Below are positions 1 through 59,496 of a stretch of 59,496 nucleotides of DNA, piece by piece. The stretch is from a virus: positions 1 through 59,496 of the IMG/VR virus record IMGVR_UViG_3300022884_000001, one strand, 5' to 3'. A program made the position numbers and the translations under genes. The notes beneath the pieces were generated by a model. It worked only from the letters and a program-made list of their open reading frames with translations, was not told where the DNA came from and did no database searches. Positions within the stretch are counted from its first letter, which is position 1. Every line of letters begins with the position of its first letter.

Positions 1-234
1 ACCCCCGCTTTTAGGGATTGTGTATCCGGCTACTGCATAAATATCTTCGTACACAGTTGTAGCCTTGGATAATATTATTCCTTCTCTCTTAATTAATTCT
101 TCGATCTTTTTCCGAGGTACTAATACCCCGTCTACTGTTTCTATTTTGAAAGGGACAATATCTTTTTCTTTTTTAAGTCCCATCTTTTTTAATTCTTCGT
201 AAATACTATTCGAAACAAAAAATGCTTCGTCCAT
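1..234 (-). CDS. Partial protein resembling the N-terminus of the E2-like protein
   Basis: Only the first 78 residues are present; the gene runs off the left edge. A perfect AGGAGG ribosome site precedes the ATG. The start (MDEAFFVSNSIYEELKKMG, then a VDGVLVPR stretch) resembles the first 40 residues of the E2-like protein at 2881-4371, which has MYFVTREQLDKL and VDGFLIPR at the same spacing. The two therefore seem to share a small N-terminal domain. It is the last visible gene of the ubiquitin-like operon. Function is unknown; a docking domain common to operon members is an inference. Confidence 0.75.
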   Translation of the reverse strand, partial: MDEAFFVSNSIYEELKKMGLKKEKDIVPFKIETVDGVLVPRKKIEELIKREGIILSKATTVYEDIYAVAGYTIPKSGG

Positions 235-254
235 AAACCCTCCTGGGTTTTAAG

Positions 255-569
255 TTAAACTTCACCCTCTTTTGCTAAGTAAGCTGCAGTACTGGAATCA
301 GAATCCATAGCATGTCCGGGTGTTTCATCCTCTATTGTTTCCTCGTCGGATGATGCTTCTAATTCTTCTGTTATAATTCTTCTTATACACTCGTACATAT
401 CTGCCAGCCATATGTTGGATTCGAGGGAACTGTCTATATTTACCAATGCTTCAGGAGCCACTTCAGGATCCATATTATCAACATCAATCCCCAGTTCTCT
501 CAGCCTCTCCACCATTGTATCTTCCAGACATTCAAGTATACAATTAAGATTAAACAATTCTCCTGTCAT
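255..569 (-). CDS. Hypothetical acidic protein of the Ubl operon
   Basis: 104 aa, very acidic in its second half (runs of D, E and S), with no motif I recognise. It follows the Ubl gene after a terminator-like hairpin and lies in the same direction as the E2, JAB, E1 and Ubl genes, so a role with that system is possible but rests only on position. The N-terminal half looks helical. Confidence 0.75.
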   Translation of the reverse strand: MTGELFNLNCILECLEDTMVERLRELGIDVDNMDPEVAPEALVNIDSSLESNIWLADMYECIRRIITEELEASSDEETIEDETPGHAMDSDSSTAAYLAKEGEV

Positions 570-574
570 AATAG

Positions 575-610
575 AAAAAATGGATCCCTCTAAAGGGAGG
601 AGAGGGATCC
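575..610 (-). terminator. Intrinsic terminator or attenuator after the Ubl gene
   Basis: On the minus strand a perfect 10-bp inverted repeat (GGATCCCTCT / AGAGGGATCC, 9-nt loop) is followed after one base by six T residues. It lies between the Ubl stop and the next gene's start. The U run ends only a few bases before that ATG, so the site may attenuate rather than end the operon, raising Ubl transcript over the genes behind it. Confidence 0.75.
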
Positions 611-617
611 AGTTATA

Positions 618-1031
618 CTAGTTGTTTCCCTTGATCTGTTTGACCAAGAAAATATTTGCACCGTCAACAACTGCTGTGTCTTCGGATACGGTACTACCAT
701 TCATCTTAATCTCAAAGCCTTCGGCGTCGAGATCTGCAAGTTCCAGTACGGCCTCAATGGTCGTGCCAGATTCAACAGCTAATTCCGAGAGTGTTCCAGG
801 AACTTTACCAACTGTTACTACGCATTGATTTCCTTTGATCTGCTTGACCAGGAAAATATTTGCGCCGTCAGGAGCATCGTCTGTCAAAGATGCGGTACTG
901 CCGTTGACTTTAATTTCGAAACCCTCTGCATCGAGGTTTCCTGCTGCCAGGGCATCTGCAACTGTAGCGCCATTTTCGACGGCTACTTCTGAAAGTGTTC
1001 CTGGTACTTTTCCTACTGTGATTTGTTTCAT
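618..1031 (-). CDS. Tandem ubiquitin-like (beta-grasp) protein, two Ubl repeats
   Basis: 137 aa made of two near-identical beta-grasp units of about 68 residues. Each begins with VTVGKVPGTLSE- or ITVGKVPGTLSE-like sequence and ends DGANIFLVKQIKGN. The MoaD/ThiS/ubiquitin-type fold is inferred from the strand pattern and size. Unit 1 ends IKG-NQ and unit 2 ends IKG-NN, so cleavage after IKG would release two modifiers with a C-terminal glycine from this polyubiquitin-like precursor. The neighbours encode the matching E1, JAB protease and E2. An AAGGAAT ribosome site sits 5 nt before the ATG. Phage-borne Ubl/E1/E2/JAB clusters have been described by comparative genomics; the substrate here is unknown. 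Confidence 0.85.
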   Translation of the reverse strand: MKQITVGKVPGTLSEVAVENGATVADALAAGNLDAEGFEIKVNGSTASLTDDAPDGANIFLVKQIKGNQCVVTVGKVPGTLSELAVESGTTIEAVLELADLDAEGFEIKMNGSTVSEDTAVVDGANIFLVKQIKGNN

Positions 1032-1045
1032 TACTTATTCCTTTG

Positions 1046-1735
1046 TTATAACTTAAAGGTTTGTGTTATAGACATATATGGCCGCATGCCGTATATGATT
1101 TCGTTCTCGATTGGGTCTCCATTATTATGCTTCAGCATCTGCCAAACAGCTATTGTGGATATATTAACTGCTGTAGCAATTACTGAAACAGAAGAGCCAC
1201 AGAGAGATTCTTCCGCCGTATCATCATCATATAGAGTAGCCTCCCACTTCTCTGCCTGATTAAGCATTGTCGGAACGAAAGAATAAATTCTTCCGTTATC
1301 ATCCCCCATTCTTGTTTCTACTATTAAATTAACACCGAACTTCATCTTTAGAAATTCAGTGAAAATTTCCTTACGTGAAGACATTGTATCTGTCAGGAGA
1401 AATACAATATTCCCCGGGACATATCCGCAACCCGTCTCCACTTTTTCATTGACAGCTTCTATTTCAATTTCCGTCAATTGTTTTATGAGCTCTTTAAGAG
1501 CGTCAACTTTGTACTTCCCTACATCAGACAGTCGGAACATTTGATTAGGAATATTGTGTTCTTCCACCTTATCATAATCGAACACACGTATCTTTTTCAC
1601 TCCCATCTTAGCGAGTAAATAAGCTACGTGTGAACCTGTTGCTCCAGCCCCTATTATGTCAACCTTCTTTGTAAACAAATTAGGTTTAAAAACAGATAGC
1701 TGTCTATTATAGGAGATACTGGCAGGTATACCCAT
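1046..1735 (-). CDS. E1/ThiF-like Ubl-activating enzyme
   Basis: 229 aa with a Rossmann nucleotide site GAGATG (residues 29-34), the E1/ThiF acidic and Asn/Arg residues in DYDKVEEHNIPNQMFR (about 53-68), and a candidate catalytic cysteine C179 in ESLCGSSVS. This is the MoeB/ThiF/E1 adenylation fold: it would adenylate the Ubl C-terminal glycine with ATP and may hold it as a thioester. The length fits a minimal one-domain E1. Its ATG overlaps the JAB stop codon by one base (TGATG), so translation is probably coupled, and the Ubl gene follows 14 nt later. Confidence 0.9.
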   Translation of the reverse strand: MGIPASISYNRQLSVFKPNLFTKKVDIIGAGATGSHVAYLLAKMGVKKIRVFDYDKVEEHNIPNQMFRLSDVGKYKVDALKELIKQLTEIEIEAVNEKVETGCGYVPGNIVFLLTDTMSSRKEIFTEFLKMKFGVNLIVETRMGDDNGRIYSFVPTMLNQAEKWEATLYDDDTAEESLCGSSVSVIATAVNISTIAVWQMLKHNNGDPIENEIIYGMRPYMSITQTFKL

Positions 1736-2881
1736 CAGTCAATTTCCTGAAAGGAATACTTACCGACCTTCTTATTTTTAGGAGGACGACCTGGTTTTCT
1801 CTTTTTACCTACTTTTTTTAAAGGAGTAGCTCCTTCAACTCCATCGTCCACATTATCCAATGGGTATGTCTTATGAACATTGTTTCCTCCTACAGGTCTT
1901 CCCTGATAGCCATTATTTCCATAGCCATTAGGTGAACCACCATATCCATGCTCGGAACCATGTCCTTGAAAACCAATCCCACTCTGGTTCATACCCTGGT
2001 GATACCCAGCGGCGTTTTTTAGGCCACCATACACCATCTTGGTAACCTTTTCCTCGATCTGTCCTTTCCAGTATTCTACCTTAGGATCATCATCTTCATT
2101 TACCTGAATACTCCATGGGGCATCCTTGAGAGCAAGCCCTATATCATACTGAAAAATAGCGAACCCATATTCGCCTTTATTGTTTCCGATACATCTTATA
2201 AAGAATCTGTTTAGAGCTCCTTCGGAACCCTTAAGATTATCAGAAAATACTTCCATCTGTGTGTTATCCTGGCCGGACGGACCAACTCCGCCGCTTATGT
2301 GTGACATTCTGTTACTTAATAACCTACTAATGTAGGCGGGTATCCAGTTTCCTGATACCTCTCTATGTCTCCATAGAGATCAGACTATCGCTCGGCCCTC
2401 AGCATTACCTGTAGGGTTCTTCTCGCTTAGTCGTTGACCGTCCTTTAAATATCTTAAAGGTTCGGCAGGATTACCCTCGGCTTTACCGTTAGGGCTTCCC
2501 CCTCAATCAGAGAAGATTTTTCTAGTGACTGTTACCAGTCACGGGGCACTCACCTACTGCTTACGCAGCGTCACATATTTTATGCCCCCAAAGGCGAATA
2601 TTATTAGCTTCATCGGTTGTCATATCTCCGGAAGTTATAAGTTCCCCCATTAATTCAGCCAGTCCATCAGGAGTTATTTCGGTTGTTCCACCGTTAACAT
2701 CCTGTTGGGGAAGAGGTAATATATTATAAACTAAAAATACATTATCCTCTTCTTTACGTACAAGACCTAACCATCCTATTTCATCATCGCAGTTATTAAT
2801 TATAATGTCCATGTCTTTTTTGACCTCAGGTAGTAATACTACCGAGGGCATTCCTTCATTTAACCATTCGACTGTAGGCAT
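1735..2881 (-). CDS. JAB/JAMM metalloprotease (deubiquitinase-like), gene split by a group I intron
   Basis: Two exons, 2582-2881 (100 codons) and 1735-2304 (189 codons plus stop), join in frame into a 289-aa protein. Exon 1 has E34 (CDDEIGWLGLV) and ends NNIRLWGH; exon 2 begins SHISGGVGPSGQD. Splicing rebuilds the full JAMM zinc motif H-S-H-x7-S-x2-D (H100, H102, S110, D113). Unspliced, exon 1 reads only six codons into the intron before a stop, leaving a protein without catalytic residues. The enzyme should mature the tandem Ubl and/or remove it from targets. The C-terminal 100 residues are Gly/Asn-rich, then basic (GKKRKPGRPPKNKK, AT-hook-like). The start overlaps the E2 stop (TAATG). Confidence 0.92.
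2305..2581 (-). ncRNA. Group I self-splicing intron inside the JAMM motif codons
   Basis: This is a 277-nt intron without an ORF. P1: exon end GGGGCAU pairs with the guide GUGCCCC (2543-2549), putting a U.G pair at the 5' site after T2582. The 3' end is the omega G at 2305. Other elements: hairpin GTGACTG/CAGTCAC (2525-2542), hairpin CCTTTAA/TTAAAGG (2442-2460), P7 halves GACTA (2428-2432) and TAGTC (2383-2388), and a P9-type hairpin CTCTATGGAGACATAGAG (2361-2378) just after the P7 3' half, as I recall for the T4 td intron. Removal restores the reading frame and the conserved HSH motif. The subgroup was not resolved. Confidence 0.9.
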
Positions 2882-4371
2882 TACATTATGTCCTTATCTT
2901 TATCGTCACGGTCTTTCCAAGCAACAACCGTTCCGTCCTCTTTGACCAAAGGCCATCTGTTTACATACTTACCAGCGGCATCGTCAACATTAACGTTTTC
3001 GAGGTAGAGTATACACAGAGCTGCTATGGCACTGTAGTTATGAGCTGCTCTGATCTGAGGGAGCGATTCCACCAGATCTCCCAGACAGGGTTTACCATCA
3101 GGAAATACATGCGGAGCATGCATCCCTCTGGAGTTATATCCCGTAATCTGCTGAGTAGTATTTAACATTAGTATTTCTTTATTAACATCTGTAGGAACTT
3201 CAATACGAAAAGCTCCGACCTCGTGGTTAAGTTTCGTACGTGGGTCAATAACATATACTGTATCTGTTATTATATGTACCCCGTCCTTAACAATCCGTAC
3301 TCCTCTGACATGCTTCTGGGAATACAGGTCACGAATCATTTTGTTAGCTCTTTCATCAAAATTATTCGATGTACCTGCTTCAACCATCTGCATCTTTGCA
3401 GTACGATCTCTTAATTTAAGCGTCAAATGTCCCTGATGCTTTTCAATCTCTTTTGAAAGTTTATCAATTGTGTCCTGCAGCCCTTTATACTCGACTGAAA
3501 GAACATCCTCAACAAACTTTATCAGCCTTTCCCGATCTTTCTTCTCACGGGTCTTGGCGATATCAGCGACTTCTGACTTGAGTTGCTCCGTTCCCAGTTG
3601 CTCTTTGAATAGCTCCAAAGATTTTCTGAAAATGGTGATTGCTGAAATGGAAGGCTTCTGAACCGCATCCCATAGAAAATAGAGATGATTCGGTTTAACA
3701 TATTCCATTATTGCAACACCTGTCTTAGGATCATTAATTCCCACCCCACTGTCTGTAAGAGGGAACATAGGATCTTCACAGCCTACTTTCTTTCCGAATA
3801 GACTTGATGGAGGAATTAACTTACCATCAGCTCCGCCTATCAGACTATCTGCTTTAGGAGAAGACCATACTCTAATATTCAGGTCATGCTCACAGTCCTC
3901 AGGAAGTTCAATATCCCCGTTAGGAACTGTAACAGATACATTCGTATATACATCCTGTAACACTTCTTCAACAACTTTTATGAAGTCTTCACGACCACGT
4001 CCATCCCACTTATCGGGAGATGATTGTACTGTGATACTTCCAGATCCCGCACTTACTACCTCGGCCTCATTAGGGGCTGGAGGTGCAACGGGCGGTATAT
4101 CTTCCAGAGGATCAGGAACTACTTCTTCAGCCGTTACTTCTACTTGTGGAGTATCATTATTGGTTCTTTCCCGGAAAGTTGTTCTTAGAAAAGAAATACC
4201 TTCAAACATTGTTCGTTCATCATTAAACTCTATATTCTGTCCCATTACCGGATGTACTTCTACCCGAGGTATCAGAAATCCGTCCACATCATTGATGTTG
4301 AATGTAGGTGAGCTACCAGCCCAGCCCAATTCAGTTAGTTTGTCTAGTTGTTCTCGTGTTACGAAATACAT
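2881..4371 (-). CDS. E2-like ubiquitin-conjugating (UBC-fold) protein with N-terminal extension
   Basis: 496 aa. Residues 1-40 form a small domain shared with the partial gene at the window's left edge. Residues about 240-320 are Lys/Glu-rich and probably coiled coil. The C-terminal 150 residues have E2 signatures: FRIEVP strand, then HAPHVFPDGKPCLGD, matching the HP-hV-x-G-x-CLG neighbourhood of the E2 active cysteine (C429), then a helix-rich end with NRWP. The role would be to take Ubl from the E1 and pass it to a target. First gene of the operon; its stop overlaps the JAB start. No RING-type E3 is visible nearby. Confidence 0.85.
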   Translation of the reverse strand: MYFVTREQLDKLTELGWAGSSPTFNINDVDGFLIPRVEVHPVMGQNIEFNDERTMFEGISFLRTTFRERTNNDTPQVEVTAEEVVPDPLEDIPPVAPPAPNEAEVVSAGSGSITVQSSPDKWDGRGREDFIKVVEEVLQDVYTNVSVTVPNGDIELPEDCEHDLNIRVWSSPKADSLIGGADGKLIPPSSLFGKKVGCEDPMFPLTDSGVGINDPKTGVAIMEYVKPNHLYFLWDAVQKPSISAITIFRKSLELFKEQLGTEQLKSEVADIAKTREKKDRERLIKFVEDVLSVEYKGLQDTIDKLSKEIEKHQGHLTLKLRDRTAKMQMVEAGTSNNFDERANKMIRDLYSQKHVRGVRIVKDGVHIITDTVYVIDPRTKLNHEVGAFRIEVPTDVNKEILMLNTTQQITGYNSRGMHAPHVFPDGKPCLGDLVESLPQIRAAHNYSAIAALCILYLENVNVDDAAGKYVNRWPLVKEDGTVVAWKDRDDKDKDIM

Positions 4372-4513
4372 TTATCCCTTTCTATGTTAAAATTAATTTC
4401 GTTTTATATAGATAAAGCAGATAAGGGTGGCAGGCCGTCTGGGCAAAACCCTGTTTCATGACCACCATTTTGTATAAAAATACTCGGCCTCATATCCGCT
4501 AAAAACAATGATA

Positions 4514-4544
4514 GTTATATCATCTTAGTAATCTATTATGCCAC
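4514..4544 (-). promoter_or_regulatory. Candidate leftward promoter for the Ubl operon
   Basis: Read on the minus strand, GTGGCA (4539-4544) is followed by 17 nt and GATATA, or 19 nt and TATAAC, a plausible sigma70-type pair. The core TGGCATAATA occurs at three other gap sites (near 28353, 36433, 39871), each ahead of leftward genes. A leader of about 130 nt separates it from the E2 start and holds no convincing ORF. Confidence 0.5.
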
Positions 4545-4558
4545 AAAAACGCGATAAA

Positions 4559-5014
4559 TTAAGTTCGAAGATACTGCTCGTCACAAGTTATCGCAACAGC
4601 TAGGGCTGAATATATATCCGACTTAAATCCTTTAAGTTTACCTTTAGGTCGTTTTCCCGGAATTAGGTCAGGTTCGAATCGATCGAGTAGCTCCTGACGT
4701 ATTCCACAGTCTTTAGCGGCTCCTGTGCCGCAGATATACTTTTTCTCGTCGACACGCTTTATTCTGTAGTGTGTTCCTTTAAAAGCCTGCATACATTTTC
4801 CTATAAAGAAACAGGTTTCAAAAGTCTCTTTTCCGACTCGGGCTCCATACGAACATATGGTCTCTATCGCCATTACATCAGCCTGTCCACCTTCTACAAT
4901 ACCCAGCATTCTCTCATTACTTATTTTACCGAATGCATAAATTTCCTCTGTCTCATTATTATACGTAACATACCCAGATTCCGTAGTTCCGGGGTCTACT
5001 CCTAATATTATCAT
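4559..5014 (-). CDS. RuvC-like Holliday junction resolvase
   Basis: 151 aa, RuvC length. The first acidic residue is in IILGVDPGTTESGYV (D7), followed by AIETICSYGARVGKETF with the second acidic residue, and a C-terminal acidic helix KSDIYSALAVA. These are the RNase H-fold RuvC features. It would resolve recombination junctions before packaging. The ATG overlaps the previous stop by four bases (ATGA). Phage RuvC-like enzymes can also act on other branched DNA. Confidence 0.88.
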   Translation of the reverse strand: MIILGVDPGTTESGYVTYNNETEEIYAFGKISNERMLGIVEGGQADVMAIETICSYGARVGKETFETCFFIGKCMQAFKGTHYRIKRVDEKKYICGTGAAKDCGIRQELLDRFEPDLIPGKRPKGKLKGFKSDIYSALAVAITCDEQYLRT

Positions 5015-5682
5015 GTCATTACCTTTCTTCCGGGAATATACACCTCTTCATCACTTGTTCTTCCCAGTATGTTTTTTAGTATTTCATCCATCATTACCGT
5101 ATTCTGTTCCGCCACTGTATACGGACCCATCTTACAATCATACTCTTCCCCCAGCCGGTCTTCGTAATTAGTATTCAGAGGACACCGATATCCGGAAGAC
5201 GCTTTCTTACTTACAAGCTTGCATATGTCCTTAAGAGGCCCTTTAAAACTAGCTAGAGTTTCTCCAAAAGATCTACGTACAGATTCGTAGTCAGATATAG
5301 CCAGGCAGGGCTTGTAGTTCATGTACTCTTTCAGCCCGACCCAACTATTACCGGCTATCAGCTTTCTGTTCCACCAGTCATTATTGTATACTATGTAGGA
5401 TATGTTATTCTCCTGCATAAGCCCGACCAGTTTATTTTCTACTACTTCGGGCAGGACAGCCTCTGCATAATAACTGTTGATAGATATTCCGGTATACTGC
5501 ATGTTGCCCCTTACATTACCTCCCAGAACATATTCGTTATACAGAACTCCTTTAAGCATATAAGCTACCTGAACAATAGCGGCGTCTGCTTTTACTGAAT
5601 CAGACGCCATGTTCAATACTATATAATTATCAGGATCCTGTACCCCTGCCTTCTCTTTAAGAAACTCCCTGATAATACCCAT
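5011..5682 (-). CDS. Hypothetical protein, possibly a degenerate DnaQ-like exonuclease fold
   Basis: 223 aa. The strand pattern (YIVLNMASDS near residue 20, YIVYNNDWWNRKLI near 100, a C-terminal VAEQNTVMMDEILKNIL helix) loosely recalls DEDD exonucleases, with IVLD-x-E replaced by LNMAS. If that reading is right the first catalytic residues are lost. It overlaps the methyltransferase upstream and the resolvase downstream, so it belongs to a DNA-metabolism run. Function unassigned. Confidence 0.7.
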   Translation of the reverse strand: MGIIREFLKEKAGVQDPDNYIVLNMASDSVKADAAIVQVAYMLKGVLYNEYVLGGNVRGNMQYTGISINSYYAEAVLPEVVENKLVGLMQENNISYIVYNNDWWNRKLIAGNSWVGLKEYMNYKPCLAISDYESVRRSFGETLASFKGPLKDICKLVSKKASSGYRCPLNTNYEDRLGEEYDCKMGPYTVAEQNTVMMDEILKNILGRTSDEEVYIPGRKVMT

Positions 5683-6205
5683 AGCTCTCCTTACGCATAA
5701 TAAACCGTTCCTTCACTTCGTGTTCGACACCCCAGTCCTTACGCTTCATCAAACTTATAAGCTCCTTCTGCAGACCTGCTATTTCCTCAGCTCCGGGATA
5801 ATTGCTATCCTTCGCGGGATACAGCTCCACCATCAGTAGACAATCGTCACGGGCTACCCGGTCTATTTCCCCCATGGTATATGCTATCTCCCATGTGTCG
5901 AGAAACATCAGGACGTAATTAGCAAGTATTATGTTCACTGTCGACATACCTGTCGGGAATGCTTCCTTACCCAGAACAAGTTTTTCCCCTACATCCCCTG
6001 CCATATCGTATCCGGAGATATTATGAAACCCCTGTTCCATCAGGTAGTTCGAGTTGCGTCCATTACCGCATCCAATATCCATCACGACCTCTTCCGCCCA
6101 GGTTTCTCCTCTCTTTAGGAGATCGATCTTCTTCACCAGATAGGGGGTAGGATCTTCCCTGGAACATCTTACGCACCATCTGTCATTCATATATTTTCGA
6201 CTCAT
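5657..6205 (-). CDS. Class I SAM-dependent methyltransferase
   Basis: 182 aa from the ATG at 6205, chosen because GAGGAT lies just before it and the preceding gene ends at 6207; an ATG 72 nt further up would lie inside that gene. Motif I VVMDIGCGNGRN (about 40-50) binds SAM; GYDMAG marks the second strand, and NIILANYVLMFLD with DCLLMVELYP fit later motifs. The N-terminus has two Cys (WCVRCS). The substrate is unknown; homologues methylate small molecules, protein or nucleic acid. Confidence 0.8.
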   Translation of the reverse strand: MSRKYMNDRWCVRCSREDPTPYLVKKIDLLKRGETWAEEVVMDIGCGNGRNSNYLMEQGFHNISGYDMAGDVGEKLVLGKEAFPTGMSTVNIILANYVLMFLDTWEIAYTMGEIDRVARDDCLLMVELYPAKDSNYPGAEEIAGLQKELISLMKRKDWGVEHEVKERFIMRKESYGYYQGVS

Positions 6206-6206
6206 A

Positions 6207-6824
6207 TTATCCTCTATTATTATAAAACTCAGCTTCCATACAATCGTATATATACTTACCGAGTTCAGGCAGTACACAATTCCTCAGTACCTGCCTCTTA
6301 TTCTTAATTTTATATTCCGATAGGTCGAAACCATACTTATCCTGTAGGTCAGGTATCTGTGCTTTCCTTATATTATCCTTAGCAAAAGACTTATCCCCAA
6401 TAGAAAAGTTACACCAGAACAGGTGTCTCTGCAGAACCTTATCCGGTTCGATCAGGGGAGTATAATAAGGTTTCACATTCTCCACAACCCACGGACAATT
6501 AGCATTATACTTCAGAAATAGTATCTCCTCGTATAACTGCATATCTGGATATTTAGGTTCCGTACCTCTATACCGTACACATATATTCTGCCGGAAAGAC
6601 GAATGACTCTGACACGGGGGACTGCTCCATATGAAATCATATTCTTTATAATGCAGTCTCAAATACTCATGTGCGTCCCCTATAACTATTGTGTCCTCAG
6701 GAAACTGTGTATGATAAAAACCAGCTATGTCTTCATTCATCTCTACAGCTGTCACCTCAACACCTTCGCCCCACAACTTCCTATTTCCTCCAATTCCAGA
6801 ATAATTATTCAATATTTTTATCAT
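6207..6824 (-). CDS. DNA cytosine-5 methyltransferase
   Basis: 205 aa. Motif I is degenerate (LNNYSGIGGNRKLWG), motif IV is SSPPCQSHSSF with the catalytic cysteine, and motif VI is VVENVKPYY. These are C5-cytosine methyltransferase motifs, and the short length is typical of phage forms. It lies in a three-methyltransferase cluster, so genome self-modification against host restriction is a reasonable inference. Target sequence unknown. Confidence 0.85.
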   Translation of the reverse strand: MIKILNNYSGIGGNRKLWGEGVEVTAVEMNEDIAGFYHTQFPEDTIVIGDAHEYLRLHYKEYDFIWSSPPCQSHSSFRQNICVRYRGTEPKYPDMQLYEEILFLKYNANCPWVVENVKPYYTPLIEPDKVLQRHLFWCNFSIGDKSFAKDNIRKAQIPDLQDKYGFDLSEYKIKNKRQVLRNCVLPELGKYIYDCMEAEFYNNRG

Positions 6825-6838
6825 TATATATCTCTTAT

Positions 6839-7438
6839 TTAAGTTATCAATTTTCCATACTGGTTAGCCAACGCATCCGCTACACCTTGAAAAGTCTTGC
6901 TTCTCAGCTTAGCCCTTTCCGGTGACGGAGGTAGGTAATGCAGTCTCTGCTGTTTATTTTTAGGCAGTTTCTCCATCTCCTCTTTGACTATATTAGTAGG
7001 GACCAGTTTAGGTAGACCTTTCAACCATAGACAGGTAGCCTTACTTTCCGGATGTCCGAACTGCCATGGCTGGATAATCTGATCCGGCTTACGGTAGTGT
7101 GTAGACATTATTCCAATAGGATTTTCAATAACTGTTAAGGGACAGTTGACATTAGTAAATTTCATAAAGAAATCTATACCTTGTTGCTGTCGTCCATCCG
7201 CTCTCTTTTGTTTAAACCATGCCGCACCGCTGCATGCTAGATGAGTGCAGGGAGGAAAAGCGAGAATCACATCCCACTCCTCTTTAAGTAAAGGTGTCAC
7301 ATCCTGTTGAAAATGCCAATCAGGATTTCCTCCTTCACTACACTCTATTATATCGCATGAATATGCTTCATGCCCCAGCTTGCGAAACGCTTGTGTAACA
7401 ACTTGGCTTTCCTCACATGCTACCAATATCTTACCCAT
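6839..7438 (-). CDS. DNA cytosine methyltransferase-like protein
   Basis: 199 aa of a second phage-type C5 methyltransferase family. It begins KILVACEESQVVTQAFRKLGHEAYSCDI (SAM-binding strand and following acidic residue) and carries AFPPCTHLACSGA (motif IV) and LTVIENPIGIMS (motif VI). It differs strongly from its neighbour at 6207, so the phage may modify two cytosine contexts. The C-terminus PPSPERAKLRSKTFQGVADALANQYGKL fits the family end. Confidence 0.85.
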   Translation of the reverse strand: MGKILVACEESQVVTQAFRKLGHEAYSCDIIECSEGGNPDWHFQQDVTPLLKEEWDVILAFPPCTHLACSGAAWFKQKRADGRQQQGIDFFMKFTNVNCPLTVIENPIGIMSTHYRKPDQIIQPWQFGHPESKATCLWLKGLPKLVPTNIVKEEMEKLPKNKQQRLHYLPPSPERAKLRSKTFQGVADALANQYGKLIT

Positions 7439-7454
7439 TTCATATATCTCTTAT

Positions 7455-7940
7455 TTAATAATTTACATTCATCACATTATCTGTAACAATTATCGTACCG
7501 GTATCTTCCCATTCTTCACCGCGCCATTCAACTTCTCCGTTAAGCACATACCCCCAGCGTTTTATAAACTTATCAATTATGTACTGCATCCACTCTGTAT
7601 AATCATAGAACTTTTCTGCATAGTTCCATTCTATACCATCTTCTTCCTCAGTAGGCACCCAGCTACACCACAGCCCCGGTTGTGTTCCTCCCGGGTTATT
7701 ATTCTCCAGAACAGATTCAAGCTGCTCACCAGCTAATCCACCTGTTCCTATAAAAAACTCACCATCCACACCCAGCCCCAAATTAACAGCTGTCCGGAGA
7801 GGGTCCTTCAACTTTCTAAGTTGCTTGACATCTCTTTTCATATGCCGTATATCAGAGAAGGCATGTAAATAAGCGTTATGCTCTGGTCTTAATTTCTTAT
7901 CCAGATTAAACATTCCTCTGAAATCTGTTGTATAACCCAT
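7455..7940 (-). CDS. Conserved phage hypothetical protein (MGYTTDF family)
   Basis: 161 aa. The start MGYTTDFRGMFNLDKKL and the PGLWCSWVP and FYDYTEWMQYIIDKFIKRWG blocks are features I recognise from conserved phage proteins of unknown function. No catalytic motif can be named. It is co-directional with the methyltransferases and the small gene before it. Confidence 0.8.
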   Translation of the reverse strand: MGYTTDFRGMFNLDKKLRPEHNAYLHAFSDIRHMKRDVKQLRKLKDPLRTAVNLGLGVDGEFFIGTGGLAGEQLESVLENNNPGGTQPGLWCSWVPTEEEDGIEWNYAEKFYDYTEWMQYIIDKFIKRWGYVLNGEVEWRGEEWEDTGTIIVTDNVMNVNY

Positions 7941-7941
7941 C

Positions 7942-8121
7942 TTAATTTTCCTTTATAGTTATGCTACCACACATCGGAATATCTCTTCCGAGCTCGGTAT
8001 CATATATTTTTACATTGTCTAAAACTTTATCTATTTCTTCTTCAACAGCCCGCATCACCTCCCACTCCGATACGGCTGTTCCATCTGTACTGTCTATATC
8101 TATTTCAGCTGTAAGTATCAT
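7942..8121 (-). CDS. Small hypothetical protein (59 aa)
   Basis: A 59-aa frame, MILTAEIDID...TIKEN, very acidic, that exactly fills the space between the gp88-like gene and the MGYTTDF gene. It ends just before the next ATG. The tight fit and direction support it; no function can be proposed. Confidence 0.65.
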   Translation of the reverse strand: MILTAEIDIDSTDGTAVSEWEVMRAVEEEIDKVLDNVKIYDTELGRDIPMCGSITIKEN

Positions 8122-8140
8122 AAATGCCCCGCTATCCCTG

Positions 8141-8797
8141 TTAATGTTTCATATATATCACATGCTTGAAATCACTATCCCAGCATCTTCGGCATGCTCC
8201 GCAGTCAGTATGATTCATTGTAGCAGGACATATTATTGTCTTAGGATATATCGATATATCCGATGCCACAGAAGAGGAAGACGCACCCTTTCTGGTAACA
8301 AACTCCATCACATTATCCAGAGGAGCATCATTCACCATCGCAGTACTCAGCCTGATATTCAGATTGTCAGGTATTTCCTTATCCGCAAATGTAAAGTACA
8401 CTGTATTGTGCTCCAGTGTAGGAAGCCAAAAATGTATATCCTTACAGTTATTACATACCTCCAGAATCCTTTCCAGATGTGCCTTGTCCTGCAGGTCCCC
8501 GCTATCATGAAATCTGAAATAGGGTACTTTAGCACAGTAGTGCGTTATAAGGAACGACATAGCATCCACCCATTCAGGATACCTGATTGCCGCTAATCGA
8601 CGCGAGAGGGCGTTCTGAACGTTCTTAAAACGATATCTGCCTTTACACGCATAACAACTATAACATACGGATTCTTTTACTTTCCGTAGATATTTTCCAG
8701 TAGGGCAATGTGATGTGGGTAGATTATAACTATAACCCGGCATCTTGGAAGGATTCCCCAGCCCCCCTGTAATCTCTTTCGCCTGTCTTATATTCAT
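8141..8797 (-). CDS. Gp88-like phage protein
   Basis: 218 aa. The start resembles the mycobacteriophage gene product 88 family: an N-terminal NLPTSHCPTGKYL...CYSCYACKGRYRF with clustered cysteines, then FRFHDSGDL, and a C-terminal CPATMNHTDCGACRRCW cysteine cluster. Metal or iron-sulfur binding is likely from the cysteines; the biochemical role of the family is unknown to me. Confidence 0.75.
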   Translation of the reverse strand: MNIRQAKEITGGLGNPSKMPGYSYNLPTSHCPTGKYLRKVKESVCYSCYACKGRYRFKNVQNALSRRLAAIRYPEWVDAMSFLITHYCAKVPYFRFHDSGDLQDKAHLERILEVCNNCKDIHFWLPTLEHNTVYFTFADKEIPDNLNIRLSTAMVNDAPLDNVMEFVTRKGASSSSVASDISIYPKTIICPATMNHTDCGACRRCWDSDFKHVIYMKH

Positions 8798-8826
8798 TAT
8801 TTGTTACCTTATATGTTTATTATATA

Positions 8827-9606
8827 CTATCGATTTAAAGATCCGGATATGTGGAATATAAAATTATCATCCTCATAATCCAGTTTTTCCGCACTTCCTT
8901 TATATTCGTATACCTCGAACAGACTGTCCAGATCCATATACGGGATTCCTTTACCTGTGACCCAATTGAAGTTCACAAGCCACCTATCATCTTCGAGCTT
9001 GGTAAAACAATCTTCAAAACAGTTCTCAAAGTTTCTCTGGAGTGAATCCTCCGGTTTAAAATTGGAACTGGATTTAAGTATGTTTATCAGATCTCCTGAA
9101 GGTCTTGGAAAATATACTTCTTTCTCGTATGCTGAAAGGTAAAAAGACGGAGGTACTACCCTATCTGTCGCTATCTTATTCTCTGACTCCACCATCAGTC
9201 TCAATACACGAAGGATGTTTATATCTCCGGATCTTACGTCACTCAGCTGATAAGGAAGACTGCCATACTCCACGTTCTTTATAAGCCCCGCGGGATAAGC
9301 ATCCTCACCGACATATAGATCAGCAGGCATAACAACTCTCTTTCTACTGTTCTGTTTGTTAACAGCCCGCAGAAGGTCAGTACTGAATATAATCTTCTTA
9401 GTCTTATCTATACGCTGGGTAGTTCCGGCTATCTTACGGGCCATCACTGTTCCTTTATATAAGAACGTCACATATACGAAGACCATGTTCAGTCTGTAGA
9501 AGCTATCGTTAAGAGGAGCTACCCCTTTCCATGTTATAAGACATGAGTCGGGGTTGTTCTCAAAATATTCCGCTACACTTCCTATAATATCCTCAGTCTT
9601 CATCAA
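8827..9606 (-). CDS. Hypothetical protein
   Basis: 259 aa, mixed alpha/beta, no recognised motif. It has a strand-rich N-terminus (FVYVTFLYKG) and ends with an acidic segment (KLDYEDDNFIFHISG). The start overlaps the end of the zinc-ribbon gene upstream, so it is translated in the same run. Nothing supports a function. Confidence 0.75.
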   Translation of the reverse strand: MMKTEDIIGSVAEYFENNPDSCLITWKGVAPLNDSFYRLNMVFVYVTFLYKGTVMARKIAGTTQRIDKTKKIIFSTDLLRAVNKQNSRKRVVMPADLYVGEDAYPAGLIKNVEYGSLPYQLSDVRSGDINILRVLRLMVESENKIATDRVVPPSFYLSAYEKEVYFPRPSGDLINILKSSSNFKPEDSLQRNFENCFEDCFTKLEDDRWLVNFNWVTGKGIPYMDLDSLFEVYEYKGSAEKLDYEDDNFIFHISGSLNR

Positions 9607-9880
9607 TAGTCTCCTTCAGCTCAGTCTTCATATAATCAGTTATTATCATATACTCACCCATTTTTTTCTTCAGGCAATGTTGGCATATATCAGCTTCCAC
9701 TCTATGACCGTCTCCGAATACAGAATTACAACCACATATAAAATTTATATGCAGAAAGTCCTGTAGCTCCATACTGTCCTCAATATCGTTATGCATATAT
9801 GCTTTTTGACATATATCGCATATGACACCTCTCGGTACATTCTTCTGCACCTGTGTAAATACACAATCGCTAATTATCAT
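9593..9880 (-). CDS. Small Cys-rich putative zinc-binding protein
   Basis: 95 aa from the ATG at 9880, preceded by AAAGGTGGA; longer versions would run deep into the gene before it. It has three Cys pairs (CDICQ, CGC, CQHC) in the order of a zinc-binding domain, with VEADICQHCLKKKMGEYMI near the end. This end resembles small phage proteins of unknown role. It overlaps the preceding stop by 11 nt. Confidence 0.75.
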   Translation of the reverse strand: MIISDCVFTQVQKNVPRGVICDICQKAYMHNDIEDSMELQDFLHINFICGCNSVFGDGHRVEADICQHCLKKKMGEYMIITDYMKTELKETIDED

Positions 9881-10430
9881 CTTTATCCACCTTTCCGTAA
9901 TTAAATAATGCACCTTCTTTAAATACCGGAGGTAATATATTATATGTGTTAAGATGATCCAGGTACGCATCCCTTAATTCTTTAGGCATAGTTCTTAGTA
10001 CCAGAGATAGCTGAACAGCTTCCTCCATCTTAGCAGGGTTTATTTCCGGAGCATCCGTCGTCAGACGCATACTGTGCCAATAGAAATCCATCATACATAT
10101 AAAGAATTTATATAGAAATTCCGAAGCATCCATCGGGTGCATTCTATTAAACAGAAATTCCAGTTGAGGAAGTCCGTCATCTGCCCATGTCTTATCCGAC
10201 AACACTGCTGATTTCATAAAATACGCCAAATCTCTAGACATCTGTCGGGCTGCGTCGTGATCTTTATTTTCTCCCTCATTCATATCCTTGAATATTTTAA
10301 ACGCAGAACTCAAAACTCCCCGCATGCCTTGTGTTATATCTGCAGCAGGAGCATAGAAGGCTATATTACCTTTGTCCTTAGGACGTACACGCATGTACGA
10401 CGTCTCCGACTTCTTTTTCTTTTTCGCCAT
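9870..10430 (-). CDS. Hypothetical protein
   Basis: 186 aa, with a very basic start (MAKKKKKSETSYMRVRPKDKG) and then a mainly helical body with aromatic clusters (EFLYKFFICMMDFYWHSMRL). No family recognised. Its start overlaps the end of the gene before it by 53 nt. Confidence 0.75.
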   Translation of the reverse strand: MAKKKKKSETSYMRVRPKDKGNIAFYAPAADITQGMRGVLSSAFKIFKDMNEGENKDHDAARQMSRDLAYFMKSAVLSDKTWADDGLPQLEFLFNRMHPMDASEFLYKFFICMMDFYWHSMRLTTDAPEINPAKMEEAVQLSLVLRTMPKELRDAYLDHLNTYNILPPVFKEGALFNYGKVDKDDN

Positions 10431-11361
10431 TATTTACTACCTTTCTTTTTTCAAACAAATCCTTAGCTTCTAACCAGCGATCTGTTTCAATACATTGATT
10501 ACATGTTTCATTGCCCGGCTTCATAACCCCAGGATGCCCTTCCGCACAGTTCCCTAGAATATAGGTTACCTTGTGTAAAGCTCCGGGGCACTCATCCAGC
10601 CCATTTAAACAATCTACACATTCTATATTACAATCCCCATGTCTTATATGATATAAAGTATTGTTATGCTTCTTCTGAGAATTAGATACACTGAAGGCTA
10701 CCATTTTAGCAGCCCCCTTATTCTTCACAAGATTACATGTGAACCGTGTGTTGTACGCTTCACCTGCATCAAACTGAGCATATTTAGGATACCCTATCTC
10801 ACGAAGCATATACTTTATAAACTTGTTAGACATCTTCTGTATTACAGACATTCCGGCAGGTATACCTGCCGTTACAAAAACTGTAAGTTCCTTACCTCTA
10901 TACATCCCATAGAATTCTGTACTTCCTAATACCTCCACAGGTACCCACACCGGTATATTTGTATCCATCCATACTGGAATAACCTTATCGCTCCTGATAT
11001 ATTCCATATTTCCTGATATACGAACAGCCATCTGAAATAAAGATTTCGGATTAACTTCCCGCATCAGAAAAGATCTATACAGAGAATTATATATCGTTGT
11101 GAATTTATTAAGAGGGTAATTAAGAGTGTGGCACATGCACTTAGATATTTTCTCACATGTGCCTGGAGTAACTATACGATCAAACTTATCCCTATTCATA
11201 AGTAAGTCTGAATATACACTTAAGCGTATTTTAGACAGCTTAGAAAGAGAAAAAGAGGGGGCTTCCACCAATAAGGGTATAGTACCTTTTTCCGGGTGAA
11301 AGCGGGGGGAACTTACTTCGTCAAATATATGTAGATTCTTTTCATCAGAATTCAAACGCAT
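10378..11361 (-). CDS. Hypothetical protein with C-terminal Cys cluster
   Basis: 327 aa. Residues about 245-295 hold a Cys/His-rich segment (CNIECVDC, CPGALHK, NCAEGH, CNQC) that may bind zinc; the rest is unrecognised. The start lacks a clear ribosome site, and the stop of the preceding gene overlaps by 17 nt, so translation may be coupled. The C-terminus runs 53 nt into the next gene. Confidence 0.7.
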   Translation of the reverse strand: MRLNSDEKNLHIFDEVSSPRFHPEKGTIPLLVEAPSFSLSKLSKIRLSVYSDLLMNRDKFDRIVTPGTCEKISKCMCHTLNYPLNKFTTIYNSLYRSFLMREVNPKSLFQMAVRISGNMEYIRSDKVIPVWMDTNIPVWVPVEVLGSTEFYGMYRGKELTVFVTAGIPAGMSVIQKMSNKFIKYMLREIGYPKYAQFDAGEAYNTRFTCNLVKNKGAAKMVAFSVSNSQKKHNNTLYHIRHGDCNIECVDCLNGLDECPGALHKVTYILGNCAEGHPGVMKPGNETCNQCIETDRWLEAKDLFEKRKVVNNGEKEKEVGDVVHACTS

Positions 11362-11779
11362 CGTCTTTAATTTTTACAGTCAACCTTTTTATAATTTTCT
11401 TTTCAAATTTTTCTACATATTTCTCGTCTTCCTTCTTATCAGGAACACTGTTATAATCATAATCTTTCTTATGACCATCTATCTCATTGTATATCTCACT
11501 ATCATCAAAATCAGAACATGTTTCATCATCTAGAAATTTATAAACATCATCTCCGAACGAAACAGGATCCTTATATCCGGAAGTCCCATACAACTCCACA
11601 GAAGTCATATGTCTTTCCATATCGTTATTAACAGCTATTGTATCCATATTCACAGACCCTTTACGTTTAGCTTTATGTTTTTTACGACACAGTCTACAAA
11701 CCCGCTCTGCGGGAGAACTGCTTGAAAACAGTTCTCCGCAATCTTTGTATAAACACCTTCTCAGAGCGGTTCGCGACAT
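11345..11779 (-). CDS. Hypothetical protein with N-terminal zinc finger
   Basis: 144 aa. Two Cys pairs (C9, C14, C28, C31 in RRCLYKDCGELF and VCRLCRKKHK) with nearby basic residues suggest a zinc finger that could bind nucleic acid. The middle is acidic (FLDDETCSDFDDSEIY). It lies just behind the DUF1016-like gene. Confidence 0.75.
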   Translation of the reverse strand: MSRTALRRCLYKDCGELFSSSSPAERVCRLCRKKHKAKRKGSVNMDTIAVNNDMERHMTSVELYGTSGYKDPVSFGDDVYKFLDDETCSDFDDSEIYNEIDGHKKDYDYNSVPDKKEDEKYVEKFEKKIIKRLTVKIKDDAFEF

Positions 11780-11791
11780 CTTCGTATTCCT

Positions 11792-12547
11792 TTAAGCTAT
11801 TCCGGTAGCCTGTTTATGCAGAGCCCTTAGAGACGGAAGAACTTCCTCCGATACTTCCCTAAGACTAAACACAATATCCAGAGCTTTCGAATATTTCTCC
11901 TCGTTGCCAGCTATTTCATTTAAATCAGTCATGTCCTTAGCCGCCAGAGGTATTGTGTTTTTAATAATTTCAAGGGTCGCGGTTATCTTTTTACAATTAT
12001 TAGTATAACTGCGTCTCGCTTCCGAATGTTCTTCAGTTCCTTCTGTAGGGGCTGTATTTCCACCACCATCTTCCGGAGGATTCAGTCTATTCATATACTC
12101 ACTGAGTTCCTGTTCCAGTTCTGAAGGTCTGATACTTTCCTCGGCGATCTTATTTTCGAAATCAATACGATCCTCTTTATCTTTAACCGAGATAAGTTTA
12201 TTGATAATACCCCAACCGATATGTTTCTTATCCATAGCAGAATCAAGTTCCTTACGACTGTATTCCTTAGCAAACTGTGCATACCGGTATAAACGTTTAA
12301 CATTCATATCCGGAAGTTCCAGCTGTTCAGCAAAATTTTCAATCGTCTTTTCCCCGTATACTGCAGCTTCTTTAATGAGATTAGTTTCATATCCCATTTC
12401 CCAACATACTCTGAGAGTCGATTTAGAAATACCTTCAATATTAGTTTTGAAGTACTCCACCATTTCATCCCAGCCTTTAAATGAGCCTTTAGATTTATCA
12501 TCGCCCGGCTCTACTACTGCAGCTTCTTGTTTCTTTTCTTCTGACAT
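11792..12547 (-). CDS. DUF1016_N-like (YhcG N-terminal type) protein
   Basis: 251 aa. Residues 40-145 (WEMGYETNLIKE, YGEKTIENFAEQL, VKRLYRYAQFAKEY, HIGWGIINKLISVKDKEDRIDF) match the helical N-terminal domain of the DUF1016/YhcG family, which in full-length members precedes a nuclease. No nuclease domain is seen here; the C-terminal 100 residues are helical. A DNA-binding accessory role is an inference. It lies next to the recombination genes. Confidence 0.7.
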   Translation of the reverse strand: MSEEKKQEAAVVEPGDDKSKGSFKGWDEMVEYFKTNIEGISKSTLRVCWEMGYETNLIKEAAVYGEKTIENFAEQLELPDMNVKRLYRYAQFAKEYSRKELDSAMDKKHIGWGIINKLISVKDKEDRIDFENKIAEESIRPSELEQELSEYMNRLNPPEDGGGNTAPTEGTEEHSEARRSYTNNCKKITATLEIIKNTIPLAAKDMTDLNEIAGNEEKYSKALDIVFSLREVSEEVLPSLRALHKQATGIA

Positions 12548-12557
12548 ATTACTTTCC

Positions 12558-13052
12558 TTAATTTAATTCGTTCTCTTTTACAAATACACCCAAATTCAAA
12601 ATATACAAATCTTTTCCTGAATTTCCTGGATAAATAATTCTAGGTTTCTTCAGAATCTCCTCACAGCCCCTTGTGAAGTTATGAAAAATATGATCCCCAC
12701 AAAACTTAAGAGGAAAGATAATACCTACTTCCTCATTAGTTTTTAACAGAGACATCATTTCCTTCCACAAGGGTGTAATAGATATTCCCTTATATAGATT
12801 ATAAATATACAGATTCGGATACTTATTAATAAATAATTTATTAATAAAAGGATCCCCGGATCTATGCTTTACTTCTTCCAGCTTGTCTTCAACCCTGTCG
12901 TCCTTCCAGATATCAATCAGTGAAACATCTTTAAGTATACTTCCGAAATACTTAGCAAGTATCTTTTTCCGATATGCACTGACCGATACACTCTTTTTGG
13001 ATTCCATAGCTGAAGCAAACCCCTGCATGAAATTATCAGGTTTGAGTCCCAT
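12558..13052 (-). CDS. Hypothetical protein
   Basis: 164 aa from the ATG at 13052, chosen because GGAAGGT lies 8 nt before it. It overlaps the recA-like gene by 17 nt. It is lysine-rich, with YNLYKGISITPLWKEMM and an aromatic-rich C-terminal half. No family recognised; its place beside the recombinase suggests a DNA-metabolism role. Confidence 0.72.
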   Translation of the reverse strand: MGLKPDNFMQGFASAMESKKSVSVSAYRKKILAKYFGSILKDVSLIDIWKDDRVEDKLEEVKHRSGDPFINKLFINKYPNLYIYNLYKGISITPLWKEMMSLLKTNEEVGIIFPLKFCGDHIFHNFTRGCEEILKKPRIIYPGNSGKDLYILNLGVFVKENELN

Positions 13053-14151
13053 CGCCGAATACCTTCCATGTTCTGAAGCCTGCCGCCTTCTGCAGATCAT
13101 GCATGTATTCTTTGTCTTCGAACAGAGTCTGTCCCAGTTCCGTATCAGATACCCGGACTTTCCCTAACCGCTGAGAAGAATACTTATTAGCATTACATGT
13201 GACATCACTGGCTTTCGCCACTCTACCTGATACTTGTTTATCTACCAATAGACGGGCTGTAGCCGCATGCCAGTCCCATACTGTATTCTGTATAGGATTT
13301 CCATCTTCGTCCTCTTCATCGAAATCCCACAGAACAGGAACACTTATTTTCCTGTTAGCCGGACCCATCCCACACTTCTCAGCTTTCATACCTATAAGGT
13401 TACCTTCTCTGGATACCAGATCGATAGCCTTTATCTTATTCATATAGATATACTGAGCCGCATGGAAGTCCTGAGATGAACCACCTGACTTAGTCTTAAC
13501 CTTAGCTGGACCCGTTGAATCTATCTTGTCTTTAAGATGATTCGTGAACGCCAGTATAATGGGCTGATTAATCAGCTCACTGGATAACGCCTTGTAGTAG
13601 TTTGACCAAAGGAGGGCCGCCTCAGGAAAACTCCTTTCGGCAAATCCTGCTTTACGGATATCGTTCTGAATATCCTCCGTAGTACTACCTGCCAGACTAT
13701 CCACACATATTACGAAAGGCAAATCCTTTTCAGGACAATTCTTTTTATAATATGCCAAGGCTCCTGATACTGCTAATTGAGCTTCCTGGACTGTAGAAAC
13801 AGTGTCTATGCGTATACGGTCTCTATTCTTAGACCCTATAATAGAATTCAGAAAATGAAGATTAAGTTTATTCTCCGTTTCTATTAAGTGGGCTACTCCT
13901 CCGGCTTCTATAGCCAGACGCATCGCAAAAAATCCGAATGCGCTTTTACTACTTGCCTGAGGTCCCGCAAGACCCATTATTTTTCCTAACGACATTATAT
14001 TCGAATGAAACAAATACTGCAGGGCGAAGGAGGGGAGTTCCAGGCCTACCTGGTTCTCCTCCTCCTGTGTCCCCACAAGTACTCTGTCATCTCCGAATTT
14101 AGCGCGTCCCTCATCAAGGAATCCTTGAAAAAAAGCACTAACTTCGACCAT
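13036..14151 (-). CDS. RecA/UvsX-like recombinase
   Basis: 371 aa. RecA-fold ATPase: Walker A-like GPQASSKS (63-70), a catalytic-Glu-type IETE strand (about 90), Walker B FVICVDS (146-152), the AFTNHLKDK strand, and a GGSSQDFHAAQYIYMNK segment as in RecA/UvsX loop regions. The P-loop lacks the usual last glycine before Lys. It should form filaments for strand exchange with the SbcCD pair, SF2 helicase and RuvC-like resolvase of this genome. Confidence 0.88.
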   Translation of the reverse strand: MVEVSAFFQGFLDEGRAKFGDDRVLVGTQEEENQVGLELPSFALQYLFHSNIMSLGKIMGLAGPQASSKSAFGFFAMRLAIEAGGVAHLIETENKLNLHFLNSIIGSKNRDRIRIDTVSTVQEAQLAVSGALAYYKKNCPEKDLPFVICVDSLAGSTTEDIQNDIRKAGFAERSFPEAALLWSNYYKALSSELINQPIILAFTNHLKDKIDSTGPAKVKTKSGGSSQDFHAAQYIYMNKIKAIDLVSREGNLIGMKAEKCGMGPANRKISVPVLWDFDEEDEDGNPIQNTVWDWHAATARLLVDKQVSGRVAKASDVTCNANKYSSQRLGKVRVSDTELGQTLFEDKEYMHDLQKAAGFRTWKVFGDGTQT

Positions 14152-14161
14152 GATATACCTC

Positions 14162-15388
14162 CTAACCGTTAGCTCTCGCGAGAGCCGCTTCCTTCTCGGC
14201 TATCAGAGATTTCATTATAGGATTTTCATCAAGCGCTGTAGGCTTGACATCCTCGTTATTTGCGGTACCATCATTAACAACTACCGGAGCAGCGTCTATC
14301 TCTGACGGACTTATAATATTAAGTGCAGGTGTTTCAACCGGCACAGCCAGAGGTTCCTGAGGCGTCGCAATAGGCGTTACCGGAGGTGCCGGAGGCTTTA
14401 CAACAGGCTTCGCATCAGCAACTGATGAAGAACCTATACTATCAGCAATAGGTCCGGTTGTTCCAGGCACATTAACTGTAGCAGGTTTACCATCAAAAGC
14501 TCCTTTTACATGTTCCGGAATGAACTGTGCATATTCAGGATCAGACCTGAATGCATAATCCACAGAAGCACTGTCAAACGATTCACACAGTCTGGCAATC
14601 TGCCATGCCGCTGATTCAACTCTCAACAGGTTATCCCACGGTACGAATGTTTCTTTGACATATTTATCTGCCAGTTTAACAGGTTCCCCTGCTCTTACAG
14701 TATACCGCTTACGGCTCTCAGCATTCAGGAAAGAATCCACTAAAACAGTTCTTCCTGTCTCAGGAGTCGTAATATCACCCATCTCTGAATTAAGTGCTGA
14801 TAAGGGCTGTGACTTATCTAATATCTGGATAAGTTTATTTTCCATATCCATAGTAGCAGATCTCTGAAACGCCATGATAATAGGAGCAATCTGAATAACA
14901 GCCCCTGTATTTTTATCTGTACACGCTTCCCCGTCCAGCTTAATAAGCACACCCTGCGCCATCATTACACACAGCGGTAAACTTGCCTGACCGCCCCACT
15001 TTAGCCATTCAGCCCACTCAGGCCTGGCTTTACTTCCTTCTTCCTTTACAAAAGTACCCAGCTTGTTGTAGAATATTTTAGAAGGGCTGTCTTTGTCAGG
15101 GAAGTCAGTTGTATCTGTTACAAACTGAAATTTTCTGGATCCCAGAAAACTTACATACTCAACCGCGTGGAATGCATCTGAAATACCTTCCATAGGATCA
15201 CCGTCTACCGGAACTACCTGCGGAATAAATTCCCCGTCTGTATCGACAGCACAGAACAATTTTATTTCCGTTAGTTTACCAGCGGTACTACTTTTAGGAG
15301 AATAGACCCTGTGTGGGTGCTGTGAAAGCACCGTGAAATTACCAAAGGCTTCTCTTCCTCCTCCTGCATCTTTTCTTGCATAACTCAT
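14162..15388 (-). CDS. Hypothetical DNA-metabolism protein, possible ssDNA-binding role
   Basis: 408 aa from the ATG at 15388, which has AAGGAAAC before it; an upstream ATG lies inside the polymerase gene. Residues 1-300 are globular and unrecognised; residues 300-400 are Pro/Ala/Val-rich (VVKPPAPPVTPIATPQEP) and end acidic, the layout of a core plus flexible tail seen in single-strand binding proteins. It lies between polymerase and recombinase. The role is inference only. Confidence 0.7.
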   Translation of the reverse strand: MSYARKDAGGGREAFGNFTVLSQHPHRVYSPKSSTAGKLTEIKLFCAVDTDGEFIPQVVPVDGDPMEGISDAFHAVEYVSFLGSRKFQFVTDTTDFPDKDSPSKIFYNKLGTFVKEEGSKARPEWAEWLKWGGQASLPLCVMMAQGVLIKLDGEACTDKNTGAVIQIAPIIMAFQRSATMDMENKLIQILDKSQPLSALNSEMGDITTPETGRTVLVDSFLNAESRKRYTVRAGEPVKLADKYVKETFVPWDNLLRVESAAWQIARLCESFDSASVDYAFRSDPEYAQFIPEHVKGAFDGKPATVNVPGTTGPIADSIGSSSVADAKPVVKPPAPPVTPIATPQEPLAVPVETPALNIISPSEIDAAPVVVNDGTANNEDVKPTALDENPIMKSLIAEKEAALARANG

Positions 15389-15399
15389 TATTTGTTTCC

Positions 15400-17169
15400 T
15401 TATTGTTGTGGGGGATCCCACTTAAGTAGAAATCCCTGTTCATTATGTATCGGTTCCGCCTCTTTGTACCAACGGTCCATCAAAACCGATTCTGTTCTTA
15501 TCGCGACGTCCGGAATTACCTTAGTCATTCCTTTAATCATTAACTCTTCTACATGCCCTACCTCTTCAGACATTTGTTGTGGGTTGGTTATTTTTATTTC
15601 GTTGATTGTCTCATCATGGATAAATGCAACTGTTCGTATACGTTCTTTAAACATTAACCACAGTGCTTCTTTAGCTCCGTCACTGGCTAAACTCTGGAAA
15701 GAATTATTACAACTCTCTGTGTATGAACACATTCCACGAATTCTACCGGTTAGTGTTTTACTAATATATTTACCGGGATACTCGAGCTGTTGTTCAGGAC
15801 AAAGATGTTCTTTCATTTCCGGAAACGCTTTCAACCACATATTCCTCATATGCTCCGCCTCCATATACGAGACAGTTAATCCAAATCCTTTAGCATACTG
15901 AACAAATGTTTTAGCAGATAGGCCTCCTGGAAATCCAAAATTCGGAATCTTAGATTTCTGACGTTCTGATTTTGTTATTTTATCCTCATCTTTAGAGAAT
16001 ATAAATGAACCTAGATATTTATGACAATCTATACCTTCATTTATTTTATCTGCCAATACACTCTTTCCCTGCTTAATCAAAGTATCCTGTGCTAAAGCAC
16101 ATAATTCTACCTGAGAGTAATCACTAGCATTAAACCAATGCCCCTCTGTCGGAATAAAGATTCCTCTAAGTCCTTCAGCCTTTGGAAGGTTTTGGCAGTT
16201 AGGCTTTGAGCTGGATGTGCGACCAGTTACAACACAGCTATTAAACCGTGTATGTACCCTACCGTCCTTTCCAATAACATCTTCGCCAAGATAAGTCTTA
16301 ATCATCTTATTGAGATGTGCCTGCTTTGAATAGGCATCCAGAAAGGGATCCGTAATATCCAGCCCGTCCAGTACTTCCTGACCAGTCTTTATTTTATTAG
16401 TCTTAACAGTACGGGGCAATTTAATATTATACTTAAATTCCAAATCCTCCATATACTGCTGCATAACCAATTGATTGCCCTTCTGTCCCGGAATGAAGCC
16501 ATTATCCTCCATTATAAGAAGACAGTCATATAGTGCAGTCTGAAACTTTGTTTCCAAACGACTTCGTTCAGACTCATCAACTCTCAGCCCCAATCGGCTT
16601 ATATAGTCAAGAGCGATAGCACCTTTAACCTGTACATCCTCTGTAGCCTGATATTCAAGCTTCATAGCTATATCATATGTATGTACCGGATCATCAGCCG
16701 CGTATTCAAGATGGGCTGTGCTGGGGTCTTCACTCCTGCTGAATGTAAGACGTATGTCCTCATTCTTATCTATCTCTCTATTCAGAACATGCTTACATAC
16801 ATATTTCAGAGATCGCTTTGTCAGATAGCCTTGTCGTTCAATCTGCATCAGAACAAATCTAAGCATCGTGTCGACTATTCTTCCTTCATCCACAGCTTTT
16901 ATCAGAAACTCGGGATATCCTAACACAGCCATATCAAATGCCGCGTTATGAAATATGAATCTTCCTTTAGGATTCCACGTATTCAGTTCATTCAGATATC
17001 CTGGGATATCAGGCCACTCTACCAGATGCACTATATTCCCATCGTATACCTGCATCAGAACTACATTGGGGATTGTATGATCGACGATAAGTTCTGTCTC
17101 GGTATCTATGGCTATGTCCGGAGCACAATGTACACTTTCTCCGGGGCACCACAATACATATTTAGCCAT
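15400..17169 (-). CDS. Family A DNA polymerase with 3'-5' exonuclease
   Basis: 589 aa. Exonuclease motifs: IAIDTETE (D22, E24), FHNAAFD (D79), YAADD (D159/D160). Polymerase: TGRTSSSKPNCQNLPK (315-330), motif A ASDYSQVELCALA (D350), motif B RQKSKIPNFGFPGG (403-416) and motif C IHDE (517-520). This is the compact T7-like arrangement without a 5' nuclease domain. It should be the replicative polymerase, acting with the primase and helicase genes just upstream in the transcript. Confidence 0.95.
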   Translation of the reverse strand: MAKYVLWCPGESVHCAPDIAIDTETELIVDHTIPNVVLMQVYDGNIVHLVEWPDIPGYLNELNTWNPKGRFIFHNAAFDMAVLGYPEFLIKAVDEGRIVDTMLRFVLMQIERQGYLTKRSLKYVCKHVLNREIDKNEDIRLTFSRSEDPSTAHLEYAADDPVHTYDIAMKLEYQATEDVQVKGAIALDYISRLGLRVDESERSRLETKFQTALYDCLLIMEDNGFIPGQKGNQLVMQQYMEDLEFKYNIKLPRTVKTNKIKTGQEVLDGLDITDPFLDAYSKQAHLNKMIKTYLGEDVIGKDGRVHTRFNSCVVTGRTSSSKPNCQNLPKAEGLRGIFIPTEGHWFNASDYSQVELCALAQDTLIKQGKSVLADKINEGIDCHKYLGSFIFSKDEDKITKSERQKSKIPNFGFPGGLSAKTFVQYAKGFGLTVSYMEAEHMRNMWLKAFPEMKEHLCPEQQLEYPGKYISKTLTGRIRGMCSYTESCNNSFQSLASDGAKEALWLMFKERIRTVAFIHDETINEIKITNPQQMSEEVGHVEELMIKGMTKVIPDVAIRTESVLMDRWYKEAEPIHNEQGFLLKWDPPQQ

Positions 17170-17172
17170 TAT

Positions 17173-17349
17173 CTACTCCTTTTTAAATTCTCCACACCAT
17201 TCGGTACTCTCTGTTTCAAGCCATAGACCTATTAAATTACTCTGCGCTATGGGAGGGGGGTATCTTTTACACTTTCCCCATCTCAGTTGTATATTAGCAT
17301 ATTCTTTTTCAAACCAGAATATACATTCAGAACACTCTTCTCTATTCAT
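17173..17349 (-). CDS. Small Cys-containing phage protein (58 aa)
   Basis: 58 aa (MNREECSECIFWFEKEY...WCGEFKKE) with a C6-x2-C9 pair and two further single cysteines at about 28 and 52, as in a small zinc site. It ends right before the polymerase start and overlaps the preceding small gene by 8 nt. Function unknown. Confidence 0.7.
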   Translation of the reverse strand: MNREECSECIFWFEKEYANIQLRWGKCKRYPPPIAQSNLIGLWLETESTEWCGEFKKE

Positions 17350-17494
17350 CTTCAGCCCGCCCCTCCTTTTTATCTGAATCCATCTTTTCTTTAATTTTTC
17401 CAGTCGTGTAATCCATCAGAAGGTTAAACCCCTTCTTACATAGATCAGCTGCACTGTCTATCAACTGTTGTATACTACTTACTGTCTTGTCCAT
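17342..17494 (-). CDS. Small hypothetical helical protein (50 aa)
   Basis: 50 aa (MDKTVSSIQQLIDSAADL...), amphipathic helix then a charged tail. Start and stop interlock with the neighbouring small genes, and AAAAGGAAT lies before the ATG. Function unknown. Confidence 0.65.
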   Translation of the reverse strand: MDKTVSSIQQLIDSAADLCKKGFNLLMDYTTGKIKEKMDSDKKEGRAEDE

Positions 17495-17693
17495 TGTTTA
17501 TTCCTTTTGTTATTTCACCACATCGTGTACATACATCATGCACATATATTTTATCTTGAGAGCGTTCTATTTCATTAGGAGTCTCCCATACTATGTTCTT
17601 GATATCTTTTGAATCTAGATTATCAGGCCATATACTATGATATCTAGGTTCGAAATTATGACAATCTCCTCCTTGATATATACATTCAGTCAT
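17475..17693 (-). CDS. Small putative zinc-ribbon protein (72 aa)
   Basis: 72 aa from MTECIYQGGDC at 17693; an earlier ATG lies inside the primase gene. It has a Cys/His N-terminus and a C-terminal CTRCGEITKG knuckle, suggesting one split zinc site. It follows the primase with one base between. Role unknown. Confidence 0.7.
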   Translation of the reverse strand: MTECIYQGGDCHNFEPRYHSIWPDNLDSKDIKNIVWETPNEIERSQDKIYVHDVCTRCGEITKGINNGQDSK

Positions 17694-17694
17694 T

Positions 17695-18723
17695 TCAACC
17701 ACCTTTAACTTTCTCAATTATAAGTTCCCACAGTTCATCAACTGTGTAATCTGCGGGGTCTCCTTTAGATAATTGTACTAAATAGAAACCTTTATCGAAT
17801 AGCCCTTCCCTGTACTTCTCGTAGAATTCCAACGCCTCTTCCGCCGCATCTGCATCCAGCAAAAGTACTCCGGCATTACCTCCCAGAGAATGCTTAATAA
17901 TCTGAGCCTGCCGGGTGGAAGGAGATTTACCCAGGCAGCTAATAGCCTTCGCTCCTATCCTGTGTACATCGGTTATACCTTCAACTATGATTGTCCACAG
18001 TTCCCTGCGATTCATGTCTCTGTTGTATATAACCTGACTTTTAAGAGACCCTTCGGGAAAGTAATACTTGCGAACTCCCTGCCTCTGCTGATCCTTTGTT
18101 GGCTCCCAACACAGACGAGCCTGCCAAAAGGCCATTTCCCCGTTATAATATACAGGGTAGATAATCTTAGGCCCGTTGTACGGATACTCTTCCAGAACCT
18201 CACAGCAATGTACGTCCCAGCTGTTATACAGAATATCCAGATCAAACTTTCTACCTGTAAGGTATTCTTTGACCTGCCCCGGAGCTTCCGGAGAGTTTAC
18301 CGGAATACAATTATCCGGAAATTTAAACGCGGCTACTTTCTTCTTCTTATAATTTGCCGGTAGTATCTCTGCTTTATAATCATCAAAATTTATTTCCTTT
18401 CCTATCTGTTGTTTAAGTTCATAGTTAGAACATCTTTCATTATGACAGTAGAACAGACTGTTGGTCTTTACTTTGAAATCACCCCTCTGAACCTTTTTAA
18501 ATGCCCAGTGGCTGATAAACAGTCTGTGTTTCCTATCACCGCAGGACGGGCAGTTTACCTTATACTCTTCCCCGTCCTGACACCGTACAGCCCTTAGAGA
18601 CTTACCATCCTTAACCGTCTCAAGGGCCCCTTCACCTCCCATGTTCACCACACTCACATCATCATCGAATATTGTGCAGAGCGCATTGAACAGGGGTACG
18701 TTCATTATATTTTCTTTATTCAT
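17695..18723 (-). CDS. DnaG-like primase (zinc ribbon plus TOPRIM)
   Basis: 342 aa. N-terminal zinc ribbon with C58, C61, C93 and C98 (CPSCGDRKHRLF ... FYCHNERC), then a TOPRIM domain with the EG glutamate (IIVEGITDV, E248) and the DxD pair LLLDADAAEE (D290, D292). It is compact, as in phage primases, with no fused helicase: the helicase is the next gene upstream. It would lay RNA primers at the fork. Confidence 0.9.
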   Translation of the reverse strand: MNKENIMNVPLFNALCTIFDDDVSVVNMGGEGALETVKDGKSLRAVRCQDGEEYKVNCPSCGDRKHRLFISHWAFKKVQRGDFKVKTNSLFYCHNERCSNYELKQQIGKEINFDDYKAEILPANYKKKKVAAFKFPDNCIPVNSPEAPGQVKEYLTGRKFDLDILYNSWDVHCCEVLEEYPYNGPKIIYPVYYNGEMAFWQARLCWEPTKDQQRQGVRKYYFPEGSLKSQVIYNRDMNRRELWTIIVEGITDVHRIGAKAISCLGKSPSTRQAQIIKHSLGGNAGVLLLDADAAEEALEFYEKYREGLFDKGFYLVQLSKGDPADYTVDELWELIIEKVKGG

Positions 18724-18731
18724 AAATACTC

Positions 18732-20225
18732 CTATTCACCGAACTGAGCCGTCGCCGACTCACTGTCCAGCCCTTTAAGATGTCCGACATCCGCTTTACT
18801 GCGGTTACCGGAATTATCACGGTTGTCCATTGTTTTAACTTTAGGAACTATCTTTCCGTTTGTAAGCATAAAATCATTATCCGCTTTCACAAACTTTATA
18901 TAATCCCCTCTAAGTTTTACGAGTATATCAGAAGACGCTGTAGCTCTTACTTTAGAAGCACAGAACCATGCTATCTGTTCCTCAGACAATACTCCTATCG
19001 CAAAACAAACATCCATATACCACGCGAATCCTTTCCATTCAGCCGCATCTGTCCAGTTAGGTTTCCTGTTAGAGGAAGCTCCTGCCTTGTCAGCTGTCAA
19101 CTGGTGATTGACTATTATTATTATATTACGGTTGTTCTTCATAACTTTCAGAGCATCCATAAACTGTGTCGAATAGAGACGGAAAGACTCGTTTGTTAAA
19201 CTTGTCACTCCTTCTCCCACCATAGCTCTCTGTACCAGAGGAAGCAGCCAATCTATTACTACCAACGTAGGGGGGCCTTCTTCGGGAAGATTAAACTGGT
19301 CTAGAATATACTGTATATCTTCCAGACCCTTTGTTCCCGCTATCCCCTTACTCATATCCGCCATATGAAATCTACCTTTTATTCCTTCAATAGACTTCGT
19401 ATACTTTTCACGGACACCGTCTTTCAGCTCCTCCATTGTCTTCCCTCTGAATAATTCAGTGGAAAGACCTGTTACAGCCGAACACAGTCTGGAAGATATA
19501 TCACCCTCCAGGGGCTGTTCGTACGATAGTAATACAGAGTGTCTGTCCGGATGCTGTCGTATCCATGAGATAAGAACTTGTATAGCAAAGGTAGTTTTAC
19601 CTCCGCCGGAGGGTGCCAACAACCCCAGCAGATCGTGTCTCCAGGGGCCTCCTCGAAGCATTGTATCTACAAATTCAACACCAGTAGGAAATACTTCACT
19701 GTGCGTCATGTACTCCCCCATGTTTTCCAGAGGATTCATAATACTCATCTGATCGGACATCCCCAACCTGCGACTGTCGATCTCCGAAGACATTTCCTTC
19801 AATATACTTCCAGTAGTTGTACCTCTTTCAAGAACCATTTCCAGCTTCTTCGTAGTATCCCTGGCTATCTGGTTATTAATAACTTTTTCAAGTATATTAT
19901 TAGCTATAGAGGGACTTAGTTCTTCGGTGTCAATTTTGGAAGCGTATTCAAAAGTCTGTTTTACCAGATTTTTTATAGTGTCGTCAAACCCTGATTCTTC
20001 CAGACGTTCATATACTTTATATTTAAGACTTCCTACCGCCATAAACTCATTGTGCTGGTAGTAAATATCCCGGATGACCTTAGCTATAAAGTCATGGGCT
20101 GTATACTTAACCGGATCAAAAACCGGCTCATCTGTTTTCTCAACAAAATTTAAAAATGTCTTAGGGTCTTTCAGAATATGTAGAAGAAGTATATCATAAT
20201 CGCACTTACTTAAAATATCACTCAT
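18732..20225 (-). CDS. Replicative DnaB-like helicase
   Basis: 497 aa. An N-terminal helical part (about 1-170) precedes a RecA-fold motor: Walker A LAPSGGGKTTF (204-213), catalytic-Glu strand VLLSYEQPLEGDI, Walker B LVVIDWLLPL (321-330), and a sensor strand NIIIIVNHQLT. Length and order fit a hexameric 5'-3' helicase. It is directly followed by the primase and overlaps the gene before it by 8 nt. Confidence 0.9.
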   Translation of the reverse strand: MSDILSKCDYDILLLHILKDPKTFLNFVEKTDEPVFDPVKYTAHDFIAKVIRDIYYQHNEFMAVGSLKYKVYERLEESGFDDTIKNLVKQTFEYASKIDTEELSPSIANNILEKVINNQIARDTTKKLEMVLERGTTTGSILKEMSSEIDSRRLGMSDQMSIMNPLENMGEYMTHSEVFPTGVEFVDTMLRGGPWRHDLLGLLAPSGGGKTTFAIQVLISWIRQHPDRHSVLLSYEQPLEGDISSRLCSAVTGLSTELFRGKTMEELKDGVREKYTKSIEGIKGRFHMADMSKGIAGTKGLEDIQYILDQFNLPEEGPPTLVVIDWLLPLVQRAMVGEGVTSLTNESFRLYSTQFMDALKVMKNNRNIIIIVNHQLTADKAGASSNRKPNWTDAAEWKGFAWYMDVCFAIGVLSEEQIAWFCASKVRATASSDILVKLRGDYIKFVKADNDFMLTNGKIVPKVKTMDNRDNSGNRSKADVGHLKGLDSESATAQFGE

Positions 20226-20721
20226 GCGCTACCTCTTTGTATTCCGGAAAATATCTCTCGCCAAACTCATCAAAGTATTGCCTCAACTCAGGCATACTTC
20301 TCAGCTCATAGATAGCTCCCTCATTATATTTTTCTTTATCCTCCAGCCCTTCTATAGAGGCTAGGATGTATTTGAACAGGGTGAAAAATGTCTCCAGATT
20401 TGAGCTGATTATCTCTTTTACAGACTGTCCTGACTGTAATAAATATCTGAGACGTTTCTTCTCCAGCTCTGTCTTTATTCTATTTTCACCGATACGAATA
20501 TTTCTGAATGCCTGGAATTCCTCCCATGCCTTATCAGAACATACTATACCTTCCACAAGTTTATCAGGCCCCCAGTACCTGTATACATAATGACAATACT
20601 CGTAGGGGGATATACCTGTAGATTCCAGTTTGACAATAAGCTCTTTCACCTTCTCACTGTCCTTAAGACGGTACGGAACATTGAATTCATGTACCTCTCT
20701 GTTTATATCATTGTATGTCAT
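20218..20721 (-). CDS. Hypothetical protein next to the helicase
   Basis: 167 aa, helical, charged, no motif recognised. It sits directly ahead of the replicative helicase and overlaps it; helicase loaders are often found there, but no loader signature is visible. Its start shares a base with the HNH gene's stop. Confidence 0.75.
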   Translation of the reverse strand: MTYNDINREVHEFNVPYRLKDSEKVKELIVKLESTGISPYEYCHYVYRYWGPDKLVEGIVCSDKAWEEFQAFRNIRIGENRIKTELEKKRLRYLLQSGQSVKEIISSNLETFFTLFKYILASIEGLEDKEKYNEGAIYELRSMPELRQYFDEFGERYFPEYKEVAHE

Positions 20722-21593
20722 TATTTATTCCTTTTTTCACCAAACATCACATAGCGGTCCCTATGAAAACTATACTGCAGAGACCCCTCTTTTTTAATAT
20801 CTTCGTCCAATAATTCTATCATATCCTTGCTACTGTTTACTATTTTAAGAATATGGCTTAGAAAAGAAGGTATTGAATGAGCCGCTTTCATAATATTACA
20901 CACGGGACAACAACTAACTGTATTATCTGTGGTATATCCTTTTAGAGCATTTTTACAATCTATTCCACTTCTAATTAGCCCAGCGGAATCTACTGCGGGA
21001 GGTTCACTACAATAAAAACAATCGCCTTTAAAAAGAGACATACATTCTTCTTCTAATAATTCGAAACATCTACCTCTTTTTAATGCATTCTTTTTATAGG
21101 TTCGTATTATTCTATGCCACTTAGCTGCATCTCCCTTTAATAAATTATGTTCTATACGATGTTCTTTTCCACATTTGCGACAACTCTCTTTACCACTCAC
21201 TAAAATAGCTGCGGCAACTAATTCTTTTTCCCCACAAGAGCATCTACACAACCATTGCCAAGGGTGTATAGCATTATCTGTTTTAACAGGTTTTAGAGCA
21301 GTTAAATTACCATATTTTATACCTGTTCTATCAACAAACCTGATATTACAAATACCTTCTTTACAACTAAGTTTACTTTTATCACAAACTATTTTTTCAT
21401 GCCCACATTTCTTACATTTAAGTTTTACCATATGTTGTTTAGCGGGACTAAATTTACCATATTTATCAGTATAGTTATACATTTTAATAGGTAATTCTTC
21501 CAGCAATTCAAACTTAGTATTATCAAATTTATAAGTATATTCCTTCTTTTTACTAACTTCTACAACACCTGCATCAATATTTGTTGTATCCAT
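20721..21593 (-). CDS. Free-standing HNH-type homing endonuclease with zinc ribbons
   Basis: 290 aa. It has three Cys-pair zinc segments (CKKCGHEK, CRCSCGEKE, CRKCGKE), then a C-terminal HNH-like domain: CFYCSEPP, SGIDCKNALKGYTTDNTVSCCPVCNIMKAA, the GxDr-N-x-x-GYt-x-xN-x-x-x-C-x-x-CN-x-mK pattern of phage HNH enzymes, here with Cys after Asp. It lies between the SF2 helicase and the helicase-linked gene and looks more A+T-rich than they do, as expected of a recent mobile insertion. It could drive the nearby ORF-less intron in trans; this is a guess. Confidence 0.8.
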   Translation of the reverse strand: MDTTNIDAGVVEVSKKKEYTYKFDNTKFELLEELPIKMYNYTDKYGKFSPAKQHMVKLKCKKCGHEKIVCDKSKLSCKEGICNIRFVDRTGIKYGNLTALKPVKTDNAIHPWQWLCRCSCGEKELVAAAILVSGKESCRKCGKEHRIEHNLLKGDAAKWHRIIRTYKKNALKRGRCFELLEEECMSLFKGDCFYCSEPPAVDSAGLIRSGIDCKNALKGYTTDNTVSCCPVCNIMKAAHSIPSFLSHILKIVNSSKDMIELLDEDIKKEGSLQYSFHRDRYVMFGEKRNK

Positions 21594-21659
21594 GTCTGTA
21601 TCCTTTTTATTAATAAATTAATTATAAGATACAATACACTGTATAAAGAAGGTTGTCAA

Positions 21660-23075
21660 TTACAATTTATCATCATATATCACTTTCCACCCTGCCTTTT
21701 GATAATGCTTTATACGGCTTTCACTACTTCTTTCCAATGTTTCGTTAAAAGTATCCTTAAAGTCAATAAGAATTCCTTTTTCCTTGTTTTTGTCCAGTCT
21801 GCTTAAACGTCCCGGTATCTGAATGTTAGGAATAGCTCCAGACAGCCCATCTCCCCTCACAAGTGCTCTTAAATGAACAAAATTTACCCCCTCACGGAAC
21901 ACACTTGTTGAAATCACTTTAGTCAATTCCGCCGTCTCAAACTTATTCTGACACTCCATCATCTCTCTGTCTGACATACGTTTATCGGAAGTCAGCCCTC
22001 TTTTGACGAATCCCGCATATCTCTTCTCAGAGCAATTGGAATATACAACTGTGTAGTCAGGGAGTTCCTTCTTCAGATTCATAGCATGCTCAAGTGTCTC
22101 TACCATTATCAACACCTGCTCGTCGGGACCGTACTTATTAACTATCTCGGCAATCTTTTTATTACGATTGACGTTCTTCCACAGCCCCCACCTTTTTATA
22201 GCTATTCTGCCTGACGTGTCCAGAGTGTCTCCACGCATTGTATACATATGTACTTCTATAGGTACTACAGAACCTGCGTCAACAGCTTCCATATATGTAT
22301 AATCAAAGCGTACCGGTCCGAACATAGATTCAAGTGCCATATCCGCTCCATCACATCTGCCTTCAGGGGAGGCGCTGAAACCAAACTTCCTGGCTCTGGA
22401 AAACTTAGCCAGCGCTCCTGAAGTTGTAACAGCCCCGACACCGTGGCATTCATCGAACATCAATAGATCAGTCTTCTCATAGTCTGTCTTCAGAAGAGAC
22501 TTTACTGTCGATACAACTATCCTCCAGTCAGAACCTGTGTTCTTCCACGAAGATATTATACCCACGTTTTCCTTAAGCACAATATCAGATATCAAACGTT
22601 CATACAGAGATTTAACTACCGACTTACGTGGAGTACATATTACTATCTTCAGATAGGGATACATCTTACAGATCTGTTGTATCAGATAGGATTTACCAAA
22701 CGATGTCGGAGCCTCTATGACTCCATTGTAGTTCTCAGCTATTCTGACAAGCGCCACATCCTGCCCATCCCTCAGTTCAAGAACATCCACCTTCGAGAAG
22801 TCAGGGACCGGGAGTGTACTCCATACTCTATAATCTTTAAATGTATATACAATATTACGCTTATTCAGATAGTTCCTGACTCTGTCCAGAAGACCCTCAG
22901 GAATATATCCTACCTGTTCGCCATCCACCTCGTGCGTGTAATACATTGTTTCCTTACGCATCTTAGGCTTGCCTCCGGAAGGGCTGAACTCCCTGCGCCA
23001 GAAAAAGAGCTCCCCCTCCAGCTCAGGCATCCAGGGTCTTATCATCAGAAGGTTTCCAGATAGACTCAGTTCCAT
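21660..23075 (-). CDS. SF2 DNA helicase (UvsW-like)
   Basis: 471 aa. Motif I EAPTSFGKS (121-129), motif Ia CTPRKSV, motif II DECH (208-211), motif III GFSASP, and motif VI IQIPGRLSRLD. Order and size match UvsW-type and related SF2 helicases for recombination and origin-to-fork transitions. The N-terminal 100 residues would bind DNA. AAGGAG lies before the ATG. Confidence 0.88.
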   Translation of the reverse strand: MELSLSGNLLMIRPWMPELEGELFFWRREFSPSGGKPKMRKETMYYTHEVDGEQVGYIPEGLLDRVRNYLNKRNIVYTFKDYRVWSTLPVPDFSKVDVLELRDGQDVALVRIAENYNGVIEAPTSFGKSYLIQQICKMYPYLKIVICTPRKSVVKSLYERLISDIVLKENVGIISSWKNTGSDWRIVVSTVKSLLKTDYEKTDLLMFDECHGVGAVTTSGALAKFSRARKFGFSASPEGRCDGADMALESMFGPVRFDYTYMEAVDAGSVVPIEVHMYTMRGDTLDTSGRIAIKRWGLWKNVNRNKKIAEIVNKYGPDEQVLIMVETLEHAMNLKKELPDYTVVYSNCSEKRYAGFVKRGLTSDKRMSDREMMECQNKFETAELTKVISTSVFREGVNFVHLRALVRGDGLSGAIPNIQIPGRLSRLDKNKEKGILIDFKDTFNETLERSSESRIKHYQKAGWKVIYDDKL

Positions 23076-23092
23076 TTTACTACTCCTTTGTT

Positions 23093-25111
23093 TTAAACTT
23101 CAATTACATAGTCTGCAATATTTGTTATCTTCTCTTCGTGCGTTGCCACTATCATCTGAATATCCTTTATCTTCAAGTACTCCTTGACAAGACTGAATGT
23201 CTCAGCCAGATAGTCCTTAGAGTCAGAATCCATATGATTAGTAGGTTCGTCAAATATTATCATGTTTATCTTAGAAGCAAGCATTTCTGATATAGCTAAA
23301 CGAAAAGCGATAGTTAATAACATCCGCTGTCCACCTGATAAGTCCGAAATACTAACTTCGGGATTATCCGGGAACGAGCAGACGACAGCGAGATCTTCAT
23401 TGATACTAATACAGAAAGGTTGTTTAAAGACATTAAGATATTTACCGACCAATCCGGTCAGTATACCTCTATATGCCGATATCATCTTTCTGGGAAAGTT
23501 ATCAACGTGCAATACTTCACGCACATTTCTGAGAAAGCCACGATATTCTTCGCACAGCCCTCTCAATTGTATATAACCTTCCTTCTCTATTAGCTGCTTA
23601 TTAAGCATCTCAATTTCTTTCTCTTTACCTGCCAGCTCACTTGCTGCTGACATTATAAGAGAATCTCTAAGTTCTTCATAATCTTTAATGAATTTTATAT
23701 CGGAGGCACTTATTTCAGTGTGTCCTTTATCTATAAGTTCTTTCAGATTACGTTGATCTATTTCTATCATCATTTTTAATTGGTGTATTTCTTCAACCAA
23801 TTGTTTTCTAAGCTCTTCTGTATTGGAGAATGCTTCCGCTTCTCCTACTTTTTCCAGATATTCCTTCTCATTGAAATTTTCTACCATGGTAGATAATTCA
23901 ACAAATATTTTTTCTTCTCTTGTACTCTGCTCCGTTAAGGAGTCATACATCTGTCTATTCTTTAGATAAGTTTCCATCTCACCGGAAGCTTCCTGTTTAG
24001 CTCTTTTCAAATGAGAGACAAACCTCTCAGAAGTTTCCATCTCACCACATAATACAGCCAGTTCCCCATCTGGAAGACTTGCTTCCTGATCGCATGTAGA
24101 ACAGACACCTCTTGAAAACGCTTCGTATTTCTGTTTGTAATGTATAGCGTTCTTAACAGCTTCCTCCAGCCCTTCTTCGGAAAAAGCATCCGGCTTTTCA
24201 ATGAAACCTACCTTTACTAATTCTTCCTGTATACCGAGAAGTCTTCTACCGGCATCCATAGCCTTCGTATACGTGCTGTACACAGCCCTCTCGGCTTCTG
24301 TTACGATTACCGTATCTCCACACCCCTTTAGATCGAGCGCCTTCTGCTGATGCTTAGAAGCCAGTCCTTGGATATCAGCTTCTATACCTTCTACAGCATC
24401 TTCCCATTCCTTCTTTGTATAGGATACAGATACCTGTGTAAGATTCTCGTATCTCTCTTTGAACTGAGCGAGTTGATCTCTGTGTCCAAGTAAGGTACCT
24501 CTGAGAAGATTCGCCTCCAGTTTAAACAAAGCTATGTTTTCCCCGATAGACTGTACTTCTTCTGAGAAATCCTGATACGTATCTACCTGTCCGCTTAAAG
24601 ACTGCAGTAACTCTCTGATCTTCTCGAAACGAAGATACCCGAACAGTCTGCTGTATTCCTTAAGACGTTCCATGTTGTTACCGAAAATAAGTTTCGTAGT
24701 CCCTGTCTGAGACATGAAACTGGATAACGTCAATAGTCCTGCATCCGCCTGTAACAGCTCTGATATCTTTTTATTGATATCCGTAGCTTTATTAGCAGAT
24801 AATTTAGTATCGTCTATTTTCCAGGACATAGAAGCAGAAGCATTATGCATGTTACGCTTAACAGTATATTCAACTGTGTCCACTTCGAATAGTAATTCGA
24901 TAAATCCTTTTTCAGTACCCCACTTAAGCATGCCTGAACGTGTCTTCTTTTCTGTGAGGCTTTCTCCGGTAAGCGAATAGAATATTGCGTTCAGCAGATT
25001 CGATTTACCAGCCCCGTTACAGCCCGTTAATACTGCCAGACCCTTTTCGAAAGTAATCTCTCTATCGGAGTATTGGCAGTAATTAAACAGGCGCAGCTTT
25101 TTTAATTTCAT
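23093..25111 (-). CDS. Rad50/SbcC-like recombination ATPase (T4 gp46 type)
   Basis: 672 aa. Walker A TGCNGAGKSNLL (29-40), long coiled-coil arms with a zinc-hook CSTC (337-340), ABC signature LSGGQRM (591-597), Walker B MIIFDEPTNHMD (about 617-628), and a His-loop VATHEE. Coils are short, as in phage gp46. Partner of the Mre11-like product of the overlapping gene at 25083; together they process DNA ends for recombination. Confidence 0.95.
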   Translation of the reverse strand: MKLKKLRLFNYCQYSDREITFEKGLAVLTGCNGAGKSNLLNAIFYSLTGESLTEKKTRSGMLKWGTEKGFIELLFEVDTVEYTVKRNMHNASASMSWKIDDTKLSANKATDINKKISELLQADAGLLTLSSFMSQTGTTKLIFGNNMERLKEYSRLFGYLRFEKIRELLQSLSGQVDTYQDFSEEVQSIGENIALFKLEANLLRGTLLGHRDQLAQFKERYENLTQVSVSYTKKEWEDAVEGIEADIQGLASKHQQKALDLKGCGDTVIVTEAERAVYSTYTKAMDAGRRLLGIQEELVKVGFIEKPDAFSEEGLEEAVKNAIHYKQKYEAFSRGVCSTCDQEASLPDGELAVLCGEMETSERFVSHLKRAKQEASGEMETYLKNRQMYDSLTEQSTREEKIFVELSTMVENFNEKEYLEKVGEAEAFSNTEELRKQLVEEIHQLKMMIEIDQRNLKELIDKGHTEISASDIKFIKDYEELRDSLIMSAASELAGKEKEIEMLNKQLIEKEGYIQLRGLCEEYRGFLRNVREVLHVDNFPRKMISAYRGILTGLVGKYLNVFKQPFCISINEDLAVVCSFPDNPEVSISDLSGGQRMLLTIAFRLAISEMLASKINMIIFDEPTNHMDSDSKDYLAETFSLVKEYLKIKDIQMIVATHEEKITNIADYVIEV

Positions 25112-26177
25112 CTTGTATTCTTTCCAAACGTTCTATAAACGCTTTATTTATATTCTCCAGAATAACCTGATAATTTCCATCGGTTAATCCCAGAATCGTT
25201 TTATACTCCAGACTGTGTTCATCGATACATTGTTTAAGAATATCTTCCGTAGATGCAGCTATACTTACTTCCACCTCTGAAACATCGGGAACCTCTGCAG
25301 TCACAGCTTCTATAAACAAGTGGCATCTGGATTTAAACTTGGAGAGTTTTCTGATAAGCTCGATAAGTTCCGAAGCATATCTTATCCTGACCAGAGGCCA
25401 TTCGTCCGGAGATTTATCCTCCAGATATTTAAGACTTTCCAGATATTCCAATACCCCCTGTATATCTTCTTCCTTTTCGATAACCAGCTTTTTAATAGGT
25501 CTGGATACCGGAGTACTGATATGCATGAAAGCAGTGCCGTCGTATTGTATGTACGTTCCGGGAGGCTCTGCTATATTACAGGGGTGTGTGGCTCCGGGAG
25601 ACACAATAGATACACCGGCGCTGTTATCCCGCTTGTCGGGAACATGAATGTGTCCTGATACTACCGCTTCCAGAACAGACCCGGGTACATCCTCTATACT
25701 TAAAGAGAATGTGTCGAAGGGACTTAAATGTCTGAAAGCCTGATGTATTACCAATATATCGCACTCAATTTCACCGTCAATACGGTTCAGCTCGTCAATG
25801 ATCTTTGTGCCCGGAGTGTAGTCCAGCCCGCACACCTTTCGTCCTTCTATATCGTATACCTTCTCTGTTAAGTCCAGAGCTCCGCAGATATGCATCCAGG
25901 ACAGCCCGCAACATAAATCGTGATTCCCCTGTACCGCATATACTGGAATACCTTTTTCTCTGAAACAATTGATAACATCCGTCATATGCTGTACATCTTC
26001 CGGAGACGGTTTCGGTGTATTGAAATTATCTCCACAGAATATAACAGATCCGGGCTGGTCTTTAGATAAAATATCAGCCGTTATACTATCCAGTGCCCTG
26101 TATGAATCTCCCTTTATAAGCGGACGATGTACATACATTCCTCCGGATAGATGTGCATCCGAGATAAACCATATCAT
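25083..26177 (-). CDS. Mre11/SbcD-like nuclease (T4 gp47 type)
   Basis: 364 aa. Metallophosphoesterase motifs in order: FISDAHL (D7, H9), GDNFNTP, QGNHDL, VIHQAF, and VVSGHIHVPD with the final metal-binding histidines. The C-terminal helical part would bind Rad50. It overlaps the Rad50-like gene by 29 nt, so the subunits are made together. Confidence 0.94.
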   Translation of the reverse strand: MIWFISDAHLSGGMYVHRPLIKGDSYRALDSITADILSKDQPGSVIFCGDNFNTPKPSPEDVQHMTDVINCFREKGIPVYAVQGNHDLCCGLSWMHICGALDLTEKVYDIEGRKVCGLDYTPGTKIIDELNRIDGEIECDILVIHQAFRHLSPFDTFSLSIEDVPGSVLEAVVSGHIHVPDKRDNSAGVSIVSPGATHPCNIAEPPGTYIQYDGTAFMHISTPVSRPIKKLVIEKEEDIQGVLEYLESLKYLEDKSPDEWPLVRIRYASELIELIRKLSKFKSRCHLFIEAVTAEVPDVSEVEVSIAASTEDILKQCIDEHSLEYKTILGLTDGNYQVILENINKAFIERLERIQDEIKKAAPV

Positions 26178-27079
26178 GAGTTAATAACCTCTATTGGAAT
26201 ATTGTTTGAAATAGCATACCGTATAGCACCCGGTCCGAAAACAATAGAAGCCAGTTCGTCACCTCTTACAATACTTCTGTTTCCTGTAAGTTCTTCGTTA
26301 CGGTATAAATAATTGTTATACTGATAACCTGTAGAACGATAAAATGTATAGTGGCCTGAACTTAGTTTAATAACATTCTCTGTATTTGATATATATAGAC
26401 CCCTGTCTAAGGAAGTTCTTAATTTTAACAGATACTTCACAGGTACCCCACATAAAGGACATGTTATCTTAAATCCGACTAAATCCCCCGGATTGCTTCT
26501 AATCAGACACTGTATATTTGAACTGGCAATATTTCTAATATAAGAGTGTTGTCCTCGAGCACAGTCGTGTAATATAGTATTATAAAACCCCCGATTATTC
26601 ATTATAAATTCAGTCCATTTTTCCCAGGTAAAATTAATCTCGCCTGTATTAGATACCAGATAAGGATAATGGGCTGTTAAATCGTATGTAACTCTAGCCC
26701 TGTACTTTTCTCTGGGTTTATGATTGTATCTAATATATAAAGGTCTTAAAGGAGGAATTCTTACACTATTAAGACAATCCCAGGATTTATACTGTGTATG
26801 ATTACCTCTAGCTAAATATACGTTAAACATCTCTAATCCGTTAAACACAGTTTGTACCGCTCTTTGAGTACGCTGTCTATCATTTGCTTCTACACTTGTA
26901 TATATATGTGCTCTGTCTAAAATTATCCTATGAGAATTATCTAACTGTGTATTACTCAGCTTATTGTCATGATGAAACTTTGATAAATAATACAGATCAC
27001 CCTTCTTTGTATCACTGTCTGCTTCTAACATATATTCATTACTTTTTATTTTTCTAACTCTTCGCTCAATACTTGTCAT
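26174..27079 (-). CDS. Hypothetical protein with Cys pair
   Basis: 301 aa. One CPLC pair (ITCPLCGVPVKYL) and many Tyr/Arg residues; RGNHTQYKSWDCL is not a nuclease motif I can place. Unrecognised. First gene of the leftward recombination-replication run, preceded by GAGGAAGT. Its stop overlaps the Mre11-like start. Confidence 0.72.
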   Translation of the reverse strand: MTSIERRVRKIKSNEYMLEADSDTKKGDLYYLSKFHHDNKLSNTQLDNSHRIILDRAHIYTSVEANDRQRTQRAVQTVFNGLEMFNVYLARGNHTQYKSWDCLNSVRIPPLRPLYIRYNHKPREKYRARVTYDLTAHYPYLVSNTGEINFTWEKWTEFIMNNRGFYNTILHDCARGQHSYIRNIASSNIQCLIRSNPGDLVGFKITCPLCGVPVKYLLKLRTSLDRGLYISNTENVIKLSSGHYTFYRSTGYQYNNYLYRNEELTGNRSIVRGDELASIVFGPGAIRYAISNNIPIEVINS

Positions 27080-27166
27080 ATTACTTCCTCTCTTTTTTTG
27101 TTAAGTTTATATATAGTATATATATAAAGGGCTGTGCTTTTTAACTTCTCCCCCCTGCTGATATGA

Positions 27167-27199
27167 GAGAATCGAAGCGCCCCAAGCGCGGAGATTCTC
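27167..27199. repeat. Imperfect hairpin with GAGAATC/GATTCTC arms
   Basis: The 7-bp arms GAGAATC and GATTCTC enclose a G+C-rich centre with two GCGC blocks that can also pair. It has no U run on either strand, so it is not an obvious terminator. Confidence 0.6.
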
Positions 27200-27271
27200 G
27201 ACAATATCATGTCTATATATATTACATATATAGCCGTATTTTTAATACTACAGTTTAGAATACCCTTATGA

Positions 27272-27299
27272 GTATTTGGGGACGTAGTCCCCCAAATAC
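27272..27299. repeat. 12-bp hairpin GTATTTGGGGAC/GTCCCCCAAATAC
   Basis: Near-perfect stem of 12 bp with a 3-nt loop and one bulged C. On the plus strand it is followed after a few bases by TTTCTTTTTT, terminator-like, yet no rightward gene lies before it. Its role may be structural or as a protein-binding site. Confidence 0.65.
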
Positions 27300-27410
27300 G
27301 AATATTTCTTTTTTGCTACTTTTTTCTTTTGAAATAATACATCTTGTAAAATACTATTATTATCCCTGTTGTTAAAAAAGATATATTAATAAACTACACA
27401 ATCTCTCATA

Positions 27411-27497
27411 CAGCCCTTCTAAGCACCCTCTGAGAAGACTTAACACAGTTCCTGATAACAGTATAGGGTCTGTCCATTAAATAGCTTAGAAGGGCTG
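27411..27497. repeat. Perfect 14-bp inverted repeat, arms 59 nt apart
   Basis: CAGCCCTTCTAAGC at 27411-27424 and its exact complement GCTTAGAAGGGCTG at 27484-27497. Both arms carry the GGGCTG hexamer that is unusually common in this window. It could form a stem-loop in RNA or be a paired binding site. Confidence 0.7.
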
Positions 27498-27514
27498 TTA
27501 CGGCCATGTCTGTT

Positions 27515-27742
27515 TTAGTTCTTTTTTCCGAATATTTTAACAAACTTATTAAGATATACTCTCGCTAAGTCAAAAAACTTTATTACACCTACCACTACAG
27601 CTCCCACCCATATAATAGGTCCTGATATAAATATTCCCATTACATATTCATATCTTGCTTCCCACTTATCAATGTAATTAGCAAAAAAAGACAATCCTAG
27701 AAAAGACCATAGAAGGCCTAATATTAATAATAGTTCAAACAT
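27515..27742 (-). CDS. Small membrane protein (75 aa)
   Basis: 75 aa from MFELLLILG at 27742, with AAGGAAAC before it. Two hydrophobic segments (about 1-18 and 34-55) and a basic C-terminus (KFVKIFGKKN). A two-span membrane protein; holin is one option but there is no lysis gene beside it. Confidence 0.65.
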   Translation of the reverse strand: MFELLLILGLLWSFLGLSFFANYIDKWEARYEYVMGIFISGPIIWVGAVVVGVIKFFDLARVYLNKFVKIFGKKN

Positions 27743-27869
27743 AATAGTTTCCTTTTTGGTTTTTATTGGAAAGAAAAAACGAACCACCGGCAGGTATTAT
27801 TAGAAACAATACCGATCAGCCTGGAGAGAGGGAGAAATTGACTGATATACCGGTGATTCGCAAAATGTA

Positions 27870-28034
27870 CTACTGATTGATGACAATACTTATGTTAACT
27901 TCTTTATGCATTGTCTGTTTACGGGCTTCGGGTTTTTCGAGATCAGCTGTTTTATCCTCTGTAGGTACAGGTGTACCCCCTTGGAATTGTTTTATCAGCT
28001 CACACAGCTTTGAAAATGAGTTTTCGTTACTCAT
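27870..28034 (-). CDS. Small hypothetical protein (54 aa)
   Basis: 54 aa starting MSNENSFSKLCELIKQF; its ATG overlaps the end of the gene at 28027. Charged, with a Pro-containing middle. The overlap supports co-translation. Function unknown. Confidence 0.65.
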   Translation of the reverse strand: MSNENSFSKLCELIKQFQGGTPVPTEDKTADLEKPEARKQTMHKEVNISIVINQ

Positions 28035-28212
28035 CGTCTGTAGAAACAGTAAGTCCACGTTGATCCGCAGCCCGTGGCAGGATCTCGTCTAACTGTTCTG
28101 TGTAAGGTCTCTTTGTGGATTTCAATTCTTCCAGGTTATACCTGTCCGTTTCAGAAGGATAGGCGAAATCCAGCCCTTCCCTTCTCATTGCTTGTCTACT
28201 GTTGGTACTCAT
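28027..28212 (-). CDS. Small hypothetical protein (61 aa)
   Basis: 61 aa, MSTNSRQAMRREGLDFAYPSE..., charged, with a GGAG ribosome site 5 nt before the ATG. It is read leftward from the region shared with the rightward terL gene. Function unknown. Confidence 0.7.
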   Translation of the reverse strand: MSTNSRQAMRREGLDFAYPSETDRYNLEELKSTKRPYTEQLDEILPRAADQRGLTVSTDDE

Positions 28213-28352
28213 TGTTACTCCGATTGGTTACAAGTTAATATACCGCATCTTTCCGCGGATTGCTTGCCATAGTGTCCAATCATAAAGTAAAATTCATTCT
28301 AAAATTTCATTAAATCTAAAAAGTTTAGCAGATAAACCTCTGCCAGGTAGTT

Positions 28353-28363
28353 TATTATGCCAA
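28353..28363 (-). promoter_or_regulatory. TTGGCATAATA motif in the divergent 28213-28415 region
   Basis: One of four gap copies of this element, here between a leftward small-gene pair and rightward terL. No good -10 box stands 17 nt downstream on the minus strand, so promoter status is weaker than at 39853. The same gap has a GCAGA/TCTGC hairpin (28329-28344) and an A7/T8 pair around CAGC. No gene is seen in the gap. Confidence 0.35.
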
Positions 28364-28415
28364 AAAAACAGCTTTTTTTTAGCATGCGCTTGTATTTCCC
28401 GGAAGGGCTGATATA

Positions 28416-31400
28416 TTGTTTCACATGTCAGAATTATCCACACAATTTAAACAAACTTTACAGGGATATCATAGCGGAGCATACAATTCCTACCTCCCAA
28501 TGCTTCCATATCTGCAGTTAGACGGTAAGCCTATGACTCTTAATCTGCATTATCCACTGGAACCCTTCTTTAAACTTACAATGCCTCGTAGGGTAGTGTT
28601 TATGGTGGCCCGGCAGTTGGGAAAAAGTATATCGCTTGCTTCCAGAGGTCTTTTAGACAGTGCAATGATACCTAATTTCCATACTTTATACATTCAGCCC
28701 CGTTATGATCAGATAAAAAGGTTCTCCACTAACTATGTAGGGCCTATTATCAAGGAAAGTTACCTCGGTAGGGTGTTCGAAGACCCAACCAGAGAGCAAT
28801 CTATCCTGCAGAAGAGCTTTAGAAACGGTTCTAACATGTATTTCTCGTATGCTTTCCTAGATTGTGAGCGTTGTCGTGGATTTGCGGCAGCTAAATGTTT
28901 AGCGAAAGGTACTTTGATACAGGGGACTCCTATAGAAGATTTAAAAATAGGGAGAATCCTTGAATCGGTCACTAATGAAGGATATATTATACATAATAAA
29001 GTCCAGAGAGTTGAAAAAACAGGGGTAAGACCTTGTTTTCGTATAACTTTAAATACTGGACATACTTTAACATGTACAATAGATCATAAATTATTCAGCG
29101 ATGTAGGTTGGATAACTATAGAGGAAATGGTGACTCATGCTTTCAGAAAAACAAAGACAGATGTTGTTGGGAACTCTTCTAGGGGACGGACATTTACAAA
29201 TAGGAAGTTTAAAGAAGAAAACTTGCCGTTATCAATCAGCGCACGGATGGATTCAACACGACTACAATACCCAGAAATACATAATAATGAAAAATTATTT
29301 AACTCCGAGACAATTGGGGCTGGGAGAACCACAGAAAGTCGAGAACAGGGGGTTCGGGGAATGGTCCAGTCGATGGGGCACGACAACCAATACGGATTTG
29401 TTCTTTTTACACGAACTGATACACCTCCCTGGAAAGAAAAAGAAGACGATATCTCAGGAATGGTTAGACTTGATAACTCCCGAAGGGCTGATGTGGTGGA
29501 TATGCGACGACGGGAGTTTGCGAACAAAAGATCGACGATCTATACAGATACATACCGAGGGATTTCAAAAAGAAGAGGTAGAGCTCCTTTCAAAATGGCT
29601 CTATCAAAAATTCGATATAGAAAACAATGTTGTTCCTATAAAATCAAGAAGAAATATAGGGAAATATTATTATATTCTATGTTTATCTGTTCTAGGAACC
29701 AGAACCTGCGTGGATTTAATTCGGGAATTTACTCCGAAATGTATGAATTACAAGATAGATTATCGAAAACTACTCTGCGTAGAATGTGGGACAGAGATAC
29801 AGAGCAACAACAAGACATGTTCCGAAAAATGTTTTACCGACCATCATATAAAAAGGACGGCTATTTATACTCAGAAAAACCAGAAGAGAATAAACAAAAG
29901 AAAGAGGGAATATTATGCCTCTCATCCGGAAATGAAAGAAAAGAAGAGACAATATATACAGGAGTATTTAAAGGATCCTCAGAAAAGAGATCTCCACAAT
30001 GCTACTCGAAGGAAATGGAGACATTCAAAAAAGGGAGACCCTGTATACGAACAAAAACTAAAAGAGGAACGGAAATTTTATTATCAAAGATTGAAAGAAG
30101 ATCCAGAAAAATACAACAAAAGAATAGATCATCACAATGCTTGGCGTCGAGAAAAACGAGTCAAAGGGGATACCTCCGAGACGGATTATACCAGGGAATG
30201 GAGAAAACGAAACAAAGAGAAAGTAAAGATTCAAAAGCAGAATCAGTACAAGAAATTAAAGAAACGTATGGAGGAGGATCCTCAATACAGACAGGAATTT
30301 TTAGCTCGGAAGAGGGAAAATTATCACAAGGGGAAAGAATCTCTTCAAAAGGGAAAGTGATTTCTATTGAATATGTGGGTATTAAAGATGTGTATGATAT
30401 TCAAATGGAAAAACAACCTAACTTCTTTAGTAACAACATCTTAACTCATAATTGTTGCTTTGACGAGATTTCTGACATACAATACGACTTTATTAGTACA
30501 ATAGGTGAGGTTTTAAGTGCCCAGACCGAATATGGATTTTATCAGTTTACCGGAACCCCTAAAACTATCGATAATACGCTGGGTGTTCTGTTTTCAGACA
30601 GCTCTCAGGCGGAATGGATCATCAGATGTGGGTGCGGTAAACATAATATACCTAGTCTGGACCATGATTTATTACGGATGATAGGAAAGAAGACCTGTAT
30701 CTGCGCTAATAAGAAATGCGGTAAGCCTCTGGATATAAGTACAGGAGAATATGTGCATGCGTACCCCGATAGACAGCATTCGTTCGCCGGATATCATTTA
30801 TCGCAGATAACACACCCTCTGCATGCTGAATTTCCTCTTAAATGGAGTGAGATGCTTTATAAGAGGTCTACTTATCCGGAAGCTAGATTTAATAACGAGG
30901 TATTAGGGGTCCCGTGTGATGAAAATGTTAAACCTCTGACAGTAATGCACCTTAAACAGGCTAGTAACGGGCTTATCAATGATTACTCCAAGGCTGTTAA
31001 AGAACGTAAGAAGTACGATGCTGTAGTTATGGGAGTGGACTGGAGTGGATACGGTGCAGATAGTATATCGACAACGACAGTAGCTGTAATAGGTATAATA
31101 CCCGGAAGCGAAACGGTACACTGTATATATGCTGAGAGATTTAAAATAGGGATAAAACCAGAAGACGAAGCTAAGAAACTTATTGAATATGCTTACCAGT
31201 TCGAGATAACATATTTTGCACACGATTTTTCAGGGGCTGGAATGATAAGGGAAGCCACAATAGTCCAACGGGGATACCCCGTGGAGCAAATAGTACCCTT
31301 CCAAATCGTCCACGCCCCTGTTAACACTAGTATCATCAACTTCTACCAGCCCGCAAATGGTGGTAGAAGTTGTTACAATATAGATAAGACCCGTTCTTTA

Positions 31401-31718
31401 CTGGTTCTGTTCGAAATGATTAAGAAACAGCAGGTAACTCTTCCCGACTGGGAAAAGAACGACGGGAAGACTAAGGATGTATTGAGTGATCTGCTGAATA
31501 TAATGCAGGAGACGAGAGAAACTCCCCGCGGTAAGGATTATACCCTTATGATTAAAGTCCCTAACAAAACAGATGACTTTGCTTTCTCTCTTAATCTAGC
31601 CTGTTCCGCTATCTGGCATATTAGGGGCAGGTATCCGTCGCTGGTTACCAGTGTACAGGGTCCTTCCTACGAGGATATGGCACTGGCTGACCCGCATCTA
31701 GCTAACTGGGATGTATAA
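28416..31718 (+). CDS. terL: Terminase large subunit with in-frame intein
   Basis: 1100-aa precursor. The N-extein has the packaging-ATPase Walker A VARQLGKS (64-71). The host protein is interrupted at K160/C161 by a 519-aa intein and resumes at CCFDEISD, where the FDE is the Walker B and catalytic Glu. The rest has FTGTPKT (motif III-like), a Cys zinc cluster (CGCGK, CICANKKCGK) and the RNase H-type nuclease start VMGVDWSG. The spliced protein is about 581 aa, normal for TerL. The start is read as TTG at 28416, 8 nt after GGAAGGG; ATG at 28425 is possible but poorly spaced. It packages DNA into proheads. Confidence 0.92.
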   Translation: MFHMSELSTQFKQTLQGYHSGAYNSYLPMLPYLQLDGKPMTLNLHYPLEPFFKLTMPRRVVFMVARQLGKSISLASRGLLDSAMIPNFHTLYIQPRYDQIKRFSTNYVGPIIKESYLGRVFEDPTREQSILQKSFRNGSNMYFSYAFLDCERCRGFAAAKCLAKGTLIQGTPIEDLKIGRILESVTNEGYIIHNKVQRVEKTGVRPCFRITLNTGHTLTCTIDHKLFSDVGWITIEEMVTHAFRKTKTDVVGNSSRGRTFTNRKFKEENLPLSISARMDSTRLQYPEIHNNEKLFNSETIGAGRTTESREQGVRGMVQSMGHDNQYGFVLFTRTDTPPWKEKEDDISGMVRLDNSRRADVVDMRRREFANKRSTIYTDTYRGISKRRGRAPFKMALSKIRYRKQCCSYKIKKKYREILLYSMFICSRNQNLRGFNSGIYSEMYELQDRLSKTTLRRMWDRDTEQQQDMFRKMFYRPSYKKDGYLYSEKPEENKQKKEGILCLSSGNERKEETIYTGVFKGSSEKRSPQCYSKEMETFKKGRPCIRTKTKRGTEILLSKIERRSRKIQQKNRSSQCLASRKTSQRGYLRDGLYQGMEKTKQRESKDSKAESVQEIKETYGGGSSIQTGIFSSEEGKLSQGERISSKGKVISIEYVGIKDVYDIQMEKQPNFFSNNILTHNCCFDEISDIQYDFISTIGEVLSAQTEYGFYQFTGTPKTIDNTLGVLFSDSSQAEWIIRCGCGKHNIPSLDHDLLRMIGKKTCICANKKCGKPLDISTGEYVHAYPDRQHSFAGYHLSQITHPLHAEFPLKWSEMLYKRSTYPEARFNNEVLGVPCDENVKPLTVMHLKQASNGLINDYSKAVKERKKYDAVVMGVDWSGYGADSISTTTVAVIGIIPGSETVHCIYAERFKIGIKPEDEAKKLIEYAYQFEITYFAHDFSGAGMIREATIVQRGYPVEQIVPFQIVHAPVNTSIINFYQPANGGRSCYNIDKTRSLLVLFEMIKKQQVTLPDWEKNDGKTKDVLSDLLNIMQETRETPRGKDYTLMIKVPNKTDDFAFSLNLACSAIWHIRGRYPSLVTSVQGPSYEDMALADPHLANWDV
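28896..30452 (+). mobile_element. Intein in TerL, immediately before Walker B
   Basis: Codons 161-679 of the terL frame. The first residue is Cys161 (CLAKGTLIQGTPIEDLKIG, splicing block A); block B has GHTLTCTIDHKLF with the T-x-x-H. The C-terminal blocks are VGIKDVYDIQMEKQ and FFSNNILTHN, with His-Asn at the end and Cys as the +1 residue. So it is a class 1 intein with all the usual nucleophiles. Between the splicing blocks, residues 241-648 in this frame are a Lys/Arg/Ser-rich sequence unlike any endonuclease; the endonuclease is encoded by another frame of the same DNA. Confidence 0.93.
29137..30360 (+). CDS. LAGLIDADG homing endonuclease nested out of frame in the intein
   Basis: 407 aa in the +1 frame relative to terL, bounded upstream by TGA two codons before its ATG. 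Two LAGLIDADG motifs: LLGTLLGDG (10-18) and GLMWWICDDG (117-126). The second half of the domain (IHTEGFQKEEVELLSKWLYQKFD, YYILCLSV, FTPKCMNYKI) matches the LAGLIDADG_2 type. Then a C4 finger (CVEC...CSEKC, 214-232) and basic Tyr-rich repeats to the end, probably DNA-binding. GAGGAAATGG lies upstream. It would cut intein-less terL alleles. It lies wholly within the intein. Confidence 0.92.
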   Translation: MLSEKQRQMLLGTLLGDGHLQIGSLKKKTCRYQSAHGWIQHDYNTQKYIIMKNYLTPRQLGLGEPQKVENRGFGEWSSRWGTTTNTDLFFLHELIHLPGKKKKTISQEWLDLITPEGLMWWICDDGSLRTKDRRSIQIHTEGFQKEEVELLSKWLYQKFDIENNVVPIKSRRNIGKYYYILCLSVLGTRTCVDLIREFTPKCMNYKIDYRKLLCVECGTEIQSNNKTCSEKCFTDHHIKRTAIYTQKNQKRINKRKREYYASHPEMKEKKRQYIQEYLKDPQKRDLHNATRRKWRHSKKGDPVYEQKLKEERKFYYQRLKEDPEKYNKRIDHHNAWRREKRVKGDTSETDYTREWRKRNKEKVKIQKQNQYKKLKKRMEEDPQYRQEFLARKRENYHKGKESLQKGK

Positions 31719-31729
31719 AGGAAAATAAT

Positions 31730-31993
31730 ATGAGTGAAGTAAAGATAGTGTGTGGGGACGAAGAATTAGTAATAGGTGATGTTCTGGATACAGTTGTCGT
31801 ATACAGTAAAGATAATAAGGATAATGAGATATGGTTCCAGACACGCTGTAAGGATTATTATAAGAAGGAACATACAGAGGAAGGTTACGAAAATATGATA
31901 GTCATTGAATTTGATAAAAGATTCTGGAAGAATAAAGATGTATTAAAACAAGTCGAAGATAAATTCGGAATAGATAAGGTGGTAGATTTATAA
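31730..31993 (+). CDS. Small hypothetical protein (87 aa)
   Basis: 87 aa, charged, starts MSEVKIVCGDEELVIGDV with AAGGAAA before it. It lies between terL and the sialidase-like gene, sharing its last base with the latter's ATG. No family recognised. Confidence 0.75.
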   Translation: MSEVKIVCGDEELVIGDVLDTVVVYSKDNKDNEIWFQTRCKDYYKKEHTEEGYENMIVIEFDKRFWKNKDVLKQVEDKFGIDKVVDL

Positions 31994-32982
31994 TGAAAAT
32001 AATATCTGAAGAAAGAATAAATGTTCCGACAAACGCCTGTCATGCAGCATCTATTGTATATTATGAGGGAAAGAAAATAACAGCATGGTTCGGCGGGGAG
32101 AGAGAAGGATACCTCTGCTGTATCTATACAAAGGTGGATAATAATCCTATACAGAGAACTTTCAATCCATCGTCGAGAGGCAGCTCCTGCTGGAACCCTG
32201 TTCTATTCACACATAACGATAAATTGTATATGTTTATGAAGGATGGAAGATTCTGTGACTGCTGGCAGACAGTTCTGTTTACGCTGGAGTTAAAGGGCGG
32301 GAAAGTTGTCCCTAAAGATTATATAATGTATCCCGCAGGATTCAACGGCTGTGTCAAGACGAAGCCTATTTTTAAAGGCAATATGATGGTATGCGGATCG
32401 TCCGTGGAAACTGCTATGAACTGGACATCCTATATAGAGGCTTATAAGGAGCCCTTCAACGACTTTAAGGGTAGAAGGCGCTCTAACCCTATAATTGGAC
32501 CAATCACCTCTCAGGGGCTGTTACAGCCCGCTATATGGTATGCTGATGAAAAGTACCATGCATTAATGCGGAGTTCCCGGGATCTTCCATGTATATATTA
32601 CAGCTCTTCCAGTAATCTATATAACTGGGATAAAGCTGTTCCTACAGATGTAATGAATCCTAACAGCTCTATCGATGTCGTCCACCACAGTTCCGGAAAA
32701 ACATATCTGGTATGTAATCCGGATAGTAGAAACCGGTGTCCTCTGTCTCTGATGGAATTTACTGTTATACTAAAAAAAGGATTAGTTCTTAAGAAGATGC
32801 GGGCTGATCTGGATATAAAAGAAAGTATTGTTATAGACGACGATACTTCAGATACATTCTATCCGGACGCTGTCAGCAGAGAACTGTCGTATCCTTTCGC
32901 CATAGAGAATCCGGACGGGAATATAGAAGTCGCGTACACGTACCACCGTTCGGAAATACGTGTAGCGACTATCAAATGTTAA
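31993..32982 (+). CDS. Sialidase-like beta-propeller protein
   Basis: 329 aa. Blocks HAASIVYYEGKKITAWFGGEREG, WNPVLFTHNDKLYMFMKDG, KTKPIFKGNMMVCGSS, QPAIWYADEKYHALMRSS, YYSSSSNLYNWDKA, and NPNSSIDVVHHSSGKTYLVCNP follow the order of predicted neuraminidases (COG4692-like, exo-alpha-sialidase superfamily), including the Arg in MRSSR and the late NPNS-x-ID. It has no signal peptide. A role in removing or binding host surface sugars is an inference; it could also be cytosolic. Its stop codon lies in a hairpin shared with the convergent gene. Confidence 0.8.
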   Translation: MKIISEERINVPTNACHAASIVYYEGKKITAWFGGEREGYLCCIYTKVDNNPIQRTFNPSSRGSSCWNPVLFTHNDKLYMFMKDGRFCDCWQTVLFTLELKGGKVVPKDYIMYPAGFNGCVKTKPIFKGNMMVCGSSVETAMNWTSYIEAYKEPFNDFKGRRRSNPIIGPITSQGLLQPAIWYADEKYHALMRSSRDLPCIYYSSSSNLYNWDKAVPTDVMNPNSSIDVVHHSSGKTYLVCNPDSRNRCPLSLMEFTVILKKGLVLKKMRADLDIKESIVIDDDTSDTFYPDAVSRELSYPFAIENPDGNIEVAYTYHRSEIRVATIKC

Positions 32983-33014
32983 GGATTCTTTAAATATCTT
33001 TATAGAATCCTTAA
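32979..33014. terminator. Possible bidirectional terminator between convergent genes
   Basis: TTAAGGATTCT (32979-32989) and AGAATCCTTAA (33004-33014) are perfect 11-bp arms around a 14-nt A+T loop, with both stop codons of the convergent genes inside. There is no long U run on either strand, so efficiency is uncertain. Confidence 0.55.
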
Positions 33015-33248
33015 TAAATCCGCGAAATATACCATGTCACCAGCTTCTGTGTTATCATGGATGTTTATTTTTGATTCCTTTACCAAATTTCTAATACTAT
33101 CAATAGAACATGTACCATAGGCATGTTGTTCGTTACCTACTCTTGAAATAATACTGAGTTCTTTTATATCACTGACATAGAGATAATAATCTCTGTCGTT
33201 TCGTGTACCTAAATAGATACATTCCCAATCATGTTTATTCCATTTCAT
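33000..33248 (-). CDS. Small hypothetical protein (82 aa)
   Basis: 82 aa, MKWNKHDWECIYLGTRNDRDYYLYVSDIKE..., beta-rich at the start. GAGGAGGAG lies right before the ATG, and the previous gene overlaps it by ATGA. Last gene of a leftward run of very small genes. Function unknown. Confidence 0.78.
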   Translation of the reverse strand: MKWNKHDWECIYLGTRNDRDYYLYVSDIKELSIISRVGNEQHAYGTCSIDSIRNLVKESKINIHDNTEAGDMVYFADLLRIL

Positions 33249-33388
33249 CTCTCCTCCTCTTTAGGATTTTCTCTTGTATATAAGTGTGCTACAGCTTTTT
33301 TAGCATACTTATATAATTCTTTCTTTCTTTTTTTCTCAGCCTCCTTTTTAAAATCAAACACAATAGGAGGTTTTGGTTTATTTTCCAT
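33245..33388 (-). CDS. Small basic protein (47 aa)
   Basis: 47 aa, MENKPKPPIVFDFKKEAEKKRKKELYKYA..., very Lys-rich. Its TGA overlaps the next ATG. Function unknown; a nucleic acid contact is possible from charge alone. Confidence 0.65.
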   Translation of the reverse strand: MENKPKPPIVFDFKKEAEKKRKKELYKYAKKAVAHLYTRENPKEEER

Positions 33389-33394
33389 CACAAT

Positions 33395-33571
33395 TTATCC
33401 TGAGTAGAGTGAAAACCTGTGTCCACAATCACATATACCGACACATTCGCAGCTTCCATATCCTACTCTAAATTTATCCCTACTGCACTCCGGACATTTC
33501 ACGTCTGGGTTAATATCTTTAAATTCATTGCGTTTATATATTTTATTAGCTTTTCTTATTTTATTATTCAT
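33395..33571 (-). CDS. Small zinc-ribbon protein (58 aa)
   Basis: 58 aa, with CPEC and CECVGICDCGHRF clusters (six Cys) and a basic N-terminus. It resembles one zinc ribbon with an extra Cys pair. It overlaps the preceding gene end by 8 nt. Function unknown. Confidence 0.7.
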   Translation of the reverse strand: MNNKIRKANKIYKRNEFKDINPDVKCPECSRDKFRVGYGSCECVGICDCGHRFSLYSG

Positions 33572-33806
33572 TTTTTGCTAACTCTTCTTCGAGATCACAC
33601 GTCAAATCATCTGCGTTTCTAATCTCGACCGTTTCATTTAAACCATTTTCCAACACGTTATCCGGTTCAAAGTCGAATAATAAAGCATCGCATATTTTAT
33701 CAATATGATTATCAATCCACTCAGGATTCTTGTCCGATTTGAAATAACCGTAACAACATCCATATTTATGAGTGTGTTTAACCACATACAATGTCTTTTT
33801 ATTCAT
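33564..33806 (-). CDS. Small hypothetical protein (80 aa)
   Basis: 80 aa, MNKKTLYVVKHTHKYGCCYGYFKSDKNPEW..., then an acidic C-terminus. Its start shares a base with the stop of the preceding gene. Function unknown. Confidence 0.75.
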   Translation of the reverse strand: MNKKTLYVVKHTHKYGCCYGYFKSDKNPEWIDNHIDKICDALLFDFEPDNVLENGLNETVEIRNADDLTCDLEEELAKNE

Positions 33807-34465
33807 TAGCTTCCCCCTAGTGTAATCTGAGTTTTCATTGGTACAATCTTTTTATTACAATAAATATTGTATACCTCAACATTATGTAAGGAGGGTAGAA
33901 AATTATTAAGATAATCTTCTACCTCTTCTTTTTTATTAAATCCCACCACCTTATATGTGTACCTACAGCAGTCTAAAATAATATGCCATTTTTTTTCAAG
34001 CTCTTTAAAACAACCGTTCGCTTTTATATTTGACACTATAGAATCATTCAGATATTCGAACCCTTTAGTTTTAGCAAATAAATATTTACGCCCTTCATTT
34101 ATTTCATTTTGTTCTTTATCAATATTTTGTTTTAATTTTTCAATAGATGTATTGTATATTTTTCTGTGCTGCTCTACATTTTCTAATATCGCAGAAAAAG
34201 TTTCCGGTACTTCTCGCTCTAGATCTATCCATATTTTTATAAATCTATCTGCTAGATCTCGGGCATAAACGCACATATCCTGGAAATAGAAATTGCGAGG
34301 GACAAAATGTACTATATAATGTCCTAGCAAATCAGGAACTAAAGTTTTTAGGCCTTTTTCAGCCATTTCCTCTAGAACATACAAATGACCTTCTTCTAAA
34401 CCTCTAATGTGATTTATATCTTCTTTTGATAGTTTTAAATCGAGTTCCCAGTTGTTTTTTTTCAT
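33806..34465 (-). CDS. Hypothetical helical protein (219 aa)
   Basis: Start taken at MKKNNWELDL (34465), with GGAGGAG just before. Long helical, Glu/Lys-rich stretches (about 90-150) look like a coiled coil. No family recognised. It is the largest member of this small-gene run and more A+T-rich than the tail genes. Confidence 0.75.
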   Translation of the reverse strand: MKKNNWELDLKLSKEDINHIRGLEEGHLYVLEEMAEKGLKTLVPDLLGHYIVHFVPRNFYFQDMCVYARDLADRFIKIWIDLEREVPETFSAILENVEQHRKIYNTSIEKLKQNIDKEQNEINEGRKYLFAKTKGFEYLNDSIVSNIKANGCFKELEKKWHIILDCCRYTYKVVGFNKKEEVEDYLNNFLPSLHNVEVYNIYCNKKIVPMKTQITLGGS

Positions 34466-34656
34466 TTTGTTACTCCTCCGTCCCACAGCCAATCTACAGC
34501 CGGTTTAATTCCGCCCCACTCTATCACTCCCGGTGTGGGTTTATTTTTATCATCGTCACATGACTTGGCGAATAGCATTATAACAATACAAACTATGATA
34601 AAAGTAGCACACCCACATCCACAATCTATATTATCTTCTTCAGAATCTTCACTCAT
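34462..34656 (-). CDS. Small one-span membrane protein (64 aa)
   Basis: 64 aa from MSEDSEEDNID with GAGGAG before it. Acidic N-terminus, CGCGC then a hydrophobic span TFIIVCIVIMLFA, then KSCDDDKN and a Pro/Trp-rich tail. Overlaps its neighbours by ATGA-type joins. Function unknown. Confidence 0.65.
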   Translation of the reverse strand: MSEDSEEDNIDCGCGCATFIIVCIVIMLFAKSCDDDKNKPTPGVIEWGGIKPAVDWLWDGGVTK

Positions 34657-34808
34657 TCTTTCTTCTCCTCTGTTGAAGAATAGGAAGGGAATATAAAGAA
34701 TGCCACAAACAGAAACCAGCCCCAACCTTCTACATCACTAACAGCCAGATATACTGCGGACAGTATACAAATTATACTAGCTGTTGTTAAATACATAAAT
34801 GTCTTCAT
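34653..34808 (-). CDS. Small two-span membrane protein (51 aa)
   Basis: 51 aa, MKTFMYLTTASIICILSAVYLAV then WGWFLFVAFFIFPSY, two hydrophobic segments. Overlaps the genes on both sides by four bases. The interlocking overlaps are the main support. Function unknown. Confidence 0.62.
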   Translation of the reverse strand: MKTFMYLTTASIICILSAVYLAVSDVEGWGWFLFVAFFIFPSYSSTEEKKE

Positions 34809-34936
34809 ATAATCTCTCCGCAGAAAGAACATACAAGATGTACGTCCTCGCCTATCGTTGCCTGCAGGATAGGTCGTTCTTTACGGCATCTCCTGCATTC
34901 CTTCTTTAGGGTTGTTTTCTTAATTACTACCGGCAT
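34805..34936 (-). CDS. Small zinc-ribbon protein (43 aa)
   Basis: 43 aa, MPVVIKKTTLKKECRRCRKERPIL...VCSFCGEII: a complete C4 zinc ribbon (CRRC...CSFC). GGGGGAG precedes the start. The open frame extends further up, but that part overlaps a better membrane-protein gene and is Cys-rich noise. Confidence 0.68.
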   Translation of the reverse strand: MPVVIKKTTLKKECRRCRKERPILQATIGEDVHLVCSFCGEII

Positions 34937-35175
34937 GGCCTTATCTCCCCCACTACTCCACCCATAATAAAGCATATAAAGAAGGTTATCCAGCCCGCTA
35001 CACCTGCAAAGACAATCTTTGCTACACCTAATGCGACATCCATAGGTATAAGAACAGTTGCCCGGGCAGCTTCTACAACATCGATGATGCCTCCAATAAA
35101 ACATACCCATACTCCTACATACAGCCCAAGGATAATCCCTATGGTCCATATAATTATTACTATTAACATTTTCAT
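34927..35175 (-). CDS. Small membrane protein (82 aa)
   Basis: 82 aa, MKMLIVIIIWTIGIILGLYVGVWVCF... with a long first span and a second span near AGWITFFICFIMGG. GGGGGAAAG precedes the start. Function unknown; it lies in a run with other membrane and zinc-ribbon genes. Confidence 0.7.
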   Translation of the reverse strand: MKMLIVIIIWTIGIILGLYVGVWVCFIGGIIDVVEAARATVLIPMDVALGVAKIVFAGVAGWITFFICFIMGGVVGEIRPCR

Positions 35176-35450
35176 TCTTTCCCCCTTAATTCCTTGAACC
35201 GCTCATCGGTCCCCCCGGATGGATCCTTTACCCACCACGAGCCTCCTACCTCTATTCCGCCTTTCTCCTTAAAGCTTTTCTTATTCATTGTCATGTATCC
35301 TGCATACACAGCACATTCGAATGAACAAAAAGCTTTTGCTTCTTCTGGGAAGTCATCTCTGACTTCTACATATTGAGGACCGCGGGGCTTGAGTGTACTC
35401 CACCGCTCTACAAACTCACAGCCCTTTGCTCCGCATTTAATCTTTTTCAT
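35172..35450 (-). CDS. Small Cys-containing protein (92 aa)
   Basis: 92 aa. Two Cys pairs, CGAKGC and CSFEC, the second in FCSFECAVYAGYM, like treble-clef zinc fingers. Basic at both ends. Overlaps neighbours by a few bases. Function unknown. Confidence 0.72.
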   Translation of the reverse strand: MKKIKCGAKGCEFVERWSTLKPRGPQYVEVRDDFPEEAKAFCSFECAVYAGYMTMNKKSFKEKGGIEVGGSWWVKDPSGGTDERFKELRGKE

Positions 35451-35742
35451 CTAATTCCCAATCGTACATTGTGAAACAATTAAGACGTTCATCCTCTTCA
35501 GGGAACTGGGCCTTCATTGTTTTTTTTACTTTGGCGCGTTGTTCTTTATCGAGACCAAATATTAATCTCAGCGTACCACAATTTGTACATACAACATGAA
35601 TGGAGGGGTGACTACTACCACCACCTATAGCTCCTCGATCTTCTCTTATTGTTATGTACTTTTCTTTATGGGAACAACTTTCTCTTAATTCTTTGATATC
35701 AAGATTAAGTTTTTTTCTTAATTCACGTAGTTTACTCTTCAT
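35437..35742 (-). CDS. Small helical/zinc protein (101 aa)
   Basis: 101 aa. The N-terminal 25 residues are a charged helix (KLRELRKKLNLDIKELRESC), then a Cys/His part with CSHK and VCTNCGTLRL. Probably a small zinc protein. A perfect palindrome (35754-35777) sits just before its ribosome site. Confidence 0.74.
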   Translation of the reverse strand: MKSKLRELRKKLNLDIKELRESCSHKEKYITIREDRGAIGGGSSHPSIHVVCTNCGTLRLIFGLDKEQRAKVKKTMKAQFPEEDERLNCFTMYDWELDEKD

Positions 35743-35753
35743 TCTTTATCTCC

Positions 35754-35777
35754 AATAGTCTACCATGGTAGACTATT
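35754..35777. repeat. Perfect 24-bp palindrome
   Basis: AATAGTCTACC-ATGG-type perfect dyad that reads the same on both strands. It overlaps the stop codon of the gene at 35773 and ends just before the GGAG ribosome site of the next gene. It could be an operator, or an RNA hairpin affecting translation of the gene at 35437. Confidence 0.7.
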
Positions 35778-36102
35778 TAGTTTTAAGAAGATCGACAGCC
35801 TTGTCTATCTTCTCATCTACTTTTGTGAACAACTTTTCCACATTATCTGCGGTTGCCAACTTCGATCCCTCCACCATCAGGTAAGCCTTAATGAGACTCT
35901 GCTGGGAGGGTATAAAAGCCAAACATATTAAACATAATATCCCAATAGGTATCGAACATCTTAATACCCAGCGATTAATTTCAAAAGGTACGTCGCTGCA
36001 CCTCATGATTACCGTTATTATGGTAATTACAACACAAAAAATAACTGATATTATTAGCACTGCCTGGACTGAATCCAGTATGGATAACATATAAGTTTCC
36101 AT
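35773..36102 (-). CDS. Two-span membrane protein (109 aa)
   Basis: 109 aa. Hydrophobic spans at about 12-33 (VQAVLIISVIFCVVITIITVIM) and 48-64 (RCSIPIGILCLICLAFI), then a soluble charged helix (VEKLFTKVDEKIDKAVDLLK). A holin-like or other accessory membrane role is possible; no endolysin is near. Confidence 0.72.
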   Translation of the reverse strand: METYMLSILDSVQAVLIISVIFCVVITIITVIMRCSDVPFEINRWVLRCSIPIGILCLICLAFIPSQQSLIKAYLMVEGSKLATADNVEKLFTKVDEKIDKAVDLLKTK

Positions 36103-36103
36103 T

Positions 36104-36268
36104 TTACTCCTTTGTTTTTAGGTTACAGAGCTCAGCCCTGAGTAGGGTGTTCTCCTCTTTAACCTCTTTAAGCTCTTTTTTAACTAGAACCAGTTCCAGC
36201 TCTGTCTGGTTAAAGTCATCCCTGATTGTCTCGTCCTTCCACCAGGTGTCCTTCCTAACTTGGGACAT
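36104..36268 (-). CDS. Small coiled-coil protein (54 aa)
   Basis: 54 aa, MSQVRKDTWWKDETIRDDFNQTELEL... with a heptad-like Leu/Lys/Glu helix to the end. GGAGGAGGAGGA lies immediately before the ATG. It overlaps nothing but is one base from the next ATG. First gene after a 160-nt leader. Confidence 0.7.
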   Translation of the reverse strand: MSQVRKDTWWKDETIRDDFNQTELELVLVKKELKEVKEENTLLRAELCNLKTKE

Positions 36269-36320
36269 TCCTCCTCCTCCTCCTGTTAATTGGTGTATTT
36301 ATAAAAAAGTAGACGGGGAT

Positions 36321-36336
36321 GGGTTCTTACGAACCC
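36321..36336. repeat. Leader hairpin GGGTTC/GAACCC
   Basis: A 6-bp perfect stem with a TTAC loop, extendable with a bulge, in the 36269-36467 gap. On the minus strand it lies in the leader of the small-gene run. There is no gene in this gap; the rest holds a CCCTATTCACAGGG dyad and the motif at 36433. Confidence 0.5.
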
Positions 36337-36432
36337 CATAACTCTTCCGTAACATCCTCCTGGGTGGTACCCTATTCACAGGGTGTGCCAAGAGCGTGAA
36401 TAATGTCTAAGAAGTAAACTCCCCGCCTATTA

Positions 36433-36443
36433 TATTATGCCAA
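36433..36443 (-). promoter_or_regulatory. TTGGCATAATA motif upstream of the 36268-33000 run
   Basis: Same element as at 4534, 28353 and 39871. It lies about 165 nt before the first small gene of the leftward run and directly after the terminator of the previous operon, where a promoter is expected. No strong -10 box is visible. Confidence 0.4.
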
Positions 36444-36467
36444 TAATATGACATTAATTAAGTAGCT

Positions 36468-36491
36468 AAAAAAAGGGCCTAAGCCCTCTTT
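36468..36491 (-). terminator. Intrinsic terminator of the radical SAM operon
   Basis: On the minus strand AGGGC-TTAG-GCCCT followed by seven T residues, with a run of A residues on the 5' side. It starts at the stop codon of the last FVSNSSSSSF gene. Textbook layout, short stem. Confidence 0.8.
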
Positions 36492-36854
36492 TTATTCATT
36501 ACTCCAAACTATCTGAATATTAGGAGATGTTTTTATAATCTCAGTAATATGCTCATCGCAGTACGATACATCCACCCGTACTATCTCATTATCCTTAGAT
36601 AACTTTCTAATCTTTTTCTTTATTTCATTTAGCTTATCTTCCTCCATATAACCTGATTCTAACCACTCTTCCGCCTCTTTAAGACCTTCACCCCTAAATT
36701 CAGTGTCCGAGTCGTTAGATCCTTCTATCATCTGGATAAAATTATCATATGTTAAATCACTCCTCCCGCAAAGGGAGCAGGGGATAGCTTCTTTAATAGC
36801 GAGTATAAAACTACTGCTCGAACTATTACTTACGAATCCTTTTCTATTCTTCAT
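36492..36854 (-). CDS. FVSNSSSSSF-leader protein 4 (120 aa)
   Basis: Starts MKNRKGFVSNSSSSSFIL, shared with three upstream neighbours; the rest (CSLCGRSD, an acidic helical middle, VRVDVSYCDEHITEII) is unlike them. It has CxxC near residue 27. Its Ser codons differ from those of its sisters, so the motif is kept at the protein level. Last gene before an intrinsic terminator. I know this N-terminal motif from many hypothetical phage and bacterial proteins, with no function known to me; a modification or recognition leader is an inference from the radical SAM gene in the operon. Confidence 0.82.
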   Translation of the reverse strand: MKNRKGFVSNSSSSSFILAIKEAIPCSLCGRSDLTYDNFIQMIEGSNDSDTEFRGEGLKEAEEWLESGYMEEDKLNEIKKKIRKLSKDNEIVRVDVSYCDEHITEIIKTSPNIQIVWSNE

Positions 36855-37311
36855 CTTCTATGATTTCCCATCCTGCACCGCTTCTTGGATGTTCCAGACA
36901 GACTGTGTTATTTCGTCGGTCCAGAGTAAATCCAGCCCCGAGAACTTCTCTGCGAATCCACTCGATTATTTTCTCAGCTTCTCCGTCAGCACTAAAGTGT
37001 TCCTTCATTATCCATACACCGGCATCCTCCAGCTCATAGTAATCCTTTTCACTATAAGGATGTCCATGTCCACCATCAGCATAAAAGTGTATCTTATCTC
37101 TCGGAACTTTCAGAACCTCTGTATCACCTTCACAGACGAAGTCAGTTAAGTACACTACTTCATCGTCTGGGATATCCAGCTTAAGATATCCCAATACTTT
37201 TTTACGCTGTTCTTTTTCCAGCAGTACAGAATTACATCTGGAAGGCTCATCCCCAATAACTATAAAACTGCTACTGGAGCTGTTGCTCACAAATCTTATT
37301 CTATTCTTCAT
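36844..37311 (-). CDS. FVSNSSSSSF-leader protein 3 (155 aa)
   Basis: Starts MKNRIRFVSNSSSSSFIV. The longest of the four; the body has PDDEVVYLTDFV, HFYADGGHGHPYSEKDYYELE, and ends AGWEIIEDEE. It resembles no family I know. Overlaps the next gene by 11 nt and follows the previous one with two bases between. Same operon as the radical SAM gene. Confidence 0.82.
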   Translation of the reverse strand: MKNRIRFVSNSSSSSFIVIGDEPSRCNSVLLEKEQRKKVLGYLKLDIPDDEVVYLTDFVCEGDTEVLKVPRDKIHFYADGGHGHPYSEKDYYELEDAGVWIMKEHFSADGEAEKIIEWIRREVLGAGFTLDRRNNTVCLEHPRSGAGWEIIEDEE

Positions 37312-37313
37312 GT

Positions 37314-37589
37314 TTAGTCATCCCATTCAATATGGTCTTCATCAACCTTGACTATCTCGGTAAGGAAGTAATGCATATCGAAATTATCCATCATTGTACT
37401 TCCTCGAATGTGATCTTTATGATTCTTTATATCCCAGGGCATATCATAATCCATATCTTCCTTTAGGATTCCCTTGGCGACATTGATATGATCATAAATC
37501 ATATTTAACTGCTCATTATTCAAATATTTTTTCTGTATTATAAATGAACTGCTCGAGCTGTTACTTACAAATCCTCTTCGATTCTTCAT
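37314..37589 (-). CDS. FVSNSSSSSF-leader protein 2 (91 aa)
   Basis: Starts MKNRRGFVSNSSSSSFII, then a charged body (YLNNEQLNMIYDHINVAKGI, His/Asp-rich end HIEWDD). Its last Ser of the motif is TCA where its sisters use AGT. Start overlaps the previous gene by four bases. Function unknown. Confidence 0.82.
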   Translation of the reverse strand: MKNRRGFVSNSSSSSFIIQKKYLNNEQLNMIYDHINVAKGILKEDMDYDMPWDIKNHKDHIRGSTMMDNFDMHYFLTEIVKVDEDHIEWDD

Positions 37590-37885
37590 CCATCACGTCC
37601 TCCGTCGACACACCAACCTATATCTTTATACTCTACGGCAATTCCAGCACGTGTGAGTTCTTCCATAATTCTTTCTCTAAAAAGGTTGACTGTTTCATCG
37701 TCTTTCATGTTTTCAACATGCATCCCTACAACAACCTGTTCATAAAACTCATCTATTCCATGACAATACGTTAAGGCAGAATCCTGTATAGATATATTCT
37801 CCCAGACCGATTCTTCTAATACAATTCCCATAATACAGAAACTGCTGCTGGAACTGTTACTTACAAATCCTCTTCTATATTTCAT
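37586..37885 (-). CDS. FVSNSSSSSF-leader protein 1 (99 aa)
   Basis: Starts MKYRRGFVSNSSSSSFCI, with Cys after the motif. The body has an amphipathic middle and ends GWCVDGGRDG. First of the four, 11 nt after the radical SAM stop, with AGGGAAT before its ATG. As closest neighbour it is the best candidate substrate, if substrates they are. Confidence 0.82.
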   Translation of the reverse strand: MKYRRGFVSNSSSSSFCIMGIVLEESVWENISIQDSALTYCHGIDEFYEQVVVGMHVENMKDDETVNLFRERIMEELTRAGIAVEYKDIGWCVDGGRDG

Positions 37886-37896
37886 AATATTCCCTG

Positions 37897-39012
37897 TTAA
37901 ATGTTAAATAAAGGACAGTGTCGAACACCATCACGAATTGTTCCCAGACTTATCTTCCTCCATTTATTTACTAGAGGAGAAAACCATACATCGTCCAGAA
38001 AGTCATTACAATTAATTACATCAATACCTTTATCCCATCCTCCTTCCCCTTCTGCGAAGGAACATGGAAAATATTTTCCTTCCCAGTTAAAATAACTTGA
38101 GAACAGCCCGAAGCTTTCGCAGGACTCGCTCATCTTAAAATATTCCGGATACATATCACTATCCCGCACAGCATCCAGAAACTTAGGCGCGGAACAACTG
38201 TCGAAGCCGAAATCTATTTTGGCTTTCAAAGCTATATCCACTAATACTTTAAACTTTTCAGCAGATAGAGGTGTAAAATTAACTCCTCTTCCCTTCTTCT
38301 TTAAAGACAGCATCACAACAGCCCCCATCTTACTCAGACGTTCATCACTCTGTATATCTTTAAACAAAGTCAATGTATCTTCAAAACTTTCTTCATAGAT
38401 ACAGACATGTATATTTGTCTGCTTCAGACCCCTGTCAGTCAGCTTCTTCACTGATTCATAACAGCAGTTCTTATTCTGTGTCGGGTAATAGGATACACTC
38501 ACAGCCCCTACATACTCCACTAACTTATCCGCGGTCTCGTCCGATATATCAGCCACGGTTATATTAGGAATTACTTCTGTATAGGGATTATTACGGCAGT
38601 AATACATCATCCTCCACAAGTCGGGATTAGCTGTAGCCTGTGCATCTGCTCCGAAAGCTATCTGAGTCAATACCTTCCAGGGCTTTATCTCCCCGTCTAT
38701 AACTCTGGAACATAGCTTATCAAATAATTGTTTAAATACCTCGAAAGACATATTAGAAGTATTAGACGGATTATTTCCCTTATAGCACATGGGGCATACC
38801 TTACGGGAAGATTCATCGTTAAGATCACATCGCACTCCATGACATATTTCAGTAATCTCAATATCAGCTATCTCCGGACCGTATACAGACATATCCGGAT
38901 CCTCTTCCTCTGTCTCGCCCCAGCGCATAAAATCACCGCTTATCTTATTAAAAACATAATTATACTTTTTTGAGGATAAAACTTTTGTATCCTCTGTTTC
39001 TATAAATTTCAT
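37897..39012 (-). CDS. Radical SAM protein with Cys-rich C-terminal part
   Basis: 371 aa. The cluster-binding cysteines look like C57, C62, C73 and C76 in EICHGVRC...KVCPMCYKGN; the final CPMCY is the C-x2-C end of a radical SAM motif with an enlarged first loop. LTQIAFGADAQATANPDLW replaces the usual GGEP strand. The C-terminal part (DFGFDSCSA, ESCESFG, YFPCSFAEG, RHCPLF) has spaced Cys as in SPASM or twitch auxiliary-cluster domains of peptide-modifying enzymes. It lies just ahead of four FVSNSSSSSF genes and behind two Cys-rich genes. Substrate unknown. Confidence 0.85.
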   Translation of the reverse strand: MKFIETEDTKVLSSKKYNYVFNKISGDFMRWGETEEEDPDMSVYGPEIADIEITEICHGVRCDLNDESSRKVCPMCYKGNNPSNTSNMSFEVFKQLFDKLCSRVIDGEIKPWKVLTQIAFGADAQATANPDLWRMMYYCRNNPYTEVIPNITVADISDETADKLVEYVGAVSVSYYPTQNKNCCYESVKKLTDRGLKQTNIHVCIYEESFEDTLTLFKDIQSDERLSKMGAVVMLSLKKKGRGVNFTPLSAEKFKVLVDIALKAKIDFGFDSCSAPKFLDAVRDSDMYPEYFKMSESCESFGLFSSYFNWEGKYFPCSFAEGEGGWDKGIDVINCNDFLDDVWFSPLVNKWRKISLGTIRDGVRHCPLFNI

Positions 39013-39014
39013 AC

Positions 39015-39269
39015 CTATGTAATTTTTCCTTTCTTTTTATTTACCTGCCAGTTCAACCACACAACAAAAGGCTGTTGATTATCTTCACTTACCAGACAAT
39101 CCGAACATGCACCCTGACTACAATTATGACAAATTACTTCATTTATTTTATCGTCCAGATCTGTCCAATCTCTTTTTGTATCCGGACGATTTAGCTCGTC
39201 AAAATATGTAGTTACAAAATCATACATTTCAGAAGGAATTGTTAACCCTTGGAATGCTTCTTTACTCAT
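39015..39269 (-). CDS. Cys-rich small protein A (84 aa)
   Basis: 84 aa, ending CHNCSQGACSDCLVS...FVVWLNWQVNK. The last 30 residues match the protein of the preceding gene (CTDCLVS...FLVWIKWQLNK), so they are tandem paralogues. Four close Cys could hold a metal or an iron-sulfur cluster. It lies directly before the radical SAM gene with two bases between. Confidence 0.78.
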   Translation of the reverse strand: MSKEAFQGLTIPSEMYDFVTTYFDELNRPDTKRDWTDLDDKINEVICHNCSQGACSDCLVSEDNQQPFVVWLNWQVNKKKGKIT

Positions 39270-39519
39270 CTGCCTTAACCTTATTCAACTGCCATTTTAT
39301 CCACACTAAAAATGCCTTTCTATTTATTGAAGATACCAGGCAGTCGGTGCACTCACATTTTGTACAAACACCGGGACAGCAAAATACATCTCTCTTTGCC
39401 CTAATCCAAGCAGGGTTTGTATTATAATTACAATTACAAAAATCATTAAAAAAATCTAGATTATCCATAAAAAAAGAAGGTAATGCTGGATGTATATCTT
39501 TATCTTGAAATGTTCCCAC
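39262..39519 (-). CDS. Cys-rich small protein B (85 aa)
   Basis: 85 aa with at least eight Cys (FCNCN, FCCPGVCTKCECTDC). Paralogue of the gene at 39015 by its C-terminal block. The N-termini differ (DNLDFFNDF here). Overlaps the next gene by 8 nt. A metal-binding partner of the radical SAM enzyme is possible but only from position. Confidence 0.78.
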   Translation of the reverse strand: MGTFQDKDIHPALPSFFMDNLDFFNDFCNCNYNTNPAWIRAKRDVFCCPGVCTKCECTDCLVSSINRKAFLVWIKWQLNKVKADE

Positions 39520-39812
39520 TATTTACTCTCCTCATAGTTTATCTTACCCATTTTCTCCACGGGTACAAATACGTCGTATCCATCATCTTTTTCCGGATGC
39601 TGAATAGTCTCTTCGAATACATGCTTCCACTTATGTCTCCAATAAATAAATTCCTTCCCATCCCATCTGGATACTTCAGCATTCCTGCAAATGCCTTTAT
39701 ATACCCCGTCCTTTTCCAGATCCTCAAGAGCTATCATCCCCTGTTTTTTCAACTGCTTTATTACTTCGAGAGTTAATTCCTGCGGTAAACATCTAAAATT
39801 AATTTCCTGCAT
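39519..39812 (-). CDS. Hypothetical protein (97 aa)
   Basis: 97 aa, with GVYKGICRNAEVSRWDGKEFIYWRHKWKHVFEE and an acidic/basic C-terminus. First gene of the radical SAM operon, about 40 nt after the candidate promoter, with CAGGGGGA before the ATG. No family recognised. Confidence 0.75.
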   Translation of the reverse strand: MQEINFRCLPQELTLEVIKQLKKQGMIALEDLEKDGVYKGICRNAEVSRWDGKEFIYWRHKWKHVFEETIQHPEKDDGYDVFVPVEKMGKINYEESK

Positions 39813-39852
39813 ATATATCCCCCTGTTAATAATATGTTATTTTTAAAAAATA

Positions 39853-39881
39853 GTTATATCACTATTAATATATTATGCCAA
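39853..39881 (-). promoter_or_regulatory. Candidate promoter of the radical SAM operon
   Basis: On the minus strand TTGGCA, a 17-nt spacer and TATAAC: four of six and five of six matches to the sigma70 -35 and -10 boxes at ideal spacing. It carries the shared TTGGCATAATA element, and the first gene begins about 40 nt beyond. Strongest promoter candidate in the window. Confidence 0.65.
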
Positions 39882-39912
39882 AAAAAGGGGGAAAATTTAG
39901 GTAGAACAGCTT

Positions 39913-40089
39913 TTAAGCGTATTCCATTTTTGGTGAGTCTAGTTGATGTTCCATTTTCTCAGTGCATGGAACACACACGTGTTTATGGAACATATTATCT
40001 GTTGAAGGAGCTTCGACAGATATTAAATACATATCTCCGCAGGTGGGACATAGACATACTATTTTCAGTTTCTTTAAAAGTGTTTTCAT
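39913..40089 (-). CDS. Small zinc-ribbon protein (58 aa)
   Basis: 58 aa, MKTLLKKLKIVCLCPTCGDMYLI...VCVPCTEKM: two Cys pairs of a zinc ribbon. Its ATG overlaps the stop of the gene before (ATGA). Last gene before the radical SAM promoter. Function unknown. Confidence 0.72.
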   Translation of the reverse strand: MKTLLKKLKIVCLCPTCGDMYLISVEAPSTDNMFHKHVCVPCTEKMEHQLDSPKMEYA

Positions 40090-40754
40090 TCTGCCGGAAG
40101 CTCCACATTTTCTAAGAAAGAGAGGTCCCCATTTTTAATAGGGAGTTGTCTAAGTTGAACAAGAAGTTCTTTGGTTTTATCTATAGCGTCTTTTTCGGAG
40201 TCTTCCAGCAAAGTTTTGTGGCTGTCCCAATAAGACTTAAACGTAAATTCATCTGATGCTAACATAATATCTCTATTATCAATTTCACTTTCATTAATCT
40301 CTGCGAAATTAAGAATAGAAGGGGGTTTCGTCATACCATGCTGAGTGAGGAGAGTTCCTGTATACACAGCTATGTCGTGTGAAAATCCCTCAGCATCATA
40401 TGTATCAGGGCCTTCCAAAATACGCGCTTCGGAACAGCCCCATAAAATATCCTCTATCGACGCAGGTACCAGCATCTCGGAAGATATTCTACTGAAGTTA
40501 AAAATCTGAACAAGATTATTCCAGGTCTCAAAAGATACATGGAATAGGTTAGTACTCATTAGAACGGATACAGCCATTAGCTTATCCATCAATCCGGTAG
40601 TGACATCAACGCGTAGTCCATGCAGCTCCATCTCAACGGTTTCCGGTTCCCAGTCCACCCAGCCCGCATCAAAATTATCCATCATCAGTGCTGCGGCACA
40701 TGTGCTGAATAATCCAGGGTCGTTAAAAGCGTCTTGCTGTGTCCTGTATTCCAT
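40086..40754 (-). CDS. Hypothetical protein (222 aa)
   Basis: 222 aa, acidic, helical, no motif recognised (MEYRTQQDAFNDPGLFSTCAAALMMDN...). It directly follows the 339-aa gene, as a likely pair. A virion or assembly role is possible since adsorption genes lie on that side, but there is no direct sign. Confidence 0.72.
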   Translation of the reverse strand: MEYRTQQDAFNDPGLFSTCAAALMMDNFDAGWVDWEPETVEMELHGLRVDVTTGLMDKLMAVSVLMSTNLFHVSFETWNNLVQIFNFSRISSEMLVPASIEDILWGCSEARILEGPDTYDAEGFSHDIAVYTGTLLTQHGMTKPPSILNFAEINESEIDNRDIMLASDEFTFKSYWDSHKTLLEDSEKDAIDKTKELLVQLRQLPIKNGDLSFLENVELPAE

Positions 40755-40759
40755 CGGTA

Positions 40760-41779
40760 TTAGTCCTCTATGAAATTTAGAAGAGCATCTGCATCCGGAG
40801 ATGGTAATGAACTTATAACAGCTAGTTTTTCAGACATATCTCCTTCGGGCATTTCACCGAGGTAGTCTGTGAAGAACTGATTCACCTTATCTTCAGCTAG
40901 TTTAATCAGGGCTACTGATTTACCGTTCTGGAGATTGATATAATCCTTCTTGATTTCGGAAGCTCTTTTTTCTGTAAAACGGAAAAGAGTTTCTTCGGGA
41001 GTATCCAGAATATCTTTATGATAAAATCTGGCACAATTTGATGTATCGTCACATATGTCTAATACACACGCTATCTTGTGTAGTATAGTCGGAGTAACTT
41101 TACTCTCTGTAAGAGTGTCAGCGGCTTCTGCAAGCTTCTCACTCAACTCGGGGTTCTTTCTGTTGTACAGAGCGGCTCTGTCCGCAAGTGCCGTCAGAAC
41201 CTGCTTTCTGGTACACATACCGTATCCTGCCGCCTTCTCCAGATATTCAGATACTTCTTCTGTTAAAGAAGCTTCTTTCTGTAAAGGAATATTAAGCATT
41301 GTTCTTGCTAGTTTTCTACGTTGAGGATAGGTAAATTTTTCTTTATTCTCAAATATCTGGATAGCTGCTTTTTCGAAATCTCTAGGAGTATTAAGAATCC
41401 ACTCGTCTATCTGACCGCCTTGATAATCAACAATAGGTAAATGATAAGCTGTTTTAGTCAGCATTTCCTTTACTGTATAGTCTTTATCCAGCCCCCAGAA
41501 TTCAGAGGCCTTATTAATATTCTCACTTACTTCTTCCAATAAAGCCGCGTTTTTATACATATCCTTATTCTTAGTAAAATATAATCGGGACAGATAGGTA
41601 TCCTTTTTTGTATGCACAGGATACTTACCATTGGTTTTATCTGCGAAGCAGTTTGAGGGTATCTGGTCTTTTTCTTCCGGATTACTTGCTTCCGCAGTCT
41701 TGACAAACCCCGGAAGGTCGATTACCTTATAGAAGCCATAAAGTTGTTTTCGACTTCGGTCATCAAATTGATCATACAT
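40760..41779 (-). CDS. Hypothetical protein (339 aa)
   Basis: 339 aa, Lys/Glu-rich and mostly helical, with LPGFVKTAEASNPEEKDQIPSNCFAD near the start. Such KTAEAS starts occur in structural or processed phage proteins, but I cannot place it. It diverges from the gene at 41793; the two starts are only 13 nt apart and seem to share one ribosome site. Confidence 0.72.
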   Translation of the reverse strand: MYDQFDDRSRKQLYGFYKVIDLPGFVKTAEASNPEEKDQIPSNCFADKTNGKYPVHTKKDTYLSRLYFTKNKDMYKNAALLEEVSENINKASEFWGLDKDYTVKEMLTKTAYHLPIVDYQGGQIDEWILNTPRDFEKAAIQIFENKEKFTYPQRRKLARTMLNIPLQKEASLTEEVSEYLEKAAGYGMCTRKQVLTALADRAALYNRKNPELSEKLAEAADTLTESKVTPTILHKIACVLDICDDTSNCARFYHKDILDTPEETLFRFTEKRASEIKKDYINLQNGKSVALIKLAEDKVNQFFTDYLGEMPEGDMSEKLAVISSLPSPDADALLNFIED

Positions 41780-41783
41780 AACG

Positions 41784-41791
41784 AGGTACCT
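41784..41791. promoter_or_regulatory. Palindromic AGGTACCT as ribosome site for two divergent genes
   Basis: On the plus strand GAGG lies 6 nt before TTG (41793); on the minus strand AAGG lies 9 nt before ATG (41779). The same 8-bp palindrome supplies both, so each mRNA must start inside the other gene and the transcripts overlap. Confidence 0.6.
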
Positions 41792-41792
41792 T

Positions 41793-43160
41793 TTGTTAAA
41801 TTCAAATAATTTTTTAATGGAACTTACTAATACGCGTATATCTTACAATAAACCATGTTACGTCAATTGTCCAGTCTGTACAGGAATAAATACTCTGTTC
41901 CTGCTGCATACACCCAAATTAACCTGGGGCTACTGTACAGGATGTTTGAGCGCGGGAGCAGTAAAGGATTGGGAGGACTGCTGTGTACACGGGAAACCTT
42001 TCGATAATTTTTATTACAAAGCAGATAAGATGTTTCGTAAGTATGCAGCTCGGGTAGATAAAAATATAGCTAACCCCCAACAGGTTCAGCTATTAAGAAA
42101 TCTAGGCTACGGTTTATTTGCATCTTCAGCAGAGAGTCCGGTAGGTCTGACTTCAATTACAGAATTTTATGCTGATTTAAAAGATGCTTTAATTAATTCA
42201 GATATAATCCTCAAAAAAAGAGGGTATTATACTATCGAGGATAAGCCCAGTGTTATTATTCCTTTATATTATAGTAAACATCAAATAGTCGGATTCACCA
42301 TATACGATGGAAAATGTTTTCATAGTTTTTATCCTGAAGAGTATAGATACAATATATATTATCAACAAGGAAATCAATATAATGCAAGAGAGCTTTTTAT
42401 ACCTGAGAATTTAAAAAGTATGCTTCATCTTCAAGCTATACGTGCAGACCTGAATAAAAGCCCGGCTAATTTAATAGTTCCTTTTTATCCATTCAATTAT
42501 ATAAATAAAAAAACAGGTAAAACCAGTTCCACTACTCATCTAAGACACACTGATCCTCAGAAAGCTTATTTTATGACCTACAATAAGCCATGGGCTATTC
42601 AACAAGGTTGTCGACTCAGCCGACATTGTTCTGTTTATTTTTATAAAAATACAATTCCACTAGAACCTGATTTTCCTATGCTGTATGTGATACGGGAGCC
42701 TGAGAAATATTTTGAACCTATAGGAGACCACTTTAAAAAATTGGATATGGAAGACAGATTAATAACAGATTACTCAAAGACTCCTAAAGATGTACCAAAA
42801 TATTTTATTCATGAGAATAGTATTTTTCAGAATAGTAAAAAAGGACTTTATAAAGTAACAAAATATGTTATTCATATAGAACATGAAAAGGATCCTCAAC
42901 TATTTTCCTTATATATAAGTACAGATAAGGAAATACAGATTCACCGATATATTAATGTAAGGGTATTTGAAGATATCGAATGTCTTAATAGTTTACTTAA
43001 TTTATGTAAAACAGGAAAAAAAGAAGCATACTTCCTTGATTTTCCAAAAAAGCAAAGTATATTGTTAGTGTTACTAAGCCTACAATCCATAACCAGGAGA
43101 TATATTCATGAGCAGAAAAAAGAGAAGAGACAAACGGAGTACCCGAAACCCCTCCCTTAA
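41793..43160 (+). CDS. Zinc-ribbon protein, unknown (455 aa, TTG start)
   Basis: 455 aa from TTG; ATG at 41817 is possible but has no ribosome site nearby. An N-terminal C4 ribbon (CPVC...YCTGC, about 25-50) resembles the primase zinc-ribbon style, but no TOPRIM or catalytic motif is seen; the body is Tyr/Lys-rich with DKPSVIIPLYYSKHQIVGFTIYDG. More A+T-rich than its neighbours and on the opposite strand, so it may be an acquired gene. Overlaps the next gene by 53 nt. Confidence 0.7.
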   Translation: MLNSNNFLMELTNTRISYNKPCYVNCPVCTGINTLFLLHTPKLTWGYCTGCLSAGAVKDWEDCCVHGKPFDNFYYKADKMFRKYAARVDKNIANPQQVQLLRNLGYGLFASSAESPVGLTSITEFYADLKDALINSDIILKKRGYYTIEDKPSVIIPLYYSKHQIVGFTIYDGKCFHSFYPEEYRYNIYYQQGNQYNARELFIPENLKSMLHLQAIRADLNKSPANLIVPFYPFNYINKKTGKTSSTTHLRHTDPQKAYFMTYNKPWAIQQGCRLSRHCSVYFYKNTIPLEPDFPMLYVIREPEKYFEPIGDHFKKLDMEDRLITDYSKTPKDVPKYFIHENSIFQNSKKGLYKVTKYVIHIEHEKDPQLFSLYISTDKEIQIHRYINVRVFEDIECLNSLLNLCKTGKKEAYFLDFPKKQSILLVLLSLQSITRRYIHEQKKEKRQTEYPKPLP

Positions 43161-43587
43161 ACTCCCTATAAGCGGAGAAACTATCTTTATAAAAAAGGCT
43201 AAGCCGATAAATCCCGGAGATACAGGAAGTATGTTTATAGACCGTATGTATGCTCAGGGAGGTTTTGTTATAGTTCAGATATTGAACTACACTACAAATA
43301 AAATGCAGAAGAAAATGCTGGATCCTTCTGATGCTGTTCAGAGACTCAATGCTATTCTACAGGGATTCCCCCCGCAGTATGTTCCGGATGGATTTAGAGA
43401 AGCTGTTATAAAGGCTGTTATTGCTGCTAAGCGTCAGACATTAGAAGGGGAAAACGAACTGTATAAACAGAACCTGGACATAGACGATCTTACAGAACAA
43501 CTCAAAGCGGATATTAAGGCTGAGCGTGAACTTGATCCCGAGCTTGATAAAGAAATGAGAATAATCGAGTTGGCTAATAAACATTAA
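43108..43587 (+). CDS. Hypothetical protein (159 aa)
   Basis: 159 aa, basic start (MSRKKRRDKRSTRNPS), then LKLPISGETIFIKKAKPINPG and a helical acidic end. AGGAG lies 8 nt before the ATG. It converges with the adhesin gene and their stop codons overlap. No family recognised. Confidence 0.74.
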   Translation: MSRKKRRDKRSTRNPSLKLPISGETIFIKKAKPINPGDTGSMFIDRMYAQGGFVIVQILNYTTNKMQKKMLDPSDAVQRLNAILQGFPPQYVPDGFREAVIKAVIAAKRQTLEGENELYKQNLDIDDLTEQLKADIKAERELDPELDKEMRIIELANKH

Positions 43588-46199
43588 GTAGTAGAACTAC
43601 TGGAAGGCATGGCTTCTGTACTGCTTGAAGTCATTACTTCCGAACTACTAGAACTAACAGTAGGTCCTCCCCATCCCTCAGGTATTCCGTCCCAGTTAGT
43701 TAGACTACTATCGTTATGTCCGGTAAAGGCGTTCGTTCCAGTTAAAGTTCCATGTGCGTTCCATAAGTCAGGTGCAGTTCCGGCAGATGCCGCTGTACTT
43801 GCGCTAACCCTAAAGAAATTAGTAAAACTAACCGTTTGTCCACTAAACCTTGTAGTTTTTGTTACGGCCCCCGATTCATCATAGAATAACCACGGAGACA
43901 TAACTAATTTAGAACAATTTTGGAATGTATTTATAAATGATGGGGCAGTAGTATTGTATTTAAACAATCCATCGGGGACACTCGTTAAACCATTACAAGT
44001 ATAGAATGTATCAGTAAAACCATTATTTGTAACTAATGTATTATAACGGAATAAATCAGCAGGCAATGTTGTTAAACCAATACAATTATAGAATGTTCGA
44101 TAAAAACCACCTGATGAAACTTCTGTATTATACCTAAATAAATCAACAGGTAATGTTGTTAAACCAGTGCATCCAAAGAATGTTACATTAAAACCCGCCC
44201 CTGAGACTAACGTATTATATCGGAACAAATCAACAGGTAATGAAGTTAAACTAGTACAAGTATAGAATGTTCCAGAAAAGCAATTTGTTGAAGCTAACGT
44301 ATTATATTTAAACAAATCTATTGGTATTGATGTTAAACCACAATTTTTAAATGTCTGTGTAAAACTGTATATTGAACTCAGGGTATTATATCTAAACAAA
44401 TCAGTTGGTAATGATGTTAGGTTAGCACAATTATTAAATGTATAGGCAAAAGCATTTGATGTAACCCCCACATTATATCTGAACAAATCAACAGGCAATG
44501 AAGTTAAACTAGTACAGCCAAAGAATGTTGAATTAAATGAAGTTATACCTGTTATACCTCTTATTGGACTCAGGATTGCAGTCAGCTTAGACGGATTCGT
44601 TAAAAATCTAAATACAGTACACTCCCCCCGCATTGTTAGAGTATAAACATTAGTTCCAGAATAAGTATGTTGTGCGGTGCCTGCTCCATTAACAGTAACA
44701 GGAGCACCTTCTCCCCAATCAATTACTAAATCAACTGCATTAGAATATGAAATACCAACCAAATCTGCGCCCGTAGTTGTTATCTCAAAATTACTACGTT
44801 CATCGAATGAACTGGAACTGCTGGAGCTGGTAGGTAATACTCCAGGAGTACTGGAGCTGCTGGTGCTTGTTATACCTAAGGAACTGCTAGAGCTAGGTGA
44901 ACTGGATGAACTAGATGAACTGGAGCTACTTGTTATACCTTCTGAACTACTGGAACTACTTGAACTAGAGCTGGATGAACTAGAACTGCTAGAACTACTT
45001 GTTATACCTTCTGAACTACTTGAGCTGCTGGAACTGCTAGAACTGCTGGAGCTTGAAGAGCTACTGGAAGAACTGGTACTGCTGGAACTTGTTGTTAAAG
45101 CTTCTGTACTGGAACTTGAAGAACTGCTTGAGCTGCTACTGCTAGTACTACTACTCGAACTAGTTGTTTTTATCTCTGTACTGGAAGAACTGGCGCAATC
45201 CCCGGACGCAACATCAGGTGCAGGAGCCGTACCTGTATAAACAGCCCATGGTAATTCATCAGGAGACACATAGGGATGTGTAACAGGTGTATGATAATCC
45301 TGAGTTATCCCCCTCTGTCCCAAAGCCCATTGACTTGTAGATGTAAAGTAAAGTTCCTTGCCTTCTGAATTAGTAAAGTATTCATGTGTATTATAAATAC
45401 CCGCCAGCCCATAATCTCCATCATAATCTTCATCCCCAGCCCCACTTATACAATAACTATTAGGGAAAGAGGAACTGCTCTCGCTGGAGCTTGAATTGGT
45501 ACTGGAGCTTGTAGCAATACCTTCTGAAGAAGTACTGCTGGAACTGGAGGTCAACTCTTCTGTACTGCTGGAAGAGCTTGTAGTTAATTCTTCTGTACTG
45601 GAACTGGAGCTTGAACTGCTGGAAGACTGTGAGCTTGAGCTGCTTGAAGAGCTTGAGCTGTTCAGACTGCTTTCAGATGCACTGCTCTCGGATAAACTGG
45701 TTCCTGATAAAGTAGTCTCGCTGGAACTGGTAGAAGAACTACTGCTTGTACTTGTTGTTGAATTAATAGAACTGGAAGAACTGCTGTCATGTGTACTTTC
45801 TGAGTTACTACTCTCGGACTTACTGGTTTCGGAGGCGCTCGAAGGAGTCTCTCCCGAAGATTGAGAACTGCTGGAACTGCATGGATAATTGGTAAATAAA
45901 ATCTCGTCAGATACTTCTTCTATCTGATTATAAATAACATATAGTTTATTAAGGTCTACAGTTATAGACGCAAGCATTTCCGTAGCGAAATCATTTCTTC
46001 TGTAATAGAGATCGATGCTATCTGAGCGATATACATCTCCTGTATCTTCCGGTACCAATAACATATCGGGAAGAGAAGAGACTTGAGCATATACTCCGTC
46101 TACATAAGTAAAAGGATTAACTTCCGCTACACTTATTCTAAGTCTGGATGTATACAGGTCCGGAGCGGCAGTTACTATACTGGAGGTGATAGTCCACAT
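43584..46199 (-). CDS. Poly-Ser / BspA-type leucine-rich-repeat adhesin or tail fibre
   Basis: 871 aa from ATG at 46199 (AGGACGG before it). Order: N-terminal domain (about 1-105), long Ser/Thr/Glu linker, a Cys-flanked middle domain (YCISGAGDEDYDGDYG...APDVASGDC), a second poly-Ser linker, a short beta domain (ITTTGADLVGISYSNAVDLVIDWG), about seven BspA-like (DUF285-type) repeats with LTSLPVDLFRYN and FxxTFxxC, and a Ser-rich end. BspA-type repeats occur in surface adhesins, so host binding is likely. At the promoter-distal end of the tail genes, where receptor-binding proteins usually lie. Confidence 0.85.
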   Translation of the reverse strand: MWTITSSIVTAAPDLYTSRLRISVAEVNPFTYVDGVYAQVSSLPDMLLVPEDTGDVYRSDSIDLYYRRNDFATEMLASITVDLNKLYVIYNQIEEVSDEILFTNYPCSSSSSQSSGETPSSASETSKSESSNSESTHDSSSSSSINSTTSTSSSSSTSSSETTLSGTSLSESSASESSLNSSSSSSSSSSQSSSSSSSSSSTEELTTSSSSSTEELTSSSSSTSSEGIATSSSTNSSSSESSSSFPNSYCISGAGDEDYDGDYGLAGIYNTHEYFTNSEGKELYFTSTSQWALGQRGITQDYHTPVTHPYVSPDELPWAVYTGTAPAPDVASGDCASSSSTEIKTTSSSSSTSSSSSSSSSSSSTEALTTSSSSTSSSSSSSSSSSSSSSSSSSSSEGITSSSSSSSSSSSSSSSSSSSEGITSSSSSSSSSSSPSSSSSLGITSTSSSSTPGVLPTSSSSSSSFDERSNFEITTTGADLVGISYSNAVDLVIDWGEGAPVTVNGAGTAQHTYSGTNVYTLTMRGECTVFRFLTNPSKLTAILSPIRGITGITSFNSTFFGCTSLTSLPVDLFRYNVGVTSNAFAYTFNNCANLTSLPTDLFRYNTLSSIYSFTQTFKNCGLTSIPIDLFKYNTLASTNCFSGTFYTCTSLTSLPVDLFRYNTLVSGAGFNVTFFGCTGLTTLPVDLFRYNTEVSSGGFYRTFYNCIGLTTLPADLFRYNTLVTNNGFTDTFYTCNGLTSVPDGLFKYNTTAPSFINTFQNCSKLVMSPWLFYDESGAVTKTTRFSGQTVSFTNFFRVSASTAASAGTAPDLWNAHGTLTGTNAFTGHNDSSLTNWDGIPEGWGGPTVSSSSSEVMTSSSTEAMPSSSSTT
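43930..44560 (-). repeat. BspA-type LRR coding repeats
   Basis: About seven units of some 32 codons, each with L-TSLP-x-DLFRYN and F-x-x-TF-x-x-C. DNA copies are similar enough (for example ATTATATCGGAACAAATCAAC-like blocks) to allow recombination between units and change in repeat number. Confidence 0.8.
44800..45195 (-). repeat. Poly-Ser linker tandem repeats, second block
   Basis: About 130 codons, mostly Ser with STE, EGIT and TSTS breaks. Codons mix AGC, AGT, TCC and TCT in repeating order, so the DNA is a degenerate tandem repeat likely to vary in length. Confidence 0.8.
45470..45885 (-). repeat. Poly-Ser linker tandem repeats, first block
   Basis: About 138 codons rich in Ser with STEEL, TSS and SES variants, between the N-terminal domain and the middle domain. 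Same codon mix as the second block, but more Thr and Glu. Confidence 0.78.
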
Positions 46200-46200
46200 A

Positions 46201-46548
46201 CTACACCGTCCTGTCCAGAGCATCACAAAGGTTTTCTATGTCCTGTGCCATCTGCAGTAAAGTATTATATACTAATTTAGAATCCTTTATAACGATATCT
46301 ATATATTCTTTCCGGAAGAAAGAGAAATCTGTTCCCACGGTATCTTCCGGATATTCTGATATATCTGAGGGCTGTGCTATATTTACAAATACATTTCTCA
46401 GACTTGTGTTATAAGGTACAGGTAGTTTATGCTGATATACAAATATCTTAGCTGTCATATGGTCAGTCTCAGATGTCCAGGCTTGAAGTCTCCATTGTCC
46501 ATCTATCTGAAGTGTTAAATTATATTTTACTGTTATTTTGTGTTCCAC
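46201..46548 (-). CDS. Hypothetical protein (115 aa), adsorption region
   Basis: 115 aa, beta-rich start MEHKITVKYNLTLQIDGQWRLQAWTSET, helical end. Directly upstream of the adhesin in the transcript, so possibly an assembly partner or chaperone. No family recognised. Confidence 0.72.
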   Translation of the reverse strand: MEHKITVKYNLTLQIDGQWRLQAWTSETDHMTAKIFVYQHKLPVPYNTSLRNVFVNIAQPSDISEYPEDTVGTDFSFFRKEYIDIVIKDSKLVYNTLLQMAQDIENLCDALDRTV

Positions 46549-46811
46549 AATAGTTCCAATAAGGCTGTTGGGAATACCCCTACGAGCATTTCCTTGTTTC
46601 TACCTTCTACAGGTAATTCGAATATCTTAGTTAATATAGCCCGTCTAAGTCTACTTTTCCTGCATTTTCTACATCCGCCCCCTTTATTCTTTTTTAACTG
46701 ATCTGAAATTTCAGGGTATACCAGAACCAGAGCCCCTCTATTACTCCAGAGTTGCTCGTAGGTTATCCTATTAATATAGGAGTATTTATTCTGGGGATTT
46801 ATCTTGGACAT
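46533..46811 (-). CDS. Small Cys-pair protein (92 aa)
   Basis: 92 aa with GGGCRKCRKSRLRRAIL in the middle, a CxxC with a basic helix, and ELPVEGRNKEMLVGVFPTALLELLW at the end. Overlaps both neighbours. Function unknown. Confidence 0.7.
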   Translation of the reverse strand: MSKINPQNKYSYINRITYEQLWSNRGALVLVYPEISDQLKKNKGGGCRKCRKSRLRRAILTKIFELPVEGRNKEMLVGVFPTALLELLWNTK

Positions 46812-47769
46812 TAAGTATGGCTTTCGCTTTATTTAAGAGGTATTTTATAGGAATGTCGTATTTAGCGCTTTCCATGAGCTTCAGGCGCTCTTCCCTTATT
46901 TCCATAGCCAGTTCCGGATATGAGTCTATGCACTCGTCAGAGGCCTCTGCAAGGTGTCCTATGGCGATCCAGATAGATATCCCTATTTCCCTGTCCAGAA
47001 GAGTTAGATTACTCTTTAAATCCATCATTACCTTTCTAAGGTGCTGTACAGATTTATGTTCTAAATCTTTTATGTCTATAATAGCTGTAAGATCTTTATG
47101 TATCCTTTCAAGATCAGGCTTCCTATCTGCAGGACATACCTCGACAGCCTCTTCTATATGTGTCAGAGCATATTCTACGTGTTCCGGATATGTCTGAAGG
47201 CTTTCCTTAAGTAAAACATATGCCTGAGCTAAATGCTTTCCGGTACATTCTATACAATCTTCTCTGGGAATTCCTGTCTTATCGTTGATTCTATTTGTTT
47301 CCTGTTTAAGAGATGTAACGTACGGGGCTAATTGACCGTGAATCTCAGCAAGAGGTGTTATATCTATATTCGGGTTTTCTAAAATATACCCTGATAAAGC
47401 CTCTATCAATAATCGTTTCTGACTATTTCTTTTACAATTAGAACAGTTCGGTTTTTCTGTAATTTTTAAAGCTTCTCTAAAGGCTTCTGCCATATCTGGA
47501 AATAATTCTATTATTTTATCTTTAAAATCCCATATCGTTTTAAAGGGCTGTGGAGGTGCTTCTCCTCTCCTGATAACATATGTATTTTCTTCATCAGTCT
47601 CATATATAGAAAATATACGGATGTGTGCTACTTTTTTTATAACATCTATAGGTATTTCTTTTTCCCCCGAAAACCTAGGCATGTTAGAATGCTCATCAGT
47701 AATAAATTTTTTAGCTTCCAAATCAGCTAATAATATTGGAATATCTGTTATTCTTTTTAATACTTTCAT
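46786..47769 (-). CDS. Hypothetical protein with Cys pairs (327 aa)
   Basis: 327 aa from MKVLKRITDIPIL (47769); an earlier ATG would overlap the previous gene. CSNCKRNSQKRLLIEAL and ECIECTGKHLAQAYVLL-like pairs, then Leu-rich helices with regular E and K. A helical protein with one or two zinc sites. No family recognised. Confidence 0.7.
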   Translation of the reverse strand: MKVLKRITDIPILLADLEAKKFITDEHSNMPRFSGEKEIPIDVIKKVAHIRIFSIYETDEENTYVIRRGEAPPQPFKTIWDFKDKIIELFPDMAEAFREALKITEKPNCSNCKRNSQKRLLIEALSGYILENPNIDITPLAEIHGQLAPYVTSLKQETNRINDKTGIPREDCIECTGKHLAQAYVLLKESLQTYPEHVEYALTHIEEAVEVCPADRKPDLERIHKDLTAIIDIKDLEHKSVQHLRKVMMDLKSNLTLLDREIGISIWIAIGHLAEASDECIDSYPELAMEIREERLKLMESAKYDIPIKYLLNKAKAILNVQDKSPE

Positions 47770-47806
47770 ATTAGCTGCCTCGGTTATATTCCTTTGTTTA
47801 AGTATG

Positions 47807-48688
47807 TTACCAGTCCTTGAAATCGAAATAATCCTCAAACTTATATACAGCCTGTGCGGTTGTTCCTAAATACCAACCATTACCACCAGTTACAGGGGCC
47901 GTGCATGTGACTGTCTCAATTTTTCCCATTAACACTGAGGTTATATAAGCACTTGCCGCTATATCAACGCCCGATGCAATTTTCAAATAATCGCCCTCAC
48001 CATAACCAACATAATCATTATTCTCATATACTGCTGGAGTTGGTGCGCCGATTCCACTAAATTGACAATATGCATCGATTGTTGCTATTTCACTACGAGT
48101 ATTTTGAACTTGGTATGTATTACTGTGTCGTGCGATTACCCAACCGCTACTTCTTTTTACAAAATAATGTCCAACCAAAACGCTCTGATTCCCCCATGGA
48201 GCGGCGAACCATTTTATAATTGCTTGTGCCGGTGTTGCGCCTGAAGTTCTACCCTTTACCAGTGCATTAGGGTCTAATAAGCAGTCTTGAGTTTCATTGG
48301 TACTTCTTAAAAGATTTATAATCTTATATTGCTGAACAGCCCAATCAGCATCAACAAACAATCTACCGGGAATTAACCTTGAAACAGCTCCTATCGCTAT
48401 CAACATAGTTGCCTCAGACCACATTGGTATAGTTGCTTCATTATCATAATTACCCGGACTTCCAACTGGTAAAGTATGATTTACAAACAATGGTATAAGC
48501 GCTGTAATCTTTGCCTGAATGGCGGCTTGAATAGCATATAACGTATATAATCTGTGTGTCGTTGATAATAACGCGGTTCCGGTAGCAGTACAACGCTCAT
48601 TCGCGCCAGTAATAATATTATCAAGAACTGAAAACTCAGAGCATAATCGACATTCATTTGTTACAAATATATTAGAATCCCAAGGCAT
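47807..48688 (-). CDS. Putative virion/tail protein (293 aa)
   Basis: 293 aa from MPWDSNIFVTNECRLC (48688), whose ATG overlaps the preceding TAA and has AGGAAAGAG before it. Rich in Ala, Thr and Tyr, with an ENNDYVGYGEGDYLKIASG-like beta region. It lies in a run of tail genes. Assigned as structural by position only. Confidence 0.7.
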   Translation of the reverse strand: MPWDSNIFVTNECRLCSEFSVLDNIITGANERCTATGTALLSTTHRLYTLYAIQAAIQAKITALIPLFVNHTLPVGSPGNYDNEATIPMWSEATMLIAIGAVSRLIPGRLFVDADWAVQQYKIINLLRSTNETQDCLLDPNALVKGRTSGATPAQAIIKWFAAPWGNQSVLVGHYFVKRSSGWVIARHSNTYQVQNTRSEIATIDAYCQFSGIGAPTPAVYENNDYVGYGEGDYLKIASGVDIAASAYITSVLMGKIETVTCTAPVTGGNGWYLGTTAQAVYKFEDYFDFKDW

Positions 48689-49584
48689 TATACACTCTTT
48701 CCTGTTACCAGTGCCGGTCCCGCAATCTGTCGATTTACAGCTGTTATAGCCCCATATGCCCACTCAACCGTTGCTATAATAATCACATCATTGCCGTCTT
48801 CTAAACCTGTTATTGAATTTTCAAAACTTAATTCCCCTAAATACCCTGAGTCATAAGTCACTGTACATATTACAACTCCTGCCCCTGTTGCTGTGACAGT
48901 ATCCTGTGCGACCGCGATAAAATAGTTACCAGCTTTTAAATACCCAATAGCTATTGTAATTTCATTACCTACATACGACAATGAAAAATAACCATTATAG
49001 AGATCACCAACTTCTTCTAAGCAATGCTCAAATGTTAAAACCTGCGCTTTAGACGATTCATTGGGATATAGATCGCTACATAACTCATTGAAGTCGTAAT
49101 AACTCGGAGATAGAATAGCTTTATCATAAGTTTTAGGAGGTGCGGGCTCTATAAATTCATCCCCGGCATATACTTTATTATCATCAACATCTTTATACCA
49201 GGCTCTTCTTTCCCCCGGGGGATCTTCATCTTCGTATTCCCAGCAGGTGCTACAGGTATCTGTCGGCTTCGCTGCGGAAGGGCGTAATGTTATTCCACGG
49301 GTAGATACAGGAGGTACATCCGGGTATTCGACTTCCAGGTATCCTGTATCTAGTTTATTCTGACAAAGATGTGTATATGCTGTAGGTATAGGAGTTTCCC
49401 GATAATCAGTCCATATTATCTGATCTATAACACTCTCGCATTCGACAGGGACTTTAAGATACTTGTTTCCTGAACAATCCATACAGTATATATGTACCTG
49501 CGTAATGCCCAGACATCCATATCCATCAGGATATCCTACTACATCCCCATAGCCTGTTCTATATTCTGCAATTCTTCCACTCAT
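48688..49584 (-). CDS. Putative tail/adsorption protein (298 aa)
   Basis: 298 aa, with several Cys (GYGCLG, YCMDCSG, TCSTCWEYEDEDPPGE) and a beta-rich second half (FSLSYVGNEITIAIGYL, GVVICTVTYDSG). It resembles Cys-containing phage adsorption proteins only in style. Overlaps the next gene by one base. Confidence 0.7.
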   Translation of the reverse strand: MSGRIAEYRTGYGDVVGYPDGYGCLGITQVHIYCMDCSGNKYLKVPVECESVIDQIIWTDYRETPIPTAYTHLCQNKLDTGYLEVEYPDVPPVSTRGITLRPSAAKPTDTCSTCWEYEDEDPPGERRAWYKDVDDNKVYAGDEFIEPAPPKTYDKAILSPSYYDFNELCSDLYPNESSKAQVLTFEHCLEEVGDLYNGYFSLSYVGNEITIAIGYLKAGNYFIAVAQDTVTATGAGVVICTVTYDSGYLGELSFENSITGLEDGNDVIIIATVEWAYGAITAVNRQIAGPALVTGKSV

Positions 49585-49585
49585 G

Positions 49586-50404
49586 TTAAATCATCTCTAT
49601 CTTAAGTTCTCCGTCTCCCGGTACAAAGAATACAGAAGGGCTGTGTTCAAAAGGTATATCTCCATCTTCGTTAGGGAGTATTCCGTTTATAGATATAATC
49701 CCTGTAGCATCCGCCTCCCATACCGGTCCCACATCCCACATATTGTCCGGAGCCAGCCCCAGCCCGTTACTGACGTTTCCATCTATATCCAGTATATTAC
49801 TTGCTTTACCGTACCTCAAAGTCACGTTATACCCCGAATTAATTTTTATAGCAGCGGGAGCATCAAATGTTTTAAGATGGGTATTAGCCAAATCTATCCT
49901 GTCCTGAGTATTATAATTTCTATATTCATTTACAAACGATACAGACTTAATTGTCCTGTTGAACCAGAAATTCCTCGCAGGCTCTATTTCGTATGCTTCT
50001 GTAGCTATAGTAAGATCGCCTGTCTGATAGGTTAATTTATCGTTAAAAACTATATAGCTTTCAGTTTCTTCCGTATTCGAATTATTATATCCCACCACCC
50101 CCTCTGTATCTTTAAGAATAGTAAAAGTAGATAAATAAACATCTTCGTCCCCGTCGTCTTTTTCGTATATAGATTCAAATACATACACTGTTTTAGGAAC
50201 AGGAGGAAATCCCGGCACGACTATTTGAGTTATCGATTTTAATATTGTATACGCTTTTTTATACGAAGTACCTGTTGCTCTTGTGGATGAAGGAACTCCC
50301 TGTACCTGAAATCTGGCGTCCAGTATACCTGCTATATATTTTCTGTCCGGAACTTCCGGTACAAAAGGATAGGATATGTCAGATGTTGTCAGTCTATTAG
50401 GCAT
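49586..50404 (-). CDS. Putative tail protein with YPF-type N-terminus (272 aa)
   Basis: 272 aa. It starts MPNRLTTSDISYPFVPEVPDRKYIAG, a looser version of the YPFDD-type start of the genes at 50397, 51110 and 53038. The rest is beta-rich (VFFVPGDGELKIEMI at the end). Overlaps the next gene by 8 nt. Confidence 0.72.
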   Translation of the reverse strand: MPNRLTTSDISYPFVPEVPDRKYIAGILDARFQVQGVPSSTRATGTSYKKAYTILKSITQIVVPGFPPVPKTVYVFESIYEKDDGDEDVYLSTFTILKDTEGVVGYNNSNTEETESYIVFNDKLTYQTGDLTIATEAYEIEPARNFWFNRTIKSVSFVNEYRNYNTQDRIDLANTHLKTFDAPAAIKINSGYNVTLRYGKASNILDIDGNVSNGLGLAPDNMWDVGPVWEADATGIISINGILPNEDGDIPFEHSPSVFFVPGDGELKIEMI

Positions 50405-51110
50405 CGCTTATTTTCCATATTTTTATAGCGCTTCCTGTTGTCTCTACTTTCAGAGGAGAGTTGGGGTGTGCCGCCAACCATACATGCTTAAAAGGTATTC
50501 CGTTTACCGTTTTTATAGGCCTGCGAATCACTTCTTCCTCTCCCAGTAGATGTATGAATATCTCTCCGCTCTCCTCAGTAAAATGTACTCCGTTCGCTCC
50601 CACTATATATACTTTATCAGAATAGCTGCTGTTCCCGGATTCGATAACAGATAAACCCGTCGATCTTGTAACATAGCATCTTTCTGCTAAGAAGGAGGTC
50701 TGGTTTTTAATAAACTGGTATTTTAAAGAATTCACTCGCTGTACTAACTGCGACATCGGTGCGGGCTGATATACCAGAGTACCGCTCAGTCTGTTATATG
50801 TGTCATACAGATAAGATGTGTCTATAGGGGCTGCATCTGTTCCGTAATCAACAAGACCTGTACACACTACTTTATTGTTATTATCTTTCACAGTCATCTG
50901 CATCTGTGTGTCAGTACCTATCGAGCCATCCAGTTCGGCTATAAAAAAGGGAAGAGTCACATCCAGTACAGAATATATAACAGCATCCAGAAACACATCT
51001 GTATTAATAACAATACCCTGTGAATTTACCAGAAGGGAAGTATCCTGAAAAGGGTACATACACTCTTCGGACCAGTCTCTGAATTCTCTATCTAATATTG
51101 TATTATGCAT
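50397..51110 (-). CDS. Putative tail protein with YPFQD N-terminus (237 aa)
   Basis: 237 aa. CMYPFQDTSLLVNSQGIVINTDVFLDAVIYSVL has the YPF-x-D, Asp-x-hydrophobic pattern found in its neighbours. Beta-rich end FIHLLGEEEVI. Its start shares a base with the next gene. Probably one of a set of assembled tail or baseplate proteins. Confidence 0.74.
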   Translation of the reverse strand: MHNTILDREFRDWSEECMYPFQDTSLLVNSQGIVINTDVFLDAVIYSVLDVTLPFFIAELDGSIGTDTQMQMTVKDNNNKVVCTGLVDYGTDAAPIDTSYLYDTYNRLSGTLVYQPAPMSQLVQRVNSLKYQFIKNQTSFLAERCYVTRSTGLSVIESGNSSYSDKVYIVGANGVHFTEESGEIFIHLLGEEEVIRRPIKTVNGIPFKHVWLAAHPNSPLKVETTGSAIKIWKISDA

Positions 51111-52063
51111 TATTCACTTGTACTTTCATCATCACAGCCACAATCTTCTTCCAGATATTGTGGTTTTAATCCCTCTACGACCGAGTCCAGAGGAAGTCCG
51201 TCTTCAATATCTATACCTTCATCACACCTACCGTGCTTAATTTTTGTAAGAGGGTTACTTTCATTACAGACACCCATCCCCACCCCATCCTCTGAACTCG
51301 TCGATTCAGCTTCAGGATGCAGTAACAGCCCTATGAAAGTTCCTCCGGTAGTAATATCTAAAGTGGAACCCACATTAACATCAGGCGATTCTATATCAAC
51401 ATTATAAGCTATGTCAGGAGATACTCCCCCAATACTGGTAGCTGGAGAAAGAGTCTGTTGAGTACTTTCAGTAAACCCGCCATATATAGTATTCAGAGGT
51501 ACGTTCCCATCGTCCCGACTTAGTACTAGACATTTTTTAGTTGCTGTACCTCCCGGAATACCTGTCAGAACACGATCCTCTTCTGTTATACGTATATATG
51601 GATTGTTAACTGATATCTTAAGACTGCCTGTTATATCCTCATAAGAGAAACCATCTATTTCCAGAGTATCAAAAAAACTAGTCGATGTCGGTTTTTTCAG
51701 TACAATTGTCTGATCAGGTTCTAAATCCAGTTTTCTATTTTCATAAGGGACACTTTTACCGGGCCCTAATACTACCCATCCGAAAGAACCATCCATTGTG
51801 GCTGTCATTTCATATATCCTGAATATATAGGGTCTGGATACTGCTACATGCCCTACAGCTAGTCCGGAGACAGAATCCTCAATCGCCATAAAGAACATAG
51901 TCGGAGTCACAGATATCGCAGTTATTATCGGGTTTACGGTATCAGGCACCGACAATGACATATCCAGTACAATATTATCCGGCACATCATATTCATGTGT
52001 GTCGTCGAAAGGATATTTAATATTCGAATTCGAAGAATATAGTTGTTGTTTATCTAATCCCAT
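51110..52063 (-). CDS. Putative tail protein with YPFDD N-terminus (317 aa)
   Basis: 317 aa. N-terminal NIKYPFDDTHEYDVPDNIVLDMSLSVP is close to that of the gene at 53038 (YPIQD...VDMQLAVP), so the two are paralogous at the N-terminus. A beta-rich middle and an acidic Cys tail (EDCGCDDE). Probable tail or fibre-network protein. Confidence 0.76.
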   Translation of the reverse strand: MGLDKQQLYSSNSNIKYPFDDTHEYDVPDNIVLDMSLSVPDTVNPIITAISVTPTMFFMAIEDSVSGLAVGHVAVSRPYIFRIYEMTATMDGSFGWVVLGPGKSVPYENRKLDLEPDQTIVLKKPTSTSFFDTLEIDGFSYEDITGSLKISVNNPYIRITEEDRVLTGIPGGTATKKCLVLSRDDGNVPLNTIYGGFTESTQQTLSPATSIGGVSPDIAYNVDIESPDVNVGSTLDITTGGTFIGLLLHPEAESTSSEDGVGMGVCNESNPLTKIKHGRCDEGIDIEDGLPLDSVVEGLKPQYLEEDCGCDDESTSE

Positions 52064-53037
52064 ATCGATCTATTTATAACCACCATTTTGTTCGTATTAA
52101 ATGTTGTATTATGAGTTCCTATTCCTGTGCCGTCAGGCATGGTCAGGGAAAAATTAACTGTTACCCGTGTATCTGTATCAGTGTAATAAGGGCTTAGACT
52201 TCCTGCATAAAAGCGTATACCAGCCCCAGGAGCCATTGTGGACGTTGTTGTCAGTTTAGCAGTGTTAGCGGGCCCCCCGCCTCCACCGCCGTCAGCGGTC
52301 GTTGTAACGGTAACTGAGCCCTGTATAGCAGTATCTATAACAAATGCTTTTGTATTAGCAGGGGCTCCTGAAAAATTCATAGACATCTCTAAACCTGCCG
52401 CAATAGTATCCAAGGTATGATTTATAAACTTACAGGAAGAATGTATTTCCTGCCCCTTGGCTTCAGCGTTATATCTCCAGCTCTTAAGATGAACTATGTA
52501 ATTCCAGGTTTCCAGAAGTTCCATATATTTATCAAGCATTCCCTCTGGATTTTCCACCGAGGTAAGTTGACTGTCTATAGCAGTCTGAACTGTTTCTACA
52601 TTGGTCTGTAATTCATCATAGTCTGCACAGTCTACACATGCCGGACAAGTATCATATACAGATAAGGTATGTCTAACTCCTTCCGGAACTATATTATTCC
52701 CGAACTGCCCGAAATGATAGCAGTAGTCCACGGTAAGAAAAAAAGCTCCATCAACAGTACCAGCCTGATTAATCTTAGACATCCAGTACGGAGCTCCTGT
52801 AAATAACCCTCCCCCACTGATAATCTGATCGAATTTAGCTTTTGTAACAGCATTATCTGTTCCCAGCCCTGATCCTGCAGTAAGGACTATTTCGTCCTCT
52901 TCAACCTCCATCTCCATATTGATACCGGCCTCCATTACAATATTAGAGCCTATTGTGACAATATTGCCTAAGTCATCTTTTTTTTCGATTCCGTCGGCAT
53001 CGACAAATTTTATGGATGTTATGTAATTATGAGACAT
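52054..53037 (-). CDS. Putative tail protein (327 aa)
   Basis: 327 aa. Middle has CPACVDCADYDELQTNVETVQTAI (Cys then a helix), Gly-rich DGGGGGGP, beta end. Part of the run of tail genes, sharing ten bases with the gene at 51110. No family recognised. Confidence 0.72.
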   Translation of the reverse strand: MSHNYITSIKFVDADGIEKKDDLGNIVTIGSNIVMEAGINMEMEVEEDEIVLTAGSGLGTDNAVTKAKFDQIISGGGLFTGAPYWMSKINQAGTVDGAFFLTVDYCYHFGQFGNNIVPEGVRHTLSVYDTCPACVDCADYDELQTNVETVQTAIDSQLTSVENPEGMLDKYMELLETWNYIVHLKSWRYNAEAKGQEIHSSCKFINHTLDTIAAGLEMSMNFSGAPANTKAFVIDTAIQGSVTVTTTADGGGGGGPANTAKLTTTSTMAPGAGIRFYAGSLSPYYTDTDTRVTVNFSLTMPDGTGIGTHNTTFNTNKMVVINRSIWD

Positions 53038-53997
53038 TTAGAAATATCCTGTCTGTGCTTCCAGTAACGCCAGTCTAGCTTGTATCTGACTGATGTTGGT
53101 ATCTGTAGCGGTGTAGAAATCAACAAGTCGGGCGTATCTGACGTTTATCTGATTTAACGCTTCATATGCGGCATCCAGATAATCCGTATCACAGCAGGGT
53201 GTACTGCATGGGTTGCTTATATTTACTCCATTGGTAATATTACCTACTACTACACAATCCTCTCCTTCGATAATAAAATTACCGGAACTGTCCGGGTCTA
53301 TACCGTTAACTGTAACAATAGGGGCCCCGTATATATCAGTAATAGCATCTATAATATCGGCATCGGTTTCCAGTTTTATATCGGAAGATGTTGAAGAAAG
53401 TCGGGCGGATACTACAATAGTTGTTGTATCTGTAACAGCATCGTAGGTGGGAGTGAAAATAACGTTGGTTCCTTCTTTGAAAACAACATTGTTTATAAAT
53501 CTTTCGGTACCTACCTGTATAGACCTGACCTGTGACAGCCCCTCATCAATAGTTGTCGCCGAGAGAGCTGTAGCTGTTTCATCAAATTCCCAGGACCCCG
53601 GCTCTGTAACAGCTGCTACATTAGTTCCTATAGTCACGGAACCTGACATATCTGTAAAGAACTGATCGCTTAACTGATCCTGAGGGAGAGCTACAAAGGT
53701 GTAGTCTGTATTTACATTAGCTCCTGTATCTATATTGAAGAAAGATCCCAGAGCATACGCAAGTTCCGCGGTAGGTTTATAAGATATCCCTATATCCACA
53801 GTATATCTGCGTATAACCAGAGACGCTACAAAGAATGTACCTGCGCTTAAGCTTCCCGAAGGAACAGCTAATTGCATATCCACCATCAAAGAGGTGGGGA
53901 CATTCATAGAGTCCGTCAGATCACGGGCGTTAAGAGCGTCCTGTATAGGATAATTGCGATGGGAGTTTTCGTTTAAAAATTCTGTAAGTGTAGGCAT
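53038..53997 (-). CDS. Putative tail protein with YPIQD N-terminus (319 aa)
   Basis: 319 aa. NYPIQDALNARD ... LMVDMQLAVPSGSL is the shared N-terminal module; ends with CSTPCCDTDYLDAAYEALNQINVR and a helical tail. The module is repeated in three neighbours. Probably virion-associated. Confidence 0.76.
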   Translation of the reverse strand: MPTLTEFLNENSHRNYPIQDALNARDLTDSMNVPTSLMVDMQLAVPSGSLSAGTFFVASLVIRRYTVDIGISYKPTAELAYALGSFFNIDTGANVNTDYTFVALPQDQLSDQFFTDMSGSVTIGTNVAAVTEPGSWEFDETATALSATTIDEGLSQVRSIQVGTERFINNVVFKEGTNVIFTPTYDAVTDTTTIVVSARLSSTSSDIKLETDADIIDAITDIYGAPIVTVNGIDPDSSGNFIIEGEDCVVVGNITNGVNISNPCSTPCCDTDYLDAAYEALNQINVRYARLVDFYTATDTNISQIQARLALLEAQTGYF

Positions 53998-54008
53998 GTA
54001 GGCTCCTG

Positions 54009-55589
54009 TTATGCATCGTAGATTATAATGCCCTGTCTTACTACAAGATAATCGTAGGCAGTTGCGTTATCAAGGGATATTTTATACTGTACCTGATCTT
54101 CAGATGTAATACTGATCCGATCGGAAACAGCAGCTTCCATAAGATAATATTTAGTATGGACAGTTGCTCCTACGTAAGTCATAGTATATGTAGTTGGAAC
54201 AGTAGGAACTGTCTGCGGAGTGGTTGTAGGTGATGGATAAATTAATACCTCTACCGAGATAGTTGGAAGGGCTGTTCCACCGTCAGGGCCCCGCATCCAT
54301 AACCATACAGCTACCTTTTTAGCAGCGGTCGCTGTCCATTTAGAAGCGGTAGCTACTCCCATCATAGAGGACTCTCTACTTGCCGGGAAGGCTGTGTATA
54401 TAGCTCCGTCCACTGTATATTCAAGAGCGTTATTAAGATTCAATAACTGAGCATCCATATACTTAGAGGAGAAATCAGTAAGAGCCAGTTCAATAATACC
54501 CTGCCCTGCTACAGTAGCAGAGGAGCTTACTAATGACAGCCCTTCTCCGGCAATTACCTGTTCTACAACAAACCCCCTGCTTTTAGCATTGGCATTTGTA
54601 ATATCTTTAACTACATTATATCCGGCAACTGCTCCGGTAGCTACAAAGTCTTTCTTATCCACGGTAGCCAGCCCGTTCACCAGAGTAACATCCAGAACAT
54701 CTGTAGTGGTAGACTGAATAGCCCTCACAATATTAGGTCCGTGTGAGTTAGGGGCTGTTAGCCACATATAAACATCGTCTGCGGGGGCTGTTGTATCCAA
54801 CCACCACACGTTATCTTCGTTTATAACAATAAGTGTTTCAGGGATATTAGCCGCTGTTAATACATAGGTGTATGCAGCTATTCCCGGGTAAAGTGTAAAA
54901 ATTTCTTTAACTGCTGTGGAAGCATTTGTAAGATCATACCCGAAGTCAGCTCCTGCAGGAATATCCATATCCGGAAAGTTACCCACTGACGCTGCGATCC
55001 ACAGAGAATCATCTAAAGTATATTTTTTATGATCATGTGTTGAATGCTCGTAACGTACTGTCGGCAACCATACATTACCATTACCGTCGTACGTTACAGT
55101 CTGTATAGCCAGTGCCGGAGTAGTTTGAGTTACCTGCCCCGCGACGGAGCCTGAAAGATAGTAGGTTCCTGCGGTAGGAGTCGCTGTACCGAATAGATTA
55201 GCTAAATTAGCGAAATCTCTAAGATATCCGTTTAATACAAGAGACCCTGTATTACTGGTTAATTTTGTTACTAGAATACCTATCACAGCTGCTGATTCGG
55301 CAGGTTTTAAAGTGCCGTCTGAATTAAGCAGAGTATCGTTCCATTGAGCCAGTGCCGGAGTAAACATATTAGTGGTAGAATTCCAATACACCAGAGTTCC
55401 AGCTACTGTAGCTGTAGATACCGCAACTGTTTTTACATATGTAAATTCGGAAGAATAATCATCGTTCTGTATAGAACGGAGATAGTCTGTTCTTTCCGCT
55501 AAATCGTTTATAGGTTTATTAACTACGGAAGCTTTAACCTGATCTGTCTCAGCTATCTGAGTAATTGTCTGTTTCCAAGATGCTACCAT
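54009..55589 (-). CDS. Putative tail fibre or appendage protein (526 aa)
   Basis: 526 aa. N-terminal helix MVASWKQTITQIAETDQVKA..NKPINDLAERTDYLRSI then Ala/Thr/Gly/Val-rich beta repeats (VAGTLVYWNSTTNMF, WLPTVRYEHSTHDHKKY). The layout is fibre-like: coiled start, beta-rich shaft. Upstream neighbours are baseplate genes. Confidence 0.75.
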   Translation of the reverse strand: MVASWKQTITQIAETDQVKASVVNKPINDLAERTDYLRSIQNDDYSSEFTYVKTVAVSTATVAGTLVYWNSTTNMFTPALAQWNDTLLNSDGTLKPAESAAVIGILVTKLTSNTGSLVLNGYLRDFANLANLFGTATPTAGTYYLSGSVAGQVTQTTPALAIQTVTYDGNGNVWLPTVRYEHSTHDHKKYTLDDSLWIAASVGNFPDMDIPAGADFGYDLTNASTAVKEIFTLYPGIAAYTYVLTAANIPETLIVINEDNVWWLDTTAPADDVYMWLTAPNSHGPNIVRAIQSTTTDVLDVTLVNGLATVDKKDFVATGAVAGYNVVKDITNANAKSRGFVVEQVIAGEGLSLVSSSATVAGQGIIELALTDFSSKYMDAQLLNLNNALEYTVDGAIYTAFPASRESSMMGVATASKWTATAAKKVAVWLWMRGPDGGTALPTISVEVLIYPSPTTTPQTVPTVPTTYTMTYVGATVHTKYYLMEAAVSDRISITSEDQVQYKISLDNATAYDYLVVRQGIIIYDA

Positions 55590-55599
55590 TTTAATCTCC

Positions 55600-56151
55600 T
55601 TACGCGGATACGAATGTTATAGTCCAGCGGATACCTATCTGAGCTCCCGCTATCTTAGTGATTTCCGTAGTCAGATCTGAACAGCTGAATATTTTATCTT
55701 CGTCCTGAGCCGCTCCTTCTACTGAGGCTACAAGGGCTGAATGGTAAAATACTGAGGTACCATCTGTGACAGGTACAGAGGGAACTTGAGTTGTTCCATC
55801 TGTTATACCCAGGAATACAACTTTATTATTAACATAATTAGATGTAGAGGCTGAATAAACAGGTTCCCCTATAGTTGAAACTCTTACAAAACTTCTGTTA
55901 GGAGAAGTAGCGGCATAAGTTGCTGCATCATTTGCAAGACCTTCTGATATCCGGACAGCTGCCGGGTCATTCTCAAAAACCAGATACATCAGATTAATAT
56001 TTAAGTCTCCTGCGAGTGCTTTAGCTAAAACATCCGAACCATCATAGGCTATAAGATTATGCTGTTTGTAATTAAAAGTCCAGACATCGTCCTGAACACT
56101 ATACAGTTCTATCTCGCCCTTCATATGAGTGTGTTTAAAAGTATCATTCAT
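55600..56151 (-). CDS. Putative tail/baseplate protein (183 aa)
   Basis: 183 aa. GEIELYSVQDDVWTFNYKQHNLIAYDGSDVLAKALAG then LMYLVFEND, a pattern common in small tail proteins of myophages. Lies between the 517-aa and 526-aa genes. Confidence 0.74.
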   Translation of the reverse strand: MNDTFKHTHMKGEIELYSVQDDVWTFNYKQHNLIAYDGSDVLAKALAGDLNINLMYLVFENDPAAVRISEGLANDAATYAATSPNRSFVRVSTIGEPVYSASTSNYVNNKVVFLGITDGTTQVPSVPVTDGTSVFYHSALVASVEGAAQDEDKIFSCSDLTTEITKIAGAQIGIRWTITFVSA

Positions 56152-56152
56152 T

Positions 56153-57706
56153 TTAAATTGAAGTCTTTCTAGTTACGTTATCTGTAATATTAGTGCTGGA
56201 ATAACTGTCTGAAACGCCCTGCGTGTGAAACGCTTCCACAGTTTCCGATATGTTGGAAGCATTATACGTTAATGTACTCCCAGCTTCCATAAAAGTCAAC
56301 ATTGTTGTGTACGCGGGAATAGTAAATTTGATATATGTCAGAAAAACAGCCGGATCAATATTATCTGGAACATATTCCGTACTGAGGGTAACAAAGAAAG
56401 CGTTGTTTAGAAACGCCCTCTGCTGATACTCTGTAAATAGGTTGATAGTATCAGGAACTTTATTGTTATTATCCTCTATAATAATATCTGTCAGGTCTCT
56501 CCCTAGAGAGGCTGACAGCCCTAGTAAATGATTATTGAAAGCAAGGACTGTTGAATCCCGCCCCTTAAAAGGAAGAGAACCTCCTCTGGAGGTGACAAAT
56601 GTATATGTAAGAGTTGCATCGCTTACCAGCAAATCTATAATAAACCCACTGACATTATCAGCCAGATATGTATATGCAGTGGCTGATATATCTTCGACAT
56701 AAAAATACCCTGTACCGTCACTGACCAGAATATTATCTTCGGCAGAGGGGAAAGGATAATCTATATTCTCAACCATTACCCCGTCTGTAAAACTATCATC
56801 CAGAAAGTTATTACTGAGATGTAACGCAGGAAACGAGGAATAAGGTATATCGTCCCGTCCCGTGAATACCTGTACAGAATCAAATATCATTTCCCCGTCA
56901 GTTATTGTATCTAATATATCCTTGGTTATTGATACCCCTGTTGGGGCTGAATAAAGGTTACTACCTATCTCAGCCCATATACGCCCTCCTTCTGTAAAGG
57001 TTCTTGTGTATGTACCTCCGGTAGTAATAAAATCTGTATCCACGGAATGGCATAAAAGTTTATTGACATTATTTATAGTTCCGCCTTCTACCCGTAAATC
57101 CCATATATCATTAACTATCTTTTTAAAATATTCGGAAGAGTCTCCACCTATTCTAACAACCTCTCCATAGATATCTTCAACATCCTTAAAATCTTTATTA
57201 GCGCCGAAGAACCACATACTTATACCCAAAATAGGTTCTCCTGATGTATCTATAAACCGTTTATCGAATCCCATATTAAAAGGATTGTCTCTAAAAAATA
57301 TTAAATTACGGTCATTATCCACATAATAGTCCACATTACTTTCGAGGACTATTTCAGGGTTTTTAGGACCGGACATTATAAAAGGAATCTTTTCTATATT
57401 TGAATCTATCGGGAAGGTAAAATAATTATGCAGTCGATCTCCGAAATTATAGAGTCCATTAAAATATACAGCTTCCTGATTGAACTGCATAGCATCCTGA
57501 TTCATATCATCTTCATCGTACGTGACATAAATCCACTTCTGTTTTCGATAGACATCTATTGTATGTCTGGATAGAGCATTATATAAAGTAGCTGTATCCA
57601 GAGTCTGCTGATCATACATATCCTCTGTGCCTGATAGCAGAGCATTTATAAATAGAGAGTCCGTAAAGATCTGAGTCCAGAATTTAGATATATATTGTTC
57701 GAGCAT
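56153..57706 (-). CDS. Putative baseplate-associated protein (517 aa)
   Basis: 517 aa. N-terminus MLEQYISKFWTQIFTDSLFINALLSG, then beta-rich domains with Asp/Asn/Tyr repeats. Two bases after the baseplate J-like gene, where I-type or other wedge proteins occur. No sure family. Confidence 0.74.
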   Translation of the reverse strand: MLEQYISKFWTQIFTDSLFINALLSGTEDMYDQQTLDTATLYNALSRHTIDVYRKQKWIYVTYDEDDMNQDAMQFNQEAVYFNGLYNFGDRLHNYFTFPIDSNIEKIPFIMSGPKNPEIVLESNVDYYVDNDRNLIFFRDNPFNMGFDKRFIDTSGEPILGISMWFFGANKDFKDVEDIYGEVVRIGGDSSEYFKKIVNDIWDLRVEGGTINNVNKLLCHSVDTDFITTGGTYTRTFTEGGRIWAEIGSNLYSAPTGVSITKDILDTITDGEMIFDSVQVFTGRDDIPYSSFPALHLSNNFLDDSFTDGVMVENIDYPFPSAEDNILVSDGTGYFYVEDISATAYTYLADNVSGFIIDLLVSDATLTYTFVTSRGGSLPFKGRDSTVLAFNNHLLGLSASLGRDLTDIIIEDNNNKVPDTINLFTEYQQRAFLNNAFFVTLSTEYVPDNIDPAVFLTYIKFTIPAYTTMLTFMEAGSTLTYNASNISETVEAFHTQGVSDSYSSTNITDNVTRKTSI

Positions 57707-57708
57707 TT

Positions 57709-59313
57709 TTATACCAGATAATCGTTAGTTCGATTTAATGAAATAGATACTGAAGATGAGGTGCAGAAAAAAGAAACTGTATTAGCGCTGACAGCCTGAG
57801 TCAGATCTGCTTCCACTGTTAAGGTATCTACACTTCTATAATAGTGCTGTTCTCCCGAAGGATCATACAAAAACCCTGTAAGAATCATGGGGGCGACAAC
57901 CACAAGATTAGAGTCTGCTTCCAGAATAGCATGCGACAGTTCGGTTGTAGTAACATATCCTCGTTTAAGGGGAGTGCTGTTAACAGCCGCGGCAACCGCC
58001 GCTTTAAGAGTGTTTGCATCCGGAGTATCTCTGTAATCCGGATATTTAATGAGAGCTTCTACACCTACAAACATAGGGATAGGAGCTCTAACAAGATAAT
58101 CTCCAGCCGGGTTACGGAACTCTGGATCTGATATAGCATCCTGCAGTACGCCTATACTGGGGAGAAGCAGTACAGATACACTGAAAGTGGTAGTCTCCCC
58201 GACAGTTGTTCCACTCAGCCCTTCGAATATAAAAGTCGCTTCGGCTGTCTGATACTTAGTATATCGGGCATCTTCCCCTGTAGTACAGTCAGGAACATAT
58301 ACTTCATTAGATGTATCGCAGGAGAAGGTGTAATCCACATCTCCTGTATATGTCATAACTCCGCTGACATCCGCATGGGATACACTGTTTACCATATAGA
58401 AACCGGGAGCGTCCGTTTTACTTATAAGGACTTTCCATTTACTTAAAGCAACATCCACCAGTGTTCCTGTCAAAGATAATGTTGTACTGGTTGGATAACT
58501 GGCAGTTCTACTGTATATATCTACTCTTCCTCCGGGATTTACTCCATAAACATTTGCTCGTCCACGAAGCATTTCAGAATCTCCCATTCCTATAACTGAT
58601 ACGTCCTGAACATTGACAGAGGTATAGTCAGCAAATAAAGCCTCTACATGGGCTTTTCCGGAAGGTACTTTAGCTGTTACGCCTTCTGTAGCCCTGGCTT
58701 TCATTTCAGTCAAAGTTTCCTGAGAAGTTCCCCCTGAGAATGTGGATGATATTTCAGTACGTACGACATCTTCTAAAGTTATATTTGTTGTAGCCGTCTG
58801 CCCTATGGACAATACATTATTGGTGGGATCAACTGTGTTCGCCGGTATAATCATATACCAGGTAGTTGTATCATATTGTTGTAGAACTCTATATCTGGAA
58901 GCATCCAGAACATCGGTCACATTAGCTACCCCTATATAAGTGTTGTCAATCTCCAATACATCTGTACCTACTGTGAATAAAGTTGTCGAGGGAATATATA
59001 AATCTGTATTACTAGAGGTGTATACGGCTAAATAACCACTGGATGTAGAACCCTCTTTTCTTGTCACATTATAATTGGACAGAAGAGCTTCTACCATTGT
59101 TTCATTCGTACTTTCAGATAGAGACAAGTTTGTTATAACCGTATTTATATCTTCTTCCTGAGACGTGTAGTATCGGGCAGCGGGCTTTATCATCAGCTCC
59201 CTTAGGGCTGTACCGACAGATGTATCCAGACTGCTGTTATAGGAGGTCAACCAACCTGACAGAATCTCTTCATTTTCAAAAACTGTCGCACTATCTAAAT
59301 TTTCTAAACTCAT
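57709..59313 (-). CDS. Baseplate J-like protein
   Basis: 534 aa. N-terminal ALRELMIKPAARYYTSQEEDINTVITNL, middle GGTSQETLTEMKARATEGV and VPSGKAHVEALFADYTSVNVQDVSVIGMGD, and a C-terminal DANTLKAAVAAAVNSTPLKRGYVTTTELSHAI block are features of the baseplate J family (P2 gpJ / T4 gp6-like wedge). It indicates a contractile-tail (myovirus-type) particle. The MSLENLD start is directly after the previous stop. Confidence 0.82.
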   Translation of the reverse strand: MSLENLDSATVFENEEILSGWLTSYNSSLDTSVGTALRELMIKPAARYYTSQEEDINTVITNLSLSESTNETMVEALLSNYNVTRKEGSTSSGYLAVYTSSNTDLYIPSTTLFTVGTDVLEIDNTYIGVANVTDVLDASRYRVLQQYDTTTWYMIIPANTVDPTNNVLSIGQTATTNITLEDVVRTEISSTFSGGTSQETLTEMKARATEGVTAKVPSGKAHVEALFADYTSVNVQDVSVIGMGDSEMLRGRANVYGVNPGGRVDIYSRTASYPTSTTLSLTGTLVDVALSKWKVLISKTDAPGFYMVNSVSHADVSGVMTYTGDVDYTFSCDTSNEVYVPDCTTGEDARYTKYQTAEATFIFEGLSGTTVGETTTFSVSVLLLPSIGVLQDAISDPEFRNPAGDYLVRAPIPMFVGVEALIKYPDYRDTPDANTLKAAVAAAVNSTPLKRGYVTTTELSHAILEADSNLVVVAPMILTGFLYDPSGEQHYYRSVDTLTVEADLTQAVSANTVSFFCTSSSVSISLNRTNDYLV

Positions 59314-59315
59314 TA

Positions 59316-59496
59316 TTAAGCTCCACGTAAATTATAGGGTATTGTACTGCTTACAGCATCTCCGGAAACAGTAGTTATTGTTACATCAACTGAGACCGCC
59401 GAAGGATCCACACTGCTGACAGATGCTGTGACGTCAATACTGTCCAGCTGTTCATTCTCGGGAGTCGTGGAAGTCACAGACGATTGAATATTTTCC
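59316..59496 (-). CDS. Partial C-terminus of a further tail/baseplate gene
   Basis: Only the last 59 codons are visible (...VSGDAVSSTIPYNLRGA), Ser/Thr/Val-rich and beta-type. The stop codon lies two bases before the next ATG. Probably another baseplate or tail gene; identity unknown. Confidence 0.65.
   Translation of the reverse strand, partial: ENIQSSVTSTTPENEQLDSIDVTASVSSVDPSAVSVDVTITTVSGDAVSSTIPYNLRGA

What the first reader, a model, noticed from the sequence alone, without database searches (positions are those of the whole stretch)
28896..30452. TerL intein whose LAGLIDADG endonuclease is encoded in a different, fully overlapping reading frame
The splicing blocks of the intein are in the terL frame and remain joined by an open frame through 408 codons, while the same DNA in the +1 frame encodes a complete two-motif LAGLIDADG enzyme with its own ATG. 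For a random second frame to stay open that long is of order 1e-9 (61/64 to the power 408, rough). This suggests selection to keep both: read-through for splicing and packaging, and the endonuclease for homing. Inteins normally fuse the endonuclease in frame; I know of no described intact intein with it nested out of frame.
Basis: partly seen in the sequence, partly recalled or inferred. Interest (0 to 1): 0.95.

Follow-up and report, generated by a model that had tools for sequence, protein, structure and literature searches.

The report
Intein hiding out-of-frame homing endonuclease gene
A phage DNA-packaging gene carries a self-splicing protein insert (intein) whose DNA also encodes, in a second reading frame, a complete DNA-cutting homing enzyme; the same double coding recurs in other phages and in dozens of cyanobacterial chromosomes, with split versions that may show how naturally split inteins arise.

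Summary
The terL frame (28416-31718) runs open through a 519-aa intein (28896-30452), and a 407-codon LAGLIDADG_2 endonuclease gene (29137-30360) lies wholly inside it in the +1 frame. Given the endonuclease protein and its codon usage, 27 terL-frame stops are expected and none occur. Identical DNA in other assemblies makes a sequencing error unlikely. AlphaFold folds the endonuclease (I-SceI-like) and the two intein ends (HINT-like), but not the ~400 residues between.

The window is not unique. The same arrangement occurs in about a dozen TerL inteins, seven phage helicase inteins (including cultured FoX3, whose intein-less relative FoX2 shows a clean 942-bp empty site) and all 52 cyanobacterial DnaX inteins that could be delimited. 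In the cyanobacterial set the endonuclease protein is conserved, the host-frame protein drifts freely, and host-frame stops never appear. Most nested phage genes have a Shine-Dalgarno site. Two related helicase inteins (Amona, L064) are split around such an endonuclease.

Best reading: a homing gene with its own translation start, nested out of frame in an intein that is selected to stay open for splicing. Splicing and cutting were not tested here.

The parts
28416..28895 (+). terL N-extein (ATPase part up to just before Walker B; TTG 28416 or, more likely, ATG 28425 start)
   Evidence: terminase large subunit by phrog_675
28896..30452 (+). intein in the terL frame, 519 aa, Cys1 ... His-Asn | Cys+1
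   Evidence: PF14890 43.8 bits; boundaries
28896..29150 (+). N-terminal splicing half (blocks A and B, TIDH), AlphaFold pLDDT about 85-93
29120..29125 (+). Shine-Dalgarno-like AGAGGA upstream of the nested ATG
   Evidence: duplex -7.5 kcal/mol, top 2-3% of positions
29137..30360 (+). nested HEG, +1 frame relative to terL, own ATG and TGA, 407 aa, LAGLIDADG_2
29164..29196 (+). first LAGLIDADG motif LLGTLLGDGHL with Asp17 of the HEG
   Evidence: Asp17 invariant in the 22-sequence alignment
29494..29514 (+). second motif WWICDDG with Asp125 of the HEG
   Evidence: Asp125 invariant in the 22-sequence alignment
29776..29832 (+). CxxC...CxxxC treble-clef-like zinc site between HEG core and basic helical tail
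   Evidence: weak Pfam hits PF13240/PF09889, below cutoff; similar cysteines in L020, L021, L023, L024
30348..30452 (+). C-terminal splicing half (blocks F and G, ends LTHN|C)
   Evidence: TIGR01443 18.8 bits over cutoff 15.6; AlphaFold pLDDT about 86-94
30453..31718 (+). terL C-extein (starts CCFDE, Walker B; then nuclease part)
   Evidence: phrog_675, residues 681-1075

Best explanation
The element is a class-1-type intein in the Walker B region of TerL into which an independent homing endonuclease gene of the I-SceI/LAGLIDADG_2 family is nested out of frame. The ribosome reads terL straight through: the two ends of the intein fold into a HINT domain around a ~400-residue unstructured linker (the HEG DNA read in the wrong frame) and splice the intein out. 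From the same mRNA, a second ribosome start at the internal ATG 29137 makes the endonuclease, which would cut intein-less terL alleles so that the intein is copied in. The terL frame over the HEG is selected only to contain no stops; the HEG frame is selected for its protein. Shown here: anatomy, fold predictions, codon-aware improbability, SD sites, the same arrangement in many relatives, selection in the cyanobacterial homologues, and an empty site in FoX2. Inferred: splicing, internal initiation, DNA cutting and homing by this copy.
For: Both frames have full domain signatures. Zero terL-frame stops against 27 expected; zero also in every other nested case tested. AlphaFold: HEG pLDDT 87, best PDB matches I-SceI and I-WcaI (TM 0.76 by target); intein ends confident and matching the Mtu RecA splicing domain, middle pLDDT about 35. 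SD strength at nested phage starts exceeds background, combined p about 5e-6; in the window the HEG frame opens one codon before the ATG, leaving almost no room for an upstream frameshift. Same nested arrangement in TerL inteins L017, L020, L021, L023, L024, L068, L071, L072, L086, L188, helicase inteins FoX3, L032, L034, L035, L037, L063, L065, and 52 cyanobacterial DnaX inteins. Cyanobacterial pairs: HEG-nonsynonymous changes at 0.17 of the doubly silent rate, host-nonsynonymous at 1.08, host stops 0. FoX3 versus FoX2: clean 942-bp insertion in otherwise near-identical helicase genes. L008: HEG decayed, intein frame open.
Against: No expression, splicing or cleavage data for this copy; only identical copies of it are known, so selection in the window itself is inferred from relatives. 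Its SD is moderate with 11-nt spacing. L035 and the cyanobacterial starts shown lack a clear SD. No intein-less close relative of this terL was found.
Confidence: 0.87

Rival explanations
1. Sequencing or assembly frameshifts: the endonuclease is really in frame with terL, as in ordinary inteins.
For: In-frame LAGLIDADG_2 inteins of the same family exist (KLEP7 RNA ligase, L030, L038, L042, L047).
Against: Two indels of opposite effect would be needed and the HEG stop removed; identical DNA in other assemblies; the same arrangement in many unrelated contigs, in cultured FoX3 and in 52 cyanobacterial genomes, with independent sequencing.
Confidence: 0.02
2. The open terL frame is a by-product of lysine-rich composition or codon bias.
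For: The HEG tail is lysine- and arginine-rich and low in complexity.
Against: Shuffling synonymous codons keeps composition and bias and gives 27 stops; in the cyanobacterial comparison host-frame stops are never seen while other HEG-synonymous changes are free; helicase inteins with broken host frames (Amona, L064) are split genes instead.
Confidence: 0.02
3. The HEG is reached by programmed ribosomal frameshifting, giving a TerL-N/intein-N/endonuclease fusion, rather than by internal initiation.
For: Some nested frames extend upstream of the catalytic core into the N-intein (FoX3, L017, L063).
Against: In the window the HEG frame opens one codon before its ATG; L032, L035 and L037 are similar. 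SD enrichment at the nested starts.
Confidence: 0.07
4. The HEG is a dead passenger and the intein persists only because splicing is needed.
For: Decayed nested HEGs exist (L008; 11 of 52 cyanobacterial copies below 300 codons).
Against: The window HEG is full length with both motif aspartates and an intact predicted fold; purifying selection on intact cyanobacterial HEGs.
Confidence: 0.1

Closest known systems
Cyanobacterial DnaX intein (Ssp DnaX type, 430 aa)
   Same: Contiguous intein at a Walker B Asp-Glu with a nested LAGLIDADG_2 gene out of frame (52 genomes); splicing of the Ssp DnaX intein is reported (PMC3620165).
   Different: Different host gene and different phase (HEG frame is host -1 rather than +1). 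Synechocystis itself was not among the loci examined. Whether Liu & Hu 1997 or Gorbalenya 1998 already described an out-of-frame ORF could not be checked; I have only an uncertain memory that something of the kind was noted.
ShiLan domain and Pacc40 insertion (out-of-frame HNH in phage methylases; PMC11855218, 2025)
   Same: HEG out of frame in an insertion that stays open in the host frame; distribution indicating homing.
   Different: HNH not LAGLIDADG; no splicing domain, so the insertion is thought to stay in the protein.
Canonical bifunctional phage inteins such as mycobacteriophage TerL inteins (PMC5050341)
   Same: Intein in the TerL ATPase domain, splicing halves flanking a homing endonuclease.
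   Different: There the endonuclease is an in-frame domain of the intein.
Split inteins with an intervening HEG ('fractured genes', Dassa et al. 2009, known here only from citation in PMC11766414 and from memory)
   Same: Intein halves flanking an independently translated HEG; Amona and L064 resemble this.
   Different: In the window the host gene is not broken and the HEG overlaps it completely.
I-SceI / I-WcaI
   Same: Fold and two-motif LAGLIDADG architecture.
   Different: Intron-encoded; the window HEG has an added cysteine site and long basic tail and sits in an intein.

Membership tests
Intein (class 1 type) | Nucleophile at position 1 (Cys/Ser), block B TxxH, C-terminal Asn, nucleophile at +1 | tested here: met
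   C1, TIDH, LTHN|C
Intein (class 1 type) | HINT fold / splicing-domain profile | tested here: met
   PF14890 over cutoff; Mtu RecA splicing domain match
Intein (class 1 type) | Protein splicing activity | not testable with these tools
   needs expression; the Ssp DnaX intein, of the type found here with the same architecture, is reported to splice (PMC3620165)
LAGLIDADG_2 homing endonuclease (PF03161) | Profile match and two motifs with acidic residues | tested here: met
   84.8 bits against 25; D17 and D125 invariant
LAGLIDADG_2 homing endonuclease (PF03161) | I-SceI-like fold | tested here: met
   1r7m E 5e-12, TM 0.76 by target
LAGLIDADG_2 homing endonuclease (PF03161) | Cuts the intein-less allele | not testable with these tools
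   needs a cleavage assay
Canonical bifunctional intein | Endonuclease in frame with the splicing domain | tested here: not met
   frame offset +1
ShiLan-type out-of-frame HEG insertion | HEG out of frame within an open host-frame insertion | tested here: met
ShiLan-type out-of-frame HEG insertion | HNH endonuclease and no splicing domain | tested here: not met
   LAGLIDADG and full splicing domain
Split intein with intervening HEG | Host gene broken into two ORFs flanking the HEG | tested here: not met
   terL is one ORF; met in L057 and L064
Nested-HEG intein of the cyanobacterial DnaX type | Contiguous intein with out-of-frame nested LAGLIDADG_2 gene | tested here: met
   phase differs

The most novel reading that the evidence does not exclude
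Out-of-frame nesting is a general, repeatedly used intein architecture, in which an intron-type HEG with its own translation start sits in an intein, and it is a stepping stone to naturally split inteins: once a stop breaks the host frame and a start precedes the C-half, a nested intein (as in FoX3 or L063) becomes an overlapping split intein (Amona) and then a three-gene split series (L064).
Probability: 0.4. Interest if true: 0.85.

Novelty: new variant of a known kind. Interest (0 to 1): 0.7.

Why it matters
It shows that one DNA stretch can be held open for two unrelated jobs, a disposable protein linker and a conserved enzyme, over large evolutionary distances and in important genes (terminase, helicases, DNA polymerase III clamp loader). 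It warns that homing endonucleases inside inteins are missed by annotation (FoX3 is annotated as one CDS), and it makes a route to natural split inteins directly testable.

Tried and rejected
Chance open frame: rejected by codon-preserving shuffles. Assembly error: rejected by identical contigs from other assemblies and by many relatives. Programmed frameshift: disfavoured. A first HEG tree had L017 in the wrong frame and was rebuilt; even so the tree cannot say how often the arrangement arose (holding all phage nested HEGs as one clade is not rejected, p-AU 0.42), although TerL and helicase/DnaX cases sit in opposite phases, which suggests at least two origins. A first parse of cyanobacterial inteins used a wrong pattern and was redone. 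A Pfam call exceeded the residue limit and was repeated with one protein fewer. Literature: the two most relevant items, the Gosselin et al. 2025 preprint on non-canonical actinobacteriophage inteins and Gorbalenya 1998 'Non-canonical inteins', are not held; nor is Dassa 2009. A test of selection inside the window itself was not possible because only identical copies exist.

Full report
OBSERVATION. The terL ORF (28416-31718, +, 1100 aa) and the nested ORF (29137-30360, +, 407 aa, ATG) are both present, one base out of phase. In the terL frame, PF14890 Intein_splicing scores 43.8 bits (cutoff 35.8) and the protein matches phrog_675, terminase large subunit. The intein is 28896-30452: CLAKGTLI...LTHN|CCFDE. 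In the nested frame PF03161 LAGLIDADG_2 scores 84.8 bits (cutoff 25), with sequence matches to I-SceI and a related intron endonuclease in the PDB.

NOT CHANCE, NOT AN ERROR. Shuffling synonymous codons within the HEG, which preserves its protein and codon usage, gives 27.4 terL-frame stops on average and never zero in 4000 trials; zero are observed. The 408-codon overlap is far beyond the next longest same-strand overlap in the window, 121 codons. L001 and L002 carry identical DNA; L003 covers the element only from 30341 on, with one mismatch over its 4161 bases.

TWO PROTEINS FROM ONE DNA. AlphaFold with 22 aligned sequences gives the nested protein pLDDT 87, and its best structural matches are I-SceI and I-WcaI (TM-score 0.76 by target length). 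Both motif aspartates (D17, D125) are invariant over in-frame and out-of-frame relatives. The 519-aa intein folds confidently only at its two ends (residues 1-85 and 485-519), which match the Mtu RecA intein splicing domain, while the ~400 residues between have pLDDT about 35. So the terL reading of the HEG looks like a disordered linker.

RELATIVES. Profile searches with the HEG found the same nesting in TerL inteins of other phages (L017, L020, L021, L023, L024, L068, L071, L072, L086, and L188 from a Clostridia MAG; L008 has a decayed HEG in the second of two terL inteins) and in phage helicase inteins (FoX3, L032, L034, L035, L037, L063, L065). In-frame LAGLIDADG_2 inteins of the same family also exist, in RNA ligase, SNF2 helicase, aminotransferase and phosphoesterase genes. 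A scan of bacterial and archaeal genomes found the arrangement in the DnaX intein of cyanobacteria: of 54 loci, 52 could be delimited, all open in the dnaX frame, most of them exactly 430 aa, and 41 with a nested HEG ORF of at least 300 codons. That intein type is solved as the Spl DnaX mini-intein (7cfv, E 7e-36), and splicing of the Ssp DnaX intein is reported (PMC3620165).

SELECTION. In 17 non-overlapping pairs of cyanobacterial inteins, changes that alter the HEG protein occur at 0.17 of the rate of doubly silent changes, while changes silent in the HEG but altering the DnaX-frame protein occur at 1.08. Changes making a DnaX-frame stop were never seen, though about 32 would be expected among the HEG-silent ones alone (opportunity 749 at the observed rate of HEG-silent changes). 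The doubly silent class is small (21 changes), so the ratios are rough, but the contrast between the two frames does not depend on it (630 HEG-silent host-altering changes against 100 host-silent HEG-altering changes at nearly equal opportunity). So the HEG is kept for its sequence and the host frame only for being open. In phage pairs the HEG is 29-54% identical and the host-frame translation 14-31%.

EXPRESSION. Most nested phage starts have a Shine-Dalgarno site (L020 GGAGGT, L021 GGAGGT, L032 GGAGG, L024 and L037 AGGAG, FoX3 GGAGA, window AGAGGA); by duplex energy the set exceeds positional background, combined p about 5e-6. This p is approximate: the start codons were chosen by eye as plausible starts of the HEG frame, for L017 the weaker of two candidates was counted, and L034 was left out for lack of a clear start. 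In the window the HEG frame opens one codon before the ATG, so an upstream frameshift is nearly excluded. Internal initiation is therefore preferred, but not shown.

MOBILITY. FoX3 and FoX2, cultured Xanthomonas phages with 12 differences over 1425 bp of helicase extein, differ by a clean 942-bp insertion next to Asp-Glu-Cys. For the window no intein-less close relative was found; distant TerLs such as L004 lack the insert.

SPLIT FORMS. In Pectobacterium phage Amona the helicase frame has many stops across the HEG: an N-helicase/N-intein ORF (2117-2899), the HEG (2734-3585) and a C-intein/C-helicase ORF (3515-5227) overlap in series; four further Pectobacterium phages show the same overlapping annotation but were not opened. 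L064 shows a fully separated N-half / HEG / C-half series, with a strong SD before the HEG and the HEG stop next to the C-half start; its helicase, intein and HEG are homologous to the nested L063. These resemble the arrangement described as fractured genes with split inteins (cited in PMC11766414). The series suggests, but does not prove, that nesting precedes splitting; the reverse order is not excluded.

KNOWN KINDS. The closest published case that could be read is the ShiLan domain, an out-of-frame HNH gene in phage methylases that lacks a splicing domain (PMC11855218). That paper cites, for overlapping frames, a 2025 preprint on non-canonical actinobacteriophage inteins and Gorbalenya 1998; neither is held here, and either, or the 1997 description of the DnaX intein, may already report an intein with an out-of-frame endonuclease. 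I therefore rate novelty as a new variant of a known kind.

LIMITS. Nothing here shows splicing, translation of the HEG or DNA cutting for the window copy. The HEG tree does not resolve the number of origins; opposite phases in TerL and in helicase/DnaX inteins suggest at least two.

Noticed in passing
L130-L183 (cyanobacterial dnaX): All 52 delimited DnaX inteins are open in the dnaX frame, while 11 have a nested HEG ORF below 300 codons, some interrupted by stops and some shorter (inteins of 314-376 aa): a natural series of HEG decay inside a maintained intein.
   Followed up: yes
L057 2117-5227 (Pectobacterium phage Amona): Helicase split by an intein whose halves lie on separate ORFs overlapping a LAGLIDADG gene; annotated only as hypothetical protein, homing endonuclease and DNA helicase. 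Four sister phages share the overlapping annotation.
   Followed up: partly
L064 2219-4907: Three-ORF series: N-helicase/N-intein, HEG with strong SD, C-intein/C-helicase; a candidate natural split intein.
   Followed up: partly
L008 4956-8579: One terL gene with two inteins: the first with an in-frame LAGLIDADG_3 domain, the second with a decayed out-of-frame LAGLIDADG_2 gene.
   Followed up: partly
L017 3688-5217: The intein appears to end in Gln rather than Asn (ARPQ|C), unlike the other nested inteins.
   Followed up: no
L175, L176 (Laspinema dnaX): Longer DnaX inteins (522 aa) with a 440-448-codon nested ORF.
   Followed up: no
window 15400-25111, minus strand: Replication and repair genes: DNA polymerase, DnaB-like helicase, second helicase, SbcC-like subunit; terL lies on the opposite strand. 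No second intein or HEG was found in the window.
   Followed up: partly
window 43584-46226, minus strand: 880-aa protein matching only phrog_9915 of unknown function.
   Followed up: no
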